The notes beneath the pieces were generated by a model. It saw only the letters and a program-made list of their open reading frames with translations, did no database searches and had not been told where the DNA came from. Both the position numbers and the translations under genes were made by a program. Source: Prescottella defluvii (GTDB lineage Bacteria > Actinomycetota > Actinomycetes > Mycobacteriales > Mycobacteriaceae). Taken from it: DNA of 64,000 nucleotides. Numbering within the stretch: the first letter of the stretch is position 1; every line of letters starts with the position of its first letter. Positions 1 through 64,000 of the stretch are shown here, in pieces. The stretch covers positions 868,001 to 932,000 of the forward strand of contig CP121458.1 in assembly GCA_029690005.1 (NCBI GenBank), read 5' to 3'.

Positions 1-41
1 GGACCCGACTCCGAACGACGCCTACCTTCGAGGAGGTTCCC

Positions 42-389
42 GTGAGCGAGACGTCCGACATCGATCCCGCCGCGCCGCCGAGTGGCACCGGATGTGCCGA
101 GTGCGACACGGCGGGCGGATGGTGGTTCCATCTGCGCCGGTGCACTGCGTGCGGGCACATCGGCTGCTGCGACTCGTCCCCCGCTCAGCACGCCAGCGCT
201 CACGCGGCGGCGACCGGACACCCGATCATCCGCAGCTTCGAGCCGGGTGAGGAGTGGTTCTGGGACTACCGCACCAAGGACTTCGCGGACGGTCCGGAAC
301 TGGCTCCCCCGCAGCACCATCCGCTGGAACAGACGGTGCCCGGTCCGGCCGACCGGGTCCCCGACGACTGGGAGGATCGGCTGCACTGA
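42..389 (+). CDS. UBP-type zinc finger protein
   Basis: A 115-residue protein made almost entirely of one ZnF-UBP module. Cysteine pairs at about residues 18/21 and 34/37, Cys42/43 and His50, His54 and His60 supply the zinc ligands, and aromatic residues (WFWDYR) follow as in the family. In eukaryotes this fold binds the ubiquitin tail; bacterial stand-alone versions have no settled role, so the function is open. It starts at GTG 42, with the ribosome site AGGAGG at 31-36. The APH-like kinase gene follows after 37 bp but has its own promoter, so the two are probably not an obligate operon. Confidence 0.85.
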   Translation: MSETSDIDPAAPPSGTGCAECDTAGGWWFHLRRCTACGHIGCCDSSPAQHASAHAAATGHPIIRSFEPGEEWFWDYRTKDFADGPELAPPQHHPLEQTVPGPADRVPDDWEDRLH

Positions 390-426
390 GACGGGGTCGA
401 CGCCGAACTGTTCGTACGATCGAGTC

Positions 427-1310
427 ATGATCGAGGTTCCGGCTGCTCTCGCGGCTGCGCAGTACAAGCACGGTGGCGTGGCCGGCCGGGCGTTCGTCGC
501 CGCGCTGCCCAGGATCGCCGACCAGATGCTCGACCGGTGGAACCTCATCCCGACCGGTGATCCGATGCACGGGTGGACAGCCCTGGTGTTGCCCGTGCAG
601 GACGGGACGGCCGGCACGCGGTGCTCAAACTACAGGCCGTCGACGAGGAGACCGCCGGGGAACCGGTGGCGTTGCGGATGTGGGACGGCGACGGCGCGGT
701 ACGGCTGCTGGCGGACGACCCCGGCACCGGCGCGATGCTCCTCGAACGACTCGACGCCTCGCGGCACCTGTCGGGCATGGAGGATTCGCGCGCGGCCGTG
801 CGAATCCTCGCCGGCCTGCTGGAACGCCTCACGGCACACGTCGCGCCGGCCGGCATGCGAAAACTCGGCGACGTGGCCGATGCGATGCTGCAGGACGCGA
901 CCGACGCCGTCCGCCTGCTCGCCGATGCGGCCGATCGCCGCCTGCTGGCCGACTGCGCGGCGGCGGTCCGGGACGTAGTGGCCGAGCCGGGAAACAGGAT
1001 GCTGCACTGGGATCTGCACTACGACAATGTGCTCGCGTCGGAGCGGGAGCCGTGGCTCGCCATCGATCCAAAGCCGCTCGCCGGGGACCCCGGGTTCGAG
1101 CTGCTGCCCGCGCTGACCAATCGATTCGACCCAGCGGAGACTCTGTGGCGGTTCGATCTCATGAGCGACGTGCTCGGGCTCGACCGCGGACGTGCCCTGG
1201 CGTGGACGCTGGGCCGGATCCTGCAGAACGGGCTGTGGGACATCGAGGACGGTGAACGCCGCCTCGCTGAGGAGCAGGTGACGATCGCGCGAATCCTGCT
1301 GGCTCGCTGA
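427..1310 (+). CDS. aminoglycoside/hydroxyurea phosphotransferase, APH(6)-like (frame broken)
   Basis: APH-family kinase of the streptomycin 6-phosphotransferase/hydroxyurea kinase group. The catalytic motif is visible near the C-terminus: MLHWDLHYDNVL, then AIDPKPLAGDPGFEL, the paired catalytic and metal-binding loops typical of APH(6). The reading frame breaks near 609-612. Adding one base there joins the N-terminal part from ATG 427 (MIEVPAALAAAQ) to the rest and gives about 294 residues, the usual family length, so an error in the sequence is more likely than decay. A -10 box TACGAT at 415-420 lies 6 nt before the ATG, suggesting a leaderless mRNA. Actual aminoglycoside resistance cannot be judged from sequence; many chromosomal homologues have unknown substrates. 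Confidence 0.8.
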
Positions 1311-1378
1311 ACTTCCCCGCACTCGGGGTCGTGCACGCCTGACGCCGCCGGATCGGACCCGCGCGACACAACTCGACG

Positions 1379-1428
1379 GTAGAGACGGAGCGACCCGCAC
1401 CACCCGGTGCGGGTCGCTCCGTCTCTAC
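1379..1428. terminator. 23-bp stem-loop between convergent genes
   Basis: Arms 1379-1401 and 1406-1428 pair perfectly over 23 bp around a 4-nt loop. The hairpin sits between the APH-like gene (ends 1310, +) and mihF (ends 1437, -), so it can serve both directions. There is no U-tract, which is common for actinobacterial terminators. Confidence 0.8.
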
Positions 1429-1436
1429 AACCGTGG

Positions 1437-1751
1437 TCAGTTGCTGAGCTTGGCGATCAGATCGGCGCGCTGACGGGCGCCGAGGCCGGAGACGCGGCGC
1501 GTCTCGGCGATGCCGACGGATTCGGCGATGTCGCGGGCCTTGATCTTGCCGACCTTCGGTAGGGATTCGAGCAGGTACAGCACCTTCGTCTTGCCGACCA
1601 GTTCGTCGGTGTCCGCCTTGTCGAGGACCTCCACGAAGGTGAGCTTGCCCGACTTGAGACCTTCTCTCAGTTCGGACCGCGCCTTACGGGACGCGGCAGC
1701 CTTCTCGAGCGCGGCGGCGCGCTGTTCGGGGGTCAAGGTGGGCAATGCCAT
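1437..1751 (-). CDS. mihF: integration host factor, actinobacterial type (mIHF)
   Basis: A 104-residue basic protein matching actinobacterial IHF, a nucleoid-associated DNA-binding protein unrelated to the alpha/beta IHF of enterobacteria. The family signature is present: MALPTLTPEQRAAALEKAAA at the N-terminus, then SGKLTFVEVL, and a C-terminal helix-two-turn-helix region with LPKVGKIKARDIAESVGI and RRVSGLGARQRADL. It starts at ATG 1751 behind GAGAGG. In many relatives mihF sits beside gmk and rpoZ; here its neighbours are an APH-like kinase and an enoyl-CoA hydratase, so it may be a second copy or a relocated gene. Confidence 0.93.
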   Translation of the reverse strand: MALPTLTPEQRAAALEKAAASRKARSELREGLKSGKLTFVEVLDKADTDELVGKTKVLYLLESLPKVGKIKARDIAESVGIAETRRVSGLGARQRADLIAKLSN

Positions 1752-1859
1752 GGATGTGCCTCTCTCGCAGTACCCGGAATGAACCTCAGGCTAGAACGGG
1801 AACCGCCCGAGCGCGCGTCAACTGCGCCCCGCGTGTCGAGCGACTTCGACTCTTTCGTC

Positions 1860-2639
1860 TCATTTGCCCTTCCACAACGGCTTTCGCTTCTCGAGGAAGG
1901 CGCTCATGCCTTCCTGCGCGTCGCAGGTGACGGCATTGGTCGCCATCGTCTCGGCCATCAGTTCGTACGCCTCGTCCTGTGGAAGGTCGATCTGCCGGTA
2001 GAACGCCTGTTTGCCGATGGCCAGCGTGAGCGGGCTGGCATACGCGATCCGTTCTGCGAGTGCATGTACACGAGCGTCCAGTTGGTCCGGTGGGACAACG
2101 AAATTGACCAATCCCCACTCGGCGGCGGTGGCGGCATCGACGGTCTCGCCGGTGAGTAGCATCTGCATCGCGCGCTTGCGGCCCACCGCGCGGCTGAGCG
2201 CGACCATCGGGGTGGAGCAGAACAGTCCGATCCGCACGCCGGGCGTCCCGAACACCGCGTTCGACGACGCCACCACCAGGTCGCACGACGCGGCCAACTG
2301 GCATCCTGCCGCGATCGCGGGGCCCTGCACCGCGGCGATCACCGGCTGCGGGATCTCCTGGACGGTGTCCATCATCTCCGTGCACACCTCGAAGATCACC
2401 CGCTCGTCCTCGAGGCTGCGGTCGATCATCTCGGACAGGTCGTGACCGGCCGAGAAGACCGGGCCGTCCGCGGAGATCACCACCACCCGCACCGATTCGT
2501 CTTCGGCGAACTCGCGCAGAGCAGCGGTCACGCCTCGCATTGCATTGACGGACAGGGGGTTCCGCTGATCGGGGCGGGTCAGTACCGCGGTCGCGATACC
2601 CGTCTCGGCATCGATCTCCGTCCGGACGGCGATTTCCAT
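1860..2639 (-). CDS. enoyl-CoA hydratase/isomerase (crotonase family)
   Basis: A 259-residue crotonase-fold protein starting MEIAVRTEI at ATG 2639, with GAAGG upstream. Both oxyanion-hole segments are recognisable: PVFSAGHDLSEM and VQGPAIAAGCQLAASCDLVVAS, followed by FGTPGVRIGLFCSTPMVAL. The family hydrates or isomerises enoyl-CoA thioesters. The GLFCSTP segment lacks the usual second catalytic Glu and resembles ECHDC3-type members, so the reaction is uncertain. It has no linked fatty-acid genes. The C-terminus (EKRKPLWKGK) is the usual family ending, so the gene is complete. Confidence 0.85.
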   Translation of the reverse strand: MEIAVRTEIDAETGIATAVLTRPDQRNPLSVNAMRGVTAALREFAEDESVRVVVISADGPVFSAGHDLSEMIDRSLEDERVIFEVCTEMMDTVQEIPQPVIAAVQGPAIAAGCQLAASCDLVVASSNAVFGTPGVRIGLFCSTPMVALSRAVGRKRAMQMLLTGETVDAATAAEWGLVNFVVPPDQLDARVHALAERIAYASPLTLAIGKQAFYRQIDLPQDEAYELMAETMATNAVTCDAQEGMSAFLEKRKPLWKGK

Positions 2640-2711
2640 AACGCACCTTCTTCGTGATCGCTCGGTTGCCCCGATGCTACGACGGGAGCCGACGTCCGGC
2701 GACACGAAGAA

Positions 2712-2738
2712 CCGCCCGGCCGTTCCACGGCCGGGCGG
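2712..2738. terminator. 11-bp GC-rich stem-loop
   Basis: Arms 2712-2722 and 2728-2738 pair perfectly around the loop TTCCA. It lies 11 bp beyond the stop of the leftward SRPBCC gene and upstream of the enoyl-CoA hydratase gene, so it most likely ends SRPBCC transcription. Confidence 0.7.
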
Positions 2739-2748
2739 GGCACGGTCG

Positions 2749-3225
2749 TCAGGCTTCGATCGCCGACTTGATCCGTAACGCGAACGCGGGAGCATCCTTT
2801 CGTGCGGCACGCAGTGCGAGCGGTGCGACGAGTTTGCCGATTCCGTGACCCTCCAGCACGTTGAAGATCGTCAACTTCGTACCGTTGCCGGTCGATTCCA
2901 GGTCGTAACCGCCCTCGACCGCCGTCACCACGTTCTTGGACCGTTCGGCCCACCGGATGCGTCGCGGCGCGTCGAACTCGGTGATCTCGAACTCCCGCTC
3001 GGTGGTCATGCCCGCGTCCTTGACGGTGCTGGCGAAGACGGTTCCGACGCCGGGTGGCCCGGGCGTCTTCTGCACGATCTTCTGCACCCGTGGGCTGAAC
3101 TTCGGATCGTTGACGCCGACCGCGAGGAACTGGAAGACCTCGTCGATGGGACGATCGACCACTGTCGTGCCTTCGAAAGTCCTGACATGTCGAAACTCCG
3201 TTCGGAGTGGTTGACCGGAGATCAT
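2749..3225 (-). CDS. SRPBCC family (START-like) protein
   Basis: About 150 residues with the helix-grip SRPBCC fold: a start strand TTVVDRPIDEVFQFLA, a middle TEREFEITEFDAPRRIRW and a long C-terminal helix (APLALRAARKDAPAFALRIKSAIEA). Members bind hydrophobic ligands or act as small cyclases; the ligand here is unknown. The open frame allows ATG 3225, which has no clear ribosome site. An alternative is ATG 3190 with GGAG 8 nt upstream, which would need one extra base before codon 4 to enter the frame (giving MSG.TFEGTTVVD); given the many errors here this is plausible. It is divergent from pepN. Confidence 0.78.
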   Translation of the reverse strand: MISGQPLRTEFRHVRTFEGTTVVDRPIDEVFQFLAVGVNDPKFSPRVQKIVQKTPGPPGVGTVFASTVKDAGMTTEREFEITEFDAPRRIRWAERSKNVVTAVEGGYDLESTGNGTKLTIFNVLEGHGIGKLVAPLALRAARKDAPAFALRIKSAIEA

Positions 3226-3258
3226 TCGGACTCTACTCGCGGCTGGCAGGATCGGGGT

Positions 3259-5750
3259 GTGAGTATCGCGAACCTGACCCGTGCCGAGACCGCTGCGCGA
3301 TCCGCGGCGGTGACCGTCCGCTCCTACCGCGTCGAACTCGACGTGTCGGCCGCGCCGGACCCCTCCGAGGCCGGATTCCTGACCACGACGACGGTCGAGT
3401 TCGACGCCACCGGCGCGGACACCTGGCTGGACTTCATCGGCCTCGAGATCCGTTCGGTGATCGTGAACGGGCAGTTCGTGGACGTCGAGTACGACGGCGC
3501 CCGGATCGCACTGCACGGGCTGCGGCGGTCGAACACGGTCGTGGTCAGCGCGGTCGGCCAGTACAGCCGCTCCGGCGAGGGCCTGCACCGCTTCCACGAC
3601 CCGGTCGACGGCCAGACCTATCTCTACACGCAGTACGAGCCGTCGGACGCACGTCGGGTGTTCGCGTGCTTCGAGCAGCCGGACATGAAGGCGCCGTTCA
3701 CGTTCGCGGTCACCGCACCCACCGGGTGGGAGGTGACGTCGAACCGCCCTGCCGCCGTGGTCGAGGACGACGGCGAGCGCCAGGCGGTGGAGTTCTCGCC
3801 CACCCTGCCGATCTCCACGTACATCACCGCGATCGTCGCCGGACCGTATCACCGCGTCGAATCCGTCTGGAGCCGTGGCGATCTCGAGGTCCCACTCGGC
3901 GTGCTGTGCCGGGCGTCGCTCGCGCAGTACCTGGACGCCGACACGATCCTGGAAGTGACGAAGCAGGGTCTCGACTTCTTCGCCGAGCACTTCGACTATC
4001 CGTACCCGTGGGGCAAGTACGACCAGGTGTTCGTGCCCGAGTACAACCTCGGCGCTATGGAGAATCCCGGGTGCGTCACCTTTACGGAGGCGTACGTCTT
4101 CCGCGGTGCCGCGACGGCCGCGCAGTACGAGGCGCGGGCCAACACGATCCTCCACGAGATGGCGCACATGTGGTTCGGCGATCTGGTGACCATGGTGTGG
4201 TGGGACGACCTGTGGCTCAAGGAATCGTTCGCCGACTTCATGGGCGCGCTCGCGAGCGCCGAGGCCACCGAATGGACCGACGCGTGGGTCGCGTTCGCGA
4301 ATCGCCGTAAGGCGTGGGCATATTCGCAGGACCAGTTGCCGACGACGCACCCGATCGTCGCCGACATCGTCGACCTCGAGGCGGCCAAGCTCAACTTCGA
4401 CGGCATCACGTACGCGAAGGGCGCGAGCGTCCTCAAGCAGTTGGTGGCCTACGTGGGGCAGGACGGGTTCTTCGAGGGCGCGCGCCGCTACTTCCGCGAG
4501 CACGCCTTCGGTAACACCACGCTCGCCGACCTGCTGACGGAACTGTCGGCCGCGTCGGGTCGTGACCTGGCAGCCTGGGCGCGGGCGTGGCTGCAGACCA
4601 CCGGGGTGTCCACGCTGACTCTCGAACCAGGCGGCGACGGCGGTTACGAGATCGTGCAGACCGATCCGCGCCCGCACCGACTGGCGGTCGGCCTCTACGA
4701 CGTCGACGACACCGGCGATCTGGTTCTGCGGGACCGGGTGGAATTGGACGTGGTCGCCGAGCACACACCCGTCGAACTGCCCGACGCAGCCCTGCGACTG
4801 CTCAACGACGGTGACCTCACCTACGCGAAGGTGCGACTCGACGCCGGATCGCTCGAGACGGTGCAGCGCTCGCTGGATCGGGTGGTCGATCCGCTGGCCC
4901 GGGGCCTGATCTGGTCGGCGCTGTGGAACGCCACCCGCGACGGTGAACTCGCCCCCGAGCGCTACCTGACGATGGCACGCGCCTTCGCGCCGTCGGAGAC
5001 GAACATGGCGCTGCTCGCCGCGGTCCTGGCGAACGCGTCGTTCGCGATCGGCCACTACCTGCCCGCCGAGGTGCGGGACCGCTGGCGCCGCGAGTGGCTC
5101 GAAACCTGCTGGACGGCAATGCAGGAAGCCGACGCGGGTTCGGGTGGACAGTTGGCGTGGGCGCGTGCGGCCGCGGCCGGGGCCGTCGTCGACGACCACC
5201 ACGCGGCCGACATCCGGGCGATTCTCGACGGCGACCGGCCGGGCCCGGACGGGCTCCGGTTGGATCCGGACCTGCGCTGGGCGCTGTGGACGGCACTGTC
5301 CGCGACCGGCCACGCCGACCCGGAGGCGCTGGACGTCGAACTGGCGCGCGACGACACCGCGTCCGGGCGGACCGCCCAGTTGCGTGCGCTCGCCGCCCGC
5401 CCGGACCCGGAGGTCAAGGCGCGAGCCTGGGCGTCGGCGCTCGAAGACACGGCGCTGAGCAACGACCACCTCGACGCCGTCATCGCCGGATTCCGGCGGG
5501 CGAGCGCCGCGACCTGATCGCCGGCTACGACGACGCCTACTTCGCGGCGATCCGCGGAGTGTGGGCGCAGCGCAGCATCGAGATCGCCCGCCGGATCGTC
5601 CTCGGGCTCTTCCCGGCGTCCGATTCGCTCGATTCGGTCGATTCGTGGCTCGCCGTGAACGTCGATGCGCCGGGCGCGCTGCGCCGACTCGTACTCGAGC
5701 AGCGCGACCATCTGGCGCGCGATCTGCGGGTTCGCGGGGCCTCTTGTTAA
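3259..5750 (+). CDS. pepN: aminopeptidase N, M1 family (3' frame break)
   Basis: Zinc aminopeptidase that removes N-terminal residues from peptides in the cytoplasm. The exopeptidase motif GAMENPG and the zinc signature HEMAHMWFGDLVTMVWWDDLWLKES (HExxH-x18-E) are intact, followed by the ITYAKGASVLKQL region and the ERAP1-like C-terminal domain. It starts at GTG 3259. The frame closes early at 5517, but one missing base near 5493-5500 restores RRDLIAGYDDAYFAAIRGVW and carries the protein to 5750, about 831 residues, close to the length of actinobacterial PepN. It is probably intact in the cell. Confidence 0.92.
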
Positions 5751-5923
5751 CGCCGCATGTCGCCGTTTTTACGCCCGGCTCACTTCGCGTTTCTTTTCTG
5801 TAAGGCATTGCGCAATCCGGGGATCAGGGCTTGGAACGCGGACGTCCAGTCCGTTAGACATGCAGTGGCGCCGACAACGGCGAGACAAGAGAAGCATCGC
5901 TTCAAGGGAGTGAGGGGTATCAA

Positions 5924-6034
5924 ATGGGTTCTTCCGCAGCAGATCTCGGTAAGGTAGCGGCCGGTGCGACGCTGATCTCGACGGTCATCGGACTGGTCGC
6001 CGGTGTCGCCGGCGTCGCTGCTCTGTTCGTCTGA
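5924..6034 (+). CDS. 36-residue hydrophobic small protein
   Basis: A small open frame with the marks of a real gene: ATG 5924 preceded by GTGAGGGG (5911-5918), and a strong hairpin terminator 22 nt after the stop. The peptide begins MGSSAADLGKVAAGA and then runs as one hydrophobic Gly/Ala/Val-rich segment to VAALFV, enough for a single amphipathic or membrane helix without a signal peptidase site. A possible promoter (TTGGAA at 5832-5837, then TAGACA 18 bp later) precedes it. I do not recognise the family. Possible roles include a small membrane-active peptide or a subunit of a small porin-like assembly; neither is shown by the sequence. Confidence 0.55.
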   Translation: MGSSAADLGKVAAGATLISTVIGLVAGVAGVAALFV

Positions 6035-6056
6035 GCACCGCGGCACCAGCGCACGT

Positions 6057-6089
6057 CGGGCCCGAAGTCGTTCGTCGACTTCGGGCCCG
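6057..6089. terminator. 14-bp stem-loop terminator
   Basis: Arms 6057-6070 and 6076-6089 pair perfectly around TTCGT. It separates the rightward 36-residue ORF from the leftward HTH gene and can terminate both. Confidence 0.85.
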
Positions 6090-6103
6090 AGTCGTGTCCG
6101 GGG

Positions 6104-6511
6104 TCAGGTGCGCTTGACCAGCCTGTCGTATCGCTGCCGTGCCGCCTGCGTGCTGCCCAGACCCAGGCCGAAAGCGATTTCCTGCCAGGTCATTCCGCGT
6201 TGCCGTGCGATTCCCAGGAGCAGTGCCTCCAGTTGATCCATCTCGGCGCGTGCCTTCGGGATCAGCCCGAGCGCGGCAGTGACGTCGGCGTCGTCGATCT
6301 CGGGCTCTCCGGGGTCGGGGGTGTGGACACCGCCGGCCAGCGCGGCGACGACGCGGATCGCGCCCAGTGGATCGAGCATCTCCGGGTGGGACTGCCGGGC
6401 GCGCTGTTCGGGTGTGGTGCCGTGCCGTTCCGCGATCCGGAACAGGCCGGCGTACTCGCGGTGCGCGCGCTCGCGACTGGGGTTCGGCGGGGTGAACTGG
6501 TCGTCGGACAT
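6104..6511 (-). CDS. small HTH DNA-binding protein
   Basis: A 135-residue protein with an acidic middle (PEIDDADVTAALGLIPKARAEMDQLEALLLGIA) and a C-terminal helix-turn-helix MTWQEIAFGLGLGSTQAARQRYDRL, a layout common among uncharacterised actinobacterial regulators. It starts at ATG 6511. The promoter is clear: TTGACA (6546-6541), 17 bp, CATCCT (6523-6518), 6 nt, ATG, so the mRNA is probably leaderless. It is divergent from the FetB-like permease; an 8-bp direct repeat GAATGTTG (6535-6542 and 6563-6570) between them could be a binding site. Confidence 0.75.
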   Translation of the reverse strand: MSDDQFTPPNPSRERAHREYAGLFRIAERHGTTPEQRARQSHPEMLDPLGAIRVVAALAGGVHTPDPGEPEIDDADVTAALGLIPKARAEMDQLEALLLGIARQRGMTWQEIAFGLGLGSTQAARQRYDRLVKRT

Positions 6512-6517
6512 GACTCC

Positions 6518-6546
6518 AGGATGGTTGGTGAACGGAATGTTGTCAA
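6518..6546 (-). promoter_or_regulatory. sigma-70-type promoter of the HTH gene
   Basis: On the minus strand TTGACA (6546-6541) is followed after 17 bp by CATCCT (6523-6518), with the ATG 6 nt further on. The -35 box is perfect. Confidence 0.65.
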
Positions 6547-6635
6547 CGATATATTGTGAATAGAATGTTGACCGCCTTTCTCTGGAGTGCCCGATCGGTG
6601 ACGACAGACCCGACATCGGTGGGAAGGTGGCAACG

Positions 6636-7422
6636 ATGAGTGCATCGTTGGCGAATCCCGGACTCGCGCTGTTCGTCCTGTGCGCGGTGATGGTCGCGTG
6701 CACGGCGGTGGTCTACCGGATCGCACGGCTCGGGAATCCCATGACCGCCCCGTGGGCGGCGGCCCGCGGGGCGCTCCAGCTCGCCGCGGTGTCGCTGGTG
6801 CTGGCGGCGGCGCTCGGCCGTCTGTGGTCGTCGTTCCTGGTCCTGGCCGTGATGTTCGCCGCCGCCGCGTTCACGGCCGGCCGCCGCGCGAAGGCCGGCC
6901 GGTCGGCGGCCTGGTTGTCCGTCGCACTCGCCTGCGGCGTCGGGGTGGCGGTCCCACTGATGCTGGTCAGTGGGGTGGTGCCCCTGGAAGGCGTCGCGAT
7001 CGTGCCGATCGGGGGATCGTGCTCGGCAACGCGATGACCGCGACCGCGCTCGCTGCGAAACGTGGACTGGACGCGATCGACCAGCGGTGGGGCGAGGTCG
7101 AGGCCGGACTCAGCCTCGGGTTCAGCGTCCGCGACGCGCGGATGGAGGTGATCGGCCCGGCCGCGTCCGACGCCCTGCTACCCGGGCTCGACCAGACCCG
7201 GACGGTGGGACTGGTGACCCTGCCCGGGCGTTCGTCGGCGTGCTGCTGGCCACCGGGTCCGCGGTCCAGGCCGGCGCGGTGCAGATCCTCGTCCTCGTGG
7301 GTTTGCTGCTGGCGCAGACCTGCTCGGTGGCAGTGGCGATCGAACTCGTGGCGCGCGGAGTGGTCAATCGGCCGGGACACACAGGGTGTACTGAATTCCC
7401 CCACGAACCGAACATCGGGTGA
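6636..7422 (+). CDS. FetB-like ABC permease, UPF0014 family (two frame breaks)
   Basis: Integral membrane protein of the UPF0014/FetB family, linked in Escherichia coli to metal export with FetA. Hydrophobic helices start at LALFVLCAVMVACTAVVY; the family signature VPIGG.IVLGNAMTATALAAKR spans the first break. Restoring a sixth G to the G5 run at 7011-7015 joins it, and one base near 7225 restores LVTLPG.AFVGVLLATGSAVQAG. The repaired protein is about 262 residues, normal for the family. It starts at ATG 6636 behind GGGAAGGTGG (6621-6630). No FetA-type ATPase is adjacent. A TAGAAT box at 6561-6566 may be its -10. Confidence 0.82.
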
Positions 7423-7483
7423 ACATTCGATACTTCACCGGATCCGAGTTGAACGACCGTCCGAGATTAGTTGTGATCCAGTG

Positions 7484-9167
7484 GTGTTCGAGAACAGTGA
7501 TACCGGAGTCGTGAGCCGCCGCGGACTACTGCGTGGCTCGGTGGTGCTGGCGGGGCCGGCGTCGCCGCCGCAGCCACCGGACGGGCGTCGGCCGCCGTTC
7601 CGGCACCCGGATTCGTCCATGGCGTCGCGTCCGGCGACCCGCTCCCCGACCGCGTGATCATCTGGACGCGGATCACGCCGTCCGGCGATGCGCTGCCGGG
7701 TTCGGGCGTGGGGCAGACGGTGTCGCTGAACTGGCAGGTCGCGACCGACCCGGGTTTCGCGAACGTCGTGCGTGCCGGCGCGGTGAACGCGGGTCCGGAC
7801 ACCGACCACACCGTCAAGGTCGACGTCACGGGGCTGCGTCCCAGTACCGGCTACTACTACCGGTTCACGGCGCTCGGTCGGACGTCGCCGGTCGGTCGCA
7901 CCCACACCGCGCCCGCGACCGACGCCGACCTCGGACGGCTGCGGTTCGGTGTGGTCTCGTGTTCCAACTGGGAGGCGGGCTACTTCGCCTCGTATCGGCA
8001 CCTGGCCGAGCGCGACGATCTCGACGCGGTCTTGCACCTCGGCGACTACATCTACGAGTACGGCCGCGGCGAGTACGGGGCGAAGTACGGCTCCGTCCGC
8101 CCGCACGATCCGGCGCACGACATCGTCTCGCTGGCCGACTACCGGATCCGGCACGCGCAGTACAAGACCGACCCGGACCTCATGGCGCTGCACGCGAAGG
8201 TGCCGTTCATCACGACGTGGGACGACCACGAGTCCGCCGACAACTCCTACGACGGTGGCGCCGAGAACCACGACCCGGCCACCGAGGGGACTGGGGTGCC
8301 CGCAAGGCGGCGTCCGCTCGCGCGTACTTCGAGTGGATGCCGGTGCGGGTCAACGGCTTCGGTCCGGACACTCCGCTCTACCGGCGGTTCCGCTTCGGCA
8401 ACCTCGCCGAGCTCTCCATGCTGGACCTGCGCACCTATCGGAGTGAGCAGGCCTCTTCCGGTGCCGGGTGGCGCAACGTCGATTCGCCCGACCGCACCAT
8501 CACCGGTCGTGCGCAGATGGACTGGCTCACCAGCGGAATCGTCACGTCGCCGACCCAGTGGAAGATCGTCGGCAACCCGGTGATGATCGCGCCGTGCGCG
8601 TTCCCGCCGCTCGAGGACCGCACCATGAAGGCGATCACCGACATGATCGGTCTTCCCGACGCCGGTATCCCGTACAACACCGACCAGTGGGACGGTTACA
8701 GCGCCGACCGCCGCCGGCTGTTCGACGCGATCACCTCGAACAAGGTCCGCAACACGGTCTTCCTCACCGGCGACATCCACACCTCGTGGGCGTGTGATCT
8801 GCCGGTGGACGCGGCGGACTACCCGGGTGCGGGAACGGTCGGGACCGAGTTCGTGGTCCCGTCGGTGACGTCGGCCAACATCGACGACTCGCTGAAGGTT
8901 CCGCCGCGCACCGTGAGCGTCGCGGCCGAGGAGGCGTTCAAGACGTTCAACCATCATGTGCGCTACGTCGAACTCGACTCCCACGGCTACGGCGTGTTCG
9001 AGATGAACAAGCAGGGGGCGCAGATGGACTGGTTCTTCGTCAACGATCCGGTCGATCCGCACGGTACCGTCCGGCACGCGGTGAGCTACCGGGTCGCCGA
9101 CGGCACCCAGCAGGCCCAGCCGGTCGCGACCCCGCTCGATCCGGCCGCCTACCGTCCGGGCGCGTGA
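7484..9167 (+). CDS. phoD: alkaline phosphatase D, Tat-exported (two frame breaks)
   Basis: PhoD-family phosphodiesterase/phosphatase, a calcium/iron enzyme acting outside the membrane. A twin-arginine signal [14 protein letters not shown] lies at the N-terminus, followed by the PhoD N-domain ([21 protein letters not shown]) and the metallophosphatase domain with [22 protein letters not shown] and a late GDIHTSWA. Two single-base losses, near 7550 and near 8288 (in GAGGGGACTGG), split it into three frames; repaired it has about 560 residues. The exact start is unclear: GTG 7484 and GTG 7511 both keep the Tat motif and neither has a good ribosome site. Confidence 0.88.
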
Positions 9168-9294
9168 GCGGTGCGTTGACTCGGATGTGCTGATCGGATC
9201 TCCACCCGGTCTCCACCCGTTGGTGGATCTGCCACGGGCTGCCGCGAAATAGCGTCGACGGTACTGAAGTTCGGTATCGGAGGAGGCGCGGAGC

Positions 9295-9816
9295 ATGGGT
9301 CCTGTGCAGATCGTCATCGCAGTTCTCGTTGTCGGATACATCCTGTATCGACGATTCGTCGGTAGCGTGCTCGAGGCGCGGCGCCTGCTGGTGCTGCCGC
9401 TGATCCTCGCCGCCGTGGGCGTCGCCGGTCTGGGCGACCTGCACGCGCTGTCGGCGAGCGGCGTCGCGCTGTTGGTCGCGGGTACCGCTGTGAGCGTGGT
9501 GCTCGGTCTCGTCCGCGGCGCGACGGTGCGCGTCGCGGACCGTGACGGGGTGGTGTGGATGCGCTACCGCGGGGTGACGGTTGCGCTGTGGGTGCTGACC
9601 ATTGCGGTGAAGATCGGTCTGGCGGTCGTCGCGCACGGTGCCGAGGCCTCGTCGGGGGCGGTGCTCTCGCTGGGCCTGGGCATCGTGGCCGAATCGGTGG
9701 TCATTCTCCTGCGCGCGCTGCGGCTCGAATCGTCGGTGCTGTGGCGGGCCTCGGGTCGCCGCACGGGCCGGCCCGTCGTGTTCGCGCCGGCGGCGCCGAA
9801 GTCCGACCGCTGGTGA
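9295..9816 (+). CDS. CcdC-like (DUF1453) membrane protein
   Basis: A 173-residue protein with about five hydrophobic helices: VQIVIAVLVVGYILYRRF, LLVLPLILAAVGVAGL, SGVALLVAGTAVSVVLGL, VALWVLTIAVKIGLAVV and a further one after residue 125. The YILYRRFVGSVLEARRLLVLPL start and the GATVRVADRDGVVWMRY loop fit the CcdC/DUF1453 family, whose function is unknown. It starts at ATG 9295 with GGAGGAGG at 9279-9286. The histidine kinase gene starts within about 40 bp on the same strand, so the protein may act with, or be sensed by, that two-component pair. Confidence 0.78.
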   Translation: MGPVQIVIAVLVVGYILYRRFVGSVLEARRLLVLPLILAAVGVAGLGDLHALSASGVALLVAGTAVSVVLGLVRGATVRVADRDGVVWMRYRGVTVALWVLTIAVKIGLAVVAHGAEASSGAVLSLGLGIVAESVVILLRALRLESSVLWRASGRRTGRPVVFAPAAPKSDRW

Positions 9817-9856
9817 CACACTGGGCGTCGTGGTAACCGGAGCACAGGACGGCGAC

Positions 9857-11011
9857 GTGGTGTCGTGGGCACCGTCGACGGTGGAACGGATCAGGGCTGT
9901 CGCCCGCACGGGCGTCACGGTCGCGGTGATCGTCGGCGCGGTGCTCACCGTCCGTCCGCTCGGCTTCCATGGACTCGGTCTCGTTCAACTGATCCTGCTT
10001 GTCGTCAACTCCGCTGTGTTGCTGATGCGTTCGATGCCCGAACGATTCATCCCGGAGCCGGCCGGGACCATCGGTGTGTGGGTCGGCGTGTTCGCGAGCG
10101 CGGCGCTGATGGCGTGCGATGCAAGCAGCGTAGCGGTCGTGTTCCCGTATTTCGTTGCCGGACAGGCTGGTTATCGCCTTCCTGTTCGACGCGCGGTCGC
10201 GGTCGCGGCGTCCGTGTCGGTGTGCTCGGCCGCTGCACTCGCGATCGCGGCGGACGTGGGACATCCAGCGATCCCGTGGTCCGTCGGCCTCTTCGCCGGC
10301 GTCCCCGTCGTCCTGGGCATCCTGAGGCGCGATCGCGTCGAGACTCTCCGCAGCACGCGGATCGCGTTGGAACAGTCCCGACGAGCGGCCGAGTCCGAGG
10401 CGCGGGAACGGGCGTTGGCCGAGCGAACCCGGATCGCCCGTGACATCCACGACGTCCTCGCGCACTCGCTCACCGGGGTGAGCATGCAGCTGCAGTTGGC
10501 GGATGCACTGATGGACCGGGACCGGATCGAAGAGGGCAGGCAGGCGGTCCGGAAGGCGGCGGGGATGGTGCGGGAGGGCCTGTCCGAGGCGCGCCGGGCG
10601 GTCACGGCGCTGCGGGAGGACAGCCTCCCGTTGGAGCAGACCATCGTGGCGATGCTCGAAACGGATCTCGCCGACGAACGGTTCGAGCTGTCCGGCTCGC
10701 CGAGACCGGTGGATACCGCCGTGTCGCAGGCCTTGGTGCGCAGCGTTCAGGAGGCACTGACGAACGCGCGCAAGCACGCGCCGGGCGCTCCGATCCGGCT
10801 GCAGCTCGTCTTCGACGACGCGGCGGTCGGCGTCGAAGTGGTCAACGGACCAGGCGCCGCGGATGTCGAGCTGTCCGCGAGCGGGAGTGGAATGGGGCTG
10901 GTCGGCATGCGCGAGCGTGCGGCACTGTTGGGCGGGACCGTCGAGGCCGGCCCGGTGACCGACGGCGACTACATCGGAGGTTGGCGCGTGCAGGTGAGGA
11001 TCCCGGGATGA
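9857..11011 (+). CDS. NarL-family sensor histidine kinase
   Basis: Membrane sensor kinase with four to five N-terminal hydrophobic helices (about residues 10-150), a coiled linker, and a HisKA_3 dimerisation domain whose phospho-accepting His lies in RTRIARDIHDVLAHSLTGVSMQL. The ATPase domain shows SVQEALTNARKHAP (N box) and GSGMGLVGMRERAALLGG (G box). There is no large extracellular sensor, as in LiaS/DesK-type kinases that respond to membrane state. I place the start at GTG 9857 with CAGGA 7 nt upstream; GTG 9830 is also possible. Its stop overlaps the regulator start (ATGA). Confidence 0.88.
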   Translation: MVSWAPSTVERIRAVARTGVTVAVIVGAVLTVRPLGFHGLGLVQLILLVVNSAVLLMRSMPERFIPEPAGTIGVWVGVFASAALMACDASSVAVVFPYFVAGQAGYRLPVRRAVAVAASVSVCSAAALAIAADVGHPAIPWSVGLFAGVPVVLGILRRDRVETLRSTRIALEQSRRAAESEARERALAERTRIARDIHDVLAHSLTGVSMQLQLADALMDRDRIEEGRQAVRKAAGMVREGLSEARRAVTALREDSLPLEQTIVAMLETDLADERFELSGSPRPVDTAVSQALVRSVQEALTNARKHAPGAPIRLQLVFDDAAVGVEVVNGPGAADVELSASGSGMGLVGMRERAALLGGTVEAGPVTDGDYIGGWRVQVRIPG

Positions 11012-11693
11012 CAGTGGAACCGGTGCGATTGGTTGTGGCCGATGACCAGGCAGCTGTCCGCGATGCGGTCGCGACGATGCTCGGCCTGGTGGACGATTTC
11101 GCAGTCTTGGCCCGCGCCGCCGATGGGGCGGAGGCGATAGAACAGGTGGACCGGCATCGACCCGACGTGGTGCTGATGGACCTGAGGATGCCCAGGGTCG
11201 ACGGCGTCGAGGCGACGCGAGTGATCACCGGACGTCACCCCGATGTCGCGGTGCTGGTGCTGACCACCTTCGACGACGAGGATTCGATCATCGACGCGCT
11301 CGGGGCGGGGCCAGGGGCTACCTGACCAAGGACGCGGGTATGGACGAGATAGCCCGCGCTGTTCGGACGGCCGCCGCCGGTCAGGTGGTGCTCGACCCCT
11401 CGGTCCAGCGGCGCCTGGTCGCTGCCGCAGCTGCCGGTCGGCAGGGTGCACCGGCTACTTCGGAACCATCGTCGCCGGAGTCGTTGCCGGCCGGACTGAC
11501 GCCACGCGAGCGTGAGGTCCTCGTCCTGATTGCCGAGGGACTCACCAACCGGGAGATCGCGGCGCGGCTGTATATCGGGGAAGCCACCGTGAAAACGCAC
11601 ATCAACAACCTCTTCGCAAAGGCACAGTTGCGGGACCGGGCGCAGGCAGTGCACTACGCCTTCCGCCACGGGCTGGTGGCACCCGCGGACTGA
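11008..11693 (+). CDS. NarL/FixJ-type response regulator (frame break)
   Basis: Partner of the upstream kinase, translationally coupled by a 4-bp ATGA overlap. The receiver has the acidic pocket VADDQAAV, the phospho-accepting Asp in VVLMDLRMPRVDG, and the conserved Lys in YLTKDAG. The C-terminal LuxR-type HTH reads LTPREREVLVLIAEGLTNREIAARLYIGEATVKTHINNL. The frame breaks at the G4 run 11307-11310; a fifth G restores ALGAGARGYLTKDAG and gives about 228 residues, the normal size. It is probably a complete transcription factor. Confidence 0.9.
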
Positions 11694-11859
11694 CCGCGCG
11701 GCCTGCGCCGCTGGGCTTGGCCACCGCCCGAATTCGCCGCGGTGGCTGACCTGAGCGACTCGCAAACACTCCCCCGCGCACGCGTTGTGGCCGGCACCCT
11801 CGTTGCGGGTGTCGGCTGCAACGATCTTCGGGCGATGCGCTGGTCGAGGACAGCGTCTT

Positions 11860-13101
11860 TCAGGCTGCGCGTGGTCCGGCGCGGCCTCGGGCGGGGATCG
11901 GCTTCCGGTGAGGATCGACCGATGCGGGTGGGGTGAACCACGGCCGTCGGTCGGCCCCGATCTGCACTTGCCAGTGTGAGTGGTGCAGGAGTCGGTGATG
12001 GTATCGGCAGAGTAGGACGAGGTTGTCGAGGTCGGTGGGGCCTCCATCGGCCCAGTGGTAGATATGGTGGCCTTCGCAGTGGGCGGGTGGTGCGCCGCAT
12101 CCGGGGAAGGCGCAGCCGTGGTCGCGGGCGACGAGGGCACGGCGCTGTTTCTTCGACACGGTGCGGGTGGTGCGCCCGAGGTGGAGCGGGATCCCGTCGT
12201 CCATCACGATCGGGGTGAGGTGGCAGTCGCACGCGAGGCGTCGGGCGGACTCGATGGTGAGTGGCCCCAGGTGAGGGGTACACGCGATGTCGGTGTCGCC
12301 GAAGAGGTCTGGATGGTTGTCGCGCTGCGTCTGCCCGTGCTCGGCGTCGGTGCGCGCGAGATCCTTGGCGTTGACGTGGAGCGAGAGGTGTGGGCGTTCG
12401 CCGCCCTCGAGGGGTGCGGCGCCGGAGTTCAGGTACTGCCGGAGGATCTCGGTGAAGGCGTCGGCGCGGCGCTGTGCGGGTGTGCGGCCACCTCTGGAAT
12501 CGTCGACCGGGTTGCGCGGCTTGGTCAAAGACGAGAGGGCGGTGAGGAGCATTTCGCCTGTCTCGGAATCGAAATCGCCCTTGACGGCAACTCGTCCGTT
12601 GAGCGTCTTGGAGGCGTGGAACTCGCTGCGGTCGGCGTCCTCGCTCGGCGGGAGGTGGTCGGATTCGAAGATCCGCTCGAGTCGCGAGATGCAGGTACGT
12701 ACTGTCATCGTGGTGGAGGTGGGTCCGGTCGCGCTGTCCAGCAGCACATCCCGACACGGACCCAGTGCATCGTCTGGCATGCCGCGTGGTGGTTGTTCGC
12801 AGAAATTGGTGATCAAGGTGGCGTGCTCGGCGGAGATCCGGCCGTCGTGGAAGGCGTCGGCGATCTCGGGTTCGCGGCGCAGCGCCTTCCCCAAGGCGAG
12901 GATCCGGGCGGCGGCCGGCACTTCCAGCAGGGTGTTTGCGGCGAGCCAGAGTTTGACGCTGCGGAAGCCGAGGGTGTCGAACGAGACTGCGCGCTCGTCG
13001 ATTTCGGCAACAGCTGCGACCCGGAGGGCTTCGAGTCGCTCGATCTCGCGAGAGATGTCGAGGGTGGCCGTCAGCAGTTCGGATTCGGGGAGTGAACGCA
13101 C
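11860..13101 (-). CDS. DUF222/HNH endonuclease, 13E12-repeat type, SOS-controlled
   Basis: Actinobacterial 13E12-type protein: an N-terminal DUF222 region (SRILxALxREPEIADAFHDGRISAEHA type) and a C-terminal HNH motif, RDHGCAFPGCGAPPAHCEGHHIYHWADGGPTDLDNLVLLC. It is a putative nuclease of unknown biological role, usually present in many copies. The open frame allows GTG 13101, but ATG 13160 is the likely real start. One extra C in the C5 run 13148-13152 would put ATG 13160 in frame and add MDPGGLNESGVAATTLRVDD, and the promoter with its embedded LexA box predicts transcription starting at that ATG. Confidence 0.88.
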   Translation of the reverse strand: MRSLPESELLTATLDISREIERLEALRVAAVAEIDERAVSFDTLGFRSVKLWLAANTLLEVPAAARILALGKALRREPEIADAFHDGRISAEHATLITNFCEQPPRGMPDDALGPCRDVLLDSATGPTSTTMTVRTCISRLERIFESDHLPPSEDADRSEFHASKTLNGRVAVKGDFDSETGEMLLTALSSLTKPRNPVDDSRGGRTPAQRRADAFTEILRQYLNSGAAPLEGGERPHLSLHVNAKDLARTDAEHGQTQRDNHPDLFGDTDIACTPHLGPLTIESARRLACDCHLTPIVMDDGIPLHLGRTTRTVSKKQRRALVARDHGCAFPGCGAPPAHCEGHHIYHWADGGPTDLDNLVLLCRYHHRLLHHSHWQVQIGADRRPWFTPPASVDPHRKPIPARGRAGPRAA

Positions 13102-13166
13102 GTCGTCGACGCGCAGCGTGGTGGCTGCGACACCTGATTCATTGAGTCCCCCGGATCCATGCAGTC

Positions 13167-13195
13167 AGCTTAGTTCGAACTGGTGTTCGAGTCAA
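13167..13195 (-). promoter_or_regulatory. promoter with perfect LexA/SOS box
   Basis: On the minus strand TTGACT (13195-13190), 17 bp, TAAGCT (13172-13167). The spacer carries TCGAACACCAGTTCGA (13190-13175), a perfect match to the mycobacterial SOS box TCGAAC-N4-GTTCGA. The ATG at 13160 lies 6 nt past the -10, so repression by LexA and a leaderless mRNA are both expected. Confidence 0.88.
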
Positions 13196-13281
13196 TGATT
13201 CTCGGGCTCCTGAAGCTTTCGATCCCGGCGCGGACCGGGAGGGGCTGGCGGTGATGTCCGGGTAAGGAAATGCCGCTGGAG

Positions 13282-13734
13282 TCAATCCAGGCCCGCGGCA
13301 GTCTGCCCGTCCAACGCGGCGGAAATCCGTCCGCCCAGGGCGGCGATGGTATCCCTGTCGCCAGGCGTCCCCGGTTCCCAGGGCAGCACCAGCCGGTCAC
13401 TGGTCTTGTCGACATACCGCGGGATCACATGCAGATGGAAATGGAACACCGTCTGCCAGGCATCGGCGCCGCAGCAGTTGAGTATGTTCACTCCGTCGGC
13501 GCCGAACTCCGTGACTGCCGCCTTCGCGATCCGTTGCGCGGCCAGGGTCACGTCCGTCAGGTCATCGGCTGGAATCTCCAACAGGTCTTTGCTGTGTCGC
13601 TTGGGAATGACCAGTATGTGACCGTCCGACGCGGGGTTGATGTCCATGAACGCGTACGTCGTGTCATCCTCTGCCACTTGGACGCTCGGGACGCTACCGG
13701 AAACGATGCCGCAGAACAGGCACTGATCGCTCAT
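13282..13734 (-). CDS. HIT family protein
   Basis: A 150-residue histidine-triad hydrolase. The triad is FHFHLHVIPR (His-x-His-x-His with hydrophobic spacers) near residue 100, and the N-terminal CLFC pair with the following AFMDINPASDGHILVIPKRH is typical of the Hint/HIT branch that cleaves AMP from nucleotide phosphoramidates or diadenosine polyphosphates. It starts at ATG 13734 (MSDQCLFCGI). No operon partner is visible; the 470 bp upstream hold the helR control region on the other strand. Confidence 0.93.
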   Translation of the reverse strand: MSDQCLFCGIVSGSVPSVQVAEDDTTYAFMDINPASDGHILVIPKRHSKDLLEIPADDLTDVTLAAQRIAKAAVTEFGADGVNILNCCGADAWQTVFHFHLHVIPRYVDKTSDRLVLPWEPGTPGDRDTIAALGGRISAALDGQTAAGLD

Positions 13735-13943
13735 GACTACCCAAGGTAGCTTGCGCCTGGAGGCGGGCGGGTGCTTCCGGTCGACATCGTGAAAGGCACT
13801 GCGGGAAGGATTGATTCGTATCGCTCTCGCGCTGGTGGCGGCGTCGTAACCAATCCCCGACTGGTTCAGGGGAACGCTGATCATGCTGCTCCCGTGTAGC
13901 TGGCGAGACTTCAGCGGTCCCGCTAGTGGTTGCTCGGCACGAA

Positions 13944-13973
13944 GCTCATCTGCACAGCGCTCATCTGCACAGC
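13944..13973. repeat. 15-bp perfect tandem duplication
   Basis: GCTCATCTGCACAGC occurs twice in a row in the non-coding stretch 13735-14211. No function is apparent. Apart from this and the RAE below, I see nothing else in that stretch. Confidence 0.6.
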
Positions 13974-14056
13974 GCCGACGCGGAGAGATGCCCGATGTGG
14001 GCGAGAAGCGGGAGGGGAAACGCACTCCTTCCCACTACTAACTTATAGCGGAGTGG

Positions 14057-14076
14057 GGGGCTTGCGGCAAGGCCCC
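14057..14076 (+). promoter_or_regulatory. rifamycin-associated element (RAE) upstream of helR
   Basis: GGGGCTTGCGGCAAGGCCCC, an imperfect inverted repeat, matches the RAE known upstream of rifamycin-inducible genes such as helR and rph in actinobacteria. It lies 135 bp before the helR start in the same orientation. A weak -10-like CAGAAT follows at 14087-14092. Confidence 0.88.
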
Positions 14077-14211
14077 GGTGATGCCGCAGAATCGCTGACC
14101 TGAGTCGAAACCCGTGGCCGTGACTGCGCTGCTGGACGTGGTCATCCGAGAGGGGCCTCCAGCATTCACGACAAGCGCCCGAATCGCGGAGCAGGGGAAA
14201 GTGAGGGCAAG

Positions 14212-16448
14212 TTGTCAGCTCGAGAATACGAGGACGAATTGCGGGCCGAACAGGAGTATGTGACGGGGCTCTACGGACGCCTCGACGCCGAGCGCGCGCG
14301 AGTGAAGGACCGGTACGGCGCGGCGTTGCGGAGCCCTGTCGACGTCACGAACGGCGGGACCATGGTGGAGCGGGACGCCGAGGTTCGCACGCTGGCCAGG
14401 GAGATGCAGCGGCTCGACGTGGCGGACCACGGGCTGTGCTTCGGCCGGTTGGACGCCGTGTCCGGTGATTGTTCCTACATCGGCCGGATCGGCATCTTCG
14501 ACGATGAGCGCGACTTCGAACCGCTGCTCCTCGACTGGCGGGCGCCGGCCGCGCGTGCGTTCTACGTGGCCACCGCGGCAAGCCCCGAGGACATGCGTCG
14601 ACGTCGGCAGTTCCACAGTCGGGGGCGTCAGGTGGTCGAGTTCACCGACGAGGTCCTCGGCCGACCCGACGGCACGGACCCGGACAGCCGGGGAGATTCG
14701 GCTCTGCTCGCCGCCGTCAACGCGCCGCGCGGCGAAGGGATGCGCGACATCGTGGCGACGATCCAGGCGGAACAGGACGAGATCATCCGACTCGAGCACT
14801 CGGGGGTGCTGGTGATCGAGGGCGGTCCTGGCACCGGGAAGACTGTCGTCGCCCTGCACCGCGTCGCGTACCTGCTGTACACGCAGCGCGAGCAGATGGA
14901 ACGCCACGGGGTGCTCGTGGTCGGTCCCAATTCGGCCTTCCTGCGGCACATCGATCGTGTTCTCCCGTCGCTCGGCGAGACGAACGTCGTGTTCACGACC
15001 ACCGGTGACCTCGTGCCGGGCCTGCACGTCACCGCGGAGGACACCTCGGACGCCGCGCGGCTGAAGGGTTCGCTCCAGATCCTGGACGTACTCGCCGCGG
15101 CGATCGCCGATCGGCAGCGGCTGCCCGAGGACCCGATTCCGATCGAATTGTCGGGTGTTGCACTGCAGATCGACAGCGAGACCGCGGCGTGGGCGCGGGA
15201 GGAAGCGCGCGCCAGCGGGCGACCGCACAACGAGGCCCGCGCGGTTTTCCGGGAGATCGTCACGTACGTGCTCACCGAGCGTGCGATCGGCCGGATCGGC
15301 AAGGGCTGGCTGTCTCGTTCGGATCGCAACGCGTGGGAGCAGATGCGGACCGAGCTGCTCGAGGAGCTCGCACAGGACGCGAACTTCACCACCGCGCTCG
15401 ACGCACTCTGGCCGATCCTGTCCCCGGATTCAACACTTGCAGAGCTCTATTCGTCTCGGGAGCGGTTGAGCGCGGCGGGCGCCGATCGGGCGCTGTGGCG
15501 CGCCGACGGCGACGCCTGGACGGTCTCGGACGTTCCGCTGCTCGACGAGCTGGTGGAACTGCTGGGCCGGGACCAGCGCGTCGACCGGGCCGCCGAGCGG
15601 GAACGGAAGGCCCGCACCGAGTACGCCGCAAACGTGCTGGACAGCCTCGTCAGCCGCGCAGACCACATGGAGGACGACGAACTCCGCCTGTTCGCCACCG
15701 ACGTGTTGGACGCCGAAGGCCTGGCCGAGCGGTTCGTCGAGCGTGATACCCGTGACCTCGCCGAACGCGCTGCAGCGGACCGGGACTGGACCTACCGGCA
15801 CGTCGTGGTCGACGAGGCGCAGGAACTGTCCGAGATGGACTGGCGTGTGCTGATGCGACGTTGCCCGAGCAAGTCGTTCACCATCGTCGGCGATCTCGCG
15901 CAGCGTCGGTCGGCGGCGGGCGCTACGTCGTGGGACGCGATGCTCGAACCGTACGTGCCCGGCCGCTGGGTCTACCGGTCGCTGTCGGTGAACTACCGCA
16001 CCCCGGCCGAGATCATGGCGGTCGCCGCGGCGCTGCTCGCCGAGTTCGCGCCCGGAGTCCAGCCACCGGATTCGGTTCGCGGGTGCGGATCCAGCCCTGG
16101 TCCAGACGCGTTACTGCTGACGAACTGCTCTCTGACATAGAAGAATTCGAACTGGACGAAGCGGGCCGCGAAGGAACCAGCGTCGTGATCGGGCCGCCGG
16201 ATGTGCCGGGCGCGGTGCCGGCCTCGGAGACGAAGGGGCTGGAGTTCGACGCCGTCCTGGTGGTGGAGCCTGAACGCATCCTCGCGGACGGCCCACGCGG
16301 TGCGGCCGAACTCTATGTCGCTCTCACCCGCGCCACCCAACGTCTCGGCGTTCTACACCGAGGGCCGCTGCCGCAGGCGCTGACCGGTCTCGCCGAACCG
16401 GCCGCGAACAGCGCCTCGCCGGAAGTAGAGTGCGGGCGGGGCGGGTAG
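14212..16448 (+). CDS. helR: HelR, RNA polymerase-associated rifamycin-protection ATPase (3' frame break)
   Basis: UvrD-like superfamily 1 ATPase of the HelD/HelR group, which binds RNA polymerase; HelR displaces rifamycins from the enzyme. An N-terminal coiled coil (residues 1-75, EDELRAEQEYVTGLYGRLDAER) would enter the secondary channel. Walker A is GGPGTGKT near residue 204, Walker B is VVVDEAQELSEMDW, then SVNYRTPAEI, and the last motif ELYVALTRATQRLGVL. One base missing near 16080 splits off the end; repaired length is about 745 residues. It starts at TTG 14212. The RAE upstream strongly supports the HelR assignment over a general UvrD helicase. Confidence 0.92.
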
Positions 16449-16467
16449 CGATCAGCGAGGGGGAGCA

Positions 16468-17106
16468 GTGTCGACGGTGAGGTCTGTGGTCATCGGTGTG
16501 GTGGCGGCCGCGAGCGTGATCGTGGTGGCAGGCTGTGGCGGTGATACCTCTGCACCGCAGTCTGATTCGCGGACGATCGCCCGTGCCGCCCCCACGCCGG
16601 CCGACGTCACCGGTCGGATGCAGGTCGGCCCGACTCCCCCACCGCCGTCCACCCTCAGACCCGTCCCCGCCGACGAGCTGTCTCCACTCGACGGGGTCGT
16701 CGCGCCGACGATCGCCGTCGACGACGTGCGGATCGAGGTCGACGCCGACACCGGAGCCGCGCGGGTCGTCTACCGGTTCAGCGGCGCCGGAGTTCCCTTC
16801 TGGAAGGTGGGTTACGTCGCAGAGGCCGTCCCGCACGGTGGCGGTCCGAGTCTCGTCGTCGCCGGGCAGGCGATCATGCAGATCGACATCATGGGTACCG
16901 CGAAGCCCGCACGGGACCTCTATTCCGCCGCAACGCCATTGGCGGGACCGGAAGACTCCGGCGTGGTCCAGCTCTTCCTGCTGCCCGACAGTCGAGAAGA
17001 ATCGAATGGAGTCGCCCAGTCCTTCGTCGGTCTCCGTGGCGGGCCGAGGCCGTTCGAGGTAATCGCCGTCGAGGATCCACCCCAGCTGGTCGTCGAGATT
17101 CACTGA
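16468..17106 (+). CDS. lipoprotein with AMIN-like domain
   Basis: A 212-residue secreted lipoprotein: the signal peptide VVIGVVAAASVIVVAGCGGD ends in a lipobox with Cys near residue 24, then a Pro/Thr-rich linker to about residue 65. The C-terminal domain (IAVDDVRIEVDADTGAARVVYRFSG, then GVVQLFLLPDSREE, ending PPQLVVEIH) resembles the AMIN-like domain of mycobacterial and rhodococcal lipoproteins of unknown role. It starts at GTG 16468 with GAGGGGGA at 16457-16464, 19 bp after helR, so it could be co-transcribed with it. Confidence 0.8.
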   Translation: MSTVRSVVIGVVAAASVIVVAGCGGDTSAPQSDSRTIARAAPTPADVTGRMQVGPTPPPPSTLRPVPADELSPLDGVVAPTIAVDDVRIEVDADTGAARVVYRFSGAGVPFWKVGYVAEAVPHGGGPSLVVAGQAIMQIDIMGTAKPARDLYSAATPLAGPEDSGVVQLFLLPDSREESNGVAQSFVGLRGGPRPFEVIAVEDPPQLVVEIH

Positions 17107-17217
17107 GGCGGTGTCTCGAGCGAGACATGCTGCGAACACTTATTTCTCGACCATCTCCGTCCTGCCCTAGGATCATCGGGGAAGAATCCGATCATCGCTC
17201 ACAGAGAGACGTGTGAC

Positions 17218-17827
17218 GTGTCAGCCAATCCCGACCCCGACGATCTACTCCTCAGCGACGACGAGCGTTTGCACGCGTTGAACGCGATCAGCGAGCACTA
17301 TGCGGCGGGGCGTTTGGATTCGAGTGAGTTCTACGATCGTTCGGGTGCGATCGCTTCGGCGCGCACACTCGACGCGATGCGCGACTCGTTCCGCGGCCTT
17401 CCCGGCGGTCTGCCACTCGACGTGATCGACGGGCACATTCGGAAGCTCGCAGAGGGCGGTGAACTCGAGTCGACCGGAGCCGGCGCCCCGTCGTGCCGCC
17501 GGCGGCTCGCAGCGACGAATCCGATCTGTCCGCGCTGCGGAAGCGCGGTGGGTTGGTCGAGTCGCTCGACGGGGTGATCGTCGGTGTCACCCTCGTGGTG
17601 TTCCTCGTTCTGCAGGTGATCGTCGACTGGGACTACGCGTGGATCGTCTGGCCCTCGTTGATCGTGACGCTCAGCATCCCCGGATGATCCTCAAGTACAG
17701 CGACGCCGACGAGGAGATCTACGAGGAACTGAAGGAGGAGGAGGCGAAGTCGCGCAAGAAGCGCCTCAGAGAGGCCGCCGAACGGATCCACGAACTCGAG
17801 GCCAAGCGCGACCCCGACAAGACCTGA
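17218..17827 (+). CDS. DUF1707 plus 2TM-domain membrane protein (two frame breaks)
   Basis: The N-terminal DUF1707 (LLLSDDERLHALNAISEHYAAGRLDSSEFYDRSGAIASARTLDAM) is followed, after repair, by two hydrophobic helices (VIVGVTLVVFLVLQVIVDW and WIVWPSLIVTLSIPG) and a charged C-terminal coiled tail (EEIYEELKEEEAKSRKKRLREAAERIHELEAK). The three pieces lie in successive frames, each shifted by one base near C4 runs at about 17487 and 17683; adding a base at both gives about 203 residues. The layout is frequent in actinobacteria; its function is unknown. It starts at GTG 17218. Confidence 0.78.
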
Positions 17828-17861
17828 TCGTCCGTGTCCCGTTCCGGCTACATTCGAGGGC

Positions 17862-18458
17862 ATGAGCGCACAACCCGTCGCCCGTCGTCGCCGTCTCGCC
17901 GTATGGATCGCAGCTGTGGTCGCGGTGCTCGCGGTGGCGGCGGGCGCGGTGCTGTGGTGGGCGCCCTCGCGGTACCTGCCGTGGGACACGGCGTCCTTCC
18001 CCGACGTCGACACCTCGACGCTGACGGCGACCCAGGCCAAGGTGATCGGCGTGCTCGAGAACGAGCACCGCGAACAGCGGCCCGGCACCTTCTACTCCGA
18101 CGGCGTCAAGGAGCCGTGGTGCGCCAACTTCGTCAGCTGGGTCATGCGTGAGGCCGGTGAACCGCTCGCGAACCCGAACTCCGGGTCGTGGCGCATCCCC
18201 GGCGTCTACACGCTGCAGGAGTACTACGAATCCAAGGACCGGTTCGAGCCGGTGGGCAACGACTACAGACCCAAGGTCGGCGACGTGGTGTTGTACGACA
18301 ACGAGTTCGGGATCGGTCAGCACACCAACTTCGTGGTCGCGGTCGACGGTGACACCGCCACGACGGTCGGTGGCAACGAGCTCGGGAAGATCCGCGTGCA
18401 CAACCTCGACTGGCAGTCGGACTCCGCGGTCGTCGGGTTCGGGCGGCTGGATTCCTGA
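17862..18458 (+). CDS. membrane-anchored CHAP-domain protein
   Basis: A 198-residue protein with one N-terminal membrane segment (LAVWIAAVVAVLAVAAGAVLWW) and an outward CHAP domain. Its catalytic Cys is in VKEPWCANFVSWVMREAG and the His in IGQHTNFVVAVDGD, so it is probably a peptidoglycan amidase or endopeptidase. It starts at ATG 17862. A -10 box TACATT at 17849-17854 lies 7 nt before the start, suggesting leaderless transcription. It converges with the membrane-protein fragment on the other strand, 23 bp away. Confidence 0.85.
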   Translation: MSAQPVARRRRLAVWIAAVVAVLAVAAGAVLWWAPSRYLPWDTASFPDVDTSTLTATQAKVIGVLENEHREQRPGTFYSDGVKEPWCANFVSWVMREAGEPLANPNSGSWRIPGVYTLQEYYESKDRFEPVGNDYRPKVGDVVLYDNEFGIGQHTNFVVAVDGDTATTVGGNELGKIRVHNLDWQSDSAVVGFGRLDS

Positions 18459-18481
18459 GCCGCTCGGGACGGACGTATCCG

Positions 18482-18913
18482 TCAGCCCTGCATGCTCAGC
18501 CGGGCGCACAGATCGCGCGGCGCGTCCACGTGCAGGCTCACGCCGGTGACCATTCGCGTCTCGTGCTCGACACCGACGGGCGCGTCGAAGTCGATGTCGA
18601 TCACGGTGCCGTCCGGGCCGGGCAGGTAGAGCCGGTCGCCGTGGATGCCGGGTGTGGTGTGCTCGAACCGGCGGGTGGGAACGGCGCGGACGATTCGACT
18701 GCGGTCCACGGAGAGCACGGTGTCGCGGCCGGATCGGAGCGTCAGCGCGTCGGACGTGACCAGGTGGGGATGGACGACGCGTCCGGCGAACCAGTTGGCC
18801 CCGGCAACGATCGAGATCACGGTGATCACGAGGAGCGTCGCGCGCAGCCAGGCCCAGGGGACGAGCAGGTGCACCGCCACCGCCTCGACCAGGCTCGCGA
18901 CGAGGAACGCCAT
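18482..18913 (-). CDS. membrane protein, N-terminal part missing
   Basis: The open frame codes for two membrane segments (AFLVASLVEAVAVHLLVPW and ATLLVITVISIVAGANWF) and a soluble C-terminal part (VTSDALTLRSGRDTVLSVDRSRIVRAVPTRR). I recognise the pattern from actinobacterial integral membrane proteins of unknown role that carry an extra N-terminal region ending in FGYTAG. That motif is present just upstream (about 18946-18920) but runs, with a frame change, straight into the MerR gene; no start codon or ribosome site exists there. ATG 18913 is only the first available start. The 5' end is lost or rearranged, in the cell or in the assembly. Confidence 0.6.
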   Translation of the reverse strand: MAFLVASLVEAVAVHLLVPWAWLRATLLVITVISIVAGANWFAGRVVHPHLVTSDALTLRSGRDTVLSVDRSRIVRAVPTRRFEHTTPGIHGDRLYLPGPDGTVIDIDFDAPVGVEHETRMVTGVSLHVDAPRDLCARLSMQG

Positions 18914-18947
18914 CGGGATCGCGAGCGTGCCCGCGGTGTACCCGAAG

Positions 18948-19760
18948 GTCGAAGTTCCCCAAGTCGTCGAGGATCCCGAGCCGCTGCATCACCCGGGTGA
19001 GGATCGCGCCCTGTGCGGGGTCCGGGATCACGTCGGCGATCGGCATGGCGGGCTTACTGCCGGGACGGATCTCGGACTGCCAGTGTTCGAGAACTCCGGA
19101 GTCGACCAAGAGGACCTGGACGGCATCCTGCATTGCCTCCGAGAGTGATTCGATCTCGTCGGCGCATTCCTTCGGGCTATGTCCACGGATCGCGGCGAAT
19201 CTGCGGTACAGCGCCACGATCCGTTCGCGAGACTGTGGATCGGAGAATAGGCGCGTCGCGGATGCGAAGAACTCTTCGGGGGCCGACCCGGAGATCGCGA
19301 CCAGTTCCCAGGCATCCCGCTCGCGCTCGAACTCGGCCCGCACCGCCGGATCGGCTTCGGCGGTGATCAGTTCGGCGAAGACCAGCGCGAGACCCGACGG
19401 GAGCGGCGACACCGGCCGGCCGGCGCGGTGGTCGTCGAGCATCTGCTGCAGTCGGGCTCGCTTCGCCGCGAGAACGCGTTGCTCGGCATCGAGGGTGTCG
19501 ACCAGTGCTGTGAGATCGGCCTCGAGGTCGTCGGCGGCTGCGCTGTCGGTCGTCGCGGACACGATCGACGAGACCGAGCCGAGGGGTACCCCGGCCCCGG
19601 CGAGCCATCGCACCCGCATGAGCCGCACCAGATCCGCAAGGTTGTATTCGCGGTACCCGTTGGCCAGCCGCCGGGGTTCGTCGAGCAGGCCGAGCCGGTG
19701 GTAGTGACGGATCGTGCGCGGCGTGGTGCCGGCCGCCTGTGCGATGTCGCTGATACGCAT
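18948..19760 (-). CDS. MerR-family regulator (3' end fused to next gene)
   Basis: The N-terminal winged HTH reads MRISDIAQAAGTTPRTIRHYHRLGLLDEPRR, followed by a coiled dimerisation helix (DALDAEQRVLAAKRARLQQMLDDHRAG) and an all-helical C-terminal part of about 170 residues, as in TipAL-like or MerR regulators with ligand domains. It starts at ATG 19760 and is probably leaderless. After LGILDDLGNFD (about 18948) the frame runs on into the downstream membrane protein without a proper stop, so the true end is not visible. It lies just downstream of a glutamine synthetase gene on the same strand but has its own promoter. Confidence 0.82.
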
Positions 19761-19766
19761 AGCCTC

Positions 19767-19797
19767 AGGATGAACTATGACGTTGCGTCATAGTCAA
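19767..19797 (-). promoter_or_regulatory. MerR-type promoter with 19-bp spacer and palindrome
   Basis: On the minus strand TTGACT (19797-19792), a 19-bp spacer, CATCCT (19772-19767), 6 nt, ATG. The spacer region holds a perfect 21-bp palindrome with 9-bp arms, ACTATGACG-TTG-CGTCATAGT (19774-19794). A lengthened spacer with a centred dyad is the hallmark of MerR-activated promoters, here most likely autoregulatory. Confidence 0.85.
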
Positions 19798-19806
19798 GCG
19801 GTGAAA

Positions 19807-21179
19807 TCAGAACGCCCACCGCAGTGCCGCGGCGATCTCCTCGTCCGTCGAGTTCGCGAACCGTGCGATCTCCGCGCGGTGGACGTCGACGATGGTGGCC
19901 GACAGCTCCGTACCGAACGACTCGGTGAGTATGGTGTCGGCCTCGAAGGCGTCGGTGGCCTCGGCGAGTGAGCTTGGCAGACGGTCGATTCCGCGACGTC
20001 TGCGTTCCTCGTCGGTGAGCGACGCCGGGTCGACGTCCACGAGGTCCGGCAGTGCGGCGCCTGCGCGCATGCCCGCGAGGCCGGCGAAAAGTAGCGCGCC
20101 GATGCACAGGTAGGGGTTGGCCGACAGGTCCAGCACCTTGACCTCGAGATTGGCGGCCCGCTCTTCTTCTCCCCGCTGCCCGTCACCAAACGCAGTGCGG
20201 TTTCCCGGTTCTCGTGTCCGCATGCCCGGAACGGCGCCGACCACTGGCCCGGCACCAGTCGCAGATAGCTCGCCACCGACGCCGCTCCCACCGCGAGCAG
20301 TCCCGGCAGGTGGTCGAGGATGCCTCTGGCGAAGGCCTCCGCCGTCGCCGTCAGCCCGCACGGGCCGTCGCCACCGCTGTGCAGGTTCCGGCCCTCGCGC
20401 CACAGCGACAGGTGGACGTGTCCGCCGTTCCCGACGCCGTCCGCAGTCACCTTGGGGGAGAACGACACCCGCATGTCGTGGCGGAGAGTCACGGCGCGAA
20501 TGGTCTCGCGTACGAGCACGAACGTGTCGGCGGCGCCGAGCGGGTCTTCGGCGGCCACCGACAGTTCGAACTGCCCGGACGCGTACTCGGGGTGGATCTG
20601 CTCCACCCGGACGCCCTGCTGTCGCAGCGCGGTCACCAACTCGGCCAGGTAGTCCGACTTCTCGACCACTCTCGTATATCCGTACGCCGGCCCGCGTGTT
20701 GCGGGGACGAAGTCGTCGGCGTCGTGCCCGACGACCCATTCGGTCTCGATCGCAGCCTTCGCGGTCAGCCCCTCGTCGGCGAGCAGCGCGACGGCCAGGC
20801 GGACGACCCCGCGGGCATCCTGCGGGTGCAGGTCCCCGTCCTGCGTGTAGCGGTCGACGGGTGCCCACGCCCAGCCCGGCTGCGCGGCGAGCACCGTCAG
20901 CCGCCCCAGATCCGGGATCAGTCGCAGGTCGCCGACCGGGCCCCCGGCGTAGCGGCCGGCGACGATCGTGTCGTCGGGGGTGAACGCGTCGAACACCGGC
21001 GATGCCCCCACACCCCACGCGGCGGCGTGTTCGAGGCGGTCGATCGGGACGGCCTTCGTGCGCACCACGCCGCTGTTGTCGACCCACGGCAGCGCGATCG
21101 CGACGACGCCGCGCTCGGCGAGGTCGCGGGTCAGCCGCGCGGCCTCGAGCGCCCGAGCTTCGCGTTCGTGCCGATCCAT
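19807..21179 (-). CDS. glutamine synthetase-like ligase, FluG/NodGS C-half type (frame break)
   Basis: GS-fold ATP-dependent ligase joining ammonia or an amine to a gamma-carboxylate. Active-site segments are seen: EQIHPEYASGQFELS, NGGHVHLSLW, and RACGHENRETALRLVTGS. The frame breaks near 20175 at a G4 run; one base restores GEEERAANLEVKVLDLSANPYLCIGALL and the normal C-terminus, about 458 residues. The late Arg/adenylylation-loop pattern of housekeeping GlnA is absent, so a specialised substrate is likely. It is divergent (35 bp) from an amidohydrolase; these two domains are fused in fungal FluG and plant NodGS. Confidence 0.85.
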
Positions 21180-21214
21180 CGCATCTCCCTCACGCGGGCC
21201 CGGTCAGCGGCAGA

Positions 21215-22398
21215 ATGGCGGGTGTGGCGCCTTTCCCAGACGATACGCCGCGGCACTCGGGCGGAGATTCGATTGCGGAGATGGTCGACGCGCTGCCCCT
21301 CGTCGACCACCACTGCCACGGTGTCGTGCGCGAAACCCTCGATCGAACGGCCTTCGAATCGCTGCTGTGCGAGGCCGACGGGCCCGGGCCGTGGCACGGC
21401 ACCCTGTCGACACCCAGGTCGGATTCACGGTGCGCCGGCTGTGCGCCCCGGTCCTCGGCCTCCCGCCGCACGTCGGCCCGGACGAATACCTCGAACGACG
21501 CGTCGAACTCGGCACCGACGAGGTGACCCGGCGCCTGCTGCGGGAGACCGGAATATCCGAATTCCTCGTCGACACAGGGTTTCTGCGTGACCGGTTGACG
21601 ACGCCGGACCAGCTGGCGGCGTACTCCGGGGCGCGTGCGCACGAGGTGGTGCGGCTCGAGCCGATCGCCGAGGAGGTGATCGCCGTGCGCGGGGCCGGCA
21701 CCTTCGCGGACGCGTGCCGCGGCAGGCTGGCCGACGCATCCCGCACCGCGATCGCCTTCAAATCCGTTGCGGCCTACCGGGTCGGTCTCGATCTGGCGCC
21801 GGAGCGCCCGTCCGATGCCGCCGTGTTCACCGCGGCGGCGCGGTGGGCGTCGGAGATCGCCGCCGGGGGACCGGTGCGGTTGGCCGACGAGACCCTGATC
21901 CGCTTCCTGATCTGGACGGCCGTGGACCTCGGCCTGCCGATCCAGTTCCATGTCGGCTACGGCGACGCGGACACCGACCTGGCACGCGCCGACCCGCTGC
22001 TGCTGACGCCCCTGCTGCGGGCCACCGCGGGCCGCGGGGTTCCGGTCATGCTGCTGCACAGCTACCCCTTCCAGAGGCACGCCGGCTACCTCGCGCAGGT
22101 GTTCGACCAAGTGTTCGTCGACGTCGGTCTCGCGATGCAGAACGTCGGCGGTGGCGGAGCGATCCGCGTCCTCGCGGAGCTCCTGGAGCTCGCGCCGTTC
22201 GGGTCGGTGCTCTTCTCGACGGACGGCTGCGGCCTCCCGGAGTTGTTCCACGTCGCCACCGTGCAGTTCCGGACTGCACTGGCCAAGCTCCTCGAAAAGG
22301 AAGTGGGACAGGGAAAGTGGTCGAGGGATGACGCCGAGCGGGCCGCGCGGATGATCGCCGGTGACAACGCACGTCGCGCCTACCGGCTCGCAGCCTGA
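21215..22398 (+). CDS. amidohydrolase, FluG/NodGS N-half type (frame break)
   Basis: TIM-barrel metal-dependent amidohydrolase (Amidohydro_2). The metal motif LPLVDHHCHGV lies near residue 32; later metal or active-site segments are QFHVGYGDAD, MLLHSYPFQRHAGYLA and VLFSTDG. One base missing near 21405 joins the first 65 residues to the remainder (DTQVGFTVRRLCAPVLGL), giving about 394 residues. ATG 21215 is the only start that keeps the N-terminus. Its divergent neighbour is the GS-like ligase, so the pair probably opposes or completes the metabolism of one gamma-glutamyl or related amide compound. Confidence 0.83.
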
Positions 22399-22406
22399 CG
22401 CCTGGC

Positions 22407-23003
22407 TCAGCCGCTGAGCGCACCCGCGCGAGCCGCGGCGACTGCGCCGGCAGCGGCCCGATCGCCCACGGCGGCGTCGACGGGCATGTCCGCCACGAGA
22501 AGTCGGTAGTAGATCGGCGCGGCGACGGCGGCGAGCAGGTCTGCGGGCGACACGTCGGCGGGGATCTCTCCGCGCTGGACGCCGCGTTGGACGATGACGT
22601 CTGCGAGGGCGTACCGCTTGGCATAGAAGGTGCGCTTGAACTCGGCGATCTCCGGCGTACGCACGGCGTCCGAGAACAGTGTCCGCACGAGCGTCCGTCC
22701 CGGGTTGTTGGTGACGAGGTCGACGATCGACCGAGCCATCGCGCGGAGGTCGGACTCGAGCGATCCGGTGTCGGGTATCGGGACCGTGATCTCCGAGAGG
22801 TCGACCACGGCCTCGGTGACAAGTTGCGTCAACGTTCCCCAGCGCCGATAGATCGTCGTTTTGTGTACGCCGGAACGGGTTGCCACGTCCTCGATCGTCG
22901 TTGCCGCGAATCCCCGCTCCGCCAGTTCGGACAGCACCGCCTCGAACACGGCGTCACGGACGCGGGCACTTCGCCCGCCGGGGCGCTGGGAAGGCGAACT
23001 CAC
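22407..23003 (-). CDS. TetR-family repressor (SGVHKTT recognition helix)
   Basis: A 198-residue TetR regulator from GTG 23003. The DNA-binding domain spans residues 12-58 with TTIEDVATRSGVHKTTIYRRW; the C-terminal domain is of the type with PDTGSLESDLRAM and NNPGRTLVRTLFSDA. It is divergent from the alpha/beta hydrolase at 23106. Two copies of the dyad GCAAC-N5-GTTGC lie in the 102-bp gap and are very likely its operators. The second TetR at 27025 has nearly the same recognition helix and the same dyad upstream. Confidence 0.88.
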   Translation of the reverse strand: MSSPSQRPGGRSARVRDAVFEAVLSELAERGFAATTIEDVATRSGVHKTTIYRRWGTLTQLVTEAVVDLSEITVPIPDTGSLESDLRAMARSIVDLVTNNPGRTLVRTLFSDAVRTPEIAEFKRTFYAKRYALADVIVQRGVQRGEIPADVSPADLLAAVAAPIYYRLLVADMPVDAAVGDRAAAGAVAAARAGALSG

Positions 23004-23017
23004 GCCGGGAATCTTAT

Positions 23018-23034
23018 CGCAACTCTCCGTTGCG
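23018..23034. promoter_or_regulatory. TetR operator copy 1, CGCAAC-N5-GTTGCG
   Basis: Perfect inverted repeat CGCAACTCTCCGTTGCG, 15 bp upstream of the TetR start. Confidence 0.72.
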
Positions 23035-23066
23035 TTAACCGTCGGCACGTGCTTGACTGCGCTAAT

Positions 23067-23081
23067 GCAACTCAGTGTTGC
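23067..23081. promoter_or_regulatory. TetR operator copy 2, GCAAC-N5-GTTGC
   Basis: GCAACTCAGTGTTGC, same half-sites and spacing as copy 1, centred 48 bp from it and just upstream of the hydrolase ribosome site. Confidence 0.72.
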
Positions 23082-23105
23082 GTTTATGGATTTTGAGGAG
23101 ACGTC

Positions 23106-24164
23106 ATGTCGTACGAATTTCCGGTCGACCATCGCGCGCTCATCGAGGAGCGCACCGGGCAGTTCCTGAGCTTCGGGCTTCCGCGCGAGGATCTGGACGA
23201 ACTGCGCGGTTCGATCGACTCCGTCTGGGCGGACGTACCGGGTGGCTGGACGTACGAGTGGTCTCGACTGGCGGCGAAATACGCGGCGGAGGGGGACCAT
23301 CTGTTGTCGTCGATGGTGTACGGGATCGCGAAGTTCCCGGTCCTGGCCAACGAGTCGCGCCGGCGGGCACTGCAGGACCAGGTTGTCCAGTACGTAGCTG
23401 CCTCGCCGGGATTCGGGGTCGAGTTCGAGCGCCGGACCCTCGCGCTGCCGTATCGCGGTGGCGTCGTTCGGGTTCCGGTCCACCTGCTCGCGAACGATCG
23501 GGCGTACGCGAAGGCGCCGGTGCTCCTGCTCAGCGGCGGGGTCGACGGGTGGAAGATGGACATGCACCCGCTCGCCGTTGCCTTCGCGCGCAACGCGGGT
23601 GTGACGGTTCTCGCGTTCGACCAGCCGGGAACCGGTGAATCCCCCGTTCCGCTGGATGGATTCGCGGATGAAGTGATCGACGGTTTGATTGCCGCTGCGC
23701 GCGAACTCGGCGACGGGCGCGTCGCGCACCTGGGGGTGTCCTTCGGCGGTAATTTCGCGGTCCGGTCCGGTCTGACCGGGGCTGTCGACGCGGCGGTCAA
23801 CATCGGCGCTCCCGTCCAAGCGGCGTTCGGGCAGGAGAACCTCGATCGCCTGCTTTACGGCATGGCCGACATCGTCGGGAACGCATTCGGATTCGACGGT
23901 CCGCCTACCCGTGAGCGACTGATCGAGGCAGCGAGGGTATTCGAGCGCGGCGAGCTGCTCGAGCGCGGCGACAACGCCCCGATGCTGGTGATCAACGGCG
24001 CCGACGACGTTCATGTCCCTCTGGACGACACCCTCGTGTTCGACGGGCGCCCCGAGACCGAGGTGCACGTGATTCCCGGCGCCGGACACTGCGCAGTGGC
24101 CAAGCTGCCCGAAGTGATTCCGCTCGTCACCGACTGGCTGACCGCACAGCTCCCGCGTAGGTGA
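23106..24164 (+). CDS. alpha/beta hydrolase, FrsA-like (DUF1100-type)
   Basis: A 352-residue serine hydrolase. An N-terminal helical cap (to about residue 110) precedes the alpha/beta core with LLLSGGVDGWKMDMHPLA (oxyanion region), LAFDQPGTGES, the nucleophile elbow HLGVSFGGNFAV, the acid Asp in VINGADDVHVPLDD and the catalytic His in IPGAGHCAV. The substrate is unknown; related enzymes act on esters or C-C bonds. It starts at ATG 23106 with GAGGAG at 23096-23101. Its divergent TetR gene and two operator copies make substrate-induced expression likely. Confidence 0.85.
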   Translation: MSYEFPVDHRALIEERTGQFLSFGLPREDLDELRGSIDSVWADVPGGWTYEWSRLAAKYAAEGDHLLSSMVYGIAKFPVLANESRRRALQDQVVQYVAASPGFGVEFERRTLALPYRGGVVRVPVHLLANDRAYAKAPVLLLSGGVDGWKMDMHPLAVAFARNAGVTVLAFDQPGTGESPVPLDGFADEVIDGLIAAARELGDGRVAHLGVSFGGNFAVRSGLTGAVDAAVNIGAPVQAAFGQENLDRLLYGMADIVGNAFGFDGPPTRERLIEAARVFERGELLERGDNAPMLVINGADDVHVPLDDTLVFDGRPETEVHVIPGAGHCAVAKLPEVIPLVTDWLTAQLPRR

Positions 24165-24218
24165 CACTCCGCGCCGAGCGCCGCGTGATCTAGACCGATT
24201 AGTCCGAAACGCCCGGGA

Positions 24219-24241
24219 ACGTGGGGGTGAGTGACCCACGT
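24219..24241 (+). terminator. short stem-loop with T-rich tail
   Basis: ACGTGGG (24219-24225) pairs with CCCACGT (24235-24241), followed by CTCTTT, downstream of the hydrolase gene. Confidence 0.55.
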
Positions 24242-24311
24242 CTCTTTCGTGGCGTAGTTTCACCCCACGACATGCACGCCGCACCGGCGCGCATCGAGCC
24301 AGGAGCAGCCC

Positions 24312-25933
24312 ATGTTCAGTACGATGAATGATTTACCTCTTTCCGTCGCGCAGTTGCTTCGGCACGGAAGCACCGTCCATGCGGACGCCGAGGTGGTCAC
24401 GTGGACGGAGTCGGGTCCGCGGCGTCGTAGCTACGGCGAGGTCGGCCGCCGGTGTGCGCAATTGGCGCACGCACTGGGTGGTCTCGGTATCACCGGTGAC
24501 GACCGGGTCGCGACGTTCATGTGGAACAACGCCGAGCATCTCGAGGCGTATCTGGCGGTGCCGGCGATGGGTGCGGTGCTGCACACGCTGAACATCCGGC
24601 TGTTCCCGGAGCAGTTGATCCACGTGGCCAACCACGCGGAGGATCGGGTGATCATCGTCGACGCGACGCTGATCCCGCTGCTGGGCCCGCAGTTGGCGCA
24701 GATGAAGACCGTCGAGCACGTGGTCGTGACCGGCGATTCGACGGCCGGCCTCGAGGCCCCGGAGGGCGTGCAGGTGCACACCTACGAGGGGCTGATCGCG
24801 GGGTTGCCGACCGAGTTCGACTGGCCCGAACTCGACGAGCGCTCAGCGGCGGCGATGTGTTACACGTCGGGCACCACGGGTGATCCGAAGGGTGTTGTGT
24901 ACTCGCATCGTTCGATCTACCTGCATTCGATGCAGGTGTGCATGAGCGACGGCCCGAACCTGGCGCAGGGTGATCGGGCGTTGGCGGTGGTGCCGCAGTT
25001 CCACGCGATGTCGTGGGGGATGCCGTACGCGGCGTTCATGATCGGTGCGTCGTTGATCATGCCGGACCGGTTCCTGCAGCCGGCGCCGCTGGCGGAGCTG
25101 ATCGCGTCGGAGCGGCCGACGTTTGCGGCGGCGGTGCCGACGATCTGGCAGGGCCTGCACCTGTATCTCGAGCAGCATCCGCAGGACATCTCGTCGATGC
25201 GGGAGGTCCTCATCGGTGGTGCGGCGGTGCCGCCGGCGTTGATGCACGCGTTCGAGAACGAGCACAACGTGTCGGTGCTCCACGCGTGGGGTATGACCGA
25301 GACGTCCCGGTGGGGTCGGTGGGTCGCCCGCCGGCCGATTCCGTGGGGGAGGAGCGGTGGAAGTACCGCTACACGCAGGGCCGGTTCCCCGCCTCGGTGG
25401 AGGCGCGGTTGATCGACGACGACGGCAACCGGGTGCCGCACGACGGCACCAGCATCGGTGAGCTCGAGGTGCGTGGGCCGTGGATCACCTCGTCGTACTA
25501 CGGCGTGGACGCCCCGGACAAGTTCCGGGACGGCTGGCTGCGCACCGGTGACGTCGGGTCGATCACCCCGGACGGGTACCTGAGCCTGTCCGATCGGACG
25601 AAGGACATCATCAAGTCCGGTGGCGAGTGGATCTCCTCGGTCGACCTCGAGAACGCGGTGATGGGGCATCCGGCCGTCGCCGAGGCCGCGGTGATCGGTG
25701 TCCCGGACGAGAAGTGGGACGAGCGGCCGCTGGTGGCGGTGGTGCTGCGCGAGGGCAGCGACGCCACCCTCGCGGACGTGCGGGACTTCTTGGCCGACAA
25801 GGTCGCCAAGTGGCAGCTGCCGGAGAACTGGGCGGTGATCCAGGAGGTCCCCAAGACCAGTGTCGGCAAGTTCGACAAGAAGCGGCTGCGCGCCGACTTC
25901 CACGACGGGAACCTCGACGTCACCCGGCTGTGA
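24312..25933 (+). CDS. fatty acyl-CoA ligase, FadD-like (frame break)
   Basis: ANL-superfamily acyl-CoA synthetase that adenylates a medium- or long-chain acid and transfers it to CoA. Motifs: MCYTSGTTGDPKGVVYSHRS (P-loop), HAWGMTETS, then GWLRTGDVGSITPDGYLSLSDRTKDIIKSGGEWIS and the catalytic Lys in KTSVGKFDKKRLR. One base missing at the CCC run 25306-25308 splits the protein exactly after MTETS; repaired length is about 540 residues, normal for the family. It starts at ATG 24312 with AGGAGC upstream. The last 14 bp overlap the convergent Nudix gene. Confidence 0.92.
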
Positions 25934-26365
25934 TGCGATGGACCTGCCACGCCGGATCGGGGTCTCCCCGGTCCACGCGCGCAACAGCGCGTCGCTCGCG
26001 GGGAAGAGCGGGCGGGGCAGGTCCGCCGGGTCGGCCCAGACCCATTCCGGGAAGATGTGCGGCTCACCGGGTCCCGTCGGGACGCCGGCGCTCCGCGCAT
26101 GAACGCCGAACACGACGCCGCCCTGCTCCGAGCCGGCGTCCACGACGACGGCGAACGCGGCGGCGTCCGTCGGGTCACCGATCCCGGACTCCTCGAAGCA
26201 CTCCCGGCGGGCCGCGTCCTCGATCGTCTCGCCCGGCTCGAGATGGCCGCCGGGTAGACACCACGTCTCGGGCTCGGCAGGTTTGACTCTGCGGCCCAGC
26301 AGGATTCGTCCGTCGGATCGTTCCACGACGATGCCGACCCCGACCTTGGGGCGTTCGAGGCTCAT
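25920..26365 (-). CDS. Nudix hydrolase (3' frame break)
   Basis: A roughly 148-residue Nudix protein starting MSLERPKVGVGIVVERSDGRILLGRR. The Nudix box GGHLEPGETIEDAARRECFEESGI is a full match (GX5EX7REUXEEXGU), so it should hydrolyse a nucleoside-diphosphate derivative. Read as given, the frame runs on antisense into the ligase gene. One extra C in the C4 run 25966-25969 leads instead to DPDPAWQVHRITAG and a stop at 25920-25922, a natural length. Its ATG overlaps the stop of the LOG-family gene (ATGA), so the two are translationally coupled. Confidence 0.83.
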
Positions 26366-26964
26366 GCGCGTTCGAGGCCCGACTCGCTCGTCGGCCCGCC
26401 GGCCGCCGTCCACTTCGGTACCGGCGGGGCCCACGTCGCCATGGCGGTCCGCACGTCGTCGAGGTCGGTGGCAACCAGCAGCGCGTCCCGTTGGTGTGCG
26501 CCGACGAATCCGGCGTCGACCAGGTGCTCGATCAGTGTGACGAGCGGCTGCCAGAAGCCGTCGGCGGCGAGCAGGAACACCGGCTTGGTGTGCAGCCCGA
26601 GCTGCTGCCAGGTCCAGATCTCGAAGAACTCGTCCAGCGTGCCGGCGCCGCCCGGCAGGACCACGAACGCGTCCGCGAGTGCGGCCATGCGCTGCTTGCG
26701 CTGGTGCATAGACTCGACGACCTCGAGGGACGTCAGGCGCGGATGGGCGATCTCCTTGTCCGCGAGATGTCGTGGGATCACCCCGATCGCCTCGCCGCCA
26801 CCGGCGACCACCGCGTCGGCCACGGCGCCCATCAGTCCCACCCGGCCGCCGCCGTAGACCAGCCCGACACCGGCCGCGGCCAGGTCACGCCCGAAGGCGG
26901 TGGCCGTCCGCAGGTGGGCCGGGTCGTGCCCGGTGGCCGACCCCATGAACGCGGTGATCCTCAT
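26362..26964 (-). CDS. LOG family protein (cytokinin riboside monophosphate phosphoribohydrolase-like)
   Basis: A 200-residue Rossmann-fold protein of the TIGR00730/LOG family. The catalytic signature PGGAGTLDEFFEIWTW is intact, with the preceding VYGGGRVGLMGAVADA and the substrate Arg in MHQRKQRM. Members cleave the N-glycosidic bond of nucleoside 5'-monophosphates such as cytokinin precursors or AMP. It starts at ATG 26964 behind GAGGAG. First gene of a two-gene unit with the Nudix hydrolase, which suggests a nucleotide clean-up role; the gap to the divergent TetR gene contains that regulator's putative operator. Confidence 0.9.
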   Translation of the reverse strand: MRITAFMGSATGHDPAHLRTATAFGRDLAAAGVGLVYGGGRVGLMGAVADAVVAGGGEAIGVIPRHLADKEIAHPRLTSLEVVESMHQRKQRMAALADAFVVLPGGAGTLDEFFEIWTWQQLGLHTKPVFLLAADGFWQPLVTLIEHLVDAGFVGAHQRDALLVATDLDDVRTAMATWAPPVPKWTAAGGPTSESGLERA

Positions 26965-26978
26965 TTCACTCCTCGAAT

Positions 26979-26993
26979 GCAACGCGACGTTGC
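26979..26993. promoter_or_regulatory. TetR operator, GCAAC-N5-GTTGC
   Basis: GCAACGCGACGTTGC lies in the 60-bp gap between the LOG gene and the TetR gene at 27025. Half-sites and spacing equal those at 23018-23034 and 23067-23081. Confidence 0.72.
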
Positions 26994-27024
26994 GTTGCAC
27001 TTTACCGCGTGGCAGGGTCTGGGC

Positions 27025-27615
27025 ATGCCGGTAACCAGTGCCGCCGCGGGGCGAGGCGGCCCCCGCAAGCGTGACCTCGTGCTGCAGACGGTCGTCGACG
27101 AACTCGCGGCGACGCCGTACGCGCAGTTGACGGTCGAACGCATCGCGGAGGCGAGCGGGGTGCACAAGACCACGCTGTACCGGTGGTGGTCGGGCAAGCC
27201 CGAACTGGTCGCCGACGCTCTCGCGACACTGATGGACACGGGGCCGGTGCCCGACACCGGCAGCACCCGCTCCGATCTCGTGGAGTGGCTGACCGGCACC
27301 GTACGCAACTATGCGGGCTCGCCGCTCGGCGTCGCGATGCCCGCGCTCATCAGTGACCTGGCCAGGACGCCCGAGGGCCTCGATGCGTTCCGCGTCGCGT
27401 TCCTCACCGAGCGTCGCGCCAACTGCGCCGAGGTGATCGAGAGGGGAGTGGCACGCGGGGACCTGCCGGCCGATCTCGACGTGGACCTGTTCATGGACAC
27501 GCTCGCGGGCGCGGTGTTCTACCGCCAGGTGGTGACGGGCGCGCGTGTCGACGCCGACACCGCGGAGCGGGTGGTCGACCTGATGCTTCCGGCCGCGCGA
27601 GACGCTCGCCGGTAG
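27025..27615 (+). CDS. TetR-family repressor (second SGVHKTT type)
   Basis: A 196-residue TetR regulator starting MPVTSAAAGRGGPRKRDLV at ATG 27025. The HTH LTVERIAEASGVHKTTLYRWW is nearly identical in its recognition helix to that of the TetR at 22407-23003, and the ligand domain (PDTGSTRSDLVEWL, then LARTPEGLDAFRVAFLTERR) is of the same subfamily. The shared operator dyad upstream fits the shared helix. It probably controls itself and the divergent LOG-Nudix pair. Confidence 0.88.
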   Translation: MPVTSAAAGRGGPRKRDLVLQTVVDELAATPYAQLTVERIAEASGVHKTTLYRWWSGKPELVADALATLMDTGPVPDTGSTRSDLVEWLTGTVRNYAGSPLGVAMPALISDLARTPEGLDAFRVAFLTERRANCAEVIERGVARGDLPADLDVDLFMDTLAGAVFYRQVVTGARVDADTAERVVDLMLPAARDARR

Positions 27616-27713
27616 CGCGTTTGCGCATTCGAATCGAAACCCTGGCGTCGCCGTCGGTATCGAGATTCGTTGCTAGGCTCCACAATGCTGCATCAATCGC
27701 AGAGGAGTCGGTC

Positions 27714-28586
27714 GTGGTCGATTCGGGTGCTCGTGTCGTTCACCGCAATCTGGATGTCGACGGCGTCCGCGTCTTCTATCGGGAGTCCCTGCCGGAGCGG
27801 GCCGACGCGCCCGTTTTGCTTCTCCTGCATGGTTTTCCGTCGGGATCGCACCAATTCCGTCGACTCATCGACGTGCTGGGTTCACGCTACCGGTTGATCG
27901 CTCCGGACTGTCCCGGCTCCGGCTACACCGAGACGCCGGATGGATTCGTCTACACGTTCGACCGACTCGCCGACGTCGTCGAAGGCTTCGTCCAGCGATT
28001 GGGTGTGGACCGGTTCACGATGTACGTCTTCGACTTCGGCGCTCCGGTCGGATTCAGGATCGCCGAGCGTCGGCCCGAGTGGATCTCGGGGCTGATCGTG
28101 CAGAACGGAAACGCCTACGCGGAGGGATTGGGCGAGGCACTCCGTCAGCTCATCGCTCTGGACCCCGAATCACCGGGCACGGCCGACACCGTCGGCAGCT
28201 TCATGACCGCGGGCGCCACGCGCGGCCAGTACGAAACCGGTGTCTCGGCCCCCGAGCAGCTCGACCCCGACAGCTGGACCCTCGATCAACATTTCCTCGA
28301 CCTGCCGGGACGCAAGGATGCGCAGGCGGCGTTGCTCTTCGACTACCACTCCAACGTCGAGCGCTACGACCGTTGGCAGACCTGGTTGCGCACGCACACG
28401 CCGCCCACCCTCATCGTCTGGGGTCGTCACGATCCGTTCTTCGGTGAACCCGGCGCGTCCGCGTACCTGGGCGATCTGCCTCACGCCGAACTCCACCTCT
28501 TCGACACCGGTCATTTCGCCCTCGAGACGCACCTGTCCCGAATCGCTCCTCTGATCGCCGACTTCCTCGATCGCGCGACGGTCTGA
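27714..28586 (+). CDS. alpha/beta hydrolase with Asp nucleophile (dehalogenase/epoxide hydrolase-like)
   Basis: About 290 residues. The HGFPSGSHQFRRL oxyanion loop and APDCPGSGYTETP precede a nucleophile elbow MYVFDFGAPVGFR in which Asp replaces Ser, as in haloalkane dehalogenases and epoxide hydrolases. The C-terminal LIVWGRHDPFFGEPGA and LFDTGHFALETH supply the acid and the His. I place the start at GTG 27714 with GAGGAG at 27702-27707; the frame is open further upstream but without a ribosome site. A TAGGCT -10 box lies at 27674-27679. The last 76 bp overlap the convergent MFS gene. Confidence 0.85.
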   Translation: MVDSGARVVHRNLDVDGVRVFYRESLPERADAPVLLLLHGFPSGSHQFRRLIDVLGSRYRLIAPDCPGSGYTETPDGFVYTFDRLADVVEGFVQRLGVDRFTMYVFDFGAPVGFRIAERRPEWISGLIVQNGNAYAEGLGEALRQLIALDPESPGTADTVGSFMTAGATRGQYETGVSAPEQLDPDSWTLDQHFLDLPGRKDAQAALLFDYHSNVERYDRWQTWLRTHTPPTLIVWGRHDPFFGEPGASAYLGDLPHAELHLFDTGHFALETHLSRIAPLIADFLDRATV

Positions 28587-29667
28587 CGGCGCCGGGTGGC
28601 AGCCGCCAGAACGGCGGCCACCACGAGAACGACTGCAGCGCATACGAATGCCGAGCGGAACCCGTCATCGAGCATCGGCGCCACGACGAGCGGTCCGAGG
28701 ATCTGGCCGAGCCCGTAGACCGCGGTCAGCGCAGCCGCTGCGCGCGGAATGCCTAGTCCGAGCGCGGAATCCATGGCCAGCAGGGTGATTCCCATGAACG
28801 TCCCGCCGAACAGGATCGCCGCGATGAGGGCGGCTGCCGGACCGTCGACCAGCGCGGGCAGCAGCGCGGAGACGGCCTGCAGCAGCAGTGCGCATGCGAG
28901 CAGCGACTCCGCCGACCAGCGGCGCAGCGCCCTCGCCCACAGCAGCGGCGACGGAATCGCAGCGAGTCCGACGACCACCCAAGCTGCGGGGCCCGTCCAC
29001 TCCGCGCCCCCGGCCGACACTGCCGCGACCAGGAACGTGCCGAGGATGATGTAGCCCAGGCCCTCGAGGAAGTAGCCGGCGCCGAGTGTCCACCACCGCG
29101 CCGACGGGGAGGTGCGCGGGCGGGATCCGTCGGCAGGTCGCGGGGAGGAGCACCCGGCGGCAGTTTCCAGGCGATCGCGGCGTAGGCGGCCGTGGTCACC
29201 GCCGCGACGACCCAGAGCACCTTCCACGACACGGCGGGGCCGAGTACCGCGACGAGCACGCCCGAAGTCGCGATACCGACGCCGACGCCGGTGAACGTCA
29301 CGCCCGCCGACGGATGTCCGACCACAGCCGTGGCGCAGTAGACGAACACCGCGGCGCTGGCGATGCCGGCCACGGCGCGCGCGACCAACCACACGCGGAC
29401 GTCCGCGACAGCGACCATCACGAGTTCGCTCGCGATGAGCGCGAGGACCGACGAACGGAACAGGGTTCGCGAGCGCGCCCCGGACGGGTGGACGGCCAGC
29501 GCGATCGCGCCGAGGAAGTACCCGAGATAGTTGGCGGTCGCGACCAGTGCGGTATCGGAGTGCGAGATCCCGGTCTGCTCCTGCATCAGGGGGAGCAGTG
29601 GGGTGTACACGAATCGGCCGACACCCATCGCGGCGGCGAGTCCGGCGGCGGCGCGCACCACCGTCAC
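28511..29667 (-). CDS. YbfB/YjiJ-type MFS transporter (frame break)
   Basis: Major facilitator with 12 predicted helices, starting at GTG 29667 with AAAGLAAAMGVGRFVYTPLLPLM, the characteristic start of the YbfB/YjiJ family. One base missing near 29107-29110 (a C4 run) splits it after helix 6; repaired it has about 385 residues. The substrate is unknown. It is divergent from a LysR gene, a frequent arrangement in which the regulator controls the transporter. Its 3' end overlaps the convergent hydrolase gene. Confidence 0.85.
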
Positions 29668-29805
29668 GCGGGCGTGCCGGGCGAGGCACCCGTTTCGGCC
29701 CGGGTCGGCAGATTCACTTCGGGATCCCCCTTCGTCGCCTCGACGCTATGTGAGACCGAAGGGCGTCCGGAAATGCCAGTTCGTCGGCATCTATGCTTGG
29801 CGCTT

Positions 29806-30663
29806 ATGAATGTCGAGCTGCGGCATCTGCGGGCATTGGTCGCGGTGATCGATGCGGGCACCTTCACCTCCGCGGCCGAGCGGCTGAACATCACGCAACC
29901 CGCGTTGACCCGAACGATCCAGCAACTCGAAGCGACGCTCGGAACCCGACTGCTCGAGCGGACGTCGCGGTCGATGACGCCGACCGAGGACGGGTGGGCG
30001 TTCGCGGAGCGCGTTCGCCACGTGCTCGGCGATCTGGATGCCGCGATCGCGTCGGCGCAGAGCAACCGGACGGTGCGGCTCGGATTCAGCTGGCTGCTCC
30101 CGGATCCGTGGGCGCACGACACGATCGCCGCGTGCGAGGAACGCTCCGGTGCGCGCGTGCTGTTGCAGCGGTGCGACGACCCGCTGGCGGCGCTGCGCGA
30201 CGGCGCCATCGATGCGGCCGTGATGCGCGGGCCGGTCCCCGACGGGGCGCTGGCGGTGCATCACCTGTTCTCGGAGCCGCGGATCGCGGCGGTCAGCGCC
30301 CGCTCACCCCTCGCGGAGCGGGACACGGTCACGTGGGACGAACTGGGCACGTACCCGTTGGTCGTCAACACCCTGACCGGGACGACGCGCGCCGATTCCT
30401 GGACGGAACCCGACCCGAGTCGAGAGATCGTGACCTGCACCAACTTCGACGAGTGGCTCGAGTTGATCGCCGCCGACAGGGGAGTGGGGGCGGTGCCGAT
30501 CGCCGCCCGACGTCGTGTGCACCACCACAACGTCCGTTTCGTCGACATCGACGACGCCGCGCCGACCGCGGTGAGCCTGGTGTACGTCGCGTCCCGCGTG
30601 ACCCCACTGGTGCGGGTCCTGCGGGACTGCGCGCTGACCGAGGCCCACCGCGTCCGTCGGTGA
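29806..30663 (+). CDS. LysR-family regulator
   Basis: A 285-residue LysR protein. The HTH is residues 1-60 (MNVELRHLRALVAVIDAGTFTSAAERLNITQPALTRTIQQLE), followed by the effector domain (VRLGFSWLLPDPWAHDTIAACEER, then LPLVVNT-like core). It starts at ATG 29806, with a TATGCT -10 box 8 nt before it. The 138-bp gap to the divergent MFS gene is the likely target region. Confidence 0.9.
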   Translation: MNVELRHLRALVAVIDAGTFTSAAERLNITQPALTRTIQQLEATLGTRLLERTSRSMTPTEDGWAFAERVRHVLGDLDAAIASAQSNRTVRLGFSWLLPDPWAHDTIAACEERSGARVLLQRCDDPLAALRDGAIDAAVMRGPVPDGALAVHHLFSEPRIAAVSARSPLAERDTVTWDELGTYPLVVNTLTGTTRADSWTEPDPSREIVTCTNFDEWLELIAADRGVGAVPIAARRRVHHHNVRFVDIDDAAPTAVSLVYVASRVTPLVRVLRDCALTEAHRVRR

Positions 30664-30674
30664 GTCAGCCGACG

Positions 30675-32306
30675 TCAGCCGACCTGTCGGGCGCCGACCG
30701 TCACCTCGGCGCCCACGGCACGCCGCAGCGCGGCCGCCAGTGCCTGTCGGTCACTGCCGTCGACCACCGCGGCAATGTGGGCGTCGGGCCGGACGACCCA
30801 CACCTCGTTCGCCTCGGCTTGGGTTGCGGCCGTGAGCAGTCCGCTGGTGTCGACGTCGGCGAGTGCGTGCAGCCGGATCGGGGCGTGCGTCGCGGCCAGG
30901 GCGATCTGCCGGACGTCGGCCGGGTCCACGGCGCTGCCGTGCAGCAGCAGCACTCCGTGCCGGGCGATCTCCCGCAGCCGTGCGCAGCTTTGGCCGCGCA
31001 CGGTCACCGGCACGTCCGGGACCAGCACGCCCGGCACCGGGGCGGGTGAGACACCCCGGTCCGGACGGCCGGCGAACGGACGCCGGACATCCGGCGTCGT
31101 CAGCGGTGAGTCGACGTACCAGAACGGTTCCGCCAGACGCCCCGAATCCACCTCGGCGCGTCTCGCGGAGTCGGTCGCCGCCGCCTCGAGCACTGCCTTG
31201 CGGCGGGCGTGCTGCTCGTCGGTCTGTGGAACGAGGAAGTCCATCGTCGCGGACGTGACGTCCAGGTTTTCCGCGGCGGCCGCGCGCCGCTCGAGGTCGT
31301 AGGTCTCGAGCAGCGACGGGTCGGCCCACCCGCGCAGCACGAACGCCAGCTTCCACGCGGCATTCTCGGCGTCACCGACACCGGAGTTCAGACCGCGCGC
31401 CCCGAACGGCGAGACGATGTGCGCGCAGTCCCCGGCCAGCAGGACCCGTCCCATCTGCATGCGGTCCGCGAGCCGAGCGTGGAAGCGGTACACCGACTTC
31501 CACACGATCCGGTACGGGGTGTCACCGATGATCTGACGGATCCGGGTGTCGAGCGCGCCGCTCTCGGCCTCGGCGTCGAGGTCGTAGTCGCCCGGCACCT
31601 GCCAGTCGATGCGGAACGTCGAGTCCGGGCACGGGTGGATGAGCACCTGACGGCCCGGGTTCCACGCGGGGTCGAAGTAGAAGCGCCGCTCGTTGGCCCA
31701 GCCCGGGATGTCGGCCTGGATGTCGCAGATGAGGAATTTGTCGTCGAACGACCGGCCGGGGAACCCGACGCCGAGCTGACGGCGCAGTTCGCTGCTACGC
31801 GAACCGGTGGCCATCACCGCGTAGTCGGCGGCCACCGTCACCGGGCCGGCGTCCGTCGCGCACTCGAGCCGGACCTCGGCCGCGTCCTGGTCGATGCGTT
31901 CGACCGGGTGGCCCCACCGCACCTCGATGAGCGGCTGCTTGGCAATGGCCTCGTCGAGCAGTTCCTCGGTGCGGGCCTGGGAGACGTTGACGAAGGGCGG
32001 GAACGGCGACTGGCCGTGGTCGACGAACTGCTGCGAGAACAGCTCGTGCTCGCGGTGGAACGTGCGCGCGGTGTCCCACGTGACGCCCTCGGACGCGATC
32101 TGTTCTCCGACGCCGATCGCGGCCCACACCTCGAGCACGTCCCGCTGCTGGCAGATGGCCTTGGATCCGATCGGATCCCGCTCGGCCCGCCCGTCGAGCA
32201 GCACGACCCGCACGCCCCACCGCGCGAGCAGCAGGGCCGTGGTCTGGCCGACCGGGCCGTTGCCGATCACGGCGACGGTGCCGGTGTGAATGTGGTTGAC
32301 GCCCAT
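30675..32306 (-). CDS. FAD-dependent aromatic monooxygenase (group A)
   Basis: A 543-residue flavoprotein hydroxylase of the PheA/MhpA type. The FAD site GNGPVGQTTALLLARWGVRVVLLDG is at the N-terminus, the DG motif is not obvious, and the second FAD motif GRVLLAGDCAHIVSPFGARGLNSGVGDAENAAWKL is complete; the thioredoxin-like C-terminal domain follows. These enzymes hydroxylate phenolic rings with NAD(P)H and O2. It starts at ATG 32306 (MGVNHIHTG). It is co-directional with the MBL-fold gene 27 bp upstream and divergent from a MarR gene, so the pair is probably an aromatic catabolic operon. The real substrate cannot be read from the sequence. Confidence 0.9.
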   Translation of the reverse strand: MGVNHIHTGTVAVIGNGPVGQTTALLLARWGVRVVLLDGRAERDPIGSKAICQQRDVLEVWAAIGVGEQIASEGVTWDTARTFHREHELFSQQFVDHGQSPFPPFVNVSQARTEELLDEAIAKQPLIEVRWGHPVERIDQDAAEVRLECATDAGPVTVAADYAVMATGSRSSELRRQLGVGFPGRSFDDKFLICDIQADIPGWANERRFYFDPAWNPGRQVLIHPCPDSTFRIDWQVPGDYDLDAEAESGALDTRIRQIIGDTPYRIVWKSVYRFHARLADRMQMGRVLLAGDCAHIVSPFGARGLNSGVGDAENAAWKLAFVLRGWADPSLLETYDLERRAAAAENLDVTSATMDFLVPQTDEQHARRKAVLEAAATDSARRAEVDSGRLAEPFWYVDSPLTTPDVRRPFAGRPDRGVSPAPVPGVLVPDVPVTVRGQSCARLREIARHGVLLLHGSAVDPADVRQIALAATHAPIRLHALADVDTSGLLTAATQAEANEVWVVRPDAHIAAVVDGSDRQALAAALRRAVGAEVTVGARQVG

Positions 32307-32333
32307 CGTGAAACCTCCTGATGCCTGCCCGAC

Positions 32334-33295
32334 TCAGCCCTGCAGCTGGGCCCAGACCTCGCGGTCGCGCTCCGCGGTCCAGATCACCGGGCGCTCGATA
32401 CCGGACAGCTCGTCCCACACGCGGGAGACGTCGAACGGCAGGCAGTGTTCGAAGATCGGCCAGTGGCCGTACTTGTCGAACAGTGCGGCGTGGGTGGCCT
32501 CGAACGCCTCCTTGAGGGTGCCGCCGCGCTGCTGGACCGCACCGACCTCGGTGAGCATCACGTTCAGGAAGTGGCGGGTCTGCTCGATCGCGGCGTCGAC
32601 CTCCTCGCGGCCGTGGCTCACGGCGCCGCGGCCACCGATCAGCGCCTCGGCGCCGAGTGCCTTGATCCCGTCGAGAGTGCCTGTGGCCCAGTCGCGGTGG
32701 AACGCGTCGCCGGTGTAGAGCGCGGCCTGCGCCTCGACGAGGTCCCCCGCGAAGAGGATCTTCTGCTTCGGCAGCCACGCGACGATGTCGCCCTCGGTGT
32801 GTCCGCGTCCGAGGTGCTCGAGCACCAGATCGCCGCGGTCCCGCCGAGGTCGATGGTCAGCTCGTCCGAGAACGTCATGGTGGGCCACGTCAGGCCCGGC
32901 ACCGAGTCGGCGCCCTTCGCGAGGCGCGGCATGCGACCGAACTCGGAGGCCCAGTCCTCCTTGCCGCGCTCGGCGATCAGCTTGCGGGTGTTGTCGTGCG
33001 CGACGATGATCTCGGCGTCGAACGCGGACGCGCCCAGGACGCGGACCGCGTGGTAGTGCGAGAGCACCAGGTAGCGCACGGGCTTGTCGGTGTGCTGACG
33101 CAGCTTCGCGAGCCAGTCCTGCGCGGCGACCGGCGTGGCGAGCGCCTCGAAGCAGACGAGGAAGTCCTCGCCCTCGATCGCGCCCAGGTTGGGGTCGCCC
33201 TCGGCAGTGAGCGCGTAGACGCCGTCTGCGAGGACCTCCAGCGTCTGCTCCTTCTCACCGAGATCGGCGGAGGAGGCGAAGGACAGTTCGGCCAT
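32334..33295 (-). CDS. MBL-fold hydrolase of an aromatic gene cluster (frame break)
   Basis: Metallo-beta-lactamase-fold protein, about 320 residues after one missing base near 32845 is restored. The first metal motif reads VLSHYHAVRVLGAS: two His are present, but the usual Asp-His of HxHxDH is replaced by Val-Arg. The other ligands look normal (GRGHTEGD, LFAGDLVEA, GAVSHGREE). It starts at ATG 33295. It is the first gene of the unit with the monooxygenase, under the divergent MarR. A changed metal site suggests one metal or a non-hydrolytic role. Confidence 0.83.
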
Positions 33296-33314
33296 GAGAG
33301 ATCACCTCAAATAG

Positions 33315-33326
33315 TCAAGGCTTTGA
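33315..33326. promoter_or_regulatory. putative MarR operator TCAA-N4-TTGA (site 1)
   Basis: TCAAGGCTTTGA lies 19 bp upstream of the MBL start, in the divergent promoter region. A related half-conserved site, GCAAGCCCTTGA, lies at 33367-33378. Confidence 0.55.
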
Positions 33327-33425
33327 TTGAATATGTGGACAAGGTAAGCGGTGTCACAGGAGATATGCAAGCCCTTGACCAAATTCGATCCGAAAATCCC
33401 CGCAGTGCGCTCTAGTCTGACCGGC

Positions 33426-33991
33426 ATGACCGACGCCGACCGCGCGAACGCTCCGAGCCAGGACGACCGCGAGAACATCGACGATCTCGACTTCTTGTCG
33501 TTCGTCGACTTCGCGGTGCGCAAGACGGTTCGCACGATGCCCGAGGTCGACCCGGTGTCGATGAAGCTCGTCCTGGAGCTGACCCGGGTCGCCAGCGCGC
33601 TGGTCTACGACCTCGAATCCACCGTGCACCGTCCGGGTGGATGGAGTTGGCCGGGCTTCCGGGTGCTGTTCATGCTGTGGCTGGCCGGCCCGAGCGAGGC
33701 CAAGCGGGTGGCGAAGCTGTCGGGAATGAGCCGTGCGGCGGTGTCTGCGCTGGTCAACACCCTCGAACGCGACGGGTACGTGACCCGTCGACGGTCGGAG
33801 GTGGACCGTCGCGCGGTCGAGTTGCGGTTGACCGACGCCGGCGTCGAGGCCATCACCGCGACGTATGCCGAGCACAACCGGCGCGAGCAGGTGTGGGCCA
33901 GTGCGCTCACCAAGCCCGAACGGACGATCCTGATCGGCCTGCTCGAGAAGCTGGCGACCGCGTCGTCGGGGAGCTCCACACCCGGGACTGA
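33426..33991 (+). CDS. MarR-family regulator
   Basis: Winged-helix MarR protein of about 189 residues. The DNA-binding core is AKRVAKLSGMSRAAVSALVNTLERDGYVTRRRSEVDRRAVELRLTDAG. It starts at ATG 33426, and a TAGTCT -10 box ends 7 nt before it (leaderless type). As given, the frame runs past the natural end to 34085. One extra G in the G4 run near 33969 gives ELHTRD and a stop at 33991, which frees the promoter region of the next operon. It is divergent from the MBL/monooxygenase operon and is its likely repressor. Confidence 0.85.
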
Positions 33992-34097
33992 CCCGACCGG
34001 CGAGTTCGTTCCCGGCCGCCATCGCAGATTTTCTGCATCGGATGGCCGGGCTCTTGCATATTGTGACTGCCCTCACCTACGGTAGGCCCACCCTGCA

Positions 34098-34117
34098 GTG
34101 ATCAAAGGATTGATCAC
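34098..34117. promoter_or_regulatory. perfect 20-bp palindrome before the DUF485 gene
   Basis: GTGATCAAAGGATTGATCAC, 8-bp arms, directly abutting ATG 34118 and containing the ribosome site AAAGGA. It includes TCAA-N4-TTGA as at 33315-33326, so the MarR protein may bind here; as RNA it could also hide the ribosome site. Confidence 0.65.
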
Positions 34118-34507
34118 ATGCCTTCCGTTCGTACCCCCGAGGTGACCATGTCGTTTGGCCTGTCGCCGGCCGATGCCGCGCGTCCAGAACCCCCGGCTTC
34201 GCCGGATCCGTTATCCGCCGATTCCGGCCTCGACGCGATTCTCGACATCGCTCGTCGCCGTCGGCGTGTCTCGCTCGTCTCCGCGGCGGTGCTCCTGATC
34301 GTCTTCATGGGCTTCATCGTCCTGACGACCTCGACCACCGTGCTCTCCGGTCGATTCGCCGGTCTCGGGCTGGCCTACTGGGCCGGCTTCGGGGTCTTCG
34401 TCGGAATCCTCGTCGTCGCGCAGTTCTACGTCCGGTGGGCGCGCCGCATGGACGCGATCATCGACGCCCACCTCGCCGAGCTCGAGCTCCCGAAAGAAGG
34501 TGAGTGA
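34118..34507 (+). CDS. DUF485 membrane protein (MctB-like)
   Basis: A 129-residue protein with two membrane helices (RVSLVSAAVLLIVFMGFIVLTT and YWAGFGVFVGILVVAQFYV) and a short charged end, the standard form of DUF485 partners of acetate/monocarboxylate symporters. It starts at ATG 34118, or possibly at ATG 34148 behind GAGGTG. Its stop lies 2 bp before the symporter start, so the two are translationally coupled, as in mctBC of Corynebacterium. Confidence 0.88.
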   Translation: MPSVRTPEVTMSFGLSPADAARPEPPASPDPLSADSGLDAILDIARRRRRVSLVSAAVLLIVFMGFIVLTTSTTVLSGRFAGLGLAYWAGFGVFVGILVVAQFYVRWARRMDAIIDAHLAELELPKEGE

Positions 34508-34509
34508 CA

Positions 34510-36018
34510 ATGGGTTTGAGTGTCATCATCGTCGTCGCCATCATCGGCGTCACGCTCGCGATCACGTACCTGGCCGCCAAGCGCAACACTTCCACCGACT
34601 CGCACTACGTGGCCGAGGGGCAGGTCGGCCCGATCGGCAACGGCCTCGCCATCTCGGGTGACTACGTCTCGGCGGCGTCGTTCCTCGGCATCACAGGCCT
34701 CATCGCGCTGTCCGGCTTCAACGGCTTCTACCTGGCGACCGCGGTTCCGCTGGCCTACCTGCTGGTGCTGCTGATCATCGCCGAGCCGCTGCGCAACCTC
34801 GGCCGCTTCACCCTCGCCGACGCCGTCGCCGCCCGGTTCGACGGACGGGGACTGCGCGCCTGCCTCGCCGTCACCACGATCGTCATCTCGGCGATGTACA
34901 TGGTGATCCAGTTCGTCGGCGCAGGTCTGCTGGTGCAGGCGCTGCTCGGCATCAAGTTCTGGGTGGCCGTCGTGGTGCTGGGCCTGCTCATGGTCGTCTA
35001 CACGATGTTCGGCGGCATGCTCGCCACCACGTGGGTGCAGGTGCTCAAGACGGGCCTGCTGCTCGGCGGCACCGCGCTGATCCTGTTCCTGGTGCTGACG
35101 AAGTACGGCCCCAGCCCGTTCCACATGGTCGACGCCGTTCCGGACGCGGTCGCGTCGTCGCACCCGCAGACCACCACCAAGACGTTCGACATCATCTCGC
35201 AGCAGCTCGCGCTCGCACTCGGCGTGATGGGTCTGCCGCACGTGATGGTTCGGTTCCTCACCGTCAAGGACGCGCGGGCCGCCCGCAAGTCCGGTGTCGT
35301 GGCGCTGTGGATCTTCAGCATCTTCTACCTGGTGCTGCCGTTCATCGGCTACGGCGCTCTCCGCGCGATCGGGAAGGACGAGATCTTGAAGGCGCACCCG
35401 CAGGGCAACCTCGCGGTGGTGCAACTGGCCCGTGAGCTCGGCGGTCCGGTTCTCGAGGCGGTCATCATCGGCATCACGCTCGCGACCATCCTCGCGGTGC
35501 TCGCGGGTGTCGCGATCGCCACCTCCGGCGCCTTCGCACACGACCTCTACACGCACGTCATCAAGAACGGAAACGCCTCGGCGGACAAGCAATTGAAGGT
35601 CGCGCGGATCTCGCTGCTCGGCATCGCGATCGTCGCGATGTTCCTCGCGCTCGGCGCCAAGGGCTTCAATCTCGGCTTCCTCGCCAACGTCGCGTTCGCC
35701 GTCGCGGCGAGCACCAGCCTGCCGGTGCTGCTGCTGAGCATCTACTGGAAGGGCTTCAACCGGGTCGGCGCCACGTGGGCGCTGGTCGGTGGCCTGATCG
35801 TCAGCCTCGGCCTGGTGGCGATCAGCCCGAACATCCTCGGCCCCACCGGACTCGTGCACGGGATCGATCCGATCTTCCCGCTCACCATCCCGGCCCTGGT
35901 GTCGGTGCCCGCCGGCTTCCTGTTCGCCTACATCGGTTCGCTCGTGGGCCGCGGCCGTCCCGACGCCGCCGGCACGGACTTCGCGGAGATCGAACGACGG
36001 GCGCTCATCGGCCGCTGA
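34510..36018 (+). CDS. sodium:monocarboxylate symporter (MctC/ActP-like)
   Basis: A 502-residue member of the solute:sodium symporter family with 13 predicted helices. The signature GDYVSAASFLGITGLIALSGFNG near residue 55 matches ActP/MctC, which import acetate, propionate or pyruvate. ATG 34510 follows AAAGGTGA. The DUF485 gene precedes it and a strong terminator follows. The palindrome before the operon shares half-sites with the region controlled by the MarR protein, hinting that uptake is tied to the aromatic pathway next door. Confidence 0.92.
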   Translation: MGLSVIIVVAIIGVTLAITYLAAKRNTSTDSHYVAEGQVGPIGNGLAISGDYVSAASFLGITGLIALSGFNGFYLATAVPLAYLLVLLIIAEPLRNLGRFTLADAVAARFDGRGLRACLAVTTIVISAMYMVIQFVGAGLLVQALLGIKFWVAVVVLGLLMVVYTMFGGMLATTWVQVLKTGLLLGGTALILFLVLTKYGPSPFHMVDAVPDAVASSHPQTTTKTFDIISQQLALALGVMGLPHVMVRFLTVKDARAARKSGVVALWIFSIFYLVLPFIGYGALRAIGKDEILKAHPQGNLAVVQLARELGGPVLEAVIIGITLATILAVLAGVAIATSGAFAHDLYTHVIKNGNASADKQLKVARISLLGIAIVAMFLALGAKGFNLGFLANVAFAVAASTSLPVLLLSIYWKGFNRVGATWALVGGLIVSLGLVAISPNILGPTGLVHGIDPIFPLTIPALVSVPAGFLFAYIGSLVGRGRPDAAGTDFAEIERRALIGR

Positions 36019-36042
36019 CGCCCGGGCGCTCGATCCACATCA

Positions 36043-36081
36043 CGCGGACGCTCGACGGGGACATCCCGCCGAGCGTCCGCG
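36043..36081. terminator. 12-bp stem-loop with T tail
   Basis: CGCGGACGCTCG (36043-36054) pairs perfectly with 36070-36081 and is followed by TTTT. It closes the symporter operon and faces the convergent DapA-like gene. Confidence 0.88.
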
Positions 36082-36101
36082 TTTTCGTCCGTCGCGCAGC
36101 C

Positions 36102-36980
36102 TCAGGCAGTGTGCAGAAGCCGGGACAGCGCCGCACGGCCGTCGTCGTCGAGCGGTAGCAGCGGCCCGCGTGGGTAGCCGACGCCGCGCCCCAGCAGATC
36201 CAGTCCGGCCTTGACCGTCGTGGGGAGTCCGCCGGCGACGATGAACTCGAGCAGCGGCGCCAGGTCGTCGTAGATCCGCTCGGCCTCGTCGAGCCGTCCC
36301 GACCGGACCGCCGTCAACAGGTCGATACATGCCTGTGGCCTCAGACACGGTGCGGCGGTGCACCATCCGGACGCTCCGGCCTGGAGCGCCTTCAGCACCA
36401 ATGGATTGCTGCCGTTGAAGAATGGCAGCTCGCCGCCGCTCAGCTCGGTGAGGCGGTGCATGCGGGTGATGTCGCCCGTCGACTCCTTCACCATCGTGAC
36501 GTTCTCGATGATGCGGAACATCTCGAAGAGCAGCTCGGGCGACATGTCGATCCCGCTCGTGGCGGGGTTGTTGTACACCATGACGGGGATGCCGATCGAG
36601 CCGGCGACCGCCGCGTAGTGCGTGGCGATCTCGCGCTCGGACAGCTTCCAGTACGAGACGGGCAGGACCATCACCGAGTCGGCGCCGGCCCGCTCGGCGT
36701 AGCGGGCGCGGCGAATCGTGTTGGCGGTCGTCAGATCCGACGCTCCGACGACGACGGGGATACGGCCATCGACTGCGGCGATGGTCGTATCGACCACCGT
36801 GTTCCACTCGCGCTCTTCGAGATACGCGGACTCGCCCGTACTGCCGAGAGGTGCGATCGCGTGAACGCCGCTCCCGACGAGACTGTCGACCAGCGCGTGG
36901 AGACGCGTCGTGTCGACGGTGTCGGACTGCGTGAAGGGGGTGACTGGGTAGGCGACGATGCCGTCGATGCTGCGGGTCAT
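36102..36980 (-). CDS. DapA-family aldolase/lyase
   Basis: A 292-residue (beta/alpha)8 class I aldolase of the dihydrodipicolinate synthase/N-acetylneuraminate lyase family. The Schiff-base Lys is in VTMVKESTGD, the catalytic Tyr in VMVYNNPATSG, and the substrate loop is PLGSTGESAYL. A housekeeping DapA role is unlikely because the gene follows a class II aldolase gene (28 bp) under an XRE-cupin regulator, a catabolic setting. It starts at ATG 36980 with GGAGGT upstream. The substrate is probably a keto or hydroxy acid. Confidence 0.9.
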   Translation of the reverse strand: MTRSIDGIVAYPVTPFTQSDTVDTTRLHALVDSLVGSGVHAIAPLGSTGESAYLEEREWNTVVDTTIAAVDGRIPVVVGASDLTTANTIRRARYAERAGADSVMVLPVSYWKLSEREIATHYAAVAGSIGIPVMVYNNPATSGIDMSPELLFEMFRIIENVTMVKESTGDITRMHRLTELSGGELPFFNGSNPLVLKALQAGASGWCTAAPCLRPQACIDLLTAVRSGRLDEAERIYDDLAPLLEFIVAGGLPTTVKAGLDLLGRGVGYPRGPLLPLDDDGRAALSRLLHTA

Positions 36981-37008
36981 GCGGGGGTACCTCCGGGGTG
37001 GTGGGGGG

Positions 37009-37794
37009 TCAGGAGTCGAGCGCGTCGGGGTGCCGGACGAGCGCGCGCCGCGCGTAGTACGCGAAGTTGGCCTCGCTGCGCTTGGGCGTGAGCGTCCAGT
37101 CGTGGGCCTCCCGGGCCAGACGCTCGGGCAACTCGGCGATGGTGCCCGCCGACATCGCGAGCAACTGCAGCTTTGCCGCCCGCTCGATCAGGACGGCGAG
37201 GGAGCAGGCCTCCTCTATGCTCGCGCCGGCCACCACGTGCCCGTGGTGGGCCAGCAGCACCGCCTTCTTGTCTCCCAGTGCGGCAGTGATGATCTCGCCT
37301 TCCTCGTTGCCGACCGGTACTCCCGGCCAGTCGGGTAGGAACGCGCAGTCGTCGTACAGCGGAGCAATGTCCATCTGCGAGACCGCCAGGGGCACTTCGA
37401 GCATCGACAGTGCCGCGACGTGGAGCGGGTGGGTGTGGACGATGCACGACACGTCGGGGCGGGCGCGGTAGATCCAGCTGTGGAACCGGTTGGCCGGGTT
37501 CGCCATTCCGGCTCCCTCGAGGACCTGGAGGTCCTCGTCGACGAGCAGGAGGTTGCCGGCGGTGATCTCGTCGAAGCCGAGGCCCAGGCGCTGCGTGTAG
37601 TAGGTGCCGGGCTGCTCGGCGCGTGCGGTGATCTGTCCGGCGAGTCCGCTGTCGTGGCCCGCGTCGAACAGTGCGCGGCACGTGAGGGCGATCTTCTCGC
37701 GAGTCGTCCATTTCGGGGAAGCGAGCTGAACCGCCATCTGGTCCTGGGCTCGCTGCATCAGGGTGGTCTTGGAATCGGTGAGTGTCGTGGCCAT
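37009..37794 (-). CDS. class II aldolase/adducin family protein
   Basis: A 261-residue zinc aldolase-fold protein. Metal ligands appear in SCIVHTHPLHVAAL and LLAHHGHVVAGAS, and an acidic residue lies in the loop between. The GLAGQITARAEQPG and NPANRFHSWIYRARP segments are typical of bacterial class II aldolase/adducin proteins that act on sugar phosphates or hydroxy acids. It starts at ATG 37794 with AAGGAGA. First gene of an operon with the DapA-like lyase; divergent from the XRE-cupin regulator, with two dyads between them. Confidence 0.9.
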   Translation of the reverse strand: MATTLTDSKTTLMQRAQDQMAVQLASPKWTTREKIALTCRALFDAGHDSGLAGQITARAEQPGTYYTQRLGLGFDEITAGNLLLVDEDLQVLEGAGMANPANRFHSWIYRARPDVSCIVHTHPLHVAALSMLEVPLAVSQMDIAPLYDDCAFLPDWPGVPVGNEEGEIITAALGDKKAVLLAHHGHVVAGASIEEACSLAVLIERAAKLQLLAMSAGTIAELPERLAREAHDWTLTPKRSEANFAYYARRALVRHPDALDS

Positions 37795-37839
37795 GGTGTC
37801 TCTCCTTGCGATCGGACGAAAGGACACACTCGTGACGAT

Positions 37840-37856
37840 AGGACACAAGGTGTCCT
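37840..37856. promoter_or_regulatory. perfect dyad AGGACAC-N3-GTGTCCT
   Basis: AGGACACAAGGTGTCCT, 7-bp arms, lies 46 bp upstream of the aldolase start. A second, partly degenerate copy (AGGACAC-GAA-GTGTTAC) is at 37880-37896. They are probable operators of the XRE-cupin regulator. Confidence 0.72.
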
Positions 37857-37958
37857 GAAGGCAACAGGAATCCTGGATCAGGACACGAAGTGTTACCGTG
37901 GGCGCGGCGGCCGCCTCGTCGGGAAAGGCGTGGTCCGCGGCACTTTCGGAGGAGATTG

Positions 37959-38498
37959 ATGACGGCACTGGTGCGCACGATCCGCACGCAGCAGGGGCTC
38001 ACGCTCGAGGCGCTGGCAGAGCGCACGGGCCTCACCCGGAGCTACCTGTCGAAGGTGGAACGGGGCCGCAGCACGCCGTCGATCGCTGCGGCGCTGAGCA
38101 TCTCTCGGGCGCTCGACGTCGACGTGAGCCGGTTGTTCTCGGCAGCGGGCATCGAGGAGAAGGTGACGATCGAGCGCGCCGGGGAACGCGAATCCGGCGC
38201 CGACGACCGCTACCGCCCCGTCGCATCGGCGATGCTCGGCAAGGTGATGACACCGTTCGTCGTCCGGCCGGGGACCGAGTACGGCGACGAGGGCTACCGG
38301 GAGCATCCCGGCCAGGAGTTCGTGTTCGTGCACGCCGGTGCCGTCGAGATCGATTTCGACGGCCGCACCACGGCGCTGGCTACCGGCGACTCGGTCTACT
38401 TCGACGCGACCGTCCCGCATCGCATGCGGGCGCTCGGCGACGAGCCGGCCGAGACGGTGGTGGTCGTCTACGACGAGCCCGCAGCCAAGCGCGGGTAG
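37959..38498 (+). CDS. XRE-cupin transcriptional regulator
   Basis: A 179-residue regulator: an N-terminal XRE helix-turn-helix (LTLEALAERTGLTRSYLSKVERGRSTPSIAAALSIS, residues 13-48) and a C-terminal cupin (EHPGQEFVFVHAGAVEIDFDG, then GDSVYFDATVPHRM) that would bind a small effector. It starts at ATG 37959 with GGAGGA at 37948-37953. Divergent from the aldolase-lyase operon, which it likely controls through the AGGACAC dyads. Confidence 0.9.
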   Translation: MTALVRTIRTQQGLTLEALAERTGLTRSYLSKVERGRSTPSIAAALSISRALDVDVSRLFSAAGIEEKVTIERAGERESGADDRYRPVASAMLGKVMTPFVVRPGTEYGDEGYREHPGQEFVFVHAGAVEIDFDGRTTALATGDSVYFDATVPHRMRALGDEPAETVVVVYDEPAAKRG

Positions 38499-38567
38499 GG
38501 CTGTCGCCGAGTGGGATTCGTCCGGAGTCGGCGCTCGATCTCACTCGCAACGGGTTCAGGTTCCGGG

Positions 38568-39772
38568 TCAGAAACCCCACCCGAGCACGGCCGGACGATC
38601 CGAGGCGAACGCCGAGTCGAACCGGGCCAGATCGCGATCCGATGCCGCCCGCACCCGCCCGGCGGCGGCGTACGAACGGATGCGGTGAGCCCCGAGATAC
38701 AGACTGCCCAGCACGTCGAGGTCGAGTGAGATGAGGGGCGATGCGTCGGTGCGCCGACACTGCGCGCGCCCGTCACGCACCGTCAGGGCGAACGTGCCCC
38801 GGCGTCGAGATACGGGTCGCGAACCTCGACGACCGTGTCGAGGTCGTCGGCGTACGTGCGGGCCTCCAGCGCCGCGGGAACGTCGATGATCCGCAACCAC
38901 AGGTCGTCGACGACACGGGTGGTGCGCACCAGCCGGGAATCGGTGAGCATCAGGCGCAGCGGATCGTCGATGGGCACGCTCGCCTCGACGTGCGCCATCA
39001 GGTCCAGCCCGCACAGCGCGCGCCACAGCGCCGCGTGCGCGCCGTCCGTCACCGCCACCAGTTCCTCGACCACCGCGGTCCTGGTGTCGTTCTCGCCTCG
39101 GCGTCGGAACATCGCGTAGCCGTCGGCGTGGAGCAGGAAGAACAGGGCCGATCCACCGTCGCGGTTGGCCTCCGGATCGGCGAAGGTGAAGTCCCAGTGC
39201 GGCTTCGGCCGCTCCTGCGCTCCCGGGGTGATGCGTCGCCAGCGATCGTAGATCTCCGGCAGGTGTCGTGCGGCCGAGGTCGCGTCGACCGCCCGGACAC
39301 CGCCCGGGTCCGGAGCGTCACCGTGGAATCGTGCGAATCGGCGGTCGAACGTCACGTCGGACGAGACGGTGGCCGGGCCGTATCCGAATCGGCCGTAGAT
39401 ACCGGCCTCGCTCGCGGTCAGCGCGGACAGCGGCACGTCGGTGGCGGCGATGTCCCGGTGCAGATGCGCGAACATCGCACGCAGCACCCCTCGCCGCCGG
39501 TGCGTGGGCGCCACGGACACCCAGGAGACGCCGCGCACGGGCAGCTGCCGGCCACCGGGGACGGTGACCTCGAGCGGCAGGTGCGCCGCCACACCGATCG
39601 GGACGTCGTCCTCGCAGGCGAGCACGATGTCCTCGGGCCGCATCAGTGCTCTGCCGAGCGCCCGATCGTCGTCTGCCGGGTGGTAGCCGAAGGCTATCGA
39701 GTCGAGAAGCTCGATCGCCGGCCAATCGCTGTCGGTGGCGGTACGGACCTTGATGCCTGCTGCGGACGTCAT
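38568..39772 (-). CDS. eis: Eis-like GNAT N-acetyltransferase (frame break)
   Basis: About 401 residues after one missing base near 38803 is restored, the length of Eis proteins. The N-terminal GNAT fold has the acetyl-CoA loop VAPTHRRRGVLRAMFAHL; the middle repeats the fold (HWDFTFADPEANRDGG) and the C-terminal SCP2-like part (FALTVRDGRAQCRRTDASPLISLDLDVLGSLYLG) ends in VLGWGF, placing a terminal Phe as in Eis. Mycobacterial Eis acetylates aminoglycosides and other amines. The start is ATG 39772; ATG 39793 is also in frame. Confidence 0.88.
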
Positions 39773-39844
39773 GCTTGCCGATGGTGGCAGCATTCGGCGC
39801 GAAACGCCCGTGATTATTCGGGCGAGTGGTCGACTACGGGGCGG

Positions 39845-40579
39845 TCAGCGCTTCTTGCCGAACCGCAGCTTCCACGGCACCAAGGCCGACTCGAGCTGCA
39901 CGGCGAGGCTCATCTTCGACACGCCCTCGGTGCGCTCCTCGAACCGGATCGGGACCTCGGCGATGCGCATGCCGCGGCTGGTGGTCCGGTAGTTCATCTC
40001 CACCTGGAACGAGTAGCCGTTGCTGTGGATCGATGCGACGTCGATTGCCTCGAGGGTGCGTGCGTGCCACGCCTTGAAGCCGGCGGTCGCGTCCTTCACA
40101 CCCAGCCGCAGGATCGCGTTGACGTAGAAGTTGGCCCACGCCGACAGCGCCTTGCGGTGCCACGGCCAGTCGCTCGCGACCGCGCCGCCCGGGACGTACC
40201 GGGAGCCGAGGACGACCGCGGCGTCGGTGGTGGTCAGCGTGCTGATCATCTGGGGGATGACCTCGGCCGGGTGCGAGAGGTCGGCATCCATCTGGATGAC
40301 GATGTCGGCGCCGTCCTCGAGTGCGCGCGTCATGCCGGCGACGTAGGCGCGTCCGAGGCCGTCCTTGACGGTGCGGTGCAGCACCCGGATCGGGATCGGC
40401 CCGTCGATCGCCAGCTTCTCGGCGACCTCTCCGGTGCCGTCGGGGGAGTTGTCGTCGACGACCAGCAGGTGCAGGTTCGGTACCTCCAACGCCGCCAGCC
40501 GCTCGACGAGTTTCGGCAGATTGTCGCGTTCGTTGTACGTGGGTACAACGACGGTCGTCTTCGGCGAGCTGGTGTTCAT
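39845..40579 (-). CDS. GT2 glycosyltransferase, polyprenol phosphate mannose synthase-like
   Basis: A 244-residue DPM1-like family 2 transferase: nucleotide-binding start TVVVPTYNERDNLPKLV, LLVVDDNSPDGT, the DxD motif QMDADLSHP, and a late GFKAWHARTLEAID. It lacks C-terminal membrane segments, as in soluble DPM1-type catalytic subunits that transfer mannose from GDP-mannose to polyprenol phosphate. The Ppm1 gene of mycobacteria sits in another setting, so this may be a paralogue. It starts at ATG 40579 with GGAAGG upstream. Confidence 0.87.
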   Translation of the reverse strand: MNTSSPKTTVVVPTYNERDNLPKLVERLAALEVPNLHLLVVDDNSPDGTGEVAEKLAIDGPIPIRVLHRTVKDGLGRAYVAGMTRALEDGADIVIQMDADLSHPAEVIPQMISTLTTTDAAVVLGSRYVPGGAVASDWPWHRKALSAWANFYVNAILRLGVKDATAGFKAWHARTLEAIDVASIHSNGYSFQVEMNYRTTSRGMRIAEVPIRFEERTEGVSKMSLAVQLESALVPWKLRFGKKR

Positions 40580-40682
40580 GGTGCCTTCCTGGTGATCACA
40601 CGGTGTCGTCTCCGGCAAATCGAGTGTGGTCATGAATGCAAGCGAAGGCAACTTACCTGGGGGTTTCCAGGTGTTCACGGGG

Positions 40683-41081
40683 CTATTGGGCGATGTTCAC
40701 CATCCAGGAGACGCCGAACCGGTCGGCGCAGGCCCCGAACGTATCGCCCCACATCTGCTTCTCGAACGGCACCTGGACGGTGCCCGCCGAGGACAGCTTG
40801 TCCCAGTAGCCGCGAAGCTCCTCGGCGTCGTCGCCGCTCAGGCTCACCGCCATGTCGGTGCCGACCTTGTGTTCCATCCCGGGCGGCGTGTCCGCACCCA
40901 TGATCGTGAAACCGCTGTCGGTCTCGAGCATCGCGTGCATGATCTTGTCGCCGTCGTCCGGCGCACCGAGCTCGCCGAACGTGGTCATGTTCAGGGTGCC
41001 GCCGAAGATGCTCTTGTAGAACTCCATCGCCTCGCGGGCATTGCCGGCGAAGCTGATGTAGGGATTGAGGCGAGAGGCCAC
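40683..41081 (-). CDS. VOC family protein (PhnB-like)
   Basis: A 132-residue vicinal-oxygen-chelate protein with the PhnB-type pattern: PYISFAGNAREAMEFYKSIFGG at the start, MLETDSGFTIMGADTPPG in the middle and WGDTFGACADRFGVSWMVN at the end. The function of this subgroup is unknown. It starts at GTG 41081 with TAGGAGC upstream. Confidence 0.88.
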   Translation of the reverse strand: MASRLNPYISFAGNAREAMEFYKSIFGGTLNMTTFGELGAPDDGDKIMHAMLETDSGFTIMGADTPPGMEHKVGTDMAVSLSGDDAEELRGYWDKLSSAGTVQVPFEKQMWGDTFGACADRFGVSWMVNIAQ

Positions 41082-41128
41082 GGGATGCTCCTAGGATCGT
41101 CCGGAAACTGTCGATCGGTGACGCGGAA

Positions 41129-42373
41129 CTACTCTTCGCTGCCACGACGGTACCGCCCATCGGTTCGCGTCGGGACGGTTCGAGGGGACCGCCACGGCGG
41201 CACGGCGGCGAGCGTGACGGCCCGCAGCACCCACTCGGCGGGTCCGTACGGATGTCCCCGCAGCCAGAGGCGACTGGCCGCCATCTGGACGAGGAACACG
41301 ACCGGCACGACGGCGATCACCGCGAGCGGCGGCAGCCGATCGACGAGACCGAGGCCGTACCCCGTGAACAGGACACCCAGCAGCAGCGACTGCACCAGGT
41401 AGTTGGTCAGTGCCGCCTTGCCCATCGGCGCGAGCGCCGTCTCGACCCGGCGGCCGACGGCGGTACGGAACACCAGCAGTGCGGCCACCACGTATGTCGC
41501 GGTGAGTGCGGGCGCCGTCAGCTGTCCGAATCCGAACGCGACCGTCTCCAGTCCGCCTCCCGGTGCGTACGCGGCGCCGAGGGCGTACGTCGCGGCACCG
41601 ATCAGGCCGATCGGCAGGCCGAACATGAGAATGCGCTTCATGGCGTCCCGGTAACGCTCGGGATCCGCGAACACCTCCAGCCGGCCGGCGGCGAAGCCGA
41701 AGAAGAACATCGCCATCGCGCTCGGACCCTGCAGCAGCCAGAGGGCGGCGAGCGTGTCCGGCAGATGCCCCGAATGGAAGGCGAGGGTCGCGGCCGCGTC
41801 GCCCTGGAACGCCGAGAGCTTGCCGGCCGCGTCGGATGCGGACGAGCCGGTGACGTCGCCGGCGGCCAGCTGCGCGATGCCGAGGAGCATCCACACCGCG
41901 GACGACGCGACGATCAGCAGCGCCCCGAGCCGGAGCGCGGTCGTCGGCGAGACGTTCCGGCAGGCCAGGAGGACGAGCCCGAGGAGGGCGTAGGTGGCGA
42001 GGATCTCGCCGTAGTAGAGGGCGGCTCCGTGCAGCAGTCCGATCACCAGCAGCCCGCCCTGTCGGCGCAGCATTCGCGGAACGAACCCGCGCCCGGCCCG
42101 CTCCGCGGCGGCCATCTGCAGGGTGAAGCTGTAGCCGAACAGGAACGAGAACAACAGATAGAACTTGGTCTCGAACAGCAGCGACACGACGAAGCGCACG
42201 GCGTGATCGATCCCGGAATCGAAGCCGGGGTTCGTTTCCGTCGACGCGTAGTACGGGTCGGCGAACGCCCAGATGTTGACCGCCAGGATGCCGAACAGGG
42301 CGAACCCGCGCAGCGCGTCGACGTTCTGCAGGCGGCGGACGCGTTCCGGGGCCCGCGACGTCGTCCCGGTCAC
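41129..42373 (-). CDS. DUF418 multi-pass membrane protein
   Basis: A 414-residue protein beginning LQNVDALRGFALFGILAVNIWAFADP and carrying about ten hydrophobic helices; the C-terminal DUF418 signature GKAALTNYLVQSLLLGVLF is present, with WLRGHPYGPAEWVLRAVT near the end. The function is unknown; relatives are often paired with regulators or transport genes. It starts at GTG 42373, and the GTGA overlaps the probable stop of the upstream TetR gene, so the two form one translationally coupled unit. Confidence 0.87.
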   Translation of the reverse strand: MTGTTSRAPERVRRLQNVDALRGFALFGILAVNIWAFADPYYASTETNPGFDSGIDHAVRFVVSLLFETKFYLLFSFLFGYSFTLQMAAAERAGRGFVPRMLRRQGGLLVIGLLHGAALYYGEILATYALLGLVLLACRNVSPTTALRLGALLIVASSAVWMLLGIAQLAAGDVTGSSASDAAGKLSAFQGDAAATLAFHSGHLPDTLAALWLLQGPSAMAMFFFGFAAGRLEVFADPERYRDAMKRILMFGLPIGLIGAATYALGAAYAPGGGLETVAFGFGQLTAPALTATYVVAALLVFRTAVGRRVETALAPMGKAALTNYLVQSLLLGVLFTGYGLGLVDRLPPLAVIAVVPVVFLVQMAASRLWLRGHPYGPAEWVLRAVTLAAVPPWRSPRTVPTRTDGRYRRGSEE

Positions 42374-42971
42374 GACGCGGCGCCCGGAGGAGCTGGCTGA
42401 CGATGCGGCGGAGCACTGCCGCCTGCGCCTCGGGCCGGAAGTTCGGATCGGCCGCGACGCGGGCGAACATGCCGTCGACGAGCGCGGCGATCCAGGTCGC
42501 CGCGTCCTCGGCGGTGAGGTCGGTGTCGAGCTGTCCCGCGGCCGCGGCGCGTTCGAGCAGATCCTCGAGGCCTTGCCGGAAACTCGCGTCGTTGGCCTTG
42601 AACCGCACCGCGACGTCGTCGTCGCGGTGGGCGAGCGCCGAGATCTCCAGCGCCAAACCGGAGTAGGTGGAGTCGGCCGCGAGGCGGCAGACGTCGTCGA
42701 GGAGGACCAGCAGCGCGCCGAACGGGTCGTCCGCCGCGGCGAGCCCCGCGACCGACGACGCGGTTTCGGTGCCGTCACGCTCGATCAGCGCCAGCAACAC
42801 CGCCTGCTTGGTCGGGAAGTAGTGGAAGAGGTTCCCGGAGCTCATGCCCGCCAGCGCGCAGATGTCCGCCGTGCGGGTCGCGTGGTACCCGCGCTCGGCG
42901 AAGCACCGGGCCGCAGCGTCGAGTAGCTCGGTCCTCTTGGCCTCACGTGCTGCCTCGTCGACGATTCGCAT
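42370..42971 (-). CDS. TetR-family regulator coupled to DUF418 gene (3' frame break)
   Basis: About 200 residues. HTH: ARCFAERGYHATRTADICALAGMSSGNLFHYFPTKQAVLLALIE; the ligand domain follows. As given, the frame runs on antisense through the DUF418 gene. One base added near 42385 leads to a PGAAS ending and a TGA at 42372-42370 that overlaps the DUF418 GTG, a natural operon junction. It starts at ATG 42971. A near-perfect 20-bp dyad upstream (42999-43018) is the likely autoregulatory operator. Confidence 0.85.
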
Positions 42972-42998
42972 GCGCGCTCCCCAGGTCCGTAATTAATA

Positions 42999-43018
42999 AA
43001 TTGAGTGATCACTTAATT
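42999..43018. promoter_or_regulatory. TetR operator-like dyad around TGAGTGATCACTTA
   Basis: AATTGAGTGATCACTTAATT, 9 of 10 positions symmetric, lies 28 bp upstream of the TetR start and is the only AT-rich patch nearby. Confidence 0.75.
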
Positions 43019-43111
43019 GATAGCCTTCGTGGGACCCGGAGGCAAGACCGGGGTCGAGATCCGGGTGTTCACCGATGTTCCGGCGTCGACGACCGCCATA
43101 GGTTCGACGGC

Positions 43112-44206
43112 ATGCGCTCACCACTTCTCCTGTCGGGCCTCGCTGTCGGTACCGTGCTGCTTGTGGCCGGCTGTTCGGCGTTCGCTCGCATCGATGCCCT
43201 CCAGGACGATCTGAACGCCCTCACCGGCGCGGGTGTCGCCGGTGCCGTCGGCACCGTGGACGCCGACCGGACGACGATCGTCGTCACCAGTGGCGTCGGC
43301 GACCGGGCGACCGGGGAGCCGATGCCCGACGCCGGCCGGATCCGGATCGGCAGTGTCACCAAGCCGTTCACCGCCACGATCGTGATGCAGCTCGTGTCCG
43401 AAGACCGGGTGCAGTTGGACGCGCCGATCGACACGTACCTGCCGGGAGTGCTGAGCGCGAACGGCACCGACGGCCGAGCGATCACGGTCCGTCAGCTCCT
43501 GCAGCATCGCAGTGGAATTCCCGAGTTTGCCGGCGAGCCGAGCGCCGACGAGCTGGTGGCGGCGGCCCGGAACACGACCCTCGCGCCGGCCGAGGCCGTC
43601 GCGATCGCGCTGCGGCAGCCGCCGCAGTTCGAACCCGGCACCCGCTTCGCCTACACGAACACCAACTACATCGTGTTGGGGATGCTCATCGAACGAGTCA
43701 CCGGCCGTGTCTATTCCGACGAACTCGATTCGCGCATCATCGGTCCGCTCGGCCTGTCCGACACGTACCTCCCGGGTCCCGGGGAGACGGAGATCCGCGG
43801 CGACCACCCGCACGGCTACCAGTCGACGCCCGACGGAGTAGTCGACGTCTCCCGGATCGAGCCGTCGATTCCCTGGGCGGCCGGGGCGCTGGTGTCGACG
43901 GGACACGACCTCAACACGTTCTGGCGCGCGCTGCTCGGCGGAAAGCTGGTTCCGGCGGCACAACTCGACGAGATGACGACGCCGCAGTCCGGTGCGAGCG
44001 AGGAGGAGGGTCGCGGATACGGGTTGGGCGTGGGATCGACCGATCTTCCGTGCCGGACCCGCTACGTCGGCCACAGCGGTGGAATTCCCGGCTACTACAC
44101 GACTTCCGGGGCGACGAGGGACCGGGCCGTGACGATCGTGCTGACACAGGCGCCGGAAACGCGGCCCGACCTCGAGAAGATGCTCGCGCACGCGCTGTGC
44201 CCGTGA
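43112..44206 (+). CDS. penicillin-binding-like serine hydrolase, lipoprotein
   Basis: A 364-residue beta-lactamase/DD-peptidase-fold hydrolase anchored as a lipoprotein (lipobox LLVAGCSA at about residue 20). The active-site triad is SVTK (Ser-x-x-Lys), YTN (Tyr-x-Asn) and HSGG near the C-terminus (YVGHSGGIPGYYTTSG). Class C-like family; its physiological role may be in wall remodelling or ester hydrolysis. It starts at ATG 43112, with a TAGGTT -10 box 7 nt before it, a leaderless arrangement. Confidence 0.9.
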   Translation: MRSPLLLSGLAVGTVLLVAGCSAFARIDALQDDLNALTGAGVAGAVGTVDADRTTIVVTSGVGDRATGEPMPDAGRIRIGSVTKPFTATIVMQLVSEDRVQLDAPIDTYLPGVLSANGTDGRAITVRQLLQHRSGIPEFAGEPSADELVAAARNTTLAPAEAVAIALRQPPQFEPGTRFAYTNTNYIVLGMLIERVTGRVYSDELDSRIIGPLGLSDTYLPGPGETEIRGDHPHGYQSTPDGVVDVSRIEPSIPWAAGALVSTGHDLNTFWRALLGGKLVPAAQLDEMTTPQSGASEEEGRGYGLGVGSTDLPCRTRYVGHSGGIPGYYTTSGATRDRAVTIVLTQAPETRPDLEKMLAHALCP

Positions 44207-44253
44207 CGACTTCGTGTGCGAGGGCGCTAGTGTGTCGGCACGGGAGGTGGGCC

Positions 44254-44855
44254 ATGGGTGGCGCGGGACGGTTGGTCGTCGCGATGCAGGTGTCCGCGGA
44301 CGGCTGTGTGAACAGCGAAGTGCCGGGCGCGGACTGGCAGTTGTGGAACTGGGGGCCGCAGTGGCCGTGGAGCGCGGACCTGCGGGCCTCGTTCAACGGC
44401 CTGCTGGTAGGTGCATCAGGGATCCTGCTGAGTCGGCCGATGGCGGACGAGGGATACCTGGGGCACTGGGAGCGGATGGCTGCCCTTCACCCCGGCGACA
44501 CGGACTGGGAGTTCAGCCGGACGATCGGGGCACTGCCCAAGTTCGTGGTGTCCCGGGCGGGGGCCCGGAGCGGCAGTGGCCGCGTACCGAGGTGCTCGAC
44601 GGCGAACTGGCCGACACCGTCGCGCGGGTGAAGGAGCTGGCGGGCGGGACTCTGCTGTGCTTCGGGGGAGCGGGGCTGGTCTCCGCGCTGCTGCGCGAGG
44701 GGCTGGCCGAGGAGCTGCGACTGTTCGTCAACCCCGGGTTCGCGGGGGCGGGCACCAGCGTGTTCGGGCCGTGGCTGGTGGAGCACCGGTACCGCTCCGG
44801 GGGCGCGGCGGTGCATGACTGCGGGATCGTCGAGAGCCACTGGTCACGGGGATGA
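44254..44855 (+). CDS. RibD C-terminal/dihydrofolate reductase-like protein (frame break)
   Basis: About 200 residues in the RibD_C/DHFR fold: VVAMQVSADGCVNSE at the start, LLVGASGILLSRPMADEGYLGHWE, and, after one missing base near 44570, GGTLLCFGGAGLVSALLREGLAEELRLFVNPGFAGAGTSVF, the NADPH-binding half. The family reduces pteridine- or flavin-related substrates; the true role is unknown. It starts at ATG 44254 with GGGAGGTGG directly upstream. Confidence 0.84.
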
Positions 44856-44901
44856 CCGTGGACGCCCATCGCACCGACACTTCTCCGCAAGGGGAACCCT
44901 G

Positions 44902-46129
44902 ATGACTGAAAACACAGCGGACGCAGATGCTTCCGTGGATCCGTCTCCGACCTCTCCGCCGCCACCGCGCAGGCGGCGCCGATTGAAGCGGGTCGCGGTC
45001 TCGGCCCTGGCCGCCGTCGTCGTGCTCGGTGCCGGGGCCTTCGGGGCGGCGGCCGCGCTGGACATTCCGGCGCCGCCGACCCTCGTGCACCTGCTGACCG
45101 ACGCGCCGTCGACCCAGGGGCAACTTTTCGCCGCCCGGACGGTCGCGGCGCCCGCGCAGGCGCGACCCCTGCCGGTGCACCCGGCCCCGCTACCGGAGAC
45201 GGTGCCCTGGAAGGGCGGAGCAGATCACCGTCGCCGAGTTCCTGGACACCACGCACTCCAACGCGTTCGTGGTGCTCCGCGACGGTGCGATCACGCACGA
45301 GTGGTACCGGGACGGCGTCGGCCCGACGACGCCGAACGCGTCGTGGTCGGTGGCGAAGTCGATGGTCTCGCTGCTGGTCGGTCGGGCGATCGAGTCCGGC
45401 AAGCTCGCCGAGGACGAACGGCTCGTGGACGTGCTACCCGATCTTGCGACCGGTGGGCCGTACGACTCGATCACGATCCGCGATCTGCTCGACATGGCGT
45501 CCGGCGTCGACGTTTCCGAGAACTACAACCCGTACTTCCCGTTCACCGGCACGGCGCGGATGTACCTCACGACGGACCTCGCCGGGTTCGTCCGTGATCA
45601 CCGTGGACTGCAGTTCGATCCGGGCACCGAAGGGGAGTACCGCAGCGTCGACACGCAGCTGCTCGGACAGGCGGTGGCCGCCGTCGAGGGCCGTCCGCTC
45701 GGCGAACTGCTCGAGAGCGGTATCTGGGGCCCGATCGGCGCGGAGGACGACGCGACCTGGAACCTCGACCGGGCCGGCGGCCAGGAGAAGGCGTTCTGCT
45801 GCATCAACGCGACCGCCCGCGACTTCGCGAAGGTGGGGCAGCTGGTGCTCGACGGTGGTCGTGTCGGGGACGCGCAGGTGGTCCCGGACGCATGGATTCG
45901 TCGACTGAGTACCCCGGCGGCCCAAGCGGTTTCGGGTTGGGGATACTCGGCGCAGTGGTGGCATCCCACGGGCGGCAACGGCCGGGACTTCTCCGCGATC
46001 GGTGTCTACGGCCAATACATCTATGTGGATCCCGCGTCGCGCACTGTCGTCGTCAAGCTCAGCGACCACGGCACCGAACAGGACGAGATCGACACGATCG
46101 ACGTGTTCCGCGCGCTCGCGGCGTCGTAG
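44902..46129 (+). CDS. membrane-anchored serine hydrolase, beta-lactamase fold (frame break)
   Basis: About 408 residues: a Pro-rich cytoplasmic start, one membrane helix (LAAVVVLGAGAFGAAAAL near residue 40) and an outward beta-lactamase-fold domain with SWSVAKSMVSLL (Ser-x-x-Lys), YRSVDTQLLGQ (Tyr motif) and a late catalytic region. This break differs from most others: the frame moves the other way near 45215, so either one G too many or two bases too few are present in GGGCGGAGC. It starts at ATG 44902 with AAGGGGA. It follows another serine hydrolase and a RibD-like gene, but no shared pathway is evident. Confidence 0.85.
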
Positions 46130-46140
46130 GAAATGGAAGA

Positions 46141-46176
46141 CCCGGGCGGTCCTGGTCGGGGTCAGGACCGCCCGGG
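46141..46176. terminator. 14-bp stem-loop between convergent genes
   Basis: CCCGGGCGGTCCTG (46141-46154) pairs perfectly with 46163-46176. It separates the serine hydrolase from the phosphatase gene. Confidence 0.85.
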
Positions 46177-46193
46177 CGTCTGGGGGGCGAGCG

Positions 46194-47284
46194 TCAGAAG
46201 TTGAGCTTCTTCGCCAGCTTTGCGATCGTCATCTGCTCGAGGCCGATGCCGTCGGCGAGGTAGGCGATCGGGCCGCCGTAGTCGGCGCGCATCTGCGCGA
46301 GTCCGGCGTCGAGGTAGCTCTTGTCGACGTTCAGGACGGGCTCGAGGTTGAGCGCGGCCTGGTCGCCGAGGCCGCCCCGGATCTGGGCGAGCGTGGCCGC
46401 GTTCGAGTCCGCCAGGTACTGGTTGCTGAGGAGGTAGTCGTCGGCGATGGTCTGTTCCTGAACGCCCGAGATGGTGAGGAGCACGGCGGCGATCCAGCCG
46501 GTGCGGTCCTTGCCGGCGCTGCAGTGGATCAGTATGGGGCCGGTGCTGTTCGCGATGTCGGTGAGTAACTCCTTGAAGCCCGCGCGCTTCGCCGGGTCGG
46601 TGACGTAGCTGCGGTAGGTGTTCTCCATGAACTGCCGACCCTCGTCGGGCGACTGGAGCGTCGTCGCCAGCGCGATCAGGTCGCCGGAGTCGATCGGGAT
46701 GTTCTTGTAGTCGGCTCCCGCCGGAAGCTTGTCGGCGCCACCGGTCTGCGGATTGGCGATCTCGTCCGTACCACGAAGGTCGTAGATGTGGGCGACCTTC
46801 AGCGACGACAGGGTCGCCAGGTCCTCGTCGCTGGCGGATGCCAGATCGTTCGAGCGGTAGATCACGCCACGCTTCAGGTGGCGGTTGGCGAGGGCCTCGT
46901 AGCCGCCGCCCTCGTTTCCGGCGACGTCGCGGAAGTTGGCGATCGATGCCAGGCGCGGCGTCGGGGCGAGGTGGACATCGGCCGAGCCGGAGCCGAGGGA
47001 TCCCAGCGCACCCGCAGGGAGTTGCGGCGTGGGCGATGGAGTGGCGGTGGTGGTCGGGTCCGGGGTGGTGGTCGCGCCCGGATGGAGCCGAGGGATCCCA
47101 GCAACTCCGCAGGGATTTGCAGCGTGGGCGACGGAGTGGTGGTGGTCGGGTCCGGGGTGGTGGGTGGCGTGGTCGTGTCCTGTGCGGAGGCGATCATGTT
47201 GGCGGAGAGGAGCATTCCTCCGGCGAGGAGCAGGGCGGTGGCGGACCGGGTGGTCCGCACGCGTAACGGGCTGGTGCCCTTCAT
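46194..47284 (-). CDS. secreted tyrosine/serine phosphatase (frame break)
   Basis: About 363 residues with signal peptide ATALLLAGGMLLSANMIASA, a Thr/Pro-rich linker and a Y_phosphatase3 domain. The catalytic P-loop is ILIHCSAGKDRTGW (HCx5R), and RLASIANFRDVAG precedes it as in the PtpB/IphP group. The linker holds two near-copies of a module ending in LGSLGS, and the break lies between them (near 47090): one extra base links them. It starts at ATG 47284 with AAAGGA. Its export suggests action on host or surface substrates, as for mycobacterial PtpB, but that is inference. Confidence 0.87.
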
Positions 47285-47310
47285 GTGGGGTGTCCTTTCG
47301 TGGTGGTGTT

Positions 47311-48469
47311 TCACGGGGCGACGTCGGCGGCGCCGGTGAATCCGTATCGGTCGCAGGGGCCGATGATGCCGACCTCGAACAGGCCGGAGCCGACGTGGGT
47401 CCGACCGTCTTCGGTCAGCGTGAACCGGGCGAGGTTGTCGACCGGACAGAACAGCTTCTTCCACGGTTCGATGTCGGCGACCTTCTCACGCAGACCCTGC
47501 ACGACCAGTTCGCCCTGCCACATGCCGTGCCGCCAGTCCTGCTCGAGCCCGTAGCCCGTACCCACACCCAGGTAATGGGGGAGGAGCGGTTCGCAAGCGA
47601 CGGTGAGGATCTCGTCGGGTTTGCCGTAGCCACCGGGGCGGTGGAACTCGAGCGTTCCGTAGGCTACCTCACGTCCGCCGGAGACGAACGCCAAATCGTG
47701 TTCGGGCCGGCCGAGCCATTCGGGTTCCCGCGAGCGATCCGTCCACACCCGGGTGGCGTCCTCGATGATCCGTCGGCCGTGGCGGTCCTCCTGCATGATC
47801 GCGACGATCGAGAACTCGTCGAACTGCATGATGGTGTAGATCCAGAAGAAGTTCTGCTCGGCCGCGAGCGCCGGATCGGCGCGGCGGCCGGGCGGTTCGG
47901 CCTCGCCGACGGGCGCACGCCCCACGAGCGGTCGCGGTTGCCGCGCCAGGTGTCGGGGTGACGGGGATCGTCTCGCCGTCGACGGTCAGTGTCCCGGACC
48001 ACCGCCCGGTCTGTACGAAGCGTTGGGTGTCGAAGGTGACGCGTTCGAGTTGGCGGTGGAAATGCCTGGCCTCCAAGGCTGCCGGGACGTCGGATTCGAA
48101 GACGAGGTCGAACGACAGGTCCGGCGCCTCGGAGGTGGGTTCGAGGACGACCCTGAGGCGGTGCAGGCCCTCGAGGACCTCGATGCGCAGCGGGCCGACG
48201 GTGACGTCCATGCGGTCCGACCCGAGGGCCTTCGACGCGCGGGCGACGATGTGGTCGTCGCCGCGGCGCAGGACCGCGAAGCCGTCCGTGACACCGAGAT
48301 TCGGGTACTGGCCCAGCCCGACAATGAGGAACAGGGGTTCGCCGTCGTAGTCGAGGCCGGGGTGGCAGTTGAAGTAGTAGCGGTCGTAGAAGTTCCGATC
48401 GGAGGTGCCGACATGCCGGATCGGTTCGGCGATCTGGTGGACCGGGAAATCGTCCATCGGGGAGAGCAT
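47311..48469 (-). CDS. uncharacterised protein coupled to APH-like kinase (two frame breaks)
   Basis: Restoring two bases near 47965 and 47910 joins a protein of about 386 residues: it begins MLSPMDDFPVHQIAEPIRHVGTSDRNFYDRYYFN and continues through FLIVGLGQYPNLGVTDGFAVLRRGDDHIVARAS to NFFWIYTIMQFDEFSIVAIMQEDRHGRRI. I do not recognise the family with confidence; the beta-rich pattern could be a tocopherol-cyclase/CrtC-like lipocalin. Its ATG overlaps the stop of the APH-like gene, so it is made together with that kinase. The association recurs in related genomes as far as I recall, often beside catabolic genes. Confidence 0.7.
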
Positions 48470-49658
48470 CAGGCCGCTCCTTCGCTGTCGATGCGGTTCC
48501 AGTAGGTGCCGGCGAGCATGTCCTCGAGCGTTTTGCGGTGCAGGATCATGTCGTCGGGGTCGGCGGGGGCTTCGGCCTGGCCGAAGGCGACGGCGCGGCA
48601 CTGGACGCGGAACATGATGATCGCGTGCCGCAGCGCGGCGTAGAGGGTGTAGAAATCGAGATCCGCGGCTGTGTACCCGGTCAATTCGCGGTACGTGTCG
48701 GTGACGTCGTCGCGGCGCAGGAAATCGGGCAGGCCGGGCAGTCCGGCCATGGCGGCGAGGTCTTCGAAGAACCTGTGGATGAAGATCATCCAGGCCAGGT
48801 CGAGCTCGCGGGGGCCCAGGGTGGCCATCTCCCAGTCCAGGACGGCGGCGGGTTCGAAGTCGCGGTAGATGATGTTCCCGATGCGAGAGTCGCCCCAGCA
48901 CAGCACGGCCGGGCCGGCCGGGGCGGGCCGGTGCTGCTCGAGCCAGTCGAGTGCGCGTTCGATGAGCGGCGAGCGGGGGCCGCTCTCGGTTGCCCATTCG
49001 TAGTAGCGGCGTTGGCCGTCGACGTGTGCGCGCAGGGCGGCGTCGGCGGTGACGGTATCGGTCCCGGGGTGGGGGTTCAGGCTCGGGAACAGTTGTGCGG
49101 GTGCGGGTATGGCATGCAGTTCTGCGAGCACGCGGACCGAGGTGTCCTGCAGGCGTCGGCGGTCGGCGGGGGAGCCGTCGGACAGCCAGGATCCGCCGAA
49201 GTTGTAGGGCATCACGTCGGGCGGGACCTGCCCGTCACGGCGTTCCATCACGAAGAACTCCCCGCCGAGCGCATCCGAGGAGGTTTCGGACCAGTACACC
49301 CGAGGCACCGGCACCGACGAATGCGCCCGACCGCCTTGATCACCTGGTACTGCTGGTCCAGGTCATAGGACGGGAAGATCGGCACCCCCGACGGGGCAGG
49401 CGCGATCCGCGCCACGAGGAAGTGATGGCGCCGCTCGTCGCCCTCGTTCCACAGTGCGTCGAACAGGATCGTCTCGTTCGACATCCCGTTCGCGGCCGGA
49501 ACCTGGACGTCGGTGACCTCGGGGTCGGCGCCGGCGGGGAGCTTGGTGCCCAGCCAGGCCTGCAGGCGGGTGGCGAGCTCGGCGGGGTCGGTGCGGGAGG
49601 CGACGGGCCGGGCTACCTGGGAGAAGTCTTGATCCCCGGTTGTCTTCTCGGAACTCAT
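48469..49658 (-). CDS. APH-like phosphotransferase, ACAD10-type kinase fold (frame break)
   Basis: About 397 residues after one missing base near 49325 is restored. The kinase fold has NGMSNETILFDALW (nucleotide loop region), the Brenner motif as LCWGDSRIGNIIYRD with Trp in place of the usual first His, and the metal-binding AAVLDWEMATLG. Members phosphorylate small molecules or acyl groups; in eukaryotic ACAD10/11 the domain phosphorylates 4-hydroxyacyl-CoA, so a role in lipid catabolism is possible. It starts at ATG 49658. It is divergent from a TetR gene and shares an operon with the unknown protein downstream. Confidence 0.85.
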
Positions 49659-49783
49659 GGCGACCTTTCGACGGTCGGAGGCGCGCAAGGCCTCACGTGC
49701 GTTGAAATTCGGTGCGGCACAGCGGGTACAGCGAGTTCTGGTTGCGGCCCCGGTACGTCTCTCGGGGCGCACAGGGCGCTAGT

Positions 49784-49800
49784 CGATACATTGCGTATCG
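49784..49800. promoter_or_regulatory. perfect dyad CGATAC-N5-GTATCG
   Basis: CGATACATTGCGTATCG, 6-bp arms, lies in the 198-bp gap between the APH-like operon and its divergent TetR gene and is the probable TetR operator. Confidence 0.78.
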
Positions 49801-49856
49801 TCTATGTCGTGACACAATGTAACGACCATCACACTTCGACGCAAGGGGTCACCTCG

Positions 49857-50453
49857 ATGTCCAGGAAGCGGCAGGCGCAGCACCGGCTGGGGCCGCAACG
49901 AGACCCTGCGATCGACGAGGCCGTGCTGCGGGCGACGCGGGAGCTACTGATCGAGAACGGCTACGCCGGGACCTCGATCGACGCGATCGCCACGCGCGCC
50001 GGTGTGGGTCGGCCGACGATCTATCGGCGCTGGCCGTCGAAGGCGCACATCGTGCACGACGCGGTCTATCCGGTGATGGAGTCGGAGAATGTGTCCGACG
50101 ATCTCGAGATCGCCGAGGAGATCGGCCGACTGACGTACGGCGCGGTCGCGCTGTTCGGCGATGCGGCTGCGCGCGAGGCCGTGCCGGGGCTGATGAGCGA
50201 GGGCCGCGGCGACCCGGAATTGCGCAAGGCTCTGGTGACGGACCAGATCGAGGTGATCCGCGAGGAACTCGGCGACCGGATCGCCCGGGCGGTCGATGCC
50301 GGTGAACTCCGTGAGGGCATCGACGCGGACACCCTCCTCGACGTGATCGCCGGTGCCGCGATCTTCGCGCAGTCGGCGCGCGACGTCCAGGACCAGCAGC
50401 GGCTGGCGTCGACGCTCGTCGACCTGGTGCTGAACGGCGTGCTGCCGCGCTGA
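49857..50453 (+). CDS. TetR-family regulator
   Basis: A 198-residue TetR protein with HTH NGYAGTSIDAIATRAGVGRPTIYRRWPSKAHIVHDAV and a C-terminal TetR_C_11-like domain. It starts at ATG 49857 with AAGGGG at 49843-49848. It is divergent from the APH-like kinase operon, with the CGATAC-N5-GTATCG dyad between, and converges with the P450 gene. The recognition helix differs from that of the SGVHKTT pair, in line with the different dyad. Confidence 0.9.
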   Translation: MSRKRQAQHRLGPQRDPAIDEAVLRATRELLIENGYAGTSIDAIATRAGVGRPTIYRRWPSKAHIVHDAVYPVMESENVSDDLEIAEEIGRLTYGAVALFGDAAAREAVPGLMSEGRGDPELRKALVTDQIEVIREELGDRIARAVDAGELREGIDADTLLDVIAGAAIFAQSARDVQDQQRLASTLVDLVLNGVLPR

Positions 50454-50467
50454 GGCCGGATCGGTAC

Positions 50468-51679
50468 CTACCCGCGATCCCACTCCACCAGAAGCGAATT
50501 GGGTCCGCGCAGGGCGACGCCCACCTGGCTCGTGACCCGCGCCTGCTCGGCCGCGCCTTCCTGCAGGCGCATGCCGGGCAGGCGGTCGAGCAGGATGGTC
50601 AGCGCCGTGTTCAGTTCGGCGAGCGCCAGCCAGCTTCCCGCACAGCTGTGCGGACCCTGTCCGAACGCGAGCATCGACGTGCTCCGCCGGGTGATGTCGA
50701 AGCGGTGCGGATCGTCGTGGACCGCCGGATCGCGTAGCGCAGCGTTGATCGAGAAGATCATCGGTGTGAGCGCGGGGATCTCGATCCCGTTCCATGTGGT
50801 CGCCTCCGGGCACGCCCGTGGCAGCAGGCCCACCGGCGGCTCCCAGCGCAGGCCCTCCCAGATCGCCCACTGGATGTGCTCGGCCGGGTCGGACCGCAGT
50901 AGATCCATCTGGTCGGGGTGGGTGAGCAACGCGGACAGGGTGTTTCCGAGTGCGAGCATGGTCGTGTCGGCGCCGGCCGGGAACAGCAGACGCAGGAACG
51001 ACAGGATCTGCTCGTCGTCGAGCGTCTCGCCCTCCGCCGACTCGGTGACGAGCATCGAGATCAGGTCGTCGCCGGGGTTGCGTCGGCGCTCGGCGAGGAT
51101 CGGGGTGACGTGGTCGGTGAACTCCTGCGACGCGCGCATGGCCGCCTCGGGGTCCATCGGGAAGTAGAACAGGTCGTGGGCCCAGCGGTGCACGGTCGCC
51201 TCGTCCTCGACGGGCAGCCCGAGCAGCCGGCTGATGATCAGTACGGGATAGCGGGTGGTGAACTCCGCGACCAGATCGGCGGTGCCGCGATCGGCGAACC
51301 GGTCGATCAACTCGTGCGCGAGGGGTACGAGGATCGGTTCGATGTAGGACGCGATCCTGCTGCGGCGGAACGGCGGCGAGACGATGGCGCGGCTGACCCT
51401 GTGCTCGCGACCGGCCATGCACTGCAACGTCTTCCCCAGTACCGGGCCGGTGGTCATGGGATAGATCGCGGAGGCGGGAAAGGTCTCCTCGTCCTTGAAG
51501 GCGGCCGACACGAGGTCGTGGGTGAGCAGCAGGACGGCCTTGACCCCGGCGAACGGGACCACGGCGTAAGGCTTCTCGGCGCGCAGGCGCTCGAGGATCG
51601 TGTGGACCTCCGGGGCGTCCTGGAACGCGAAGTCGACCCCCTCGATGTCGACGGTGTCGAGCAGGGACGGAGCGGTCAT
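50468..51679 (-). CDS. cytochrome P450
   Basis: A 403-residue soluble bacterial P450. The I-helix has LLFPAGADTTMLALGN, the K-helix ExxR is WEGLRW, and the heme loop FGQGPHSCAGSWLALAEL carries the cysteine ligand. The enzyme would hydroxylate or epoxidise a hydrophobic compound with a ferredoxin partner not encoded nearby. It starts at ATG 51679. It is divergent from an IclR-limonene-epoxide-hydrolase-like-ligase unit, which suggests oxidation, epoxide opening and CoA activation of one terpenoid-like compound. Confidence 0.93.
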   Translation of the reverse strand: MTAPSLLDTVDIEGVDFAFQDAPEVHTILERLRAEKPYAVVPFAGVKAVLLLTHDLVSAAFKDEETFPASAIYPMTTGPVLGKTLQCMAGREHRVSRAIVSPPFRRSRIASYIEPILVPLAHELIDRFADRGTADLVAEFTTRYPVLIISRLLGLPVEDEATVHRWAHDLFYFPMDPEAAMRASQEFTDHVTPILAERRRNPGDDLISMLVTESAEGETLDDEQILSFLRLLFPAGADTTMLALGNTLSALLTHPDQMDLLRSDPAEHIQWAIWEGLRWEPPVGLLPRACPEATTWNGIEIPALTPMIFSINAALRDPAVHDDPHRFDITRRSTSMLAFGQGPHSCAGSWLALAELNTALTILLDRLPGMRLQEGAAEQARVTSQVGVALRGPNSLLVEWDRG

Positions 51680-51703
51680 CGGGCGGAACCCTTCCAACAG
51701 GGC

Positions 51704-51721
51704 GACACGAATATTCGTGTC
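51704..51721. promoter_or_regulatory. perfect 18-bp palindrome GACACGAATATTCGTGTC
   Basis: Lies 24 bp upstream of the P450 start. A shorter related dyad CCGAATATCGG follows at 51729-51739. Both share GAATAT and are probable IclR operators controlling both directions. Confidence 0.78.
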
Positions 51722-51765
51722 ACATGAGCCGAATATCGGTTACAGTGCCGAGGGTAGGAGGAAAC

Positions 51766-52660
51766 ATGGACCGTGACAAGGGTGGAAGTGGATCGCCGCC
51801 GACCGATCGCGTCGTGGCGGTCGTCGAACTGCTGGCCGGGCGTGAGATGCCTTGCACGATCGCCGAGATCGCGGACGGGCTGCAACTGAGCCGCTCGACC
51901 GTCGGCGCGGTGCTCGGTGCGCTCGATACGCACGGCTGGGTGCAGCGGGGGCCGGATCTTCGGTATCGGTTGGGATCGCGGCTGGCCGGGGTCGCCGAGG
52001 CGGCACGGGCGGCGATGGGCGCACCGCCCGGCCTCGACGACGCCCTGACGCGCTTGGCCGCACAGGTCGACTGTGGGGCGGCGCTCGGTGTGGTGTCCGC
52101 GACCGAGCTGACGTTCGTGGCGGTCGACGCGGGGCGGGGCGACTGCCGGCGGGCATCGCCGCGGGGGCGCGGCTGCCGTTGCTGGCACCCGCGGGCGCGG
52201 CGGTGCTCGCATTCGCGGACGAGGCTCGGCAGCGGCGATGGCTGGGTACCGTCCCGCGGGAGGCGCAGGCCGAGACCGCGGCGGTGCTCGAACGGATTCG
52301 GACGACGGGTGTGGGTGTGTGGGGCATCGGTGCTGCCGATCCCGGCACGCTCGATGTCCTCGCCGACGTGGTCGAACTGCTCGCCGCGGATCCGTCGCAG
52401 CACACCCTTCGCGCGAGGGTCCTGGCGCTGCTCGGGGAATCAGTGGACGCCCTTACAGCGCAAGGGATCTCGGAGGTGGAGAAACTCTGCCGATCAGCTA
52501 CCTCGTCGCGCCGGTGTTCGACGCCGATGGTCGCGCGGTGTGGGAATTGCAGATCGGCCCGTTGCGTTCCGCGGTCACGCCCGAGGAACGTGCACACTAC
52601 ATCGAACAACTGACCCGAACCGCTCGGGAACTGGATGCGAGAACAGGAGTGAACACATGA
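51766..52660 (+). CDS. IclR-like regulator (two frame breaks)
   Basis: Winged-helix regulator of about 298 residues: N-terminal HTH DRVVAVVELLAGREMPCTIAEIADGLQLSRSTVGAVLGALDTHGWV, then a GAF-like effector domain that lies in three frames. One base restored near 52135 gives GRGRLPAGIAAGARLPLLAPAGAAVLAF; one near 52490 gives ETLPISYLVAPVFDADGRAVWELQIGPL. It starts at ATG 51766 behind TAGGAGG. Its stop overlaps the next gene's ATG (ATGA), so the regulator is made together with the epoxide-hydrolase-like protein. Confidence 0.85.
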
Positions 52661-53028
52661 GTGCTGCCGCCGACCTGGTCACGGAGTTCTGTGGTCTGTG
52701 GTCCGACCCGGACCCCGCCGTGATCGCCGAGTACTTCACTGAAGATGCTGTGTACCACAATATTCCGATGGATCCGGTGAAGGGCCGCGATGCCATCCGG
52801 GAGTTCCTCGAGGGCTTCCTGGCGACGTTCGACGGTATCGACTTCCGGATCCACAAGCAGGTCGAGGCGGGCGGCGTCGTGATGAACGAGCGCACCGACG
52901 TGCTCCGTGGGCTCGGTAAGGAGACCCCGCTGCCGGTCATGGGTGTGTTCGAGGTGGTGGACGGCAAGATCGCGGCGTGGCGCGACTACTTCGACATGGG
53001 CGCCGTCACCGCGGCATTCGAGGGCTGA
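52657..53028 (+). CDS. limonene-1,2-epoxide hydrolase-like protein
   Basis: A 123-residue NTF2-fold protein of the LEH family. The catalytic Arg-x-Asp pair is in NERTDVLRG and the second Asp in AAWRDYFDMG, matching the Asp-Arg-Asp triad of limonene epoxide hydrolase. It would open an epoxide with water, a natural step after the P450 encoded divergently. ATG 52657 overlaps the IclR stop. Confidence 0.88.
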   Translation: MSAAADLVTEFCGLWSDPDPAVIAEYFTEDAVYHNIPMDPVKGRDAIREFLEGFLATFDGIDFRIHKQVEAGGVVMNERTDVLRGLGKETPLPVMGVFEVVDGKIAAWRDYFDMGAVTAAFEG

Positions 53029-53116
53029 TTCGCCTCGCGGGTGCGTGAAGCTACACAATCTGCGCGCAAAAAAACAGACCTTACGCAATAGTTGGACGTC
53101 CTATAACGTGCGTCAC

Positions 53117-54654
53117 ATGAGTGAGGATCCGCGCACCGACACCGTCGACGGAGTGCTCCGGCGGGCCGCCGCCAGGCAGCCTGGTCGCATTGCTCTGACC
53201 TTCGACGGCCGCACCTGGACGTACCGCGAACTCGACGACGCCGTCACCCGCGCCGCCGGGCGCCTGCTCGATCTCGGGCTCGCGACCGGCGACCGGGTGG
53301 CGGGGTACGGCGTCAACTCCGACGCGTACGTCATAGGCTTCCTGGCCTGTGCCCGCGCCGGCCTGGTCCACGTTCCCGTGAACTACGCGCTCACCGGCAG
53401 CGAACTGCGGTACCTGCTGACGCAGTCCGGAGCGCGGGCCGTGCTCGTGGACCCCGCGCTGGGCGCCAACCTCGAATCGGTGCAGACAGAGCTCGACGAC
53501 GTCGAGCACGTCGTACCGCTGCGTGACGCCTCCGGATCGCTGCTCGAGTCCGCGCGGGCCGGCGACGTCCCGCAGTTGGGTGCGAGTGCGTCGGCCGGCG
53601 ACCTGGTCCAGCTGCTTTACACCTCCGGGACCACGTCGAAGCCCAAGGGCGCCATGATGACTCACGGCGCACTTGTCCACGAGTACGTCTCGTCGGTGAT
53701 CGCGCTCGGGCTCGACGCCGACGACAACCCGCTGATCTGCATGCCGCTCTACCATTCGGCGGGGATGCACGTGTTCATGCTTCCCTACCTGTCGGTGGGG
53801 GCGACCGTGCACCTGATGCAGGCGCCCGACATCCCCGAGATCCTGCGTCGTATCGAGGCGGATCGGATCGGCTCGCTGTTCCTCGCGCCGACGGTCTGGG
53901 TCCCGCTCGCCGGCCACCCGGATCTCGACACCCGCGATCTGTCGTCGCTGAAGAAGGCGCAGTACGGTGCGTCGATCATGCCGGTCACCGTGCTGAACCG
54001 CCTCCGGGAGCGGTACCCGGATCTCGGCTTCTACAACTGCTTCGGGCAGTCGGAGATCGGGCCGCTCGCCACCGTGCTCGGACCCGAGGACCACGAGGAG
54101 CGTCCGTCGTCGTGCGGGCGGGCAGTGTTCTTCGTCGAGACCAGGGTGGTCGACGCCGACGGAAACGACGTGCCCGACGGCGAGTCGGGGAGATCCTCTA
54201 CCGCTCTCCGCAGCTGTGCCAAGGGTATTGGGAGAACCCGGAGGCCACCGCGGAGGCGTTCCGCGACGGCTGGTTCCACTCCGGCGACATGGTGACCCGT
54301 GACCCCGCGGGGTTCATCACGGTCGTGGACCGCATCAAGGACGTGATCAACACCGGTGGCATCCTCGTCGCGTCACGTGAGGTGGAGGACGCCCTCTACA
54401 CGCATCCCGCGGTGGCTGAGGTGGCCGTCATCGGCGTCCCCGACGAGAAGTGGATCGAGGCGGTGACGGCGGTCGTCGCGCTGCGCGACGACGCCGACCC
54501 GGACGCGGTCACCGCCGACGTGCTCATCGAGCACGTCCGGCAGCAGATCGCGCCCTTCAAGGTGCCCAAGCGAATTCGCTTCGTCTCCGCCCTGCCGCGC
54601 AACCAGAGTGGCAAGCTCCTCAAGCGGGAGCTGCGCAGCGAGGTCGTCGGGTAG
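53117..54654 (+). CDS. acyl-CoA ligase of the terpenoid-like cluster (frame break)
   Basis: ANL-family ligase of about 512 residues: LLYTSGTTSKPKGAMMTHGAL (P-loop), CFGQSEIGPLA, GWFHSGDMVTRDPAGFITVVDRIKDVINTGGILVASREVE and the catalytic Lys in LPRNQSGKLLKREL. One base missing near 54190 (GAGTCGGGGAG) splits off the C-terminal domain. It starts at ATG 53117, 10 nt after a TATAAC -10 box (53102-53107). A vestige of a second ligase C-terminus lies at 55071-55127. The enzyme probably activates a carboxylic acid made in the P450/epoxide pathway. Confidence 0.9.
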
Positions 54655-54727
54655 GCAAATTTCACCCGGATGAAATGTGGGGCCTCGCGCTGATCTGTCT
54701 TGCTGACATCTTCTCGATGTGGGGATA

Positions 54728-54759
54728 TTGACGATGCGGGGCACCCGCATCCGTATAGC
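54728..54759 (+). promoter_or_regulatory. promoter-like region with 20-bp spacer and hairpin
   Basis: TTGACG (54728-54733), 20 bp, TATAGC (54754-54759). The spacer holds a perfect dyad GATGCGGG-GCA-CCCGCATC (54733-54751). It drives the LapA-like gene; the long spacer and centred dyad suggest activation by a DNA-distorting regulator. Confidence 0.5.
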
Positions 54760-54782
54760 AGAGAAGTCAGGAGACCCACGTC

Positions 54783-55016
54783 ATGAGCGCACCCGGCACG
54801 GACAGCAAGCCGCGTTTCGAACTGTCACCCCGCATGCTGGCTGCGGCGGTCCTGACGATCCTGGCAGCGATCTTCATCCTCCAGAATCGGAACAGCACCT
54901 CCATCGATCTGTTCTGGGTGTCGGTGCAGTCACCGCTGTGGCTGACGCTCATCGTCGTCTTCGCGGTCGGCTGGGTCACGGGTCTGTTGATGGCCCGCCG
55001 CGCCAAGAAGGCCTGA
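54783..55016 (+). CDS. LapA-domain membrane protein
   Basis: A 77-residue protein with two membrane segments (MLAAAVLTILAAIFILQNRN and LTLIVVFAVGWVTGLLMARRA), the compact LipopolysaccharideAssemblyA form widespread in actinobacteria, where the role is unknown. It starts at ATG 54783 with CAGGAGA. Confidence 0.85.
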   Translation: MSAPGTDSKPRFELSPRMLAAAVLTILAAIFILQNRNSTSIDLFWVSVQSPLWLTLIVVFAVGWVTGLLMARRAKKA

Positions 55017-55044
55017 CCCGGCGGGTTCACTCGGTCCTCGGTCG

Positions 55045-55071
55045 ACCATTCAGCTTCTTCATCGTCGGGTG
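55045..55071 (-). pseudogene. relic of an Lrp/AsnC gene 3' end
   Basis: The minus strand reads HPTMKKLNG, matching the C-terminus of the full Lrp at 56466-56900 (HLTMKKLKG). Only about nine codons remain; the rest is gone at the junction with the ligase relic. Confidence 0.6.
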
Positions 55072-55127
55072 CGCTGCCGCGCAACCAGAGCGGCAAGCTG
55101 CTCGAGCGCGAGATGCGGGGCGAGCTC
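55071..55127 (+). pseudogene. relic of an acyl-CoA ligase 3' end
   Basis: The plus strand reads ALPRNQSGKLLEREMRGEL, nearly the same as the end of the ligase at 53117-54654 (ALPRNQSGKLLKRELRSEV), including the catalytic Lys motif. No upstream part exists. It abuts the Lrp relic head-on at 55071. Confidence 0.7.
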
Positions 55128-55163
55128 GACCCGGCCTGGCAGACGCGGCGACCGGAGTTGCCA

Positions 55164-56008
55164 CTACCAGGTGGTGGCAACTCCGTTGTCGCGCAGCCAT
55201 ATCTGTGGATCGACCTGGGAGCCGTCCGGATCCCACGTTTCGAAGTGGAGGTGCGGGCCGGTGGACTGTCCGCGGTTGCCGACCGTGGCGATCTGCTGAC
55301 CGGCGACGACGCGGTCACCGACGTCGGCGGTGAAGGTGTCGACGTGGCCGTACACGGTGATGGAGCCGTCGTCGTGCTGGACGCGGACCCACTGGCCGAA
55401 GCCGGACGCCGGGCCGGCGTTGATGACGACACCGTCCGCGGCCGAGTAGATCGGCGTGCCCAGGCTGGCGCCGATGTCGATGCCGTTGTGATGCGTTCCC
55501 CAGCGCGGGCCGTAGGACGAGGTGAGGACGCCCGACACGGGCTGGACGTAAAGGGCACGGGGCGGCGGCGCGATGACCGGTGCCGGCATGGGGGCGGAAC
55601 CGGTGCTGGCGCGGGCGCGGGCGCCGGGGCCGGTGCTGGTTCCGGCGCGGGCAGCGGCAGGGGCATCGGCGCCGCCTGCGGAGCGGGAGCGGGCGCGGGT
55701 GCGAGCAGCTTCGGTGCCGGCGTCCACTGCCCGGCTGACGGTGGTGTCCACGCCTGCTGTGCGGTGTCGGACAGGGCCGGGACGTTGATGCCGGGCAGGA
55801 ACTGGCCGGCGGGCAGCTGGAGCTGGACGTTGCCGGCTTCGGGCAGGCGCAGGGGCGCGGCGGAGGCGGTGGCGGCGCCGATCTGCACGCTTCCCGCGAG
55901 CAGCGCACCTGTCGCGACGGCGACGGCCGCGGCCTTCAGCGAACGGTGACCGCGGACGGTCGTGGCAGTCTGGAATTCGGAACTAATCGTCCTGTGGTGA
56001 TTGGCCAC
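55164..56008 (-). CDS. M23 family peptidoglycan endopeptidase (frame break)
   Basis: Secreted LytM-type protein of about 281 residues: signal peptide SLKAAAVAVATGALLAGSVQIGAATASA, a Pro/Ala-rich linker, and the M23 domain with SSYGPRWGTHHNGIDIGA (HxxxD metal site), TVYGHVDTF and GPHLHFETW (HxH). One base missing near 55600, within the Pro/Ala repeats, splits linker from domain. The start is GTG 56008 with TGAGGTAA upstream. MtrA-like direct repeats upstream fit a wall-hydrolase gene under MtrAB control. Confidence 0.9.
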
Positions 56009-56066
56009 AGTGGTTACCTCATTTGTGGTCTCTGGTCGGTGCTGTGGGCGGCGACCTCGGATCTTC

Positions 56067-56121
56067 GTCACGGAAAGGTAACAAAGAGGTATCGATACGT
56101 CTAGCGTGACCGAATCTTTAC
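56067..56121. promoter_or_regulatory. MtrA-like direct repeats with 11-bp pitch
   Basis: Plus strand GTCAC-N6-GTAAC (56067-56082), and minus strand GTAAA-N6-GTCAC (56121-56106). Two half-sites at 11-bp pitch match the MtrA box of corynebacteria (two 8-bp repeats, 3 bp apart), a known regulator of wall peptidases. Confidence 0.55.
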
Positions 56122-56201
56122 CTTCATGCTTTAAAGAACCAACCGGTTTTCAGGAAAGCTGCTGGTCGAAGCCCTATCGGACCCAGTTCAGGCCTATCGC
56201 C

Positions 56202-56230
56202 GGTCGGCAAAGGCGTCATGCCGACCTTTT
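56202..56230 (+). terminator. intrinsic terminator in + direction, without upstream + gene
   Basis: GGTCGGCA (56202-56209) pairs with TGCCGACC (56219-56226), followed by TTTT. No rightward gene lies just upstream; it sits in the 457-bp stretch between the M23 and Lrp genes, both leftward. I see no other gene in that stretch. Confidence 0.6.
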
Positions 56231-56465
56231 GGTTTCACCAGGCCGCGTGGCGGTATGCCGAGGTAGGGGACTGGTCGGCCTGTGATGGTGCTCAAATTAC
56301 GTCACTGTGACATGGGGCGCGGGTGGGGCCGATCGGAGGTGGGCGAAGCCAAGATCGACGACGCCCGGTTTCGAGGAACTTTCGCGGGACTCTGTGACGG
56401 TCATCTCCCGATTGCGCAGTCCGGAGCGGGAACGGATCCCGAGACTCCGGAAGATCGAGCGGAAG

Positions 56466-56900
56466 CTAGCCCTTCAACTTCTTCATCGTCAGGTGCGACT
56501 CGATCTTCGAGATCGCGGGCTGCTCCATCAGCTTGGTGCGCAGGAACACCTCGAACGCGTTGAGGTCGGCGACCGCGACGCGGATGAAGTAGTCGGGCAG
56601 GCCGATCATCCGGCGGAACTCGACCACCTCGTCGAAGGCGCCCACTTCGTTCTCGAACTGCTCGACGGTCTTGCGGTCCTGCGACACGATCTCGGCGTTG
56701 ACGATCACCTCGCACCCGCGTCCGACCGCATCGGCATCCACGAGCGCCTGATAGCCGACGATGACACCGTCGGCCTCGAGGCGCCGTACTCGCCGAAGGC
56801 ACGGTGACGGCGTCAGCCCGACACGATCGGCCAGTTCGGCATTCGTGAGCCGGGCGTTGGAGCGCAGCTCACGCAATATTGCGCGATCGAGATCATCCAC
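56466..56900 (-). CDS. lrp: Lrp/AsnC-family regulator
   Basis: A 144-residue Lrp: HTH MDDLDRAILRELRSNARLTNAELADRVGLTPSPCLRRVRRLEADGVI, then the RAM effector domain (EVVEFRRMIGLPDYFIRVAVADLNAFEVFL). It starts at ATG 56900. It is divergent from brnFE, exactly as in Corynebacterium glutamicum, where Lrp activates the branched-chain amino-acid/methionine exporter. A 12-bp dyad CGCAATATTGCG lies inside its own 5' coding part (56872-56883), with partial copies at 56901-56914 and 56929-56938. Confidence 0.93.
   Translation of the reverse strand: MDDLDRAILRELRSNARLTNAELADRVGLTPSPCLRRVRRLEADGVIVGYQALVDADAVGRGCEVIVNAEIVSQDRKTVEQFENEVGAFDEVVEFRRMIGLPDYFIRVAVADLNAFEVFLRTKLMEQPAISKIESHLTMKKLKG
56872..56883. 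promoter_or_regulatory. Lrp-box-like dyad CGCAATATTGCG
   Basis: Perfect 12-bp palindrome within the first codons of lrp; related AATATTGCG and GCAATATCC elements follow towards brnF. It is the probable Lrp binding array. Confidence 0.65.
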
Positions 56901-56979
56901 AGCAGAATATTGCGCCGAACCGCCGGTTCAGGCAATATCCGGCAATCAAATGCCACTGGTTCGGCACTATTATTGCCTC

Positions 56980-57713
56980 GTGACCAGCGCGTTTTCCGAC
57001 CAGGGCCTCCGAGCCTTCCCCGCCGAGTCGCGCCGGTCCGACATCCGCGCCGCGGCCCGCGACACCGTCTCGGTCGGGTTCGGGCTGTTCCCGCTCGGCC
57101 TGGCGTTCGGTCTGCTGCTCGTCCAGTCCGGGTTCCACTGGTGGTGGGCCCGATCTTCTCGCTGACGATCTACGCGGGTTCGCTCGAGTTCCTCGCGATC
57201 GGGCTGATGCTCGCGGTCACGCCCCTCGCCTCGGTGGCGATGACGACGTTCCTCGTCAACTTCCGCCACGTCTTCTACGGTCTGTCCTTTCCACTGCATC
57301 GGGTGAAGGGACCGACAGCGCGGCTCTACAGCATGTACGCCCTCACCGACGAGGCGTACGCCGTCACCGCGGCCAAGGATCCGCACTCGCTCAGTAGCCG
57401 ACGCATCCTCTTCATCCAGGTGTTCTGCCAGCTGTACTGGGTGCTGGGTGGTGTCGTCGGCGCCGTCGTCGGCGGGGTGATCCCGATGCAGCTCGTCGGT
57501 CTCGACTTCGCGCTGACCGCACTGTTCGTGGTGCTGGCGATCGACGCCTACCGGGTTCGTCCCGACGTGCCCACCCCGATCCTGGCGCTGCTGAGCGCGC
57601 TCGTCGCGCTCGTGGTCGCGCGCGATCAGATGCTGGTGGTCGCGATGGCCGTGTTCGTGGTGGCGCTGCTGCTCCGATTCGCGCTGGACCGACGGAGGCG
57701 CGCGCGTGCCTGA
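56980..57713 (+). CDS. brnF: BrnF/AzlC-type branched-chain amino-acid exporter subunit (frame break)
   Basis: Large subunit of the AzlCD/BrnFE exporter, about 244 residues with seven to eight helices: DTVSVGFGLFPLGLAFGLLL, IFSLTIYAGSLEFLAIG and TTFLVNFRHVFYGLSFPLH are family hallmarks. One base missing near 57148 separates the first 55 residues. It starts at GTG 56980, 6 nt after a TATTAT -10 box (leaderless). Its 3' end overlaps brnE by 8 bp. Confidence 0.92.
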
Positions 57714-58032
57714 CGTGTCGTACATCCTTGCGGCCCTCGCGGTGATCATGGCCGTCACCTTCGCGCTGCGGGCCGTGCCGTTCGCCGTGATCGCACCGCT
57801 GCGCTCGTCCGCGCTGGTGCACTACCTGGGTGAGCACATGCCGGTCGGCATCATGCTTATCCTCGCGGTCTACACGCTCCGGAACGTCTCGATCGCGCCG
57901 GCGTCGCTCGGGCCCGCGGTCGCCGCGCTCGCGGTCACGATCGGTCTGCATCTCTGGCGTCGGCACGCGCTGATCAGCATCCTCGGCGGGACCGCCGCTT
58001 ACATGGTTCTCGTGAACTGGGTGTTCGGCTGA
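57706..58032 (+). CDS. brnE: BrnE/AzlD-type exporter subunit
   Basis: A 108-residue protein with three to four helices (VSYILAALAVIMAVTFALRAVPF and HMPVGIMLILAVYTL), the small AzlD/BrnE partner required for export of Leu, Ile, Val or Met. GTG 57706 lies inside the end of brnF, so the two are translationally coupled. Confidence 0.92.
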   Translation: MPDVSYILAALAVIMAVTFALRAVPFAVIAPLRSSALVHYLGEHMPVGIMLILAVYTLRNVSIAPASLGPAVAALAVTIGLHLWRRHALISILGGTAAYMVLVNWVFG

Positions 58033-58195
58033 ACTGGAGTACGCAGCTCGTCGCGGCGATACGCGCGCTCGTCGCACATTTCGGCCATGTCACCGATCCG
58101 AATCCCCTGATTCGTGACGGAAACCGCATGTCAGGGGAATTTCGATTGATTGTGGACGCCATTTCACCGGAGGGTCGGGCGTTAGCCTTGTCACT

Positions 58196-59749
58196 GTGAC
58201 GTCGCACGTGGATGACCCCGGATCGCTGGCCGCCCCGACCAGGATTCGTAACTCGGTATTCCGAAACAAGGTGACCTCCGCGCAGGAGGCCGTCGAGTTC
58301 ATCCACCCCCACGACACCGTCGCGATCAGCGGTTTCGCCAGCGCCGGCACGCCGAAGGCGGTCATCCCCGCGCTCGCCGAGCGCATCCACGCCGTCCGCG
58401 GCGCCGGGTCGAACTTCACCATCAACCTGTTGACGGGCGCCTCCGTGGCCACGGGCACCGAGCGACTGCTGGCCGAGGTCGACGGCATCTCGCTGCGTAT
58501 GCCGTATCAGGCCGAGCCGACCGCGCGCCGCAACATCAACAGCGGCCGCATGGACTACGTCGACATCCACCTGTCTCACGTCGCGCAGCAGGTGTGGGAG
58601 GGCTACTACGGCAACGTCGACGTCGCGGTCGTCGAGGTCGCGGGTATCACCGAGGCGGGCGAGCTGATCCCGTCCGCGTCGATCGGAAACAACAAGACCT
58701 GGCTCGACGTCGCCGACAAGGTCATCCTCGAGGTCAACTCGTGGGTGCCCGAGGCGATGGCCGGCATCCACGACGTCTACTACGGCACCGCGCTGCCGCC
58801 GCACCGCAAGCCGATCCAGCTCACGTCGGTGGAGGACCGCATCGGTCAGCCGACCCTGAGGGTGGACCCGAACAAGGTGGTCGCGGTCGTCGAGACCGAC
58901 GCCCGGGACAGCGCCAGCCCGCTCACCCCGCCCGACGAGATCAGCCAGGCCATCGCGGCGCACGTGATCGACTTCTTCGAGCACGAGGTGGCGAAGGGGC
59001 GACTGCCAGCGGACGGCCTGCTGCCGCTGCAGTCCGGCATCGGCAACGTCGCGAACGCGGTGCTGCAGGGCCTCGATGCGGGCCCGCACAAGGGACTCAC
59101 CTGCTTCTCCGAGGTGATCCAGGACGGGATGCTGCACCTCATCAAGCACGGCACCGTGCGGTACGCGTCGGCGACGTCGCTGGCGTTGTCGGAGGCCGGC
59201 ATCGACGAGCTGGTGTCGAACATCGACTTCTACCGCGAGCACATCGTGTTGCGCCCGCAGGAGATCAGCAACCATCCGGAGATCGTCCGCCGACTCGGCA
59301 TCATCGCGATGAACGGCATGCTCGAGGCCGACATCTACGGCAACGTGAACTCGACGCACGTCATGGGCACCAAGATTATGAACGGTATCGGCGGCTCGGG
59401 CGACTTCGCGCGCAACGGCTACCTGTCGATGTTCCTGAGCCCGTCCACCGCGAAGGGCGGCGCGATCTCGTCGATCGTCCCGATGGTTCCGCACGTCGAC
59501 CACACCGAGCACGACGTCCAGGTCCTCGTCACCGAGCAGGGTCTGGCGGACCTGCGCGGGCTGTCCCCGCGCAGGCGTTCGCGCGTCGTGATCGACAAGT
59601 GCGCGCATCCGGACTTCCGGGCGATGCTGCTCGACTACGTCGACCGCGCCGAGGCGTATCCGTCGGCCGGGCACACCCCTCACCTGCTGGGCGAGTCGCT
59701 GTCGTTCCATCAGCGGTTCCTCGAGACGGGTTCGATGCTTCCGAACTGA
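58196..59749 (+). CDS. acetyl-CoA hydrolase/CoA-transferase (Cat1/ActA type)
   Basis: A 517-residue protein of the acetyl-CoA hydrolase/transferase family, which includes succinyl-CoA:acetate CoA-transferase. The catalytic Glu is probably that in GLTCFSEVIQDG, and the CoA-binding glycines are in LPLQSGIGNVANAVL and MNGIGGSGDFARNG. It starts at GTG 58196, 7 nt after a TAGCCT -10 box (58183-58188), so the mRNA is probably leaderless. The frame is intact. It links acetate and succinyl-CoA pools. Confidence 0.92.
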   Translation: MTSHVDDPGSLAAPTRIRNSVFRNKVTSAQEAVEFIHPHDTVAISGFASAGTPKAVIPALAERIHAVRGAGSNFTINLLTGASVATGTERLLAEVDGISLRMPYQAEPTARRNINSGRMDYVDIHLSHVAQQVWEGYYGNVDVAVVEVAGITEAGELIPSASIGNNKTWLDVADKVILEVNSWVPEAMAGIHDVYYGTALPPHRKPIQLTSVEDRIGQPTLRVDPNKVVAVVETDARDSASPLTPPDEISQAIAAHVIDFFEHEVAKGRLPADGLLPLQSGIGNVANAVLQGLDAGPHKGLTCFSEVIQDGMLHLIKHGTVRYASATSLALSEAGIDELVSNIDFYREHIVLRPQEISNHPEIVRRLGIIAMNGMLEADIYGNVNSTHVMGTKIMNGIGGSGDFARNGYLSMFLSPSTAKGGAISSIVPMVPHVDHTEHDVQVLVTEQGLADLRGLSPRRRSRVVIDKCAHPDFRAMLLDYVDRAEAYPSAGHTPHLLGESLSFHQRFLETGSMLPN

Positions 59750-59754
59750 CCCTC

Positions 59755-59790
59755 CGCAACGGATTCCGCAACGGATTCCGCGACGGTCTC
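59755..59790. repeat. 12-bp tandem repeat, about three units
   Basis: CGCAACGGATTC twice perfectly, then a degenerate third unit, between the CoA-transferase stop and the convergent MFS gene end. No function is evident. Confidence 0.6.
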
Positions 59791-61414
59791 AGGGCGACGC
59801 GGGCTCCTCGTCCGGCTCGCCCACCGGCCTGCGCGGAATCCGCCCGGTGAAGAACAACGCGCCGACGGCCAGCAGCGCCGCCACCGACAGCGCGCTCTGC
59901 AGGGCCTCGAGGCGGGCGTCGGAGTTGGCGGCGACCACCGCGTCGGCGACCGAGGGTTCCACGTGCGCGTCCTCCAGGGCCGCGCGCAGTTGGGTGTCGC
60001 TGAGGAACGGCACCCCGCTCGCGAGGTCGACGGCGGCCTGCTCCTGTACCGAGGCGGGCACCCGCGGATCGTTCTGGATTCCGGCGACGATCGACGCGCC
60101 GAGCGTCGCGATCAGCACCGAACCGATCAGCGCCGTGCCGAGCGAGGCCCCGAGATTGGTTGCGGTGTTCTGCAGTCCGCCGACCTCGGCGCTGCGCGAG
60201 TCCGGTACCGCGGAGACCGTGACCGCGCCGAGTTGTGACGACAGCGCCCCCAGCCCGAGACCCATCAGCAGCATCGGGATCGCGACGATTCCGGCATTGG
60301 CACCGGGATCCATGCCCGCCGCGAGAACGAGAATGCCGACGGTCATCGACGCCAGCCCGAGTCGGACCACGCGCCGGGGCATCGCCCGCGGCCACAGCTT
60401 GGGGATCCCGACCGCGGCCACCAGCAGGGCCACCGACAGCGGCAGCAGCCGTGCACCCGTCTGCAGGGCGGTCAGCTCGAGCACGACGGACAGGAACAGC
60501 GGAACGGTGAAGAAGACGCCGGCCTGAATCATGAACTGTGCGAAGAACATCGTGAGCCCGCCGGACAGTTGTCGGTTGTCGAACAGGCGGGTGTCGAGCA
60601 ACGGTTCCCGGCCGACGTGCGTGAGGTACGCCTCCCATCGTGTGAGCGCGTAGACCACGACGAGCCCGCCGAGGACCAGCCAGACCACCGGTGACAGTCC
60701 CAGGATCTCCGGTCCGCCGGTGCGACTGCGCAGCCATCCCCATTCGCCGGACCGGAGCACGCCGTACACCACGAGCCCGAGACCGACTACCGACAACAGC
60801 GACCCGACGAGGTCGAGCCGCACCCGCTTGGGCGGGGCGTCCTCGATCTTGCGGAGCACCGGCAGGATCACCAGGACCAGCACCACCTCGCCCGCGAAGA
60901 CGTACCGCCACGACGCGAACGTCGTGACGGCCCCGCCGATCAGCGGTCCGGCGGCCACCGCGATCGCGCCCGATGCCGCGATCAATCCATAAGCGCTCGA
61001 ACGTCTCTCGGGCGCGAAGTTCGATGCGACCAGCGCGACGATAGCCGGCATGATCAGTGCTGCGCCGATTCCTTCGAGCAGGGACCATCCGATCAGCAGG
61101 ACGGCGAGATTCGGGGCCAGCGCGGTGGTCAACGACCCCGAACCGTAGATCACCAGCCCGATCGCGAACGCCCGTCGCCGCCCGATGATGCTGCCGATCT
61201 TGCCACCGGTGATCATCAGCGTCGCCATCACGAGCGTGTACAGCGTGATCGCGGTCTGGATTCCCGTGATGGTGGTGCCCAGATCGGACGCGACCATCGC
61301 CATCGACACGTTCATCACCGAACTGTCGAGGGTCATCAGGAACTGCCCGGCAGACAGCGTCGCCAGCACGAGCGTCGCCCGTGCCCCGGCCCGCGACTCG
61401 GTGTCGGCCTGCAT
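59789..61414 (-). CDS. DHA2-type MFS exporter
   Basis: A 541-residue MFS transporter with 14 predicted helices. The N-terminal LSAGQFLMTLDSSVMNVSMAMVASDLG and loop GGKIGSIIGRRRAFAIG are the DHA2 (EmrB/QacA) hallmarks, with GLIAASGAIAVAAGPLIGGAV as motif C. It likely exports drugs or hydrophobic compounds. It starts at ATG 61414 (MQADTESRAG) and is not interrupted. The LuxR gene upstream on the same strand may regulate it. Confidence 0.92.
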   Translation of the reverse strand: MQADTESRAGARATLVLATLSAGQFLMTLDSSVMNVSMAMVASDLGTTITGIQTAITLYTLVMATLMITGGKIGSIIGRRRAFAIGLVIYGSGSLTTALAPNLAVLLIGWSLLEGIGAALIMPAIVALVASNFAPERRSSAYGLIAASGAIAVAAGPLIGGAVTTFASWRYVFAGEVVLVLVILPVLRKIEDAPPKRVRLDLVGSLLSVVGLGLVVYGVLRSGEWGWLRSRTGGPEILGLSPVVWLVLGGLVVVYALTRWEAYLTHVGREPLLDTRLFDNRQLSGGLTMFFAQFMIQAGVFFTVPLFLSVVLELTALQTGARLLPLSVALLVAAVGIPKLWPRAMPRRVVRLGLASMTVGILVLAAGMDPGANAGIVAIPMLLMGLGLGALSSQLGAVTVSAVPDSRSAEVGGLQNTATNLGASLGTALIGSVLIATLGASIVAGIQNDPRVPASVQEQAAVDLASGVPFLSDTQLRAALEDAHVEPSVADAVVAANSDARLEALQSALSVAALLAVGALFFTGRIPRRPVGEPDEEPASP

Positions 61415-61458
61415 ACCTGATTGAAACAGGATTGCGGGGTCGGCCGGGGCCGATCGGC

Positions 61459-64000
61459 TCAGTCGATCAAACCGGTCCGGTACGCGATTTCGAGCGCCTC
61501 GTCGCGTGAGTGCGCGCCGATCTTGCGATACAGCGACCGCAGCTGGCTCTTGACGGTGTTGGTCGACACGAACAACTTTCGTGCGATCTCGAGTGTCGAC
61601 AATCCCTGCGCCAACTCGACGAGCACCGCATGCTCCCGTTCGGTCAGCTCGACGTGATGCACTGCGGCGGGGTAGATCTCGGGCACATCGGACGCGAGGA
61701 AGGTCGCGGCGGCCGTCGACGGCAGGGGCGCCGCGGCATCGAGTCCGGCCACCAGATCCCGCGGCACGGTCGCGAGGGTGCCGAGGAGGCCGGTGCGGTC
61801 GGCGATGGCGGCGGCGTGGGCCCACGACCGCGCGGCCGCAGCCTTCTCGCCCAGGGTTCGGTGGGCGGCCGCCTCGATGAGCAGGACCTCGAGCTGGGTG
61901 CGGGTGAACGGATGGCTGAACCAGTCACACTTGCGGCACAGGGCCAGCGCCGTGGCGGGTGTACCGGTCAGCAGGTGCACCCGGGCGGCGGTGGCCACGA
62001 GCAGGGGCGCTTCGACCGTCTGTGCTTCGAGGGTCGCCAGCGCGCGGTTGCCCTCGCCGAGCGCCAACCGCAGGTCGATCTCGAAGGGACGTCATGAGCC
62101 GCGCGATCGCGGAACCGTTGCGGATCGCCGCGGAGTGCGACGTGACGGCCCGCTGCAGGACGGCCATACCGGTGTACGCCTGCCCCGTCGCCAGCGCGTA
62201 GCGGCAGTGCGCATAGGTGATGTACGGCCACAGCTCCTCGCGCTCGGACGCTTCGCCCAGTTCGTCGAGCCATCGTCCCGCGGCCGCGAAGTCGAGCTGG
62301 TCGAGCGCGACGAGGGTTCGCGCGACCAACCCGCCCACCTTGACCATGGGTTCGAGCCAGCCGTCCGGGTCCGGCGTTTTTCCTCGAAGCTCGAGCCACT
62401 CCTCGGTCCGCCTCGGTTCGCCGATGATGGCCCAGTTCATTGCGGAGTTGCCGGCCGCATTGAGAGCGATGAAGTCGACCTTCTGCGCCAGCGCGCCGCG
62501 GTGGGCCAGCCGCAGTTCCACCGCCGATTCCGTGAAGGCGCCGGCCAGCTGGTACGTGATGCCCCACTGCAGCCGCATGATCGGCAGTTGGGGGCCGACA
62601 TCGGCCGGCCGGGCCTCGAGCGCCCCGCGAACGAGATGCGACAGGCGTCGGGTCATCTCGGCGGCGCGATCGTGCTCACCGGCCAGCCGCAGCATGAGCG
62701 ATTGGACGCAGCCGATCGCGAGGGCATCGCTTGCCTCGGCGGTCGCCCCGAGCTTCTCGAGCGCCGCCGGATCCTGCGGCAGCGCGTCGGCGGGAATCGT
62801 CGGATGCGAGCCGAGGAGGACGAACAGATCGCGCCCGGCCTTGATGACGGGACGCGCCTCGACGAGATCTTCCGGAAGCTCGCGCAGCGCCGAACGCAGC
62901 AGCGCGAAGTGACTGCCGACGAGGCGGACCCAGTGCTCCTCGAGGAGTTCGATCGCGAGTTCCCAGTTGCGCGCCTCGACGGCGTAGGACAGCGCGTCGG
63001 CGACCTCGCCCCGCGCCGCTGCGTGGCGCGCGAGCGCGGTCAGCCGGCGGGCCGGCCCGAGTCCGGTTCGCTCCTGGAGGGCGAGGAGCCGTTCGCGAAC
63101 GGCCGGCGTGAACTCCCAGGCGTCGCCCGTCGTTGTCTCGCAGTGATTGACGATTCCGGCGGTTTCGAGAGCGACGAGGCGTCCGGCGGCATCGTCGACA
63201 CCGGTCAGCAGTCGCGCAACCTCGGGTGTGATCAGTCGCGCGGCCGCCACGCCGATGACGAAGTCGCGATCGGCGTCAATCGAAGGATGTTGGAGGACAG
63301 CCGATTGCACGAATCGGTCGATGGCGGTGTCGAGGCGGTGCTCGAGAAGAACGCGGCGATCCGGGACGCTGGGGAGGCTCTTGGCGACGACGACCGCGAT
63401 CCGCATGAGGGCAGGCATGCCTGAGACGCGCTCGAGGATGTACTCCAATTCGCCGGGTCTGAGGTTGATTTCGGCGCGTGCGAACAGTTCCTCCGCCTCC
63501 GTGAGCGTGTACACCAGATCGCGGGCGAGGATGAGTTCGTGCGTCGGCTCCATCATGATCGGATCACCGAACAGCGAGCGTCCACACGCCGTGGCGACGA
63601 TGTTCACGTTGTGGCAGCGGTCGAGGAGGTGGAGGATCTCCTTCTCGATCCGCTCGTCCTCGACCAGGTCGATGCGGTCCAGCACCAGCAGGATCGGTGC
63701 GCCGCTGCGGGCGAGGTACTCGCGGACCTCCTCGGCTCCGGAGCCGGATGGTGCGCTCGGGAGCTGTTCTCCGGCAACGATTCCCGAAGAGCGGATTCGG
63801 TCAGCCGCCGACTGCCAATAGATCTCGGAATCGGTACAGCCCTCGGTTGCCGGAATCCAAAGCACCGCGCGGAAGTCCGAACGTGTCGCCTCCAGCCACG
63901 ACGTGACCAGTTCGCTCTTGCCGAATCCGCGGGGTGCCCTGATGACGGTGATGGGCGAGTTCCGATCGAGCCGGGCGAGAAGCCGTTTGCGTGGAGGTGC
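61459..64000 (-). CDS. large LuxR (MalT/LAL-type) ATPase regulator, 5' end outside window (frame break)
   Basis: AAA-type signal-transduction regulator: a P-loop APRGFGKSELVTSW at the right edge of the window, Walker B-like ILLVLDRIDLVED, a long helical TPR-like middle, and a C-terminal LuxR HTH (LTEREHAVLVELAQGLSTLEIARKLFVSTNTVKSQL). At least 847 residues are present and the start lies beyond 64000. Near 62092 the frame shifts forward by one; removing one C from CCCTT gives MTSFEIDLRLALGEGN. It ends 45 bp before the MFS exporter start, so it is a plausible activator of that gene. Confidence 0.9.

What the first reader, a model, noticed from the sequence alone, without database searches (positions are those of the whole stretch)
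14057..16448. Rifamycin-associated element drives a HelR orthologue
The 20-bp GGGGCTTGCGGCAAGGCCCC upstream of a HelD-like ATPase matches the RAE known before rifamycin-inducible genes. HelR is known to remove rifamycins from RNA polymerase in Mycobacterium abscessus and Streptomyces. This predicts inducible intrinsic rifampicin tolerance in this organism. No rph, arr or rox gene is visible in the window, so HelR may act alone here.
Basis: partly seen in the sequence, partly recalled or inferred. Interest (0 to 1): 0.75.

Follow-up and report, generated by a model that had tools for sequence, protein, structure and literature searches.

The report
Rifamycin-inducible HelR gene with composite promoter
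[quoted passage not shown] it is one of two such elements in the genome, and comparison across actinobacteria suggests the element is a larger two-sided promoter than described.

Summary
An exact rifamycin-associated element (RAE, 14057-14076) lies 135 bp before a gene that passes NCBIfam's HelR/HelD cut-offs and has the HelR primary-channel loop. RAE-helR pairs are already described in Rhodococcus equi, Nocardia and mycobacteria, so this is a new member of a known kind.

Two corrections. First, HelR is probably not alone: the genome has one other RAE with the same flanks, just before a rifampin monooxygenase (rox) gene; no arr, rgt or convincing rph was found. Second, helR, rox and a second helD are all split between frames here but open in relatives, which points to assembly indels.

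New here: the RAE is the centre of an ~80-bp conserved block, with a sense -10-like hexamer (CAnAAT, +21..+26) and an antisense one (TAnnnT, -21..-26) at equal distance from its centre. Spacing is nearly fixed at helR, rox and other RAE genes across the class. I propose that the palindrome is a shared -35 for two mutually exclusive polymerase sites. How rifamycin tips the balance is unproved; a rifamycin-binding regulator and tandem sense promoters remain live rivals.

The parts
14025..14106 (+). Composite RAE promoter region (-41 to +40 around the RAE centre at 14066)
   Evidence: Conserved columns in 52 named helR loci and 138 RAE loci; spacing test
14057..14076 (+). Rifamycin-associated element (19-bp palindrome 14057-14075 plus one C)
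   Evidence: Exact match; 2 of 8 core-like places in the genome carry the composite flanks
14062..14067 (+). TTGCGG inside the RAE, proposed -35 of the sense promoter (19 nt before 14087)
   Evidence: Sequence; PMC10719064 section 9 says the RAE overlaps the -35 of promoter 2 in M. smegmatis; assignment here is inference
14087..14092 (+). CAGAAT, sense -10-like hexamer at +21..+26 from the RAE centre
   Evidence: CAnnnT at this place in 48 of 52, 118 of 138 and 38 of 38 loci
14065..14070 (-). TTGCCG on the minus strand inside the RAE, proposed -35 of the antisense site
   Evidence: Follows from the palindrome; inference
14040..14045 (-). TAAGTT on the minus strand, antisense -10-like hexamer at -21..-26
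   Evidence: TAnnnT at this place in 45 of 52, 123 of 138 and 36 of 38 loci
14032..14033 (-). Conserved CC (GG on the minus strand), proposed antisense start, 7 nt after the antisense hexamer
   Evidence: CC in 44 of 52, 112 of 138 and 26 of 38 loci; that it is a start site is inference
14212..16140 (+). helR, first ORF: homology to about residue 629 (Walker A GGPGTGKT, DWR, VDEAQ, primary-channel loop)
15861..16448 (+). helR, ORF in another frame that holds the C-terminal ~103 profile positions (from about 16086)
13282..13734 (-). Divergent HIT-family gene, ATG at 13734 (322 bp from the RAE)
   Evidence: its relation to the antisense site is not tested

Best explanation
This is a rifamycin-inducible helR. 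Sub-inhibitory rifamycin raises transcription through the RAE; HelR, a class II HelD motor, then enters drug-arrested RNA polymerase, puts its primary-channel loop beside the drug pocket and releases drug and DNA. In this genome helR is half of a two-gene RAE regulon; the other half is a rifampin monooxygenase, so target protection and drug destruction are probably induced together. At the DNA level the RAE is the middle of an ~80-bp two-sided promoter: its palindrome offers TTGC(C/G)G to both strands, with a weak sense -10 (CAGAAT) on the gene side and a better antisense -10 (TAAGTT) on the other, so only one polymerase can sit at a time. Shown here: sequence, family, loop, genome regulon, conserved geometry. 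From the literature on other species: induction and drug release. Inferred: that both hexamers are promoters and that rifamycin shifts use from the antisense to the sense site. The split reading frame is most likely an assembly indel.
For: Exact RAE. HelR cut-offs passed; 89-94% identity to RAE-linked orthologues of two congeners and 47-49% to the paralogue without RAE. Closest solved structure is M. smegmatis HelD. Loop and acidic tip present. RAE with 0-1 mismatch before 10 of 10 in-genus orthologues, this one included. Second RAE before rox in this genome and in 7 of 14 genomes. Of 138 RAE loci over order and class, 77 precede a helR/helD-type gene, 24 rox-type, 14 rph-type, 4 rgt-type, 2 arr-type. 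Equidistant hexamers with near-fixed spacing. helR, rox and helD-2 are broken in this genome and open in the relatives compared.
Against: No expression or MIC data. The mutually-exclusive-promoter part has a direct difficulty: in B. subtilis the convergent two-promoter alarm lost inducibility when the promoters were moved close enough to exclude each other (PMC12802891 section 48, read), and a polymerase arrested by drug on the antisense site would also block the RAE. The upstream hexamer can also be read on the sense strand (CAnnnT at -27..-22 in many loci; xAnnnT in 37 of 38). As a whole the two flanks are not more dyad-symmetric in register than at some shifts (0.302 and 0.303 at shift 0, up to 0.292 and 0.303 at shifts 5-6); only a few positions are. 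The sigma-70 scan of 13900-14300 found no promoter at its thresholds (spacers of 16-18 nt only). 28 of 80 named helR loci have no RAE within 4 mismatches in the 500 bp searched (2 of 80 had a shorter stretch), so RAE control is not universal. The loop tip here is DE plus one extra residue rather than ED, or has lost the D, depending on gap placement.
Confidence: 0.8

Rival explanations
1. The RAE is the operator of an unidentified rifamycin-responsive transcription factor that binds the palindrome as a dimer; the conserved flanks are simply the promoter it controls.
For: This is the reading suggested in print (PMC10719064 section 9; PMC12802891 discussion passage). Arms GGG/CCC beyond the TTGC core are conserved. 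The 4/16 pair of the palindrome varies independently, as half-sites read one by one would.
Against: The two texts name no regulator; it would have to be shared by much of the class. It does not by itself explain a TAnnnT on the minus strand at exactly the mirror position of the sense -10.
Confidence: 0.4
2. Two sense promoters in tandem: a P1 with -10 CAAnnT at -27..-22 and P2 with -10 CAnAAT; drug inhibits P1 and relieves interference on P2, as reported for rpoB in M. smegmatis.
For: Two sense starts are reported for M. smegmatis helD (PMC10719064 section 9). A-26 and T-22 also fit a sense hexamer (xAnnnT in 37 of 38 mycobacterial loci).
Against: The published P1 start is ~20 bp before the RAE; in the M. 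smegmatis-like locus L255 that fits TACCCT at about -41, not the conserved hexamer (my reading), and no sense TAnnnT register is conserved (at most 2 of 38). A sense P1 does not explain why position -21 is A in 88-95% of loci or why the distance to the RAE is fixed in 46 of 49 and 123 of 127 significant cases.
Confidence: 0.25
3. helR is a real pseudogene in this strain: the frame break is biological and no full HelR is made.
For: The two parts lie in different frames.
Against: rox and the second helD of the same genome are split too, while the orthologues compared in other genomes of the genus are open; assembly completeness is 79 against 99-100 for the other 13.
Confidence: 0.07
4. The RAE works as an RNA hairpin (attenuator) in the leader.
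For: The palindrome could fold; no Rfam family matches 8000-24000, so it would be new.
Against: No compensatory pairing: at the most variable pair (4/16) Watson-Crick pairs are 10 observed against 7.5 expected of 52, and 26 against 24.1 of 138; at pair 1/19 35 against 34.9 of 52. No terminator-like site.
Confidence: 0.03

Closest known systems
Potential HelR of Rhodococcus equi 103S (REQ_15310), Rhodococcus sp. 008 and Nocardia farcinica (PMC8655204, figure legend read as a passage)
   Same: RAE-linked class II HelD, with a second helD in the same genome
   Different: Another species of the genus: 94% and 89% to the nearest congeners, 76-78% to the R. hoagii/P. equi records; one-residue longer loop tip
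M. smegmatis HelD (PDB 6yxu and others) and M. abscessus MAB_3189c
   Same: Class II HelD with Walker A and primary-channel loop, RAE before the gene
   Different: Loop tip E484-D485 in M. smegmatis; DE plus one residue, or E-L, here. No arr found in this genome; M. abscessus has arr (PMC10719064 section 7)
S. venezuelae RAE regulon, rox and helR (through PMC10719064 section 7)
   Same: The same two kinds of gene under an RAE in one genome
   Different: Probably another HelR lineage: the second HelR model of NCBIfam, NF041254, scores 415 of its 750-bit cut-off here; that this model stands for the Streptomyces type is my guess
B. subtilis helD/pps two-promoter rifampicin alarm (PMC12802891)
   Same: Opposed promoters before a helD-type gene; the antisense one stronger (proposed here)
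   Different: There the promoters are convergent, 39 bp apart, and inducibility was lost when they were moved to exclude each other; here they would be divergent and share the RAE

Membership tests
HelR (class II HelD) | Passes the curated HelR/HelD family cut-off | tested here: met
   NF041465 1174 of 1051 bits and NF041258 1161 of 1100 with the first ORF alone
HelR (class II HelD) | Motor motifs (Walker A, VDEAQ, DWR) | tested here: met
   GGPGTGKT, VDEAQ and DWR identical in 89 of 89 aligned proteins
HelR (class II HelD) | Primary-channel loop with acidic tip | tested here: met
   Loop aligned with the M. smegmatis-like L255; tip MEDDELRLF against MDDEDHLL, acidic but one residue longer. 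Function of this tip untested
HelR (class II HelD) | Full-length protein encoded | tested here: inconclusive
   Two frames in this assembly; open in 9 of 9 in-genus orthologues outside this genome
HelR (class II HelD) | Releases rifamycin from polymerase and raises tolerance | not testable with these tools
   -
Rifamycin-associated element | 19-bp palindrome upstream of the gene | tested here: met
Rifamycin-associated element | Confers induction by rifamycins | not testable with these tools
   Known for other species only (PMC10719064)
B. subtilis-type convergent two-promoter alarm | Two convergent promoters spaced so that both can be occupied | tested here: not met
   The hexamers point away from the RAE and would share it
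Rox/Iri rifampin monooxygenase (second RAE gene, outside the window) | Family model match over the length of the protein | tested here: met
   Two pieces cover NF033145 1-168 (292 bits) and 160-471 (603 bits) of 472; neither piece alone passes the cut-off of 800

The most novel reading that the evidence does not exclude
The RAE is not only a regulator's operator but a shared, palindromic -35 element of two divergent, mutually exclusive promoters, with the stronger one pointing away from the resistance gene; rifamycin is sensed by RNA polymerase itself through the changed balance of the two, without a dedicated drug-binding regulator, across the class Actinomycetes.
Probability: 0.35. Interest if true: 0.8.

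Novelty: new member of a known kind. Interest (0 to 1): 0.45.

Why it matters
The RAE-helR-rox pair fits an established picture and predicts intrinsic, inducible rifamycin tolerance in a Prescottella-like bacterium. The wider point is the sensor: a 2026 paper says the precise mechanism of the RAE and its potential regulator remains to be elucidated (PMC12802891, passage read). The conserved geometry around the RAE gives a sharp prediction (an antisense start at one named place, falling under drug) that a single 5'-end mapping experiment in a laboratory Streptomyces can confirm or kill.

Tried and rejected
RNA-hairpin reading of the RAE: disfavoured, no covariation; no Rfam match in 8000-24000. 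My first thought that the rox RAE shows compensatory change fell for the same reason: position 4/16 varies freely.

'TATAGC as sense -10': disfavoured, position -17 is C in 89-94% of loci where a sense -10 would need T.

Rph in this genome: weak hits at two loci. At one, a frame piece gives 489 bits to the PEP synthase model NF005057 and 80 to Rph. At the other, the N-terminal piece gives 335 bits to PEP synthase and 266 to Rph and the C-terminal piece 111 to a PRK08296 model and 58 to Rph. No score reaches its cut-off, both loci being in pieces; PEP-synthase-type proteins fit best. My first scan of the N-terminal piece used the wrong strand and was repeated. Arr: none. Rgt: none. The genome was not searched with the rox family model, so further rox copies without RAE are not excluded.

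M. smegmatis itself was not identified among the 396 genomes of that genus searched; the nearest, 97% to a 199-residue query, was used.

Singleton genes after RAE sites (16 of 138): some look like wrong-frame ORFs or chance sites; only L186 was scanned with family models.

Rows dropped: L203 and L206 of 140 RAE loci for register problems. 4 of 60 mycobacterial stretches were dropped because the best match lay too near an end, and 18 of the remaining 56 had no RAE (6-8 mismatches) and were left out of the 38. 13 of 140 loci whose ORF-based orientation disagreed with the hexamer, plus ties (2), were set by the hexamer where it differed, so set B leans slightly towards it; set A and the mycobacterial set are oriented by the protein. 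Some mycobacterial loci are the same species as set A loci. mis-oriented minus-strand loci and were replaced. L013 and L014 were fetched and not used.

Full report
1. What is there. The 20-mer is exact at 14057-14076 and far beyond chance in the window. The gene behind it starts at TTG 14212, 135 bp further on, behind GAGGG, and its first ORF passes the curated cut-offs of NF041465 and NF041258. Phmmer against the PDB finds M. smegmatis HelD first (989 bits) and the 6wvk chain, B. subtilis HelD, far behind (96 bits). The C-terminal ~103 profile positions are in a second ORF in another frame.

2. Is the broken frame real? The genome is a 5-contig assembly with completeness 79, against 99-100 for the 13 other genomes of the genus searched. 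Its second HelD is matched in at least four consecutive stretches, the last with stops inside, while the 13 rows of the matching paralogue in the other genomes (47-49% identity) have open frames of 761 aa or more. Its rox is in two frames, and in 6 of 6 relatives the two halves are in one frame (frame arithmetic on the coordinates). helR is open in 9 of 9 in-genus orthologues outside this genome (frames of 729 aa or more). I conclude assembly indels, and mended nothing.

3. Which organism. Among the 80 named loci kept, the closest helR is that of Prescottella agglutinans (89%), against 76-78% for the P. equi/R. hoagii records (the tool says records of the own or a very near genome may be left out). 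The nearest unnamed congener has 94%. So the organism is a Prescottella, or a near relative, that is probably not R. equi.

4. HelR or another HelD? In-genus orthologues linked to an RAE are 72-94% identical to it; the paralogue is 47-49%, and all 18 RAE sites of the genus are accounted for by helR (10), rox (7) and one other HelD, so none belongs to the paralogue. The primary-channel loop is present. The tip reads MEDDELRLF where M. smegmatis has MDDEDHLL (E484 and D485 by counting along; their role is stated in PMC10719064 section 8, read). Exactly this form is found in 3 of 86 other rows, L104 and L105 among them. Whether the acid pair is swapped (DE for ED) or half lost (EL) depends on where the gap is put.

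5. The regulon of this genome. With a permissive core (CTTGNNGCAAG) there are 8 places in the genome; 2 of 8 carry both flanking hexamers described below: helR and C1:2855585-2855604. Counts of short patterns alone mean little: the reversed control patterns matched as often or more often, though the flank-bearing pattern GGNNCTTGCNGCAAGNNC had 2 places and no control match here. The second site is a perfect 19-bp palindrome that differs from the helR RAE at three of 20 positions. On its minus strand the next gene is a rifampin monooxygenase: pieces match NF033145 1-168 and 160-471 of 472, with 292 and 603 bits. Arr: no match. Rgt: no match. Rph: only sub-threshold pieces that fit PEP-synthase-type models better. 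RAE sites in the genus: 11 of 14 genomes; 10 have RAE-helR; 7 have RAE-rox, all 7 also having RAE-helR; one (G008) has the RAE before a HelD only 36-40% identical.

6. RAE over the phylum. Pattern GGNNCTTGCNGCAAGNNC: 189 of 298 genomes of the order and 197 of 394 of the class; some genomes are in both samples, the listings of sites are capped, and the reversed control also matches in a number of genomes, so some sites are chance. From 140 loci I kept 138. Clustering of the downstream ORF gave helR/helD-type 77, rox-type 24, then clusters of 14, 4 and 2, 16 singletons, and 1 without an ORF. One representative each identified the clusters of 14 as rph-type (752 bits, partial sequence, cut-off 999), of 4 as rgt-type (616 bits, under its 800 cut-off) and of 2 as arr (134 bits, cut-off 130). 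This agrees with the published view of the RAE and is not new.

7. The composite element. Column conservation around the RAE extends from about -41 to +40 in both sets. Set A was chosen by protein similarity: 52 of 80 named helR loci with an RAE within 4 mismatches in the 500 bp upstream (48 within 3); 0 of 80 control stretches inside the genes reached 4, the best being 5. Consensus in set B: tccccgCCa.tttcAAc.TATAgCgcacc - RAE - gggtcgtGcCGCAgAaTCgccggcCg. The same layout is at the rox RAE of this genome.

8. Geometry. Sense hexamer at +21..+26: CAnnnT in 48 of 52 (A), 118 of 138 (B), 38 of 38 (mycobacterial set). Minus-strand hexamer at the mirror place -21..-26: TAnnnT in 45 of 52, 123 of 138, 36 of 38, with 18, 19 and 15 different middle triplets. 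By base composition about 0.7% of places would do this; among 89 registers scanned on both strands in the mycobacterial set no other exceeded 2 of 38. A leave-one-out profile test puts the upstream block at its expected offset in 46 of 49 and 123 of 127 loci that score significantly (of 52 and 138 tested), and the downstream block in 49 of 49 and 126 of 127. Compared as a dyad, the most symmetric single positions are 22 and 26, the A and the final T of the two hexamers, followed by 17; but the flanks as a whole are not more alike in register than at shifts of 5-6. In mycobacterial loci where the rest of the upstream block has changed, these positions stay. A conserved CC at -34/-33 (44 of 52, 112 of 138, 26 of 38) falls where the antisense transcript would start with GG. 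In 15 of 18 set B loci where the neighbouring CACT is shifted by one, the CC stays in place.

9. What this means. I read it as a sense promoter (TTGCGG-19-CAnAAT, as the published P2 with -35 in the RAE) and an antisense promoter of the same geometry (TTGCCG-19-TAnnnT). They share the palindrome, so they exclude each other. The antisense site has the better -10 (T at the first position; the sense one keeps C) and an A-rich discriminator. The sense reading of the upstream hexamer (CAnnnT at -27..-22) cannot be excluded. It leaves A-21 and the fixed distance unexplained, and the published M. smegmatis P1 start (~20 bp before the RAE) fits another hexamer in the near relative L255 (my reading). 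How drug turns the balance is open: the B. subtilis model (PMC12802891 sections 47-49, read) needs promoters that do not exclude each other, so it cannot be carried over as it stands. A regulator that binds the palindrome is the main alternative.

10. Literature. Seen: PMC10719064 (abstract, sections 7-9), PMC12802891 (abstract, sections 47-49, passages), PMC8655204 (passages, section 16), PMC11464796, PMC13246000, PMC10194278 and PMC7283461 (passages). The primary RAE and HelR papers (Spanogiannopoulos 2014; Surette 2022; Hurst-Hess 2022) are not held and are cited through these. Seven searches of the held library listed nothing whose title, abstract start or passages that I saw describe conserved flanks or an antisense promoter at the RAE; most subscription papers are outside that library, so this is weak evidence of novelty.

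11. Verdict. A sound observation of a known kind, with a side-claim that fails (HelR alone) and a missed frame break. The new, testable part is the geometry around the RAE.

Noticed in passing
G000:C1:2855585-2855604 (L003:1501-1520), outside the window: Second RAE of the genome, a perfect palindrome, just before a rifampin monooxygenase gene split between two frames; in one frame in 6 of 6 relatives that have the pair.
   Followed up: yes
G000:C1:3404732-3406957, outside the window: Second HelD gene matched in at least four stretches, one with stops; the paralogue is open in the 13 other genomes of the genus.
   Followed up: partly
14212-16140, around residues 482-494 of the protein: The loop tip of HelR in the window and in 3 of 86 other aligned rows is one residue longer and reads DDEL rather than DED.
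   Followed up: partly
L275 (G008:C1:4585714-4585731): A congener without the close helR has the full RAE composite before a HelD only 36-40% identical, as if the element stayed with or moved to another HelD lineage.
   Followed up: partly
L186 (G380:C61:3823-3841): RAE-like composite, with one extra base in the downstream spacing, before an alpha/beta hydrolase; not one of the five RAE gene families found here.
   Followed up: partly
L297-L356 (mycobacterial helR upstream stretches): 18 of 56 evaluated stretches have no RAE within 5 mismatches, so many mycobacterial helD genes may be outside RAE control or start elsewhere.
   Followed up: no
17766-19760 and 19794-21179, minus strand: A 664-aa MerR-type ORF whose family matches cover only the first ~110 residues, and a glutamine-synthetase-type ORF matching only to about residue 338, look like further frame breaks of the assembly.
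   Followed up: no
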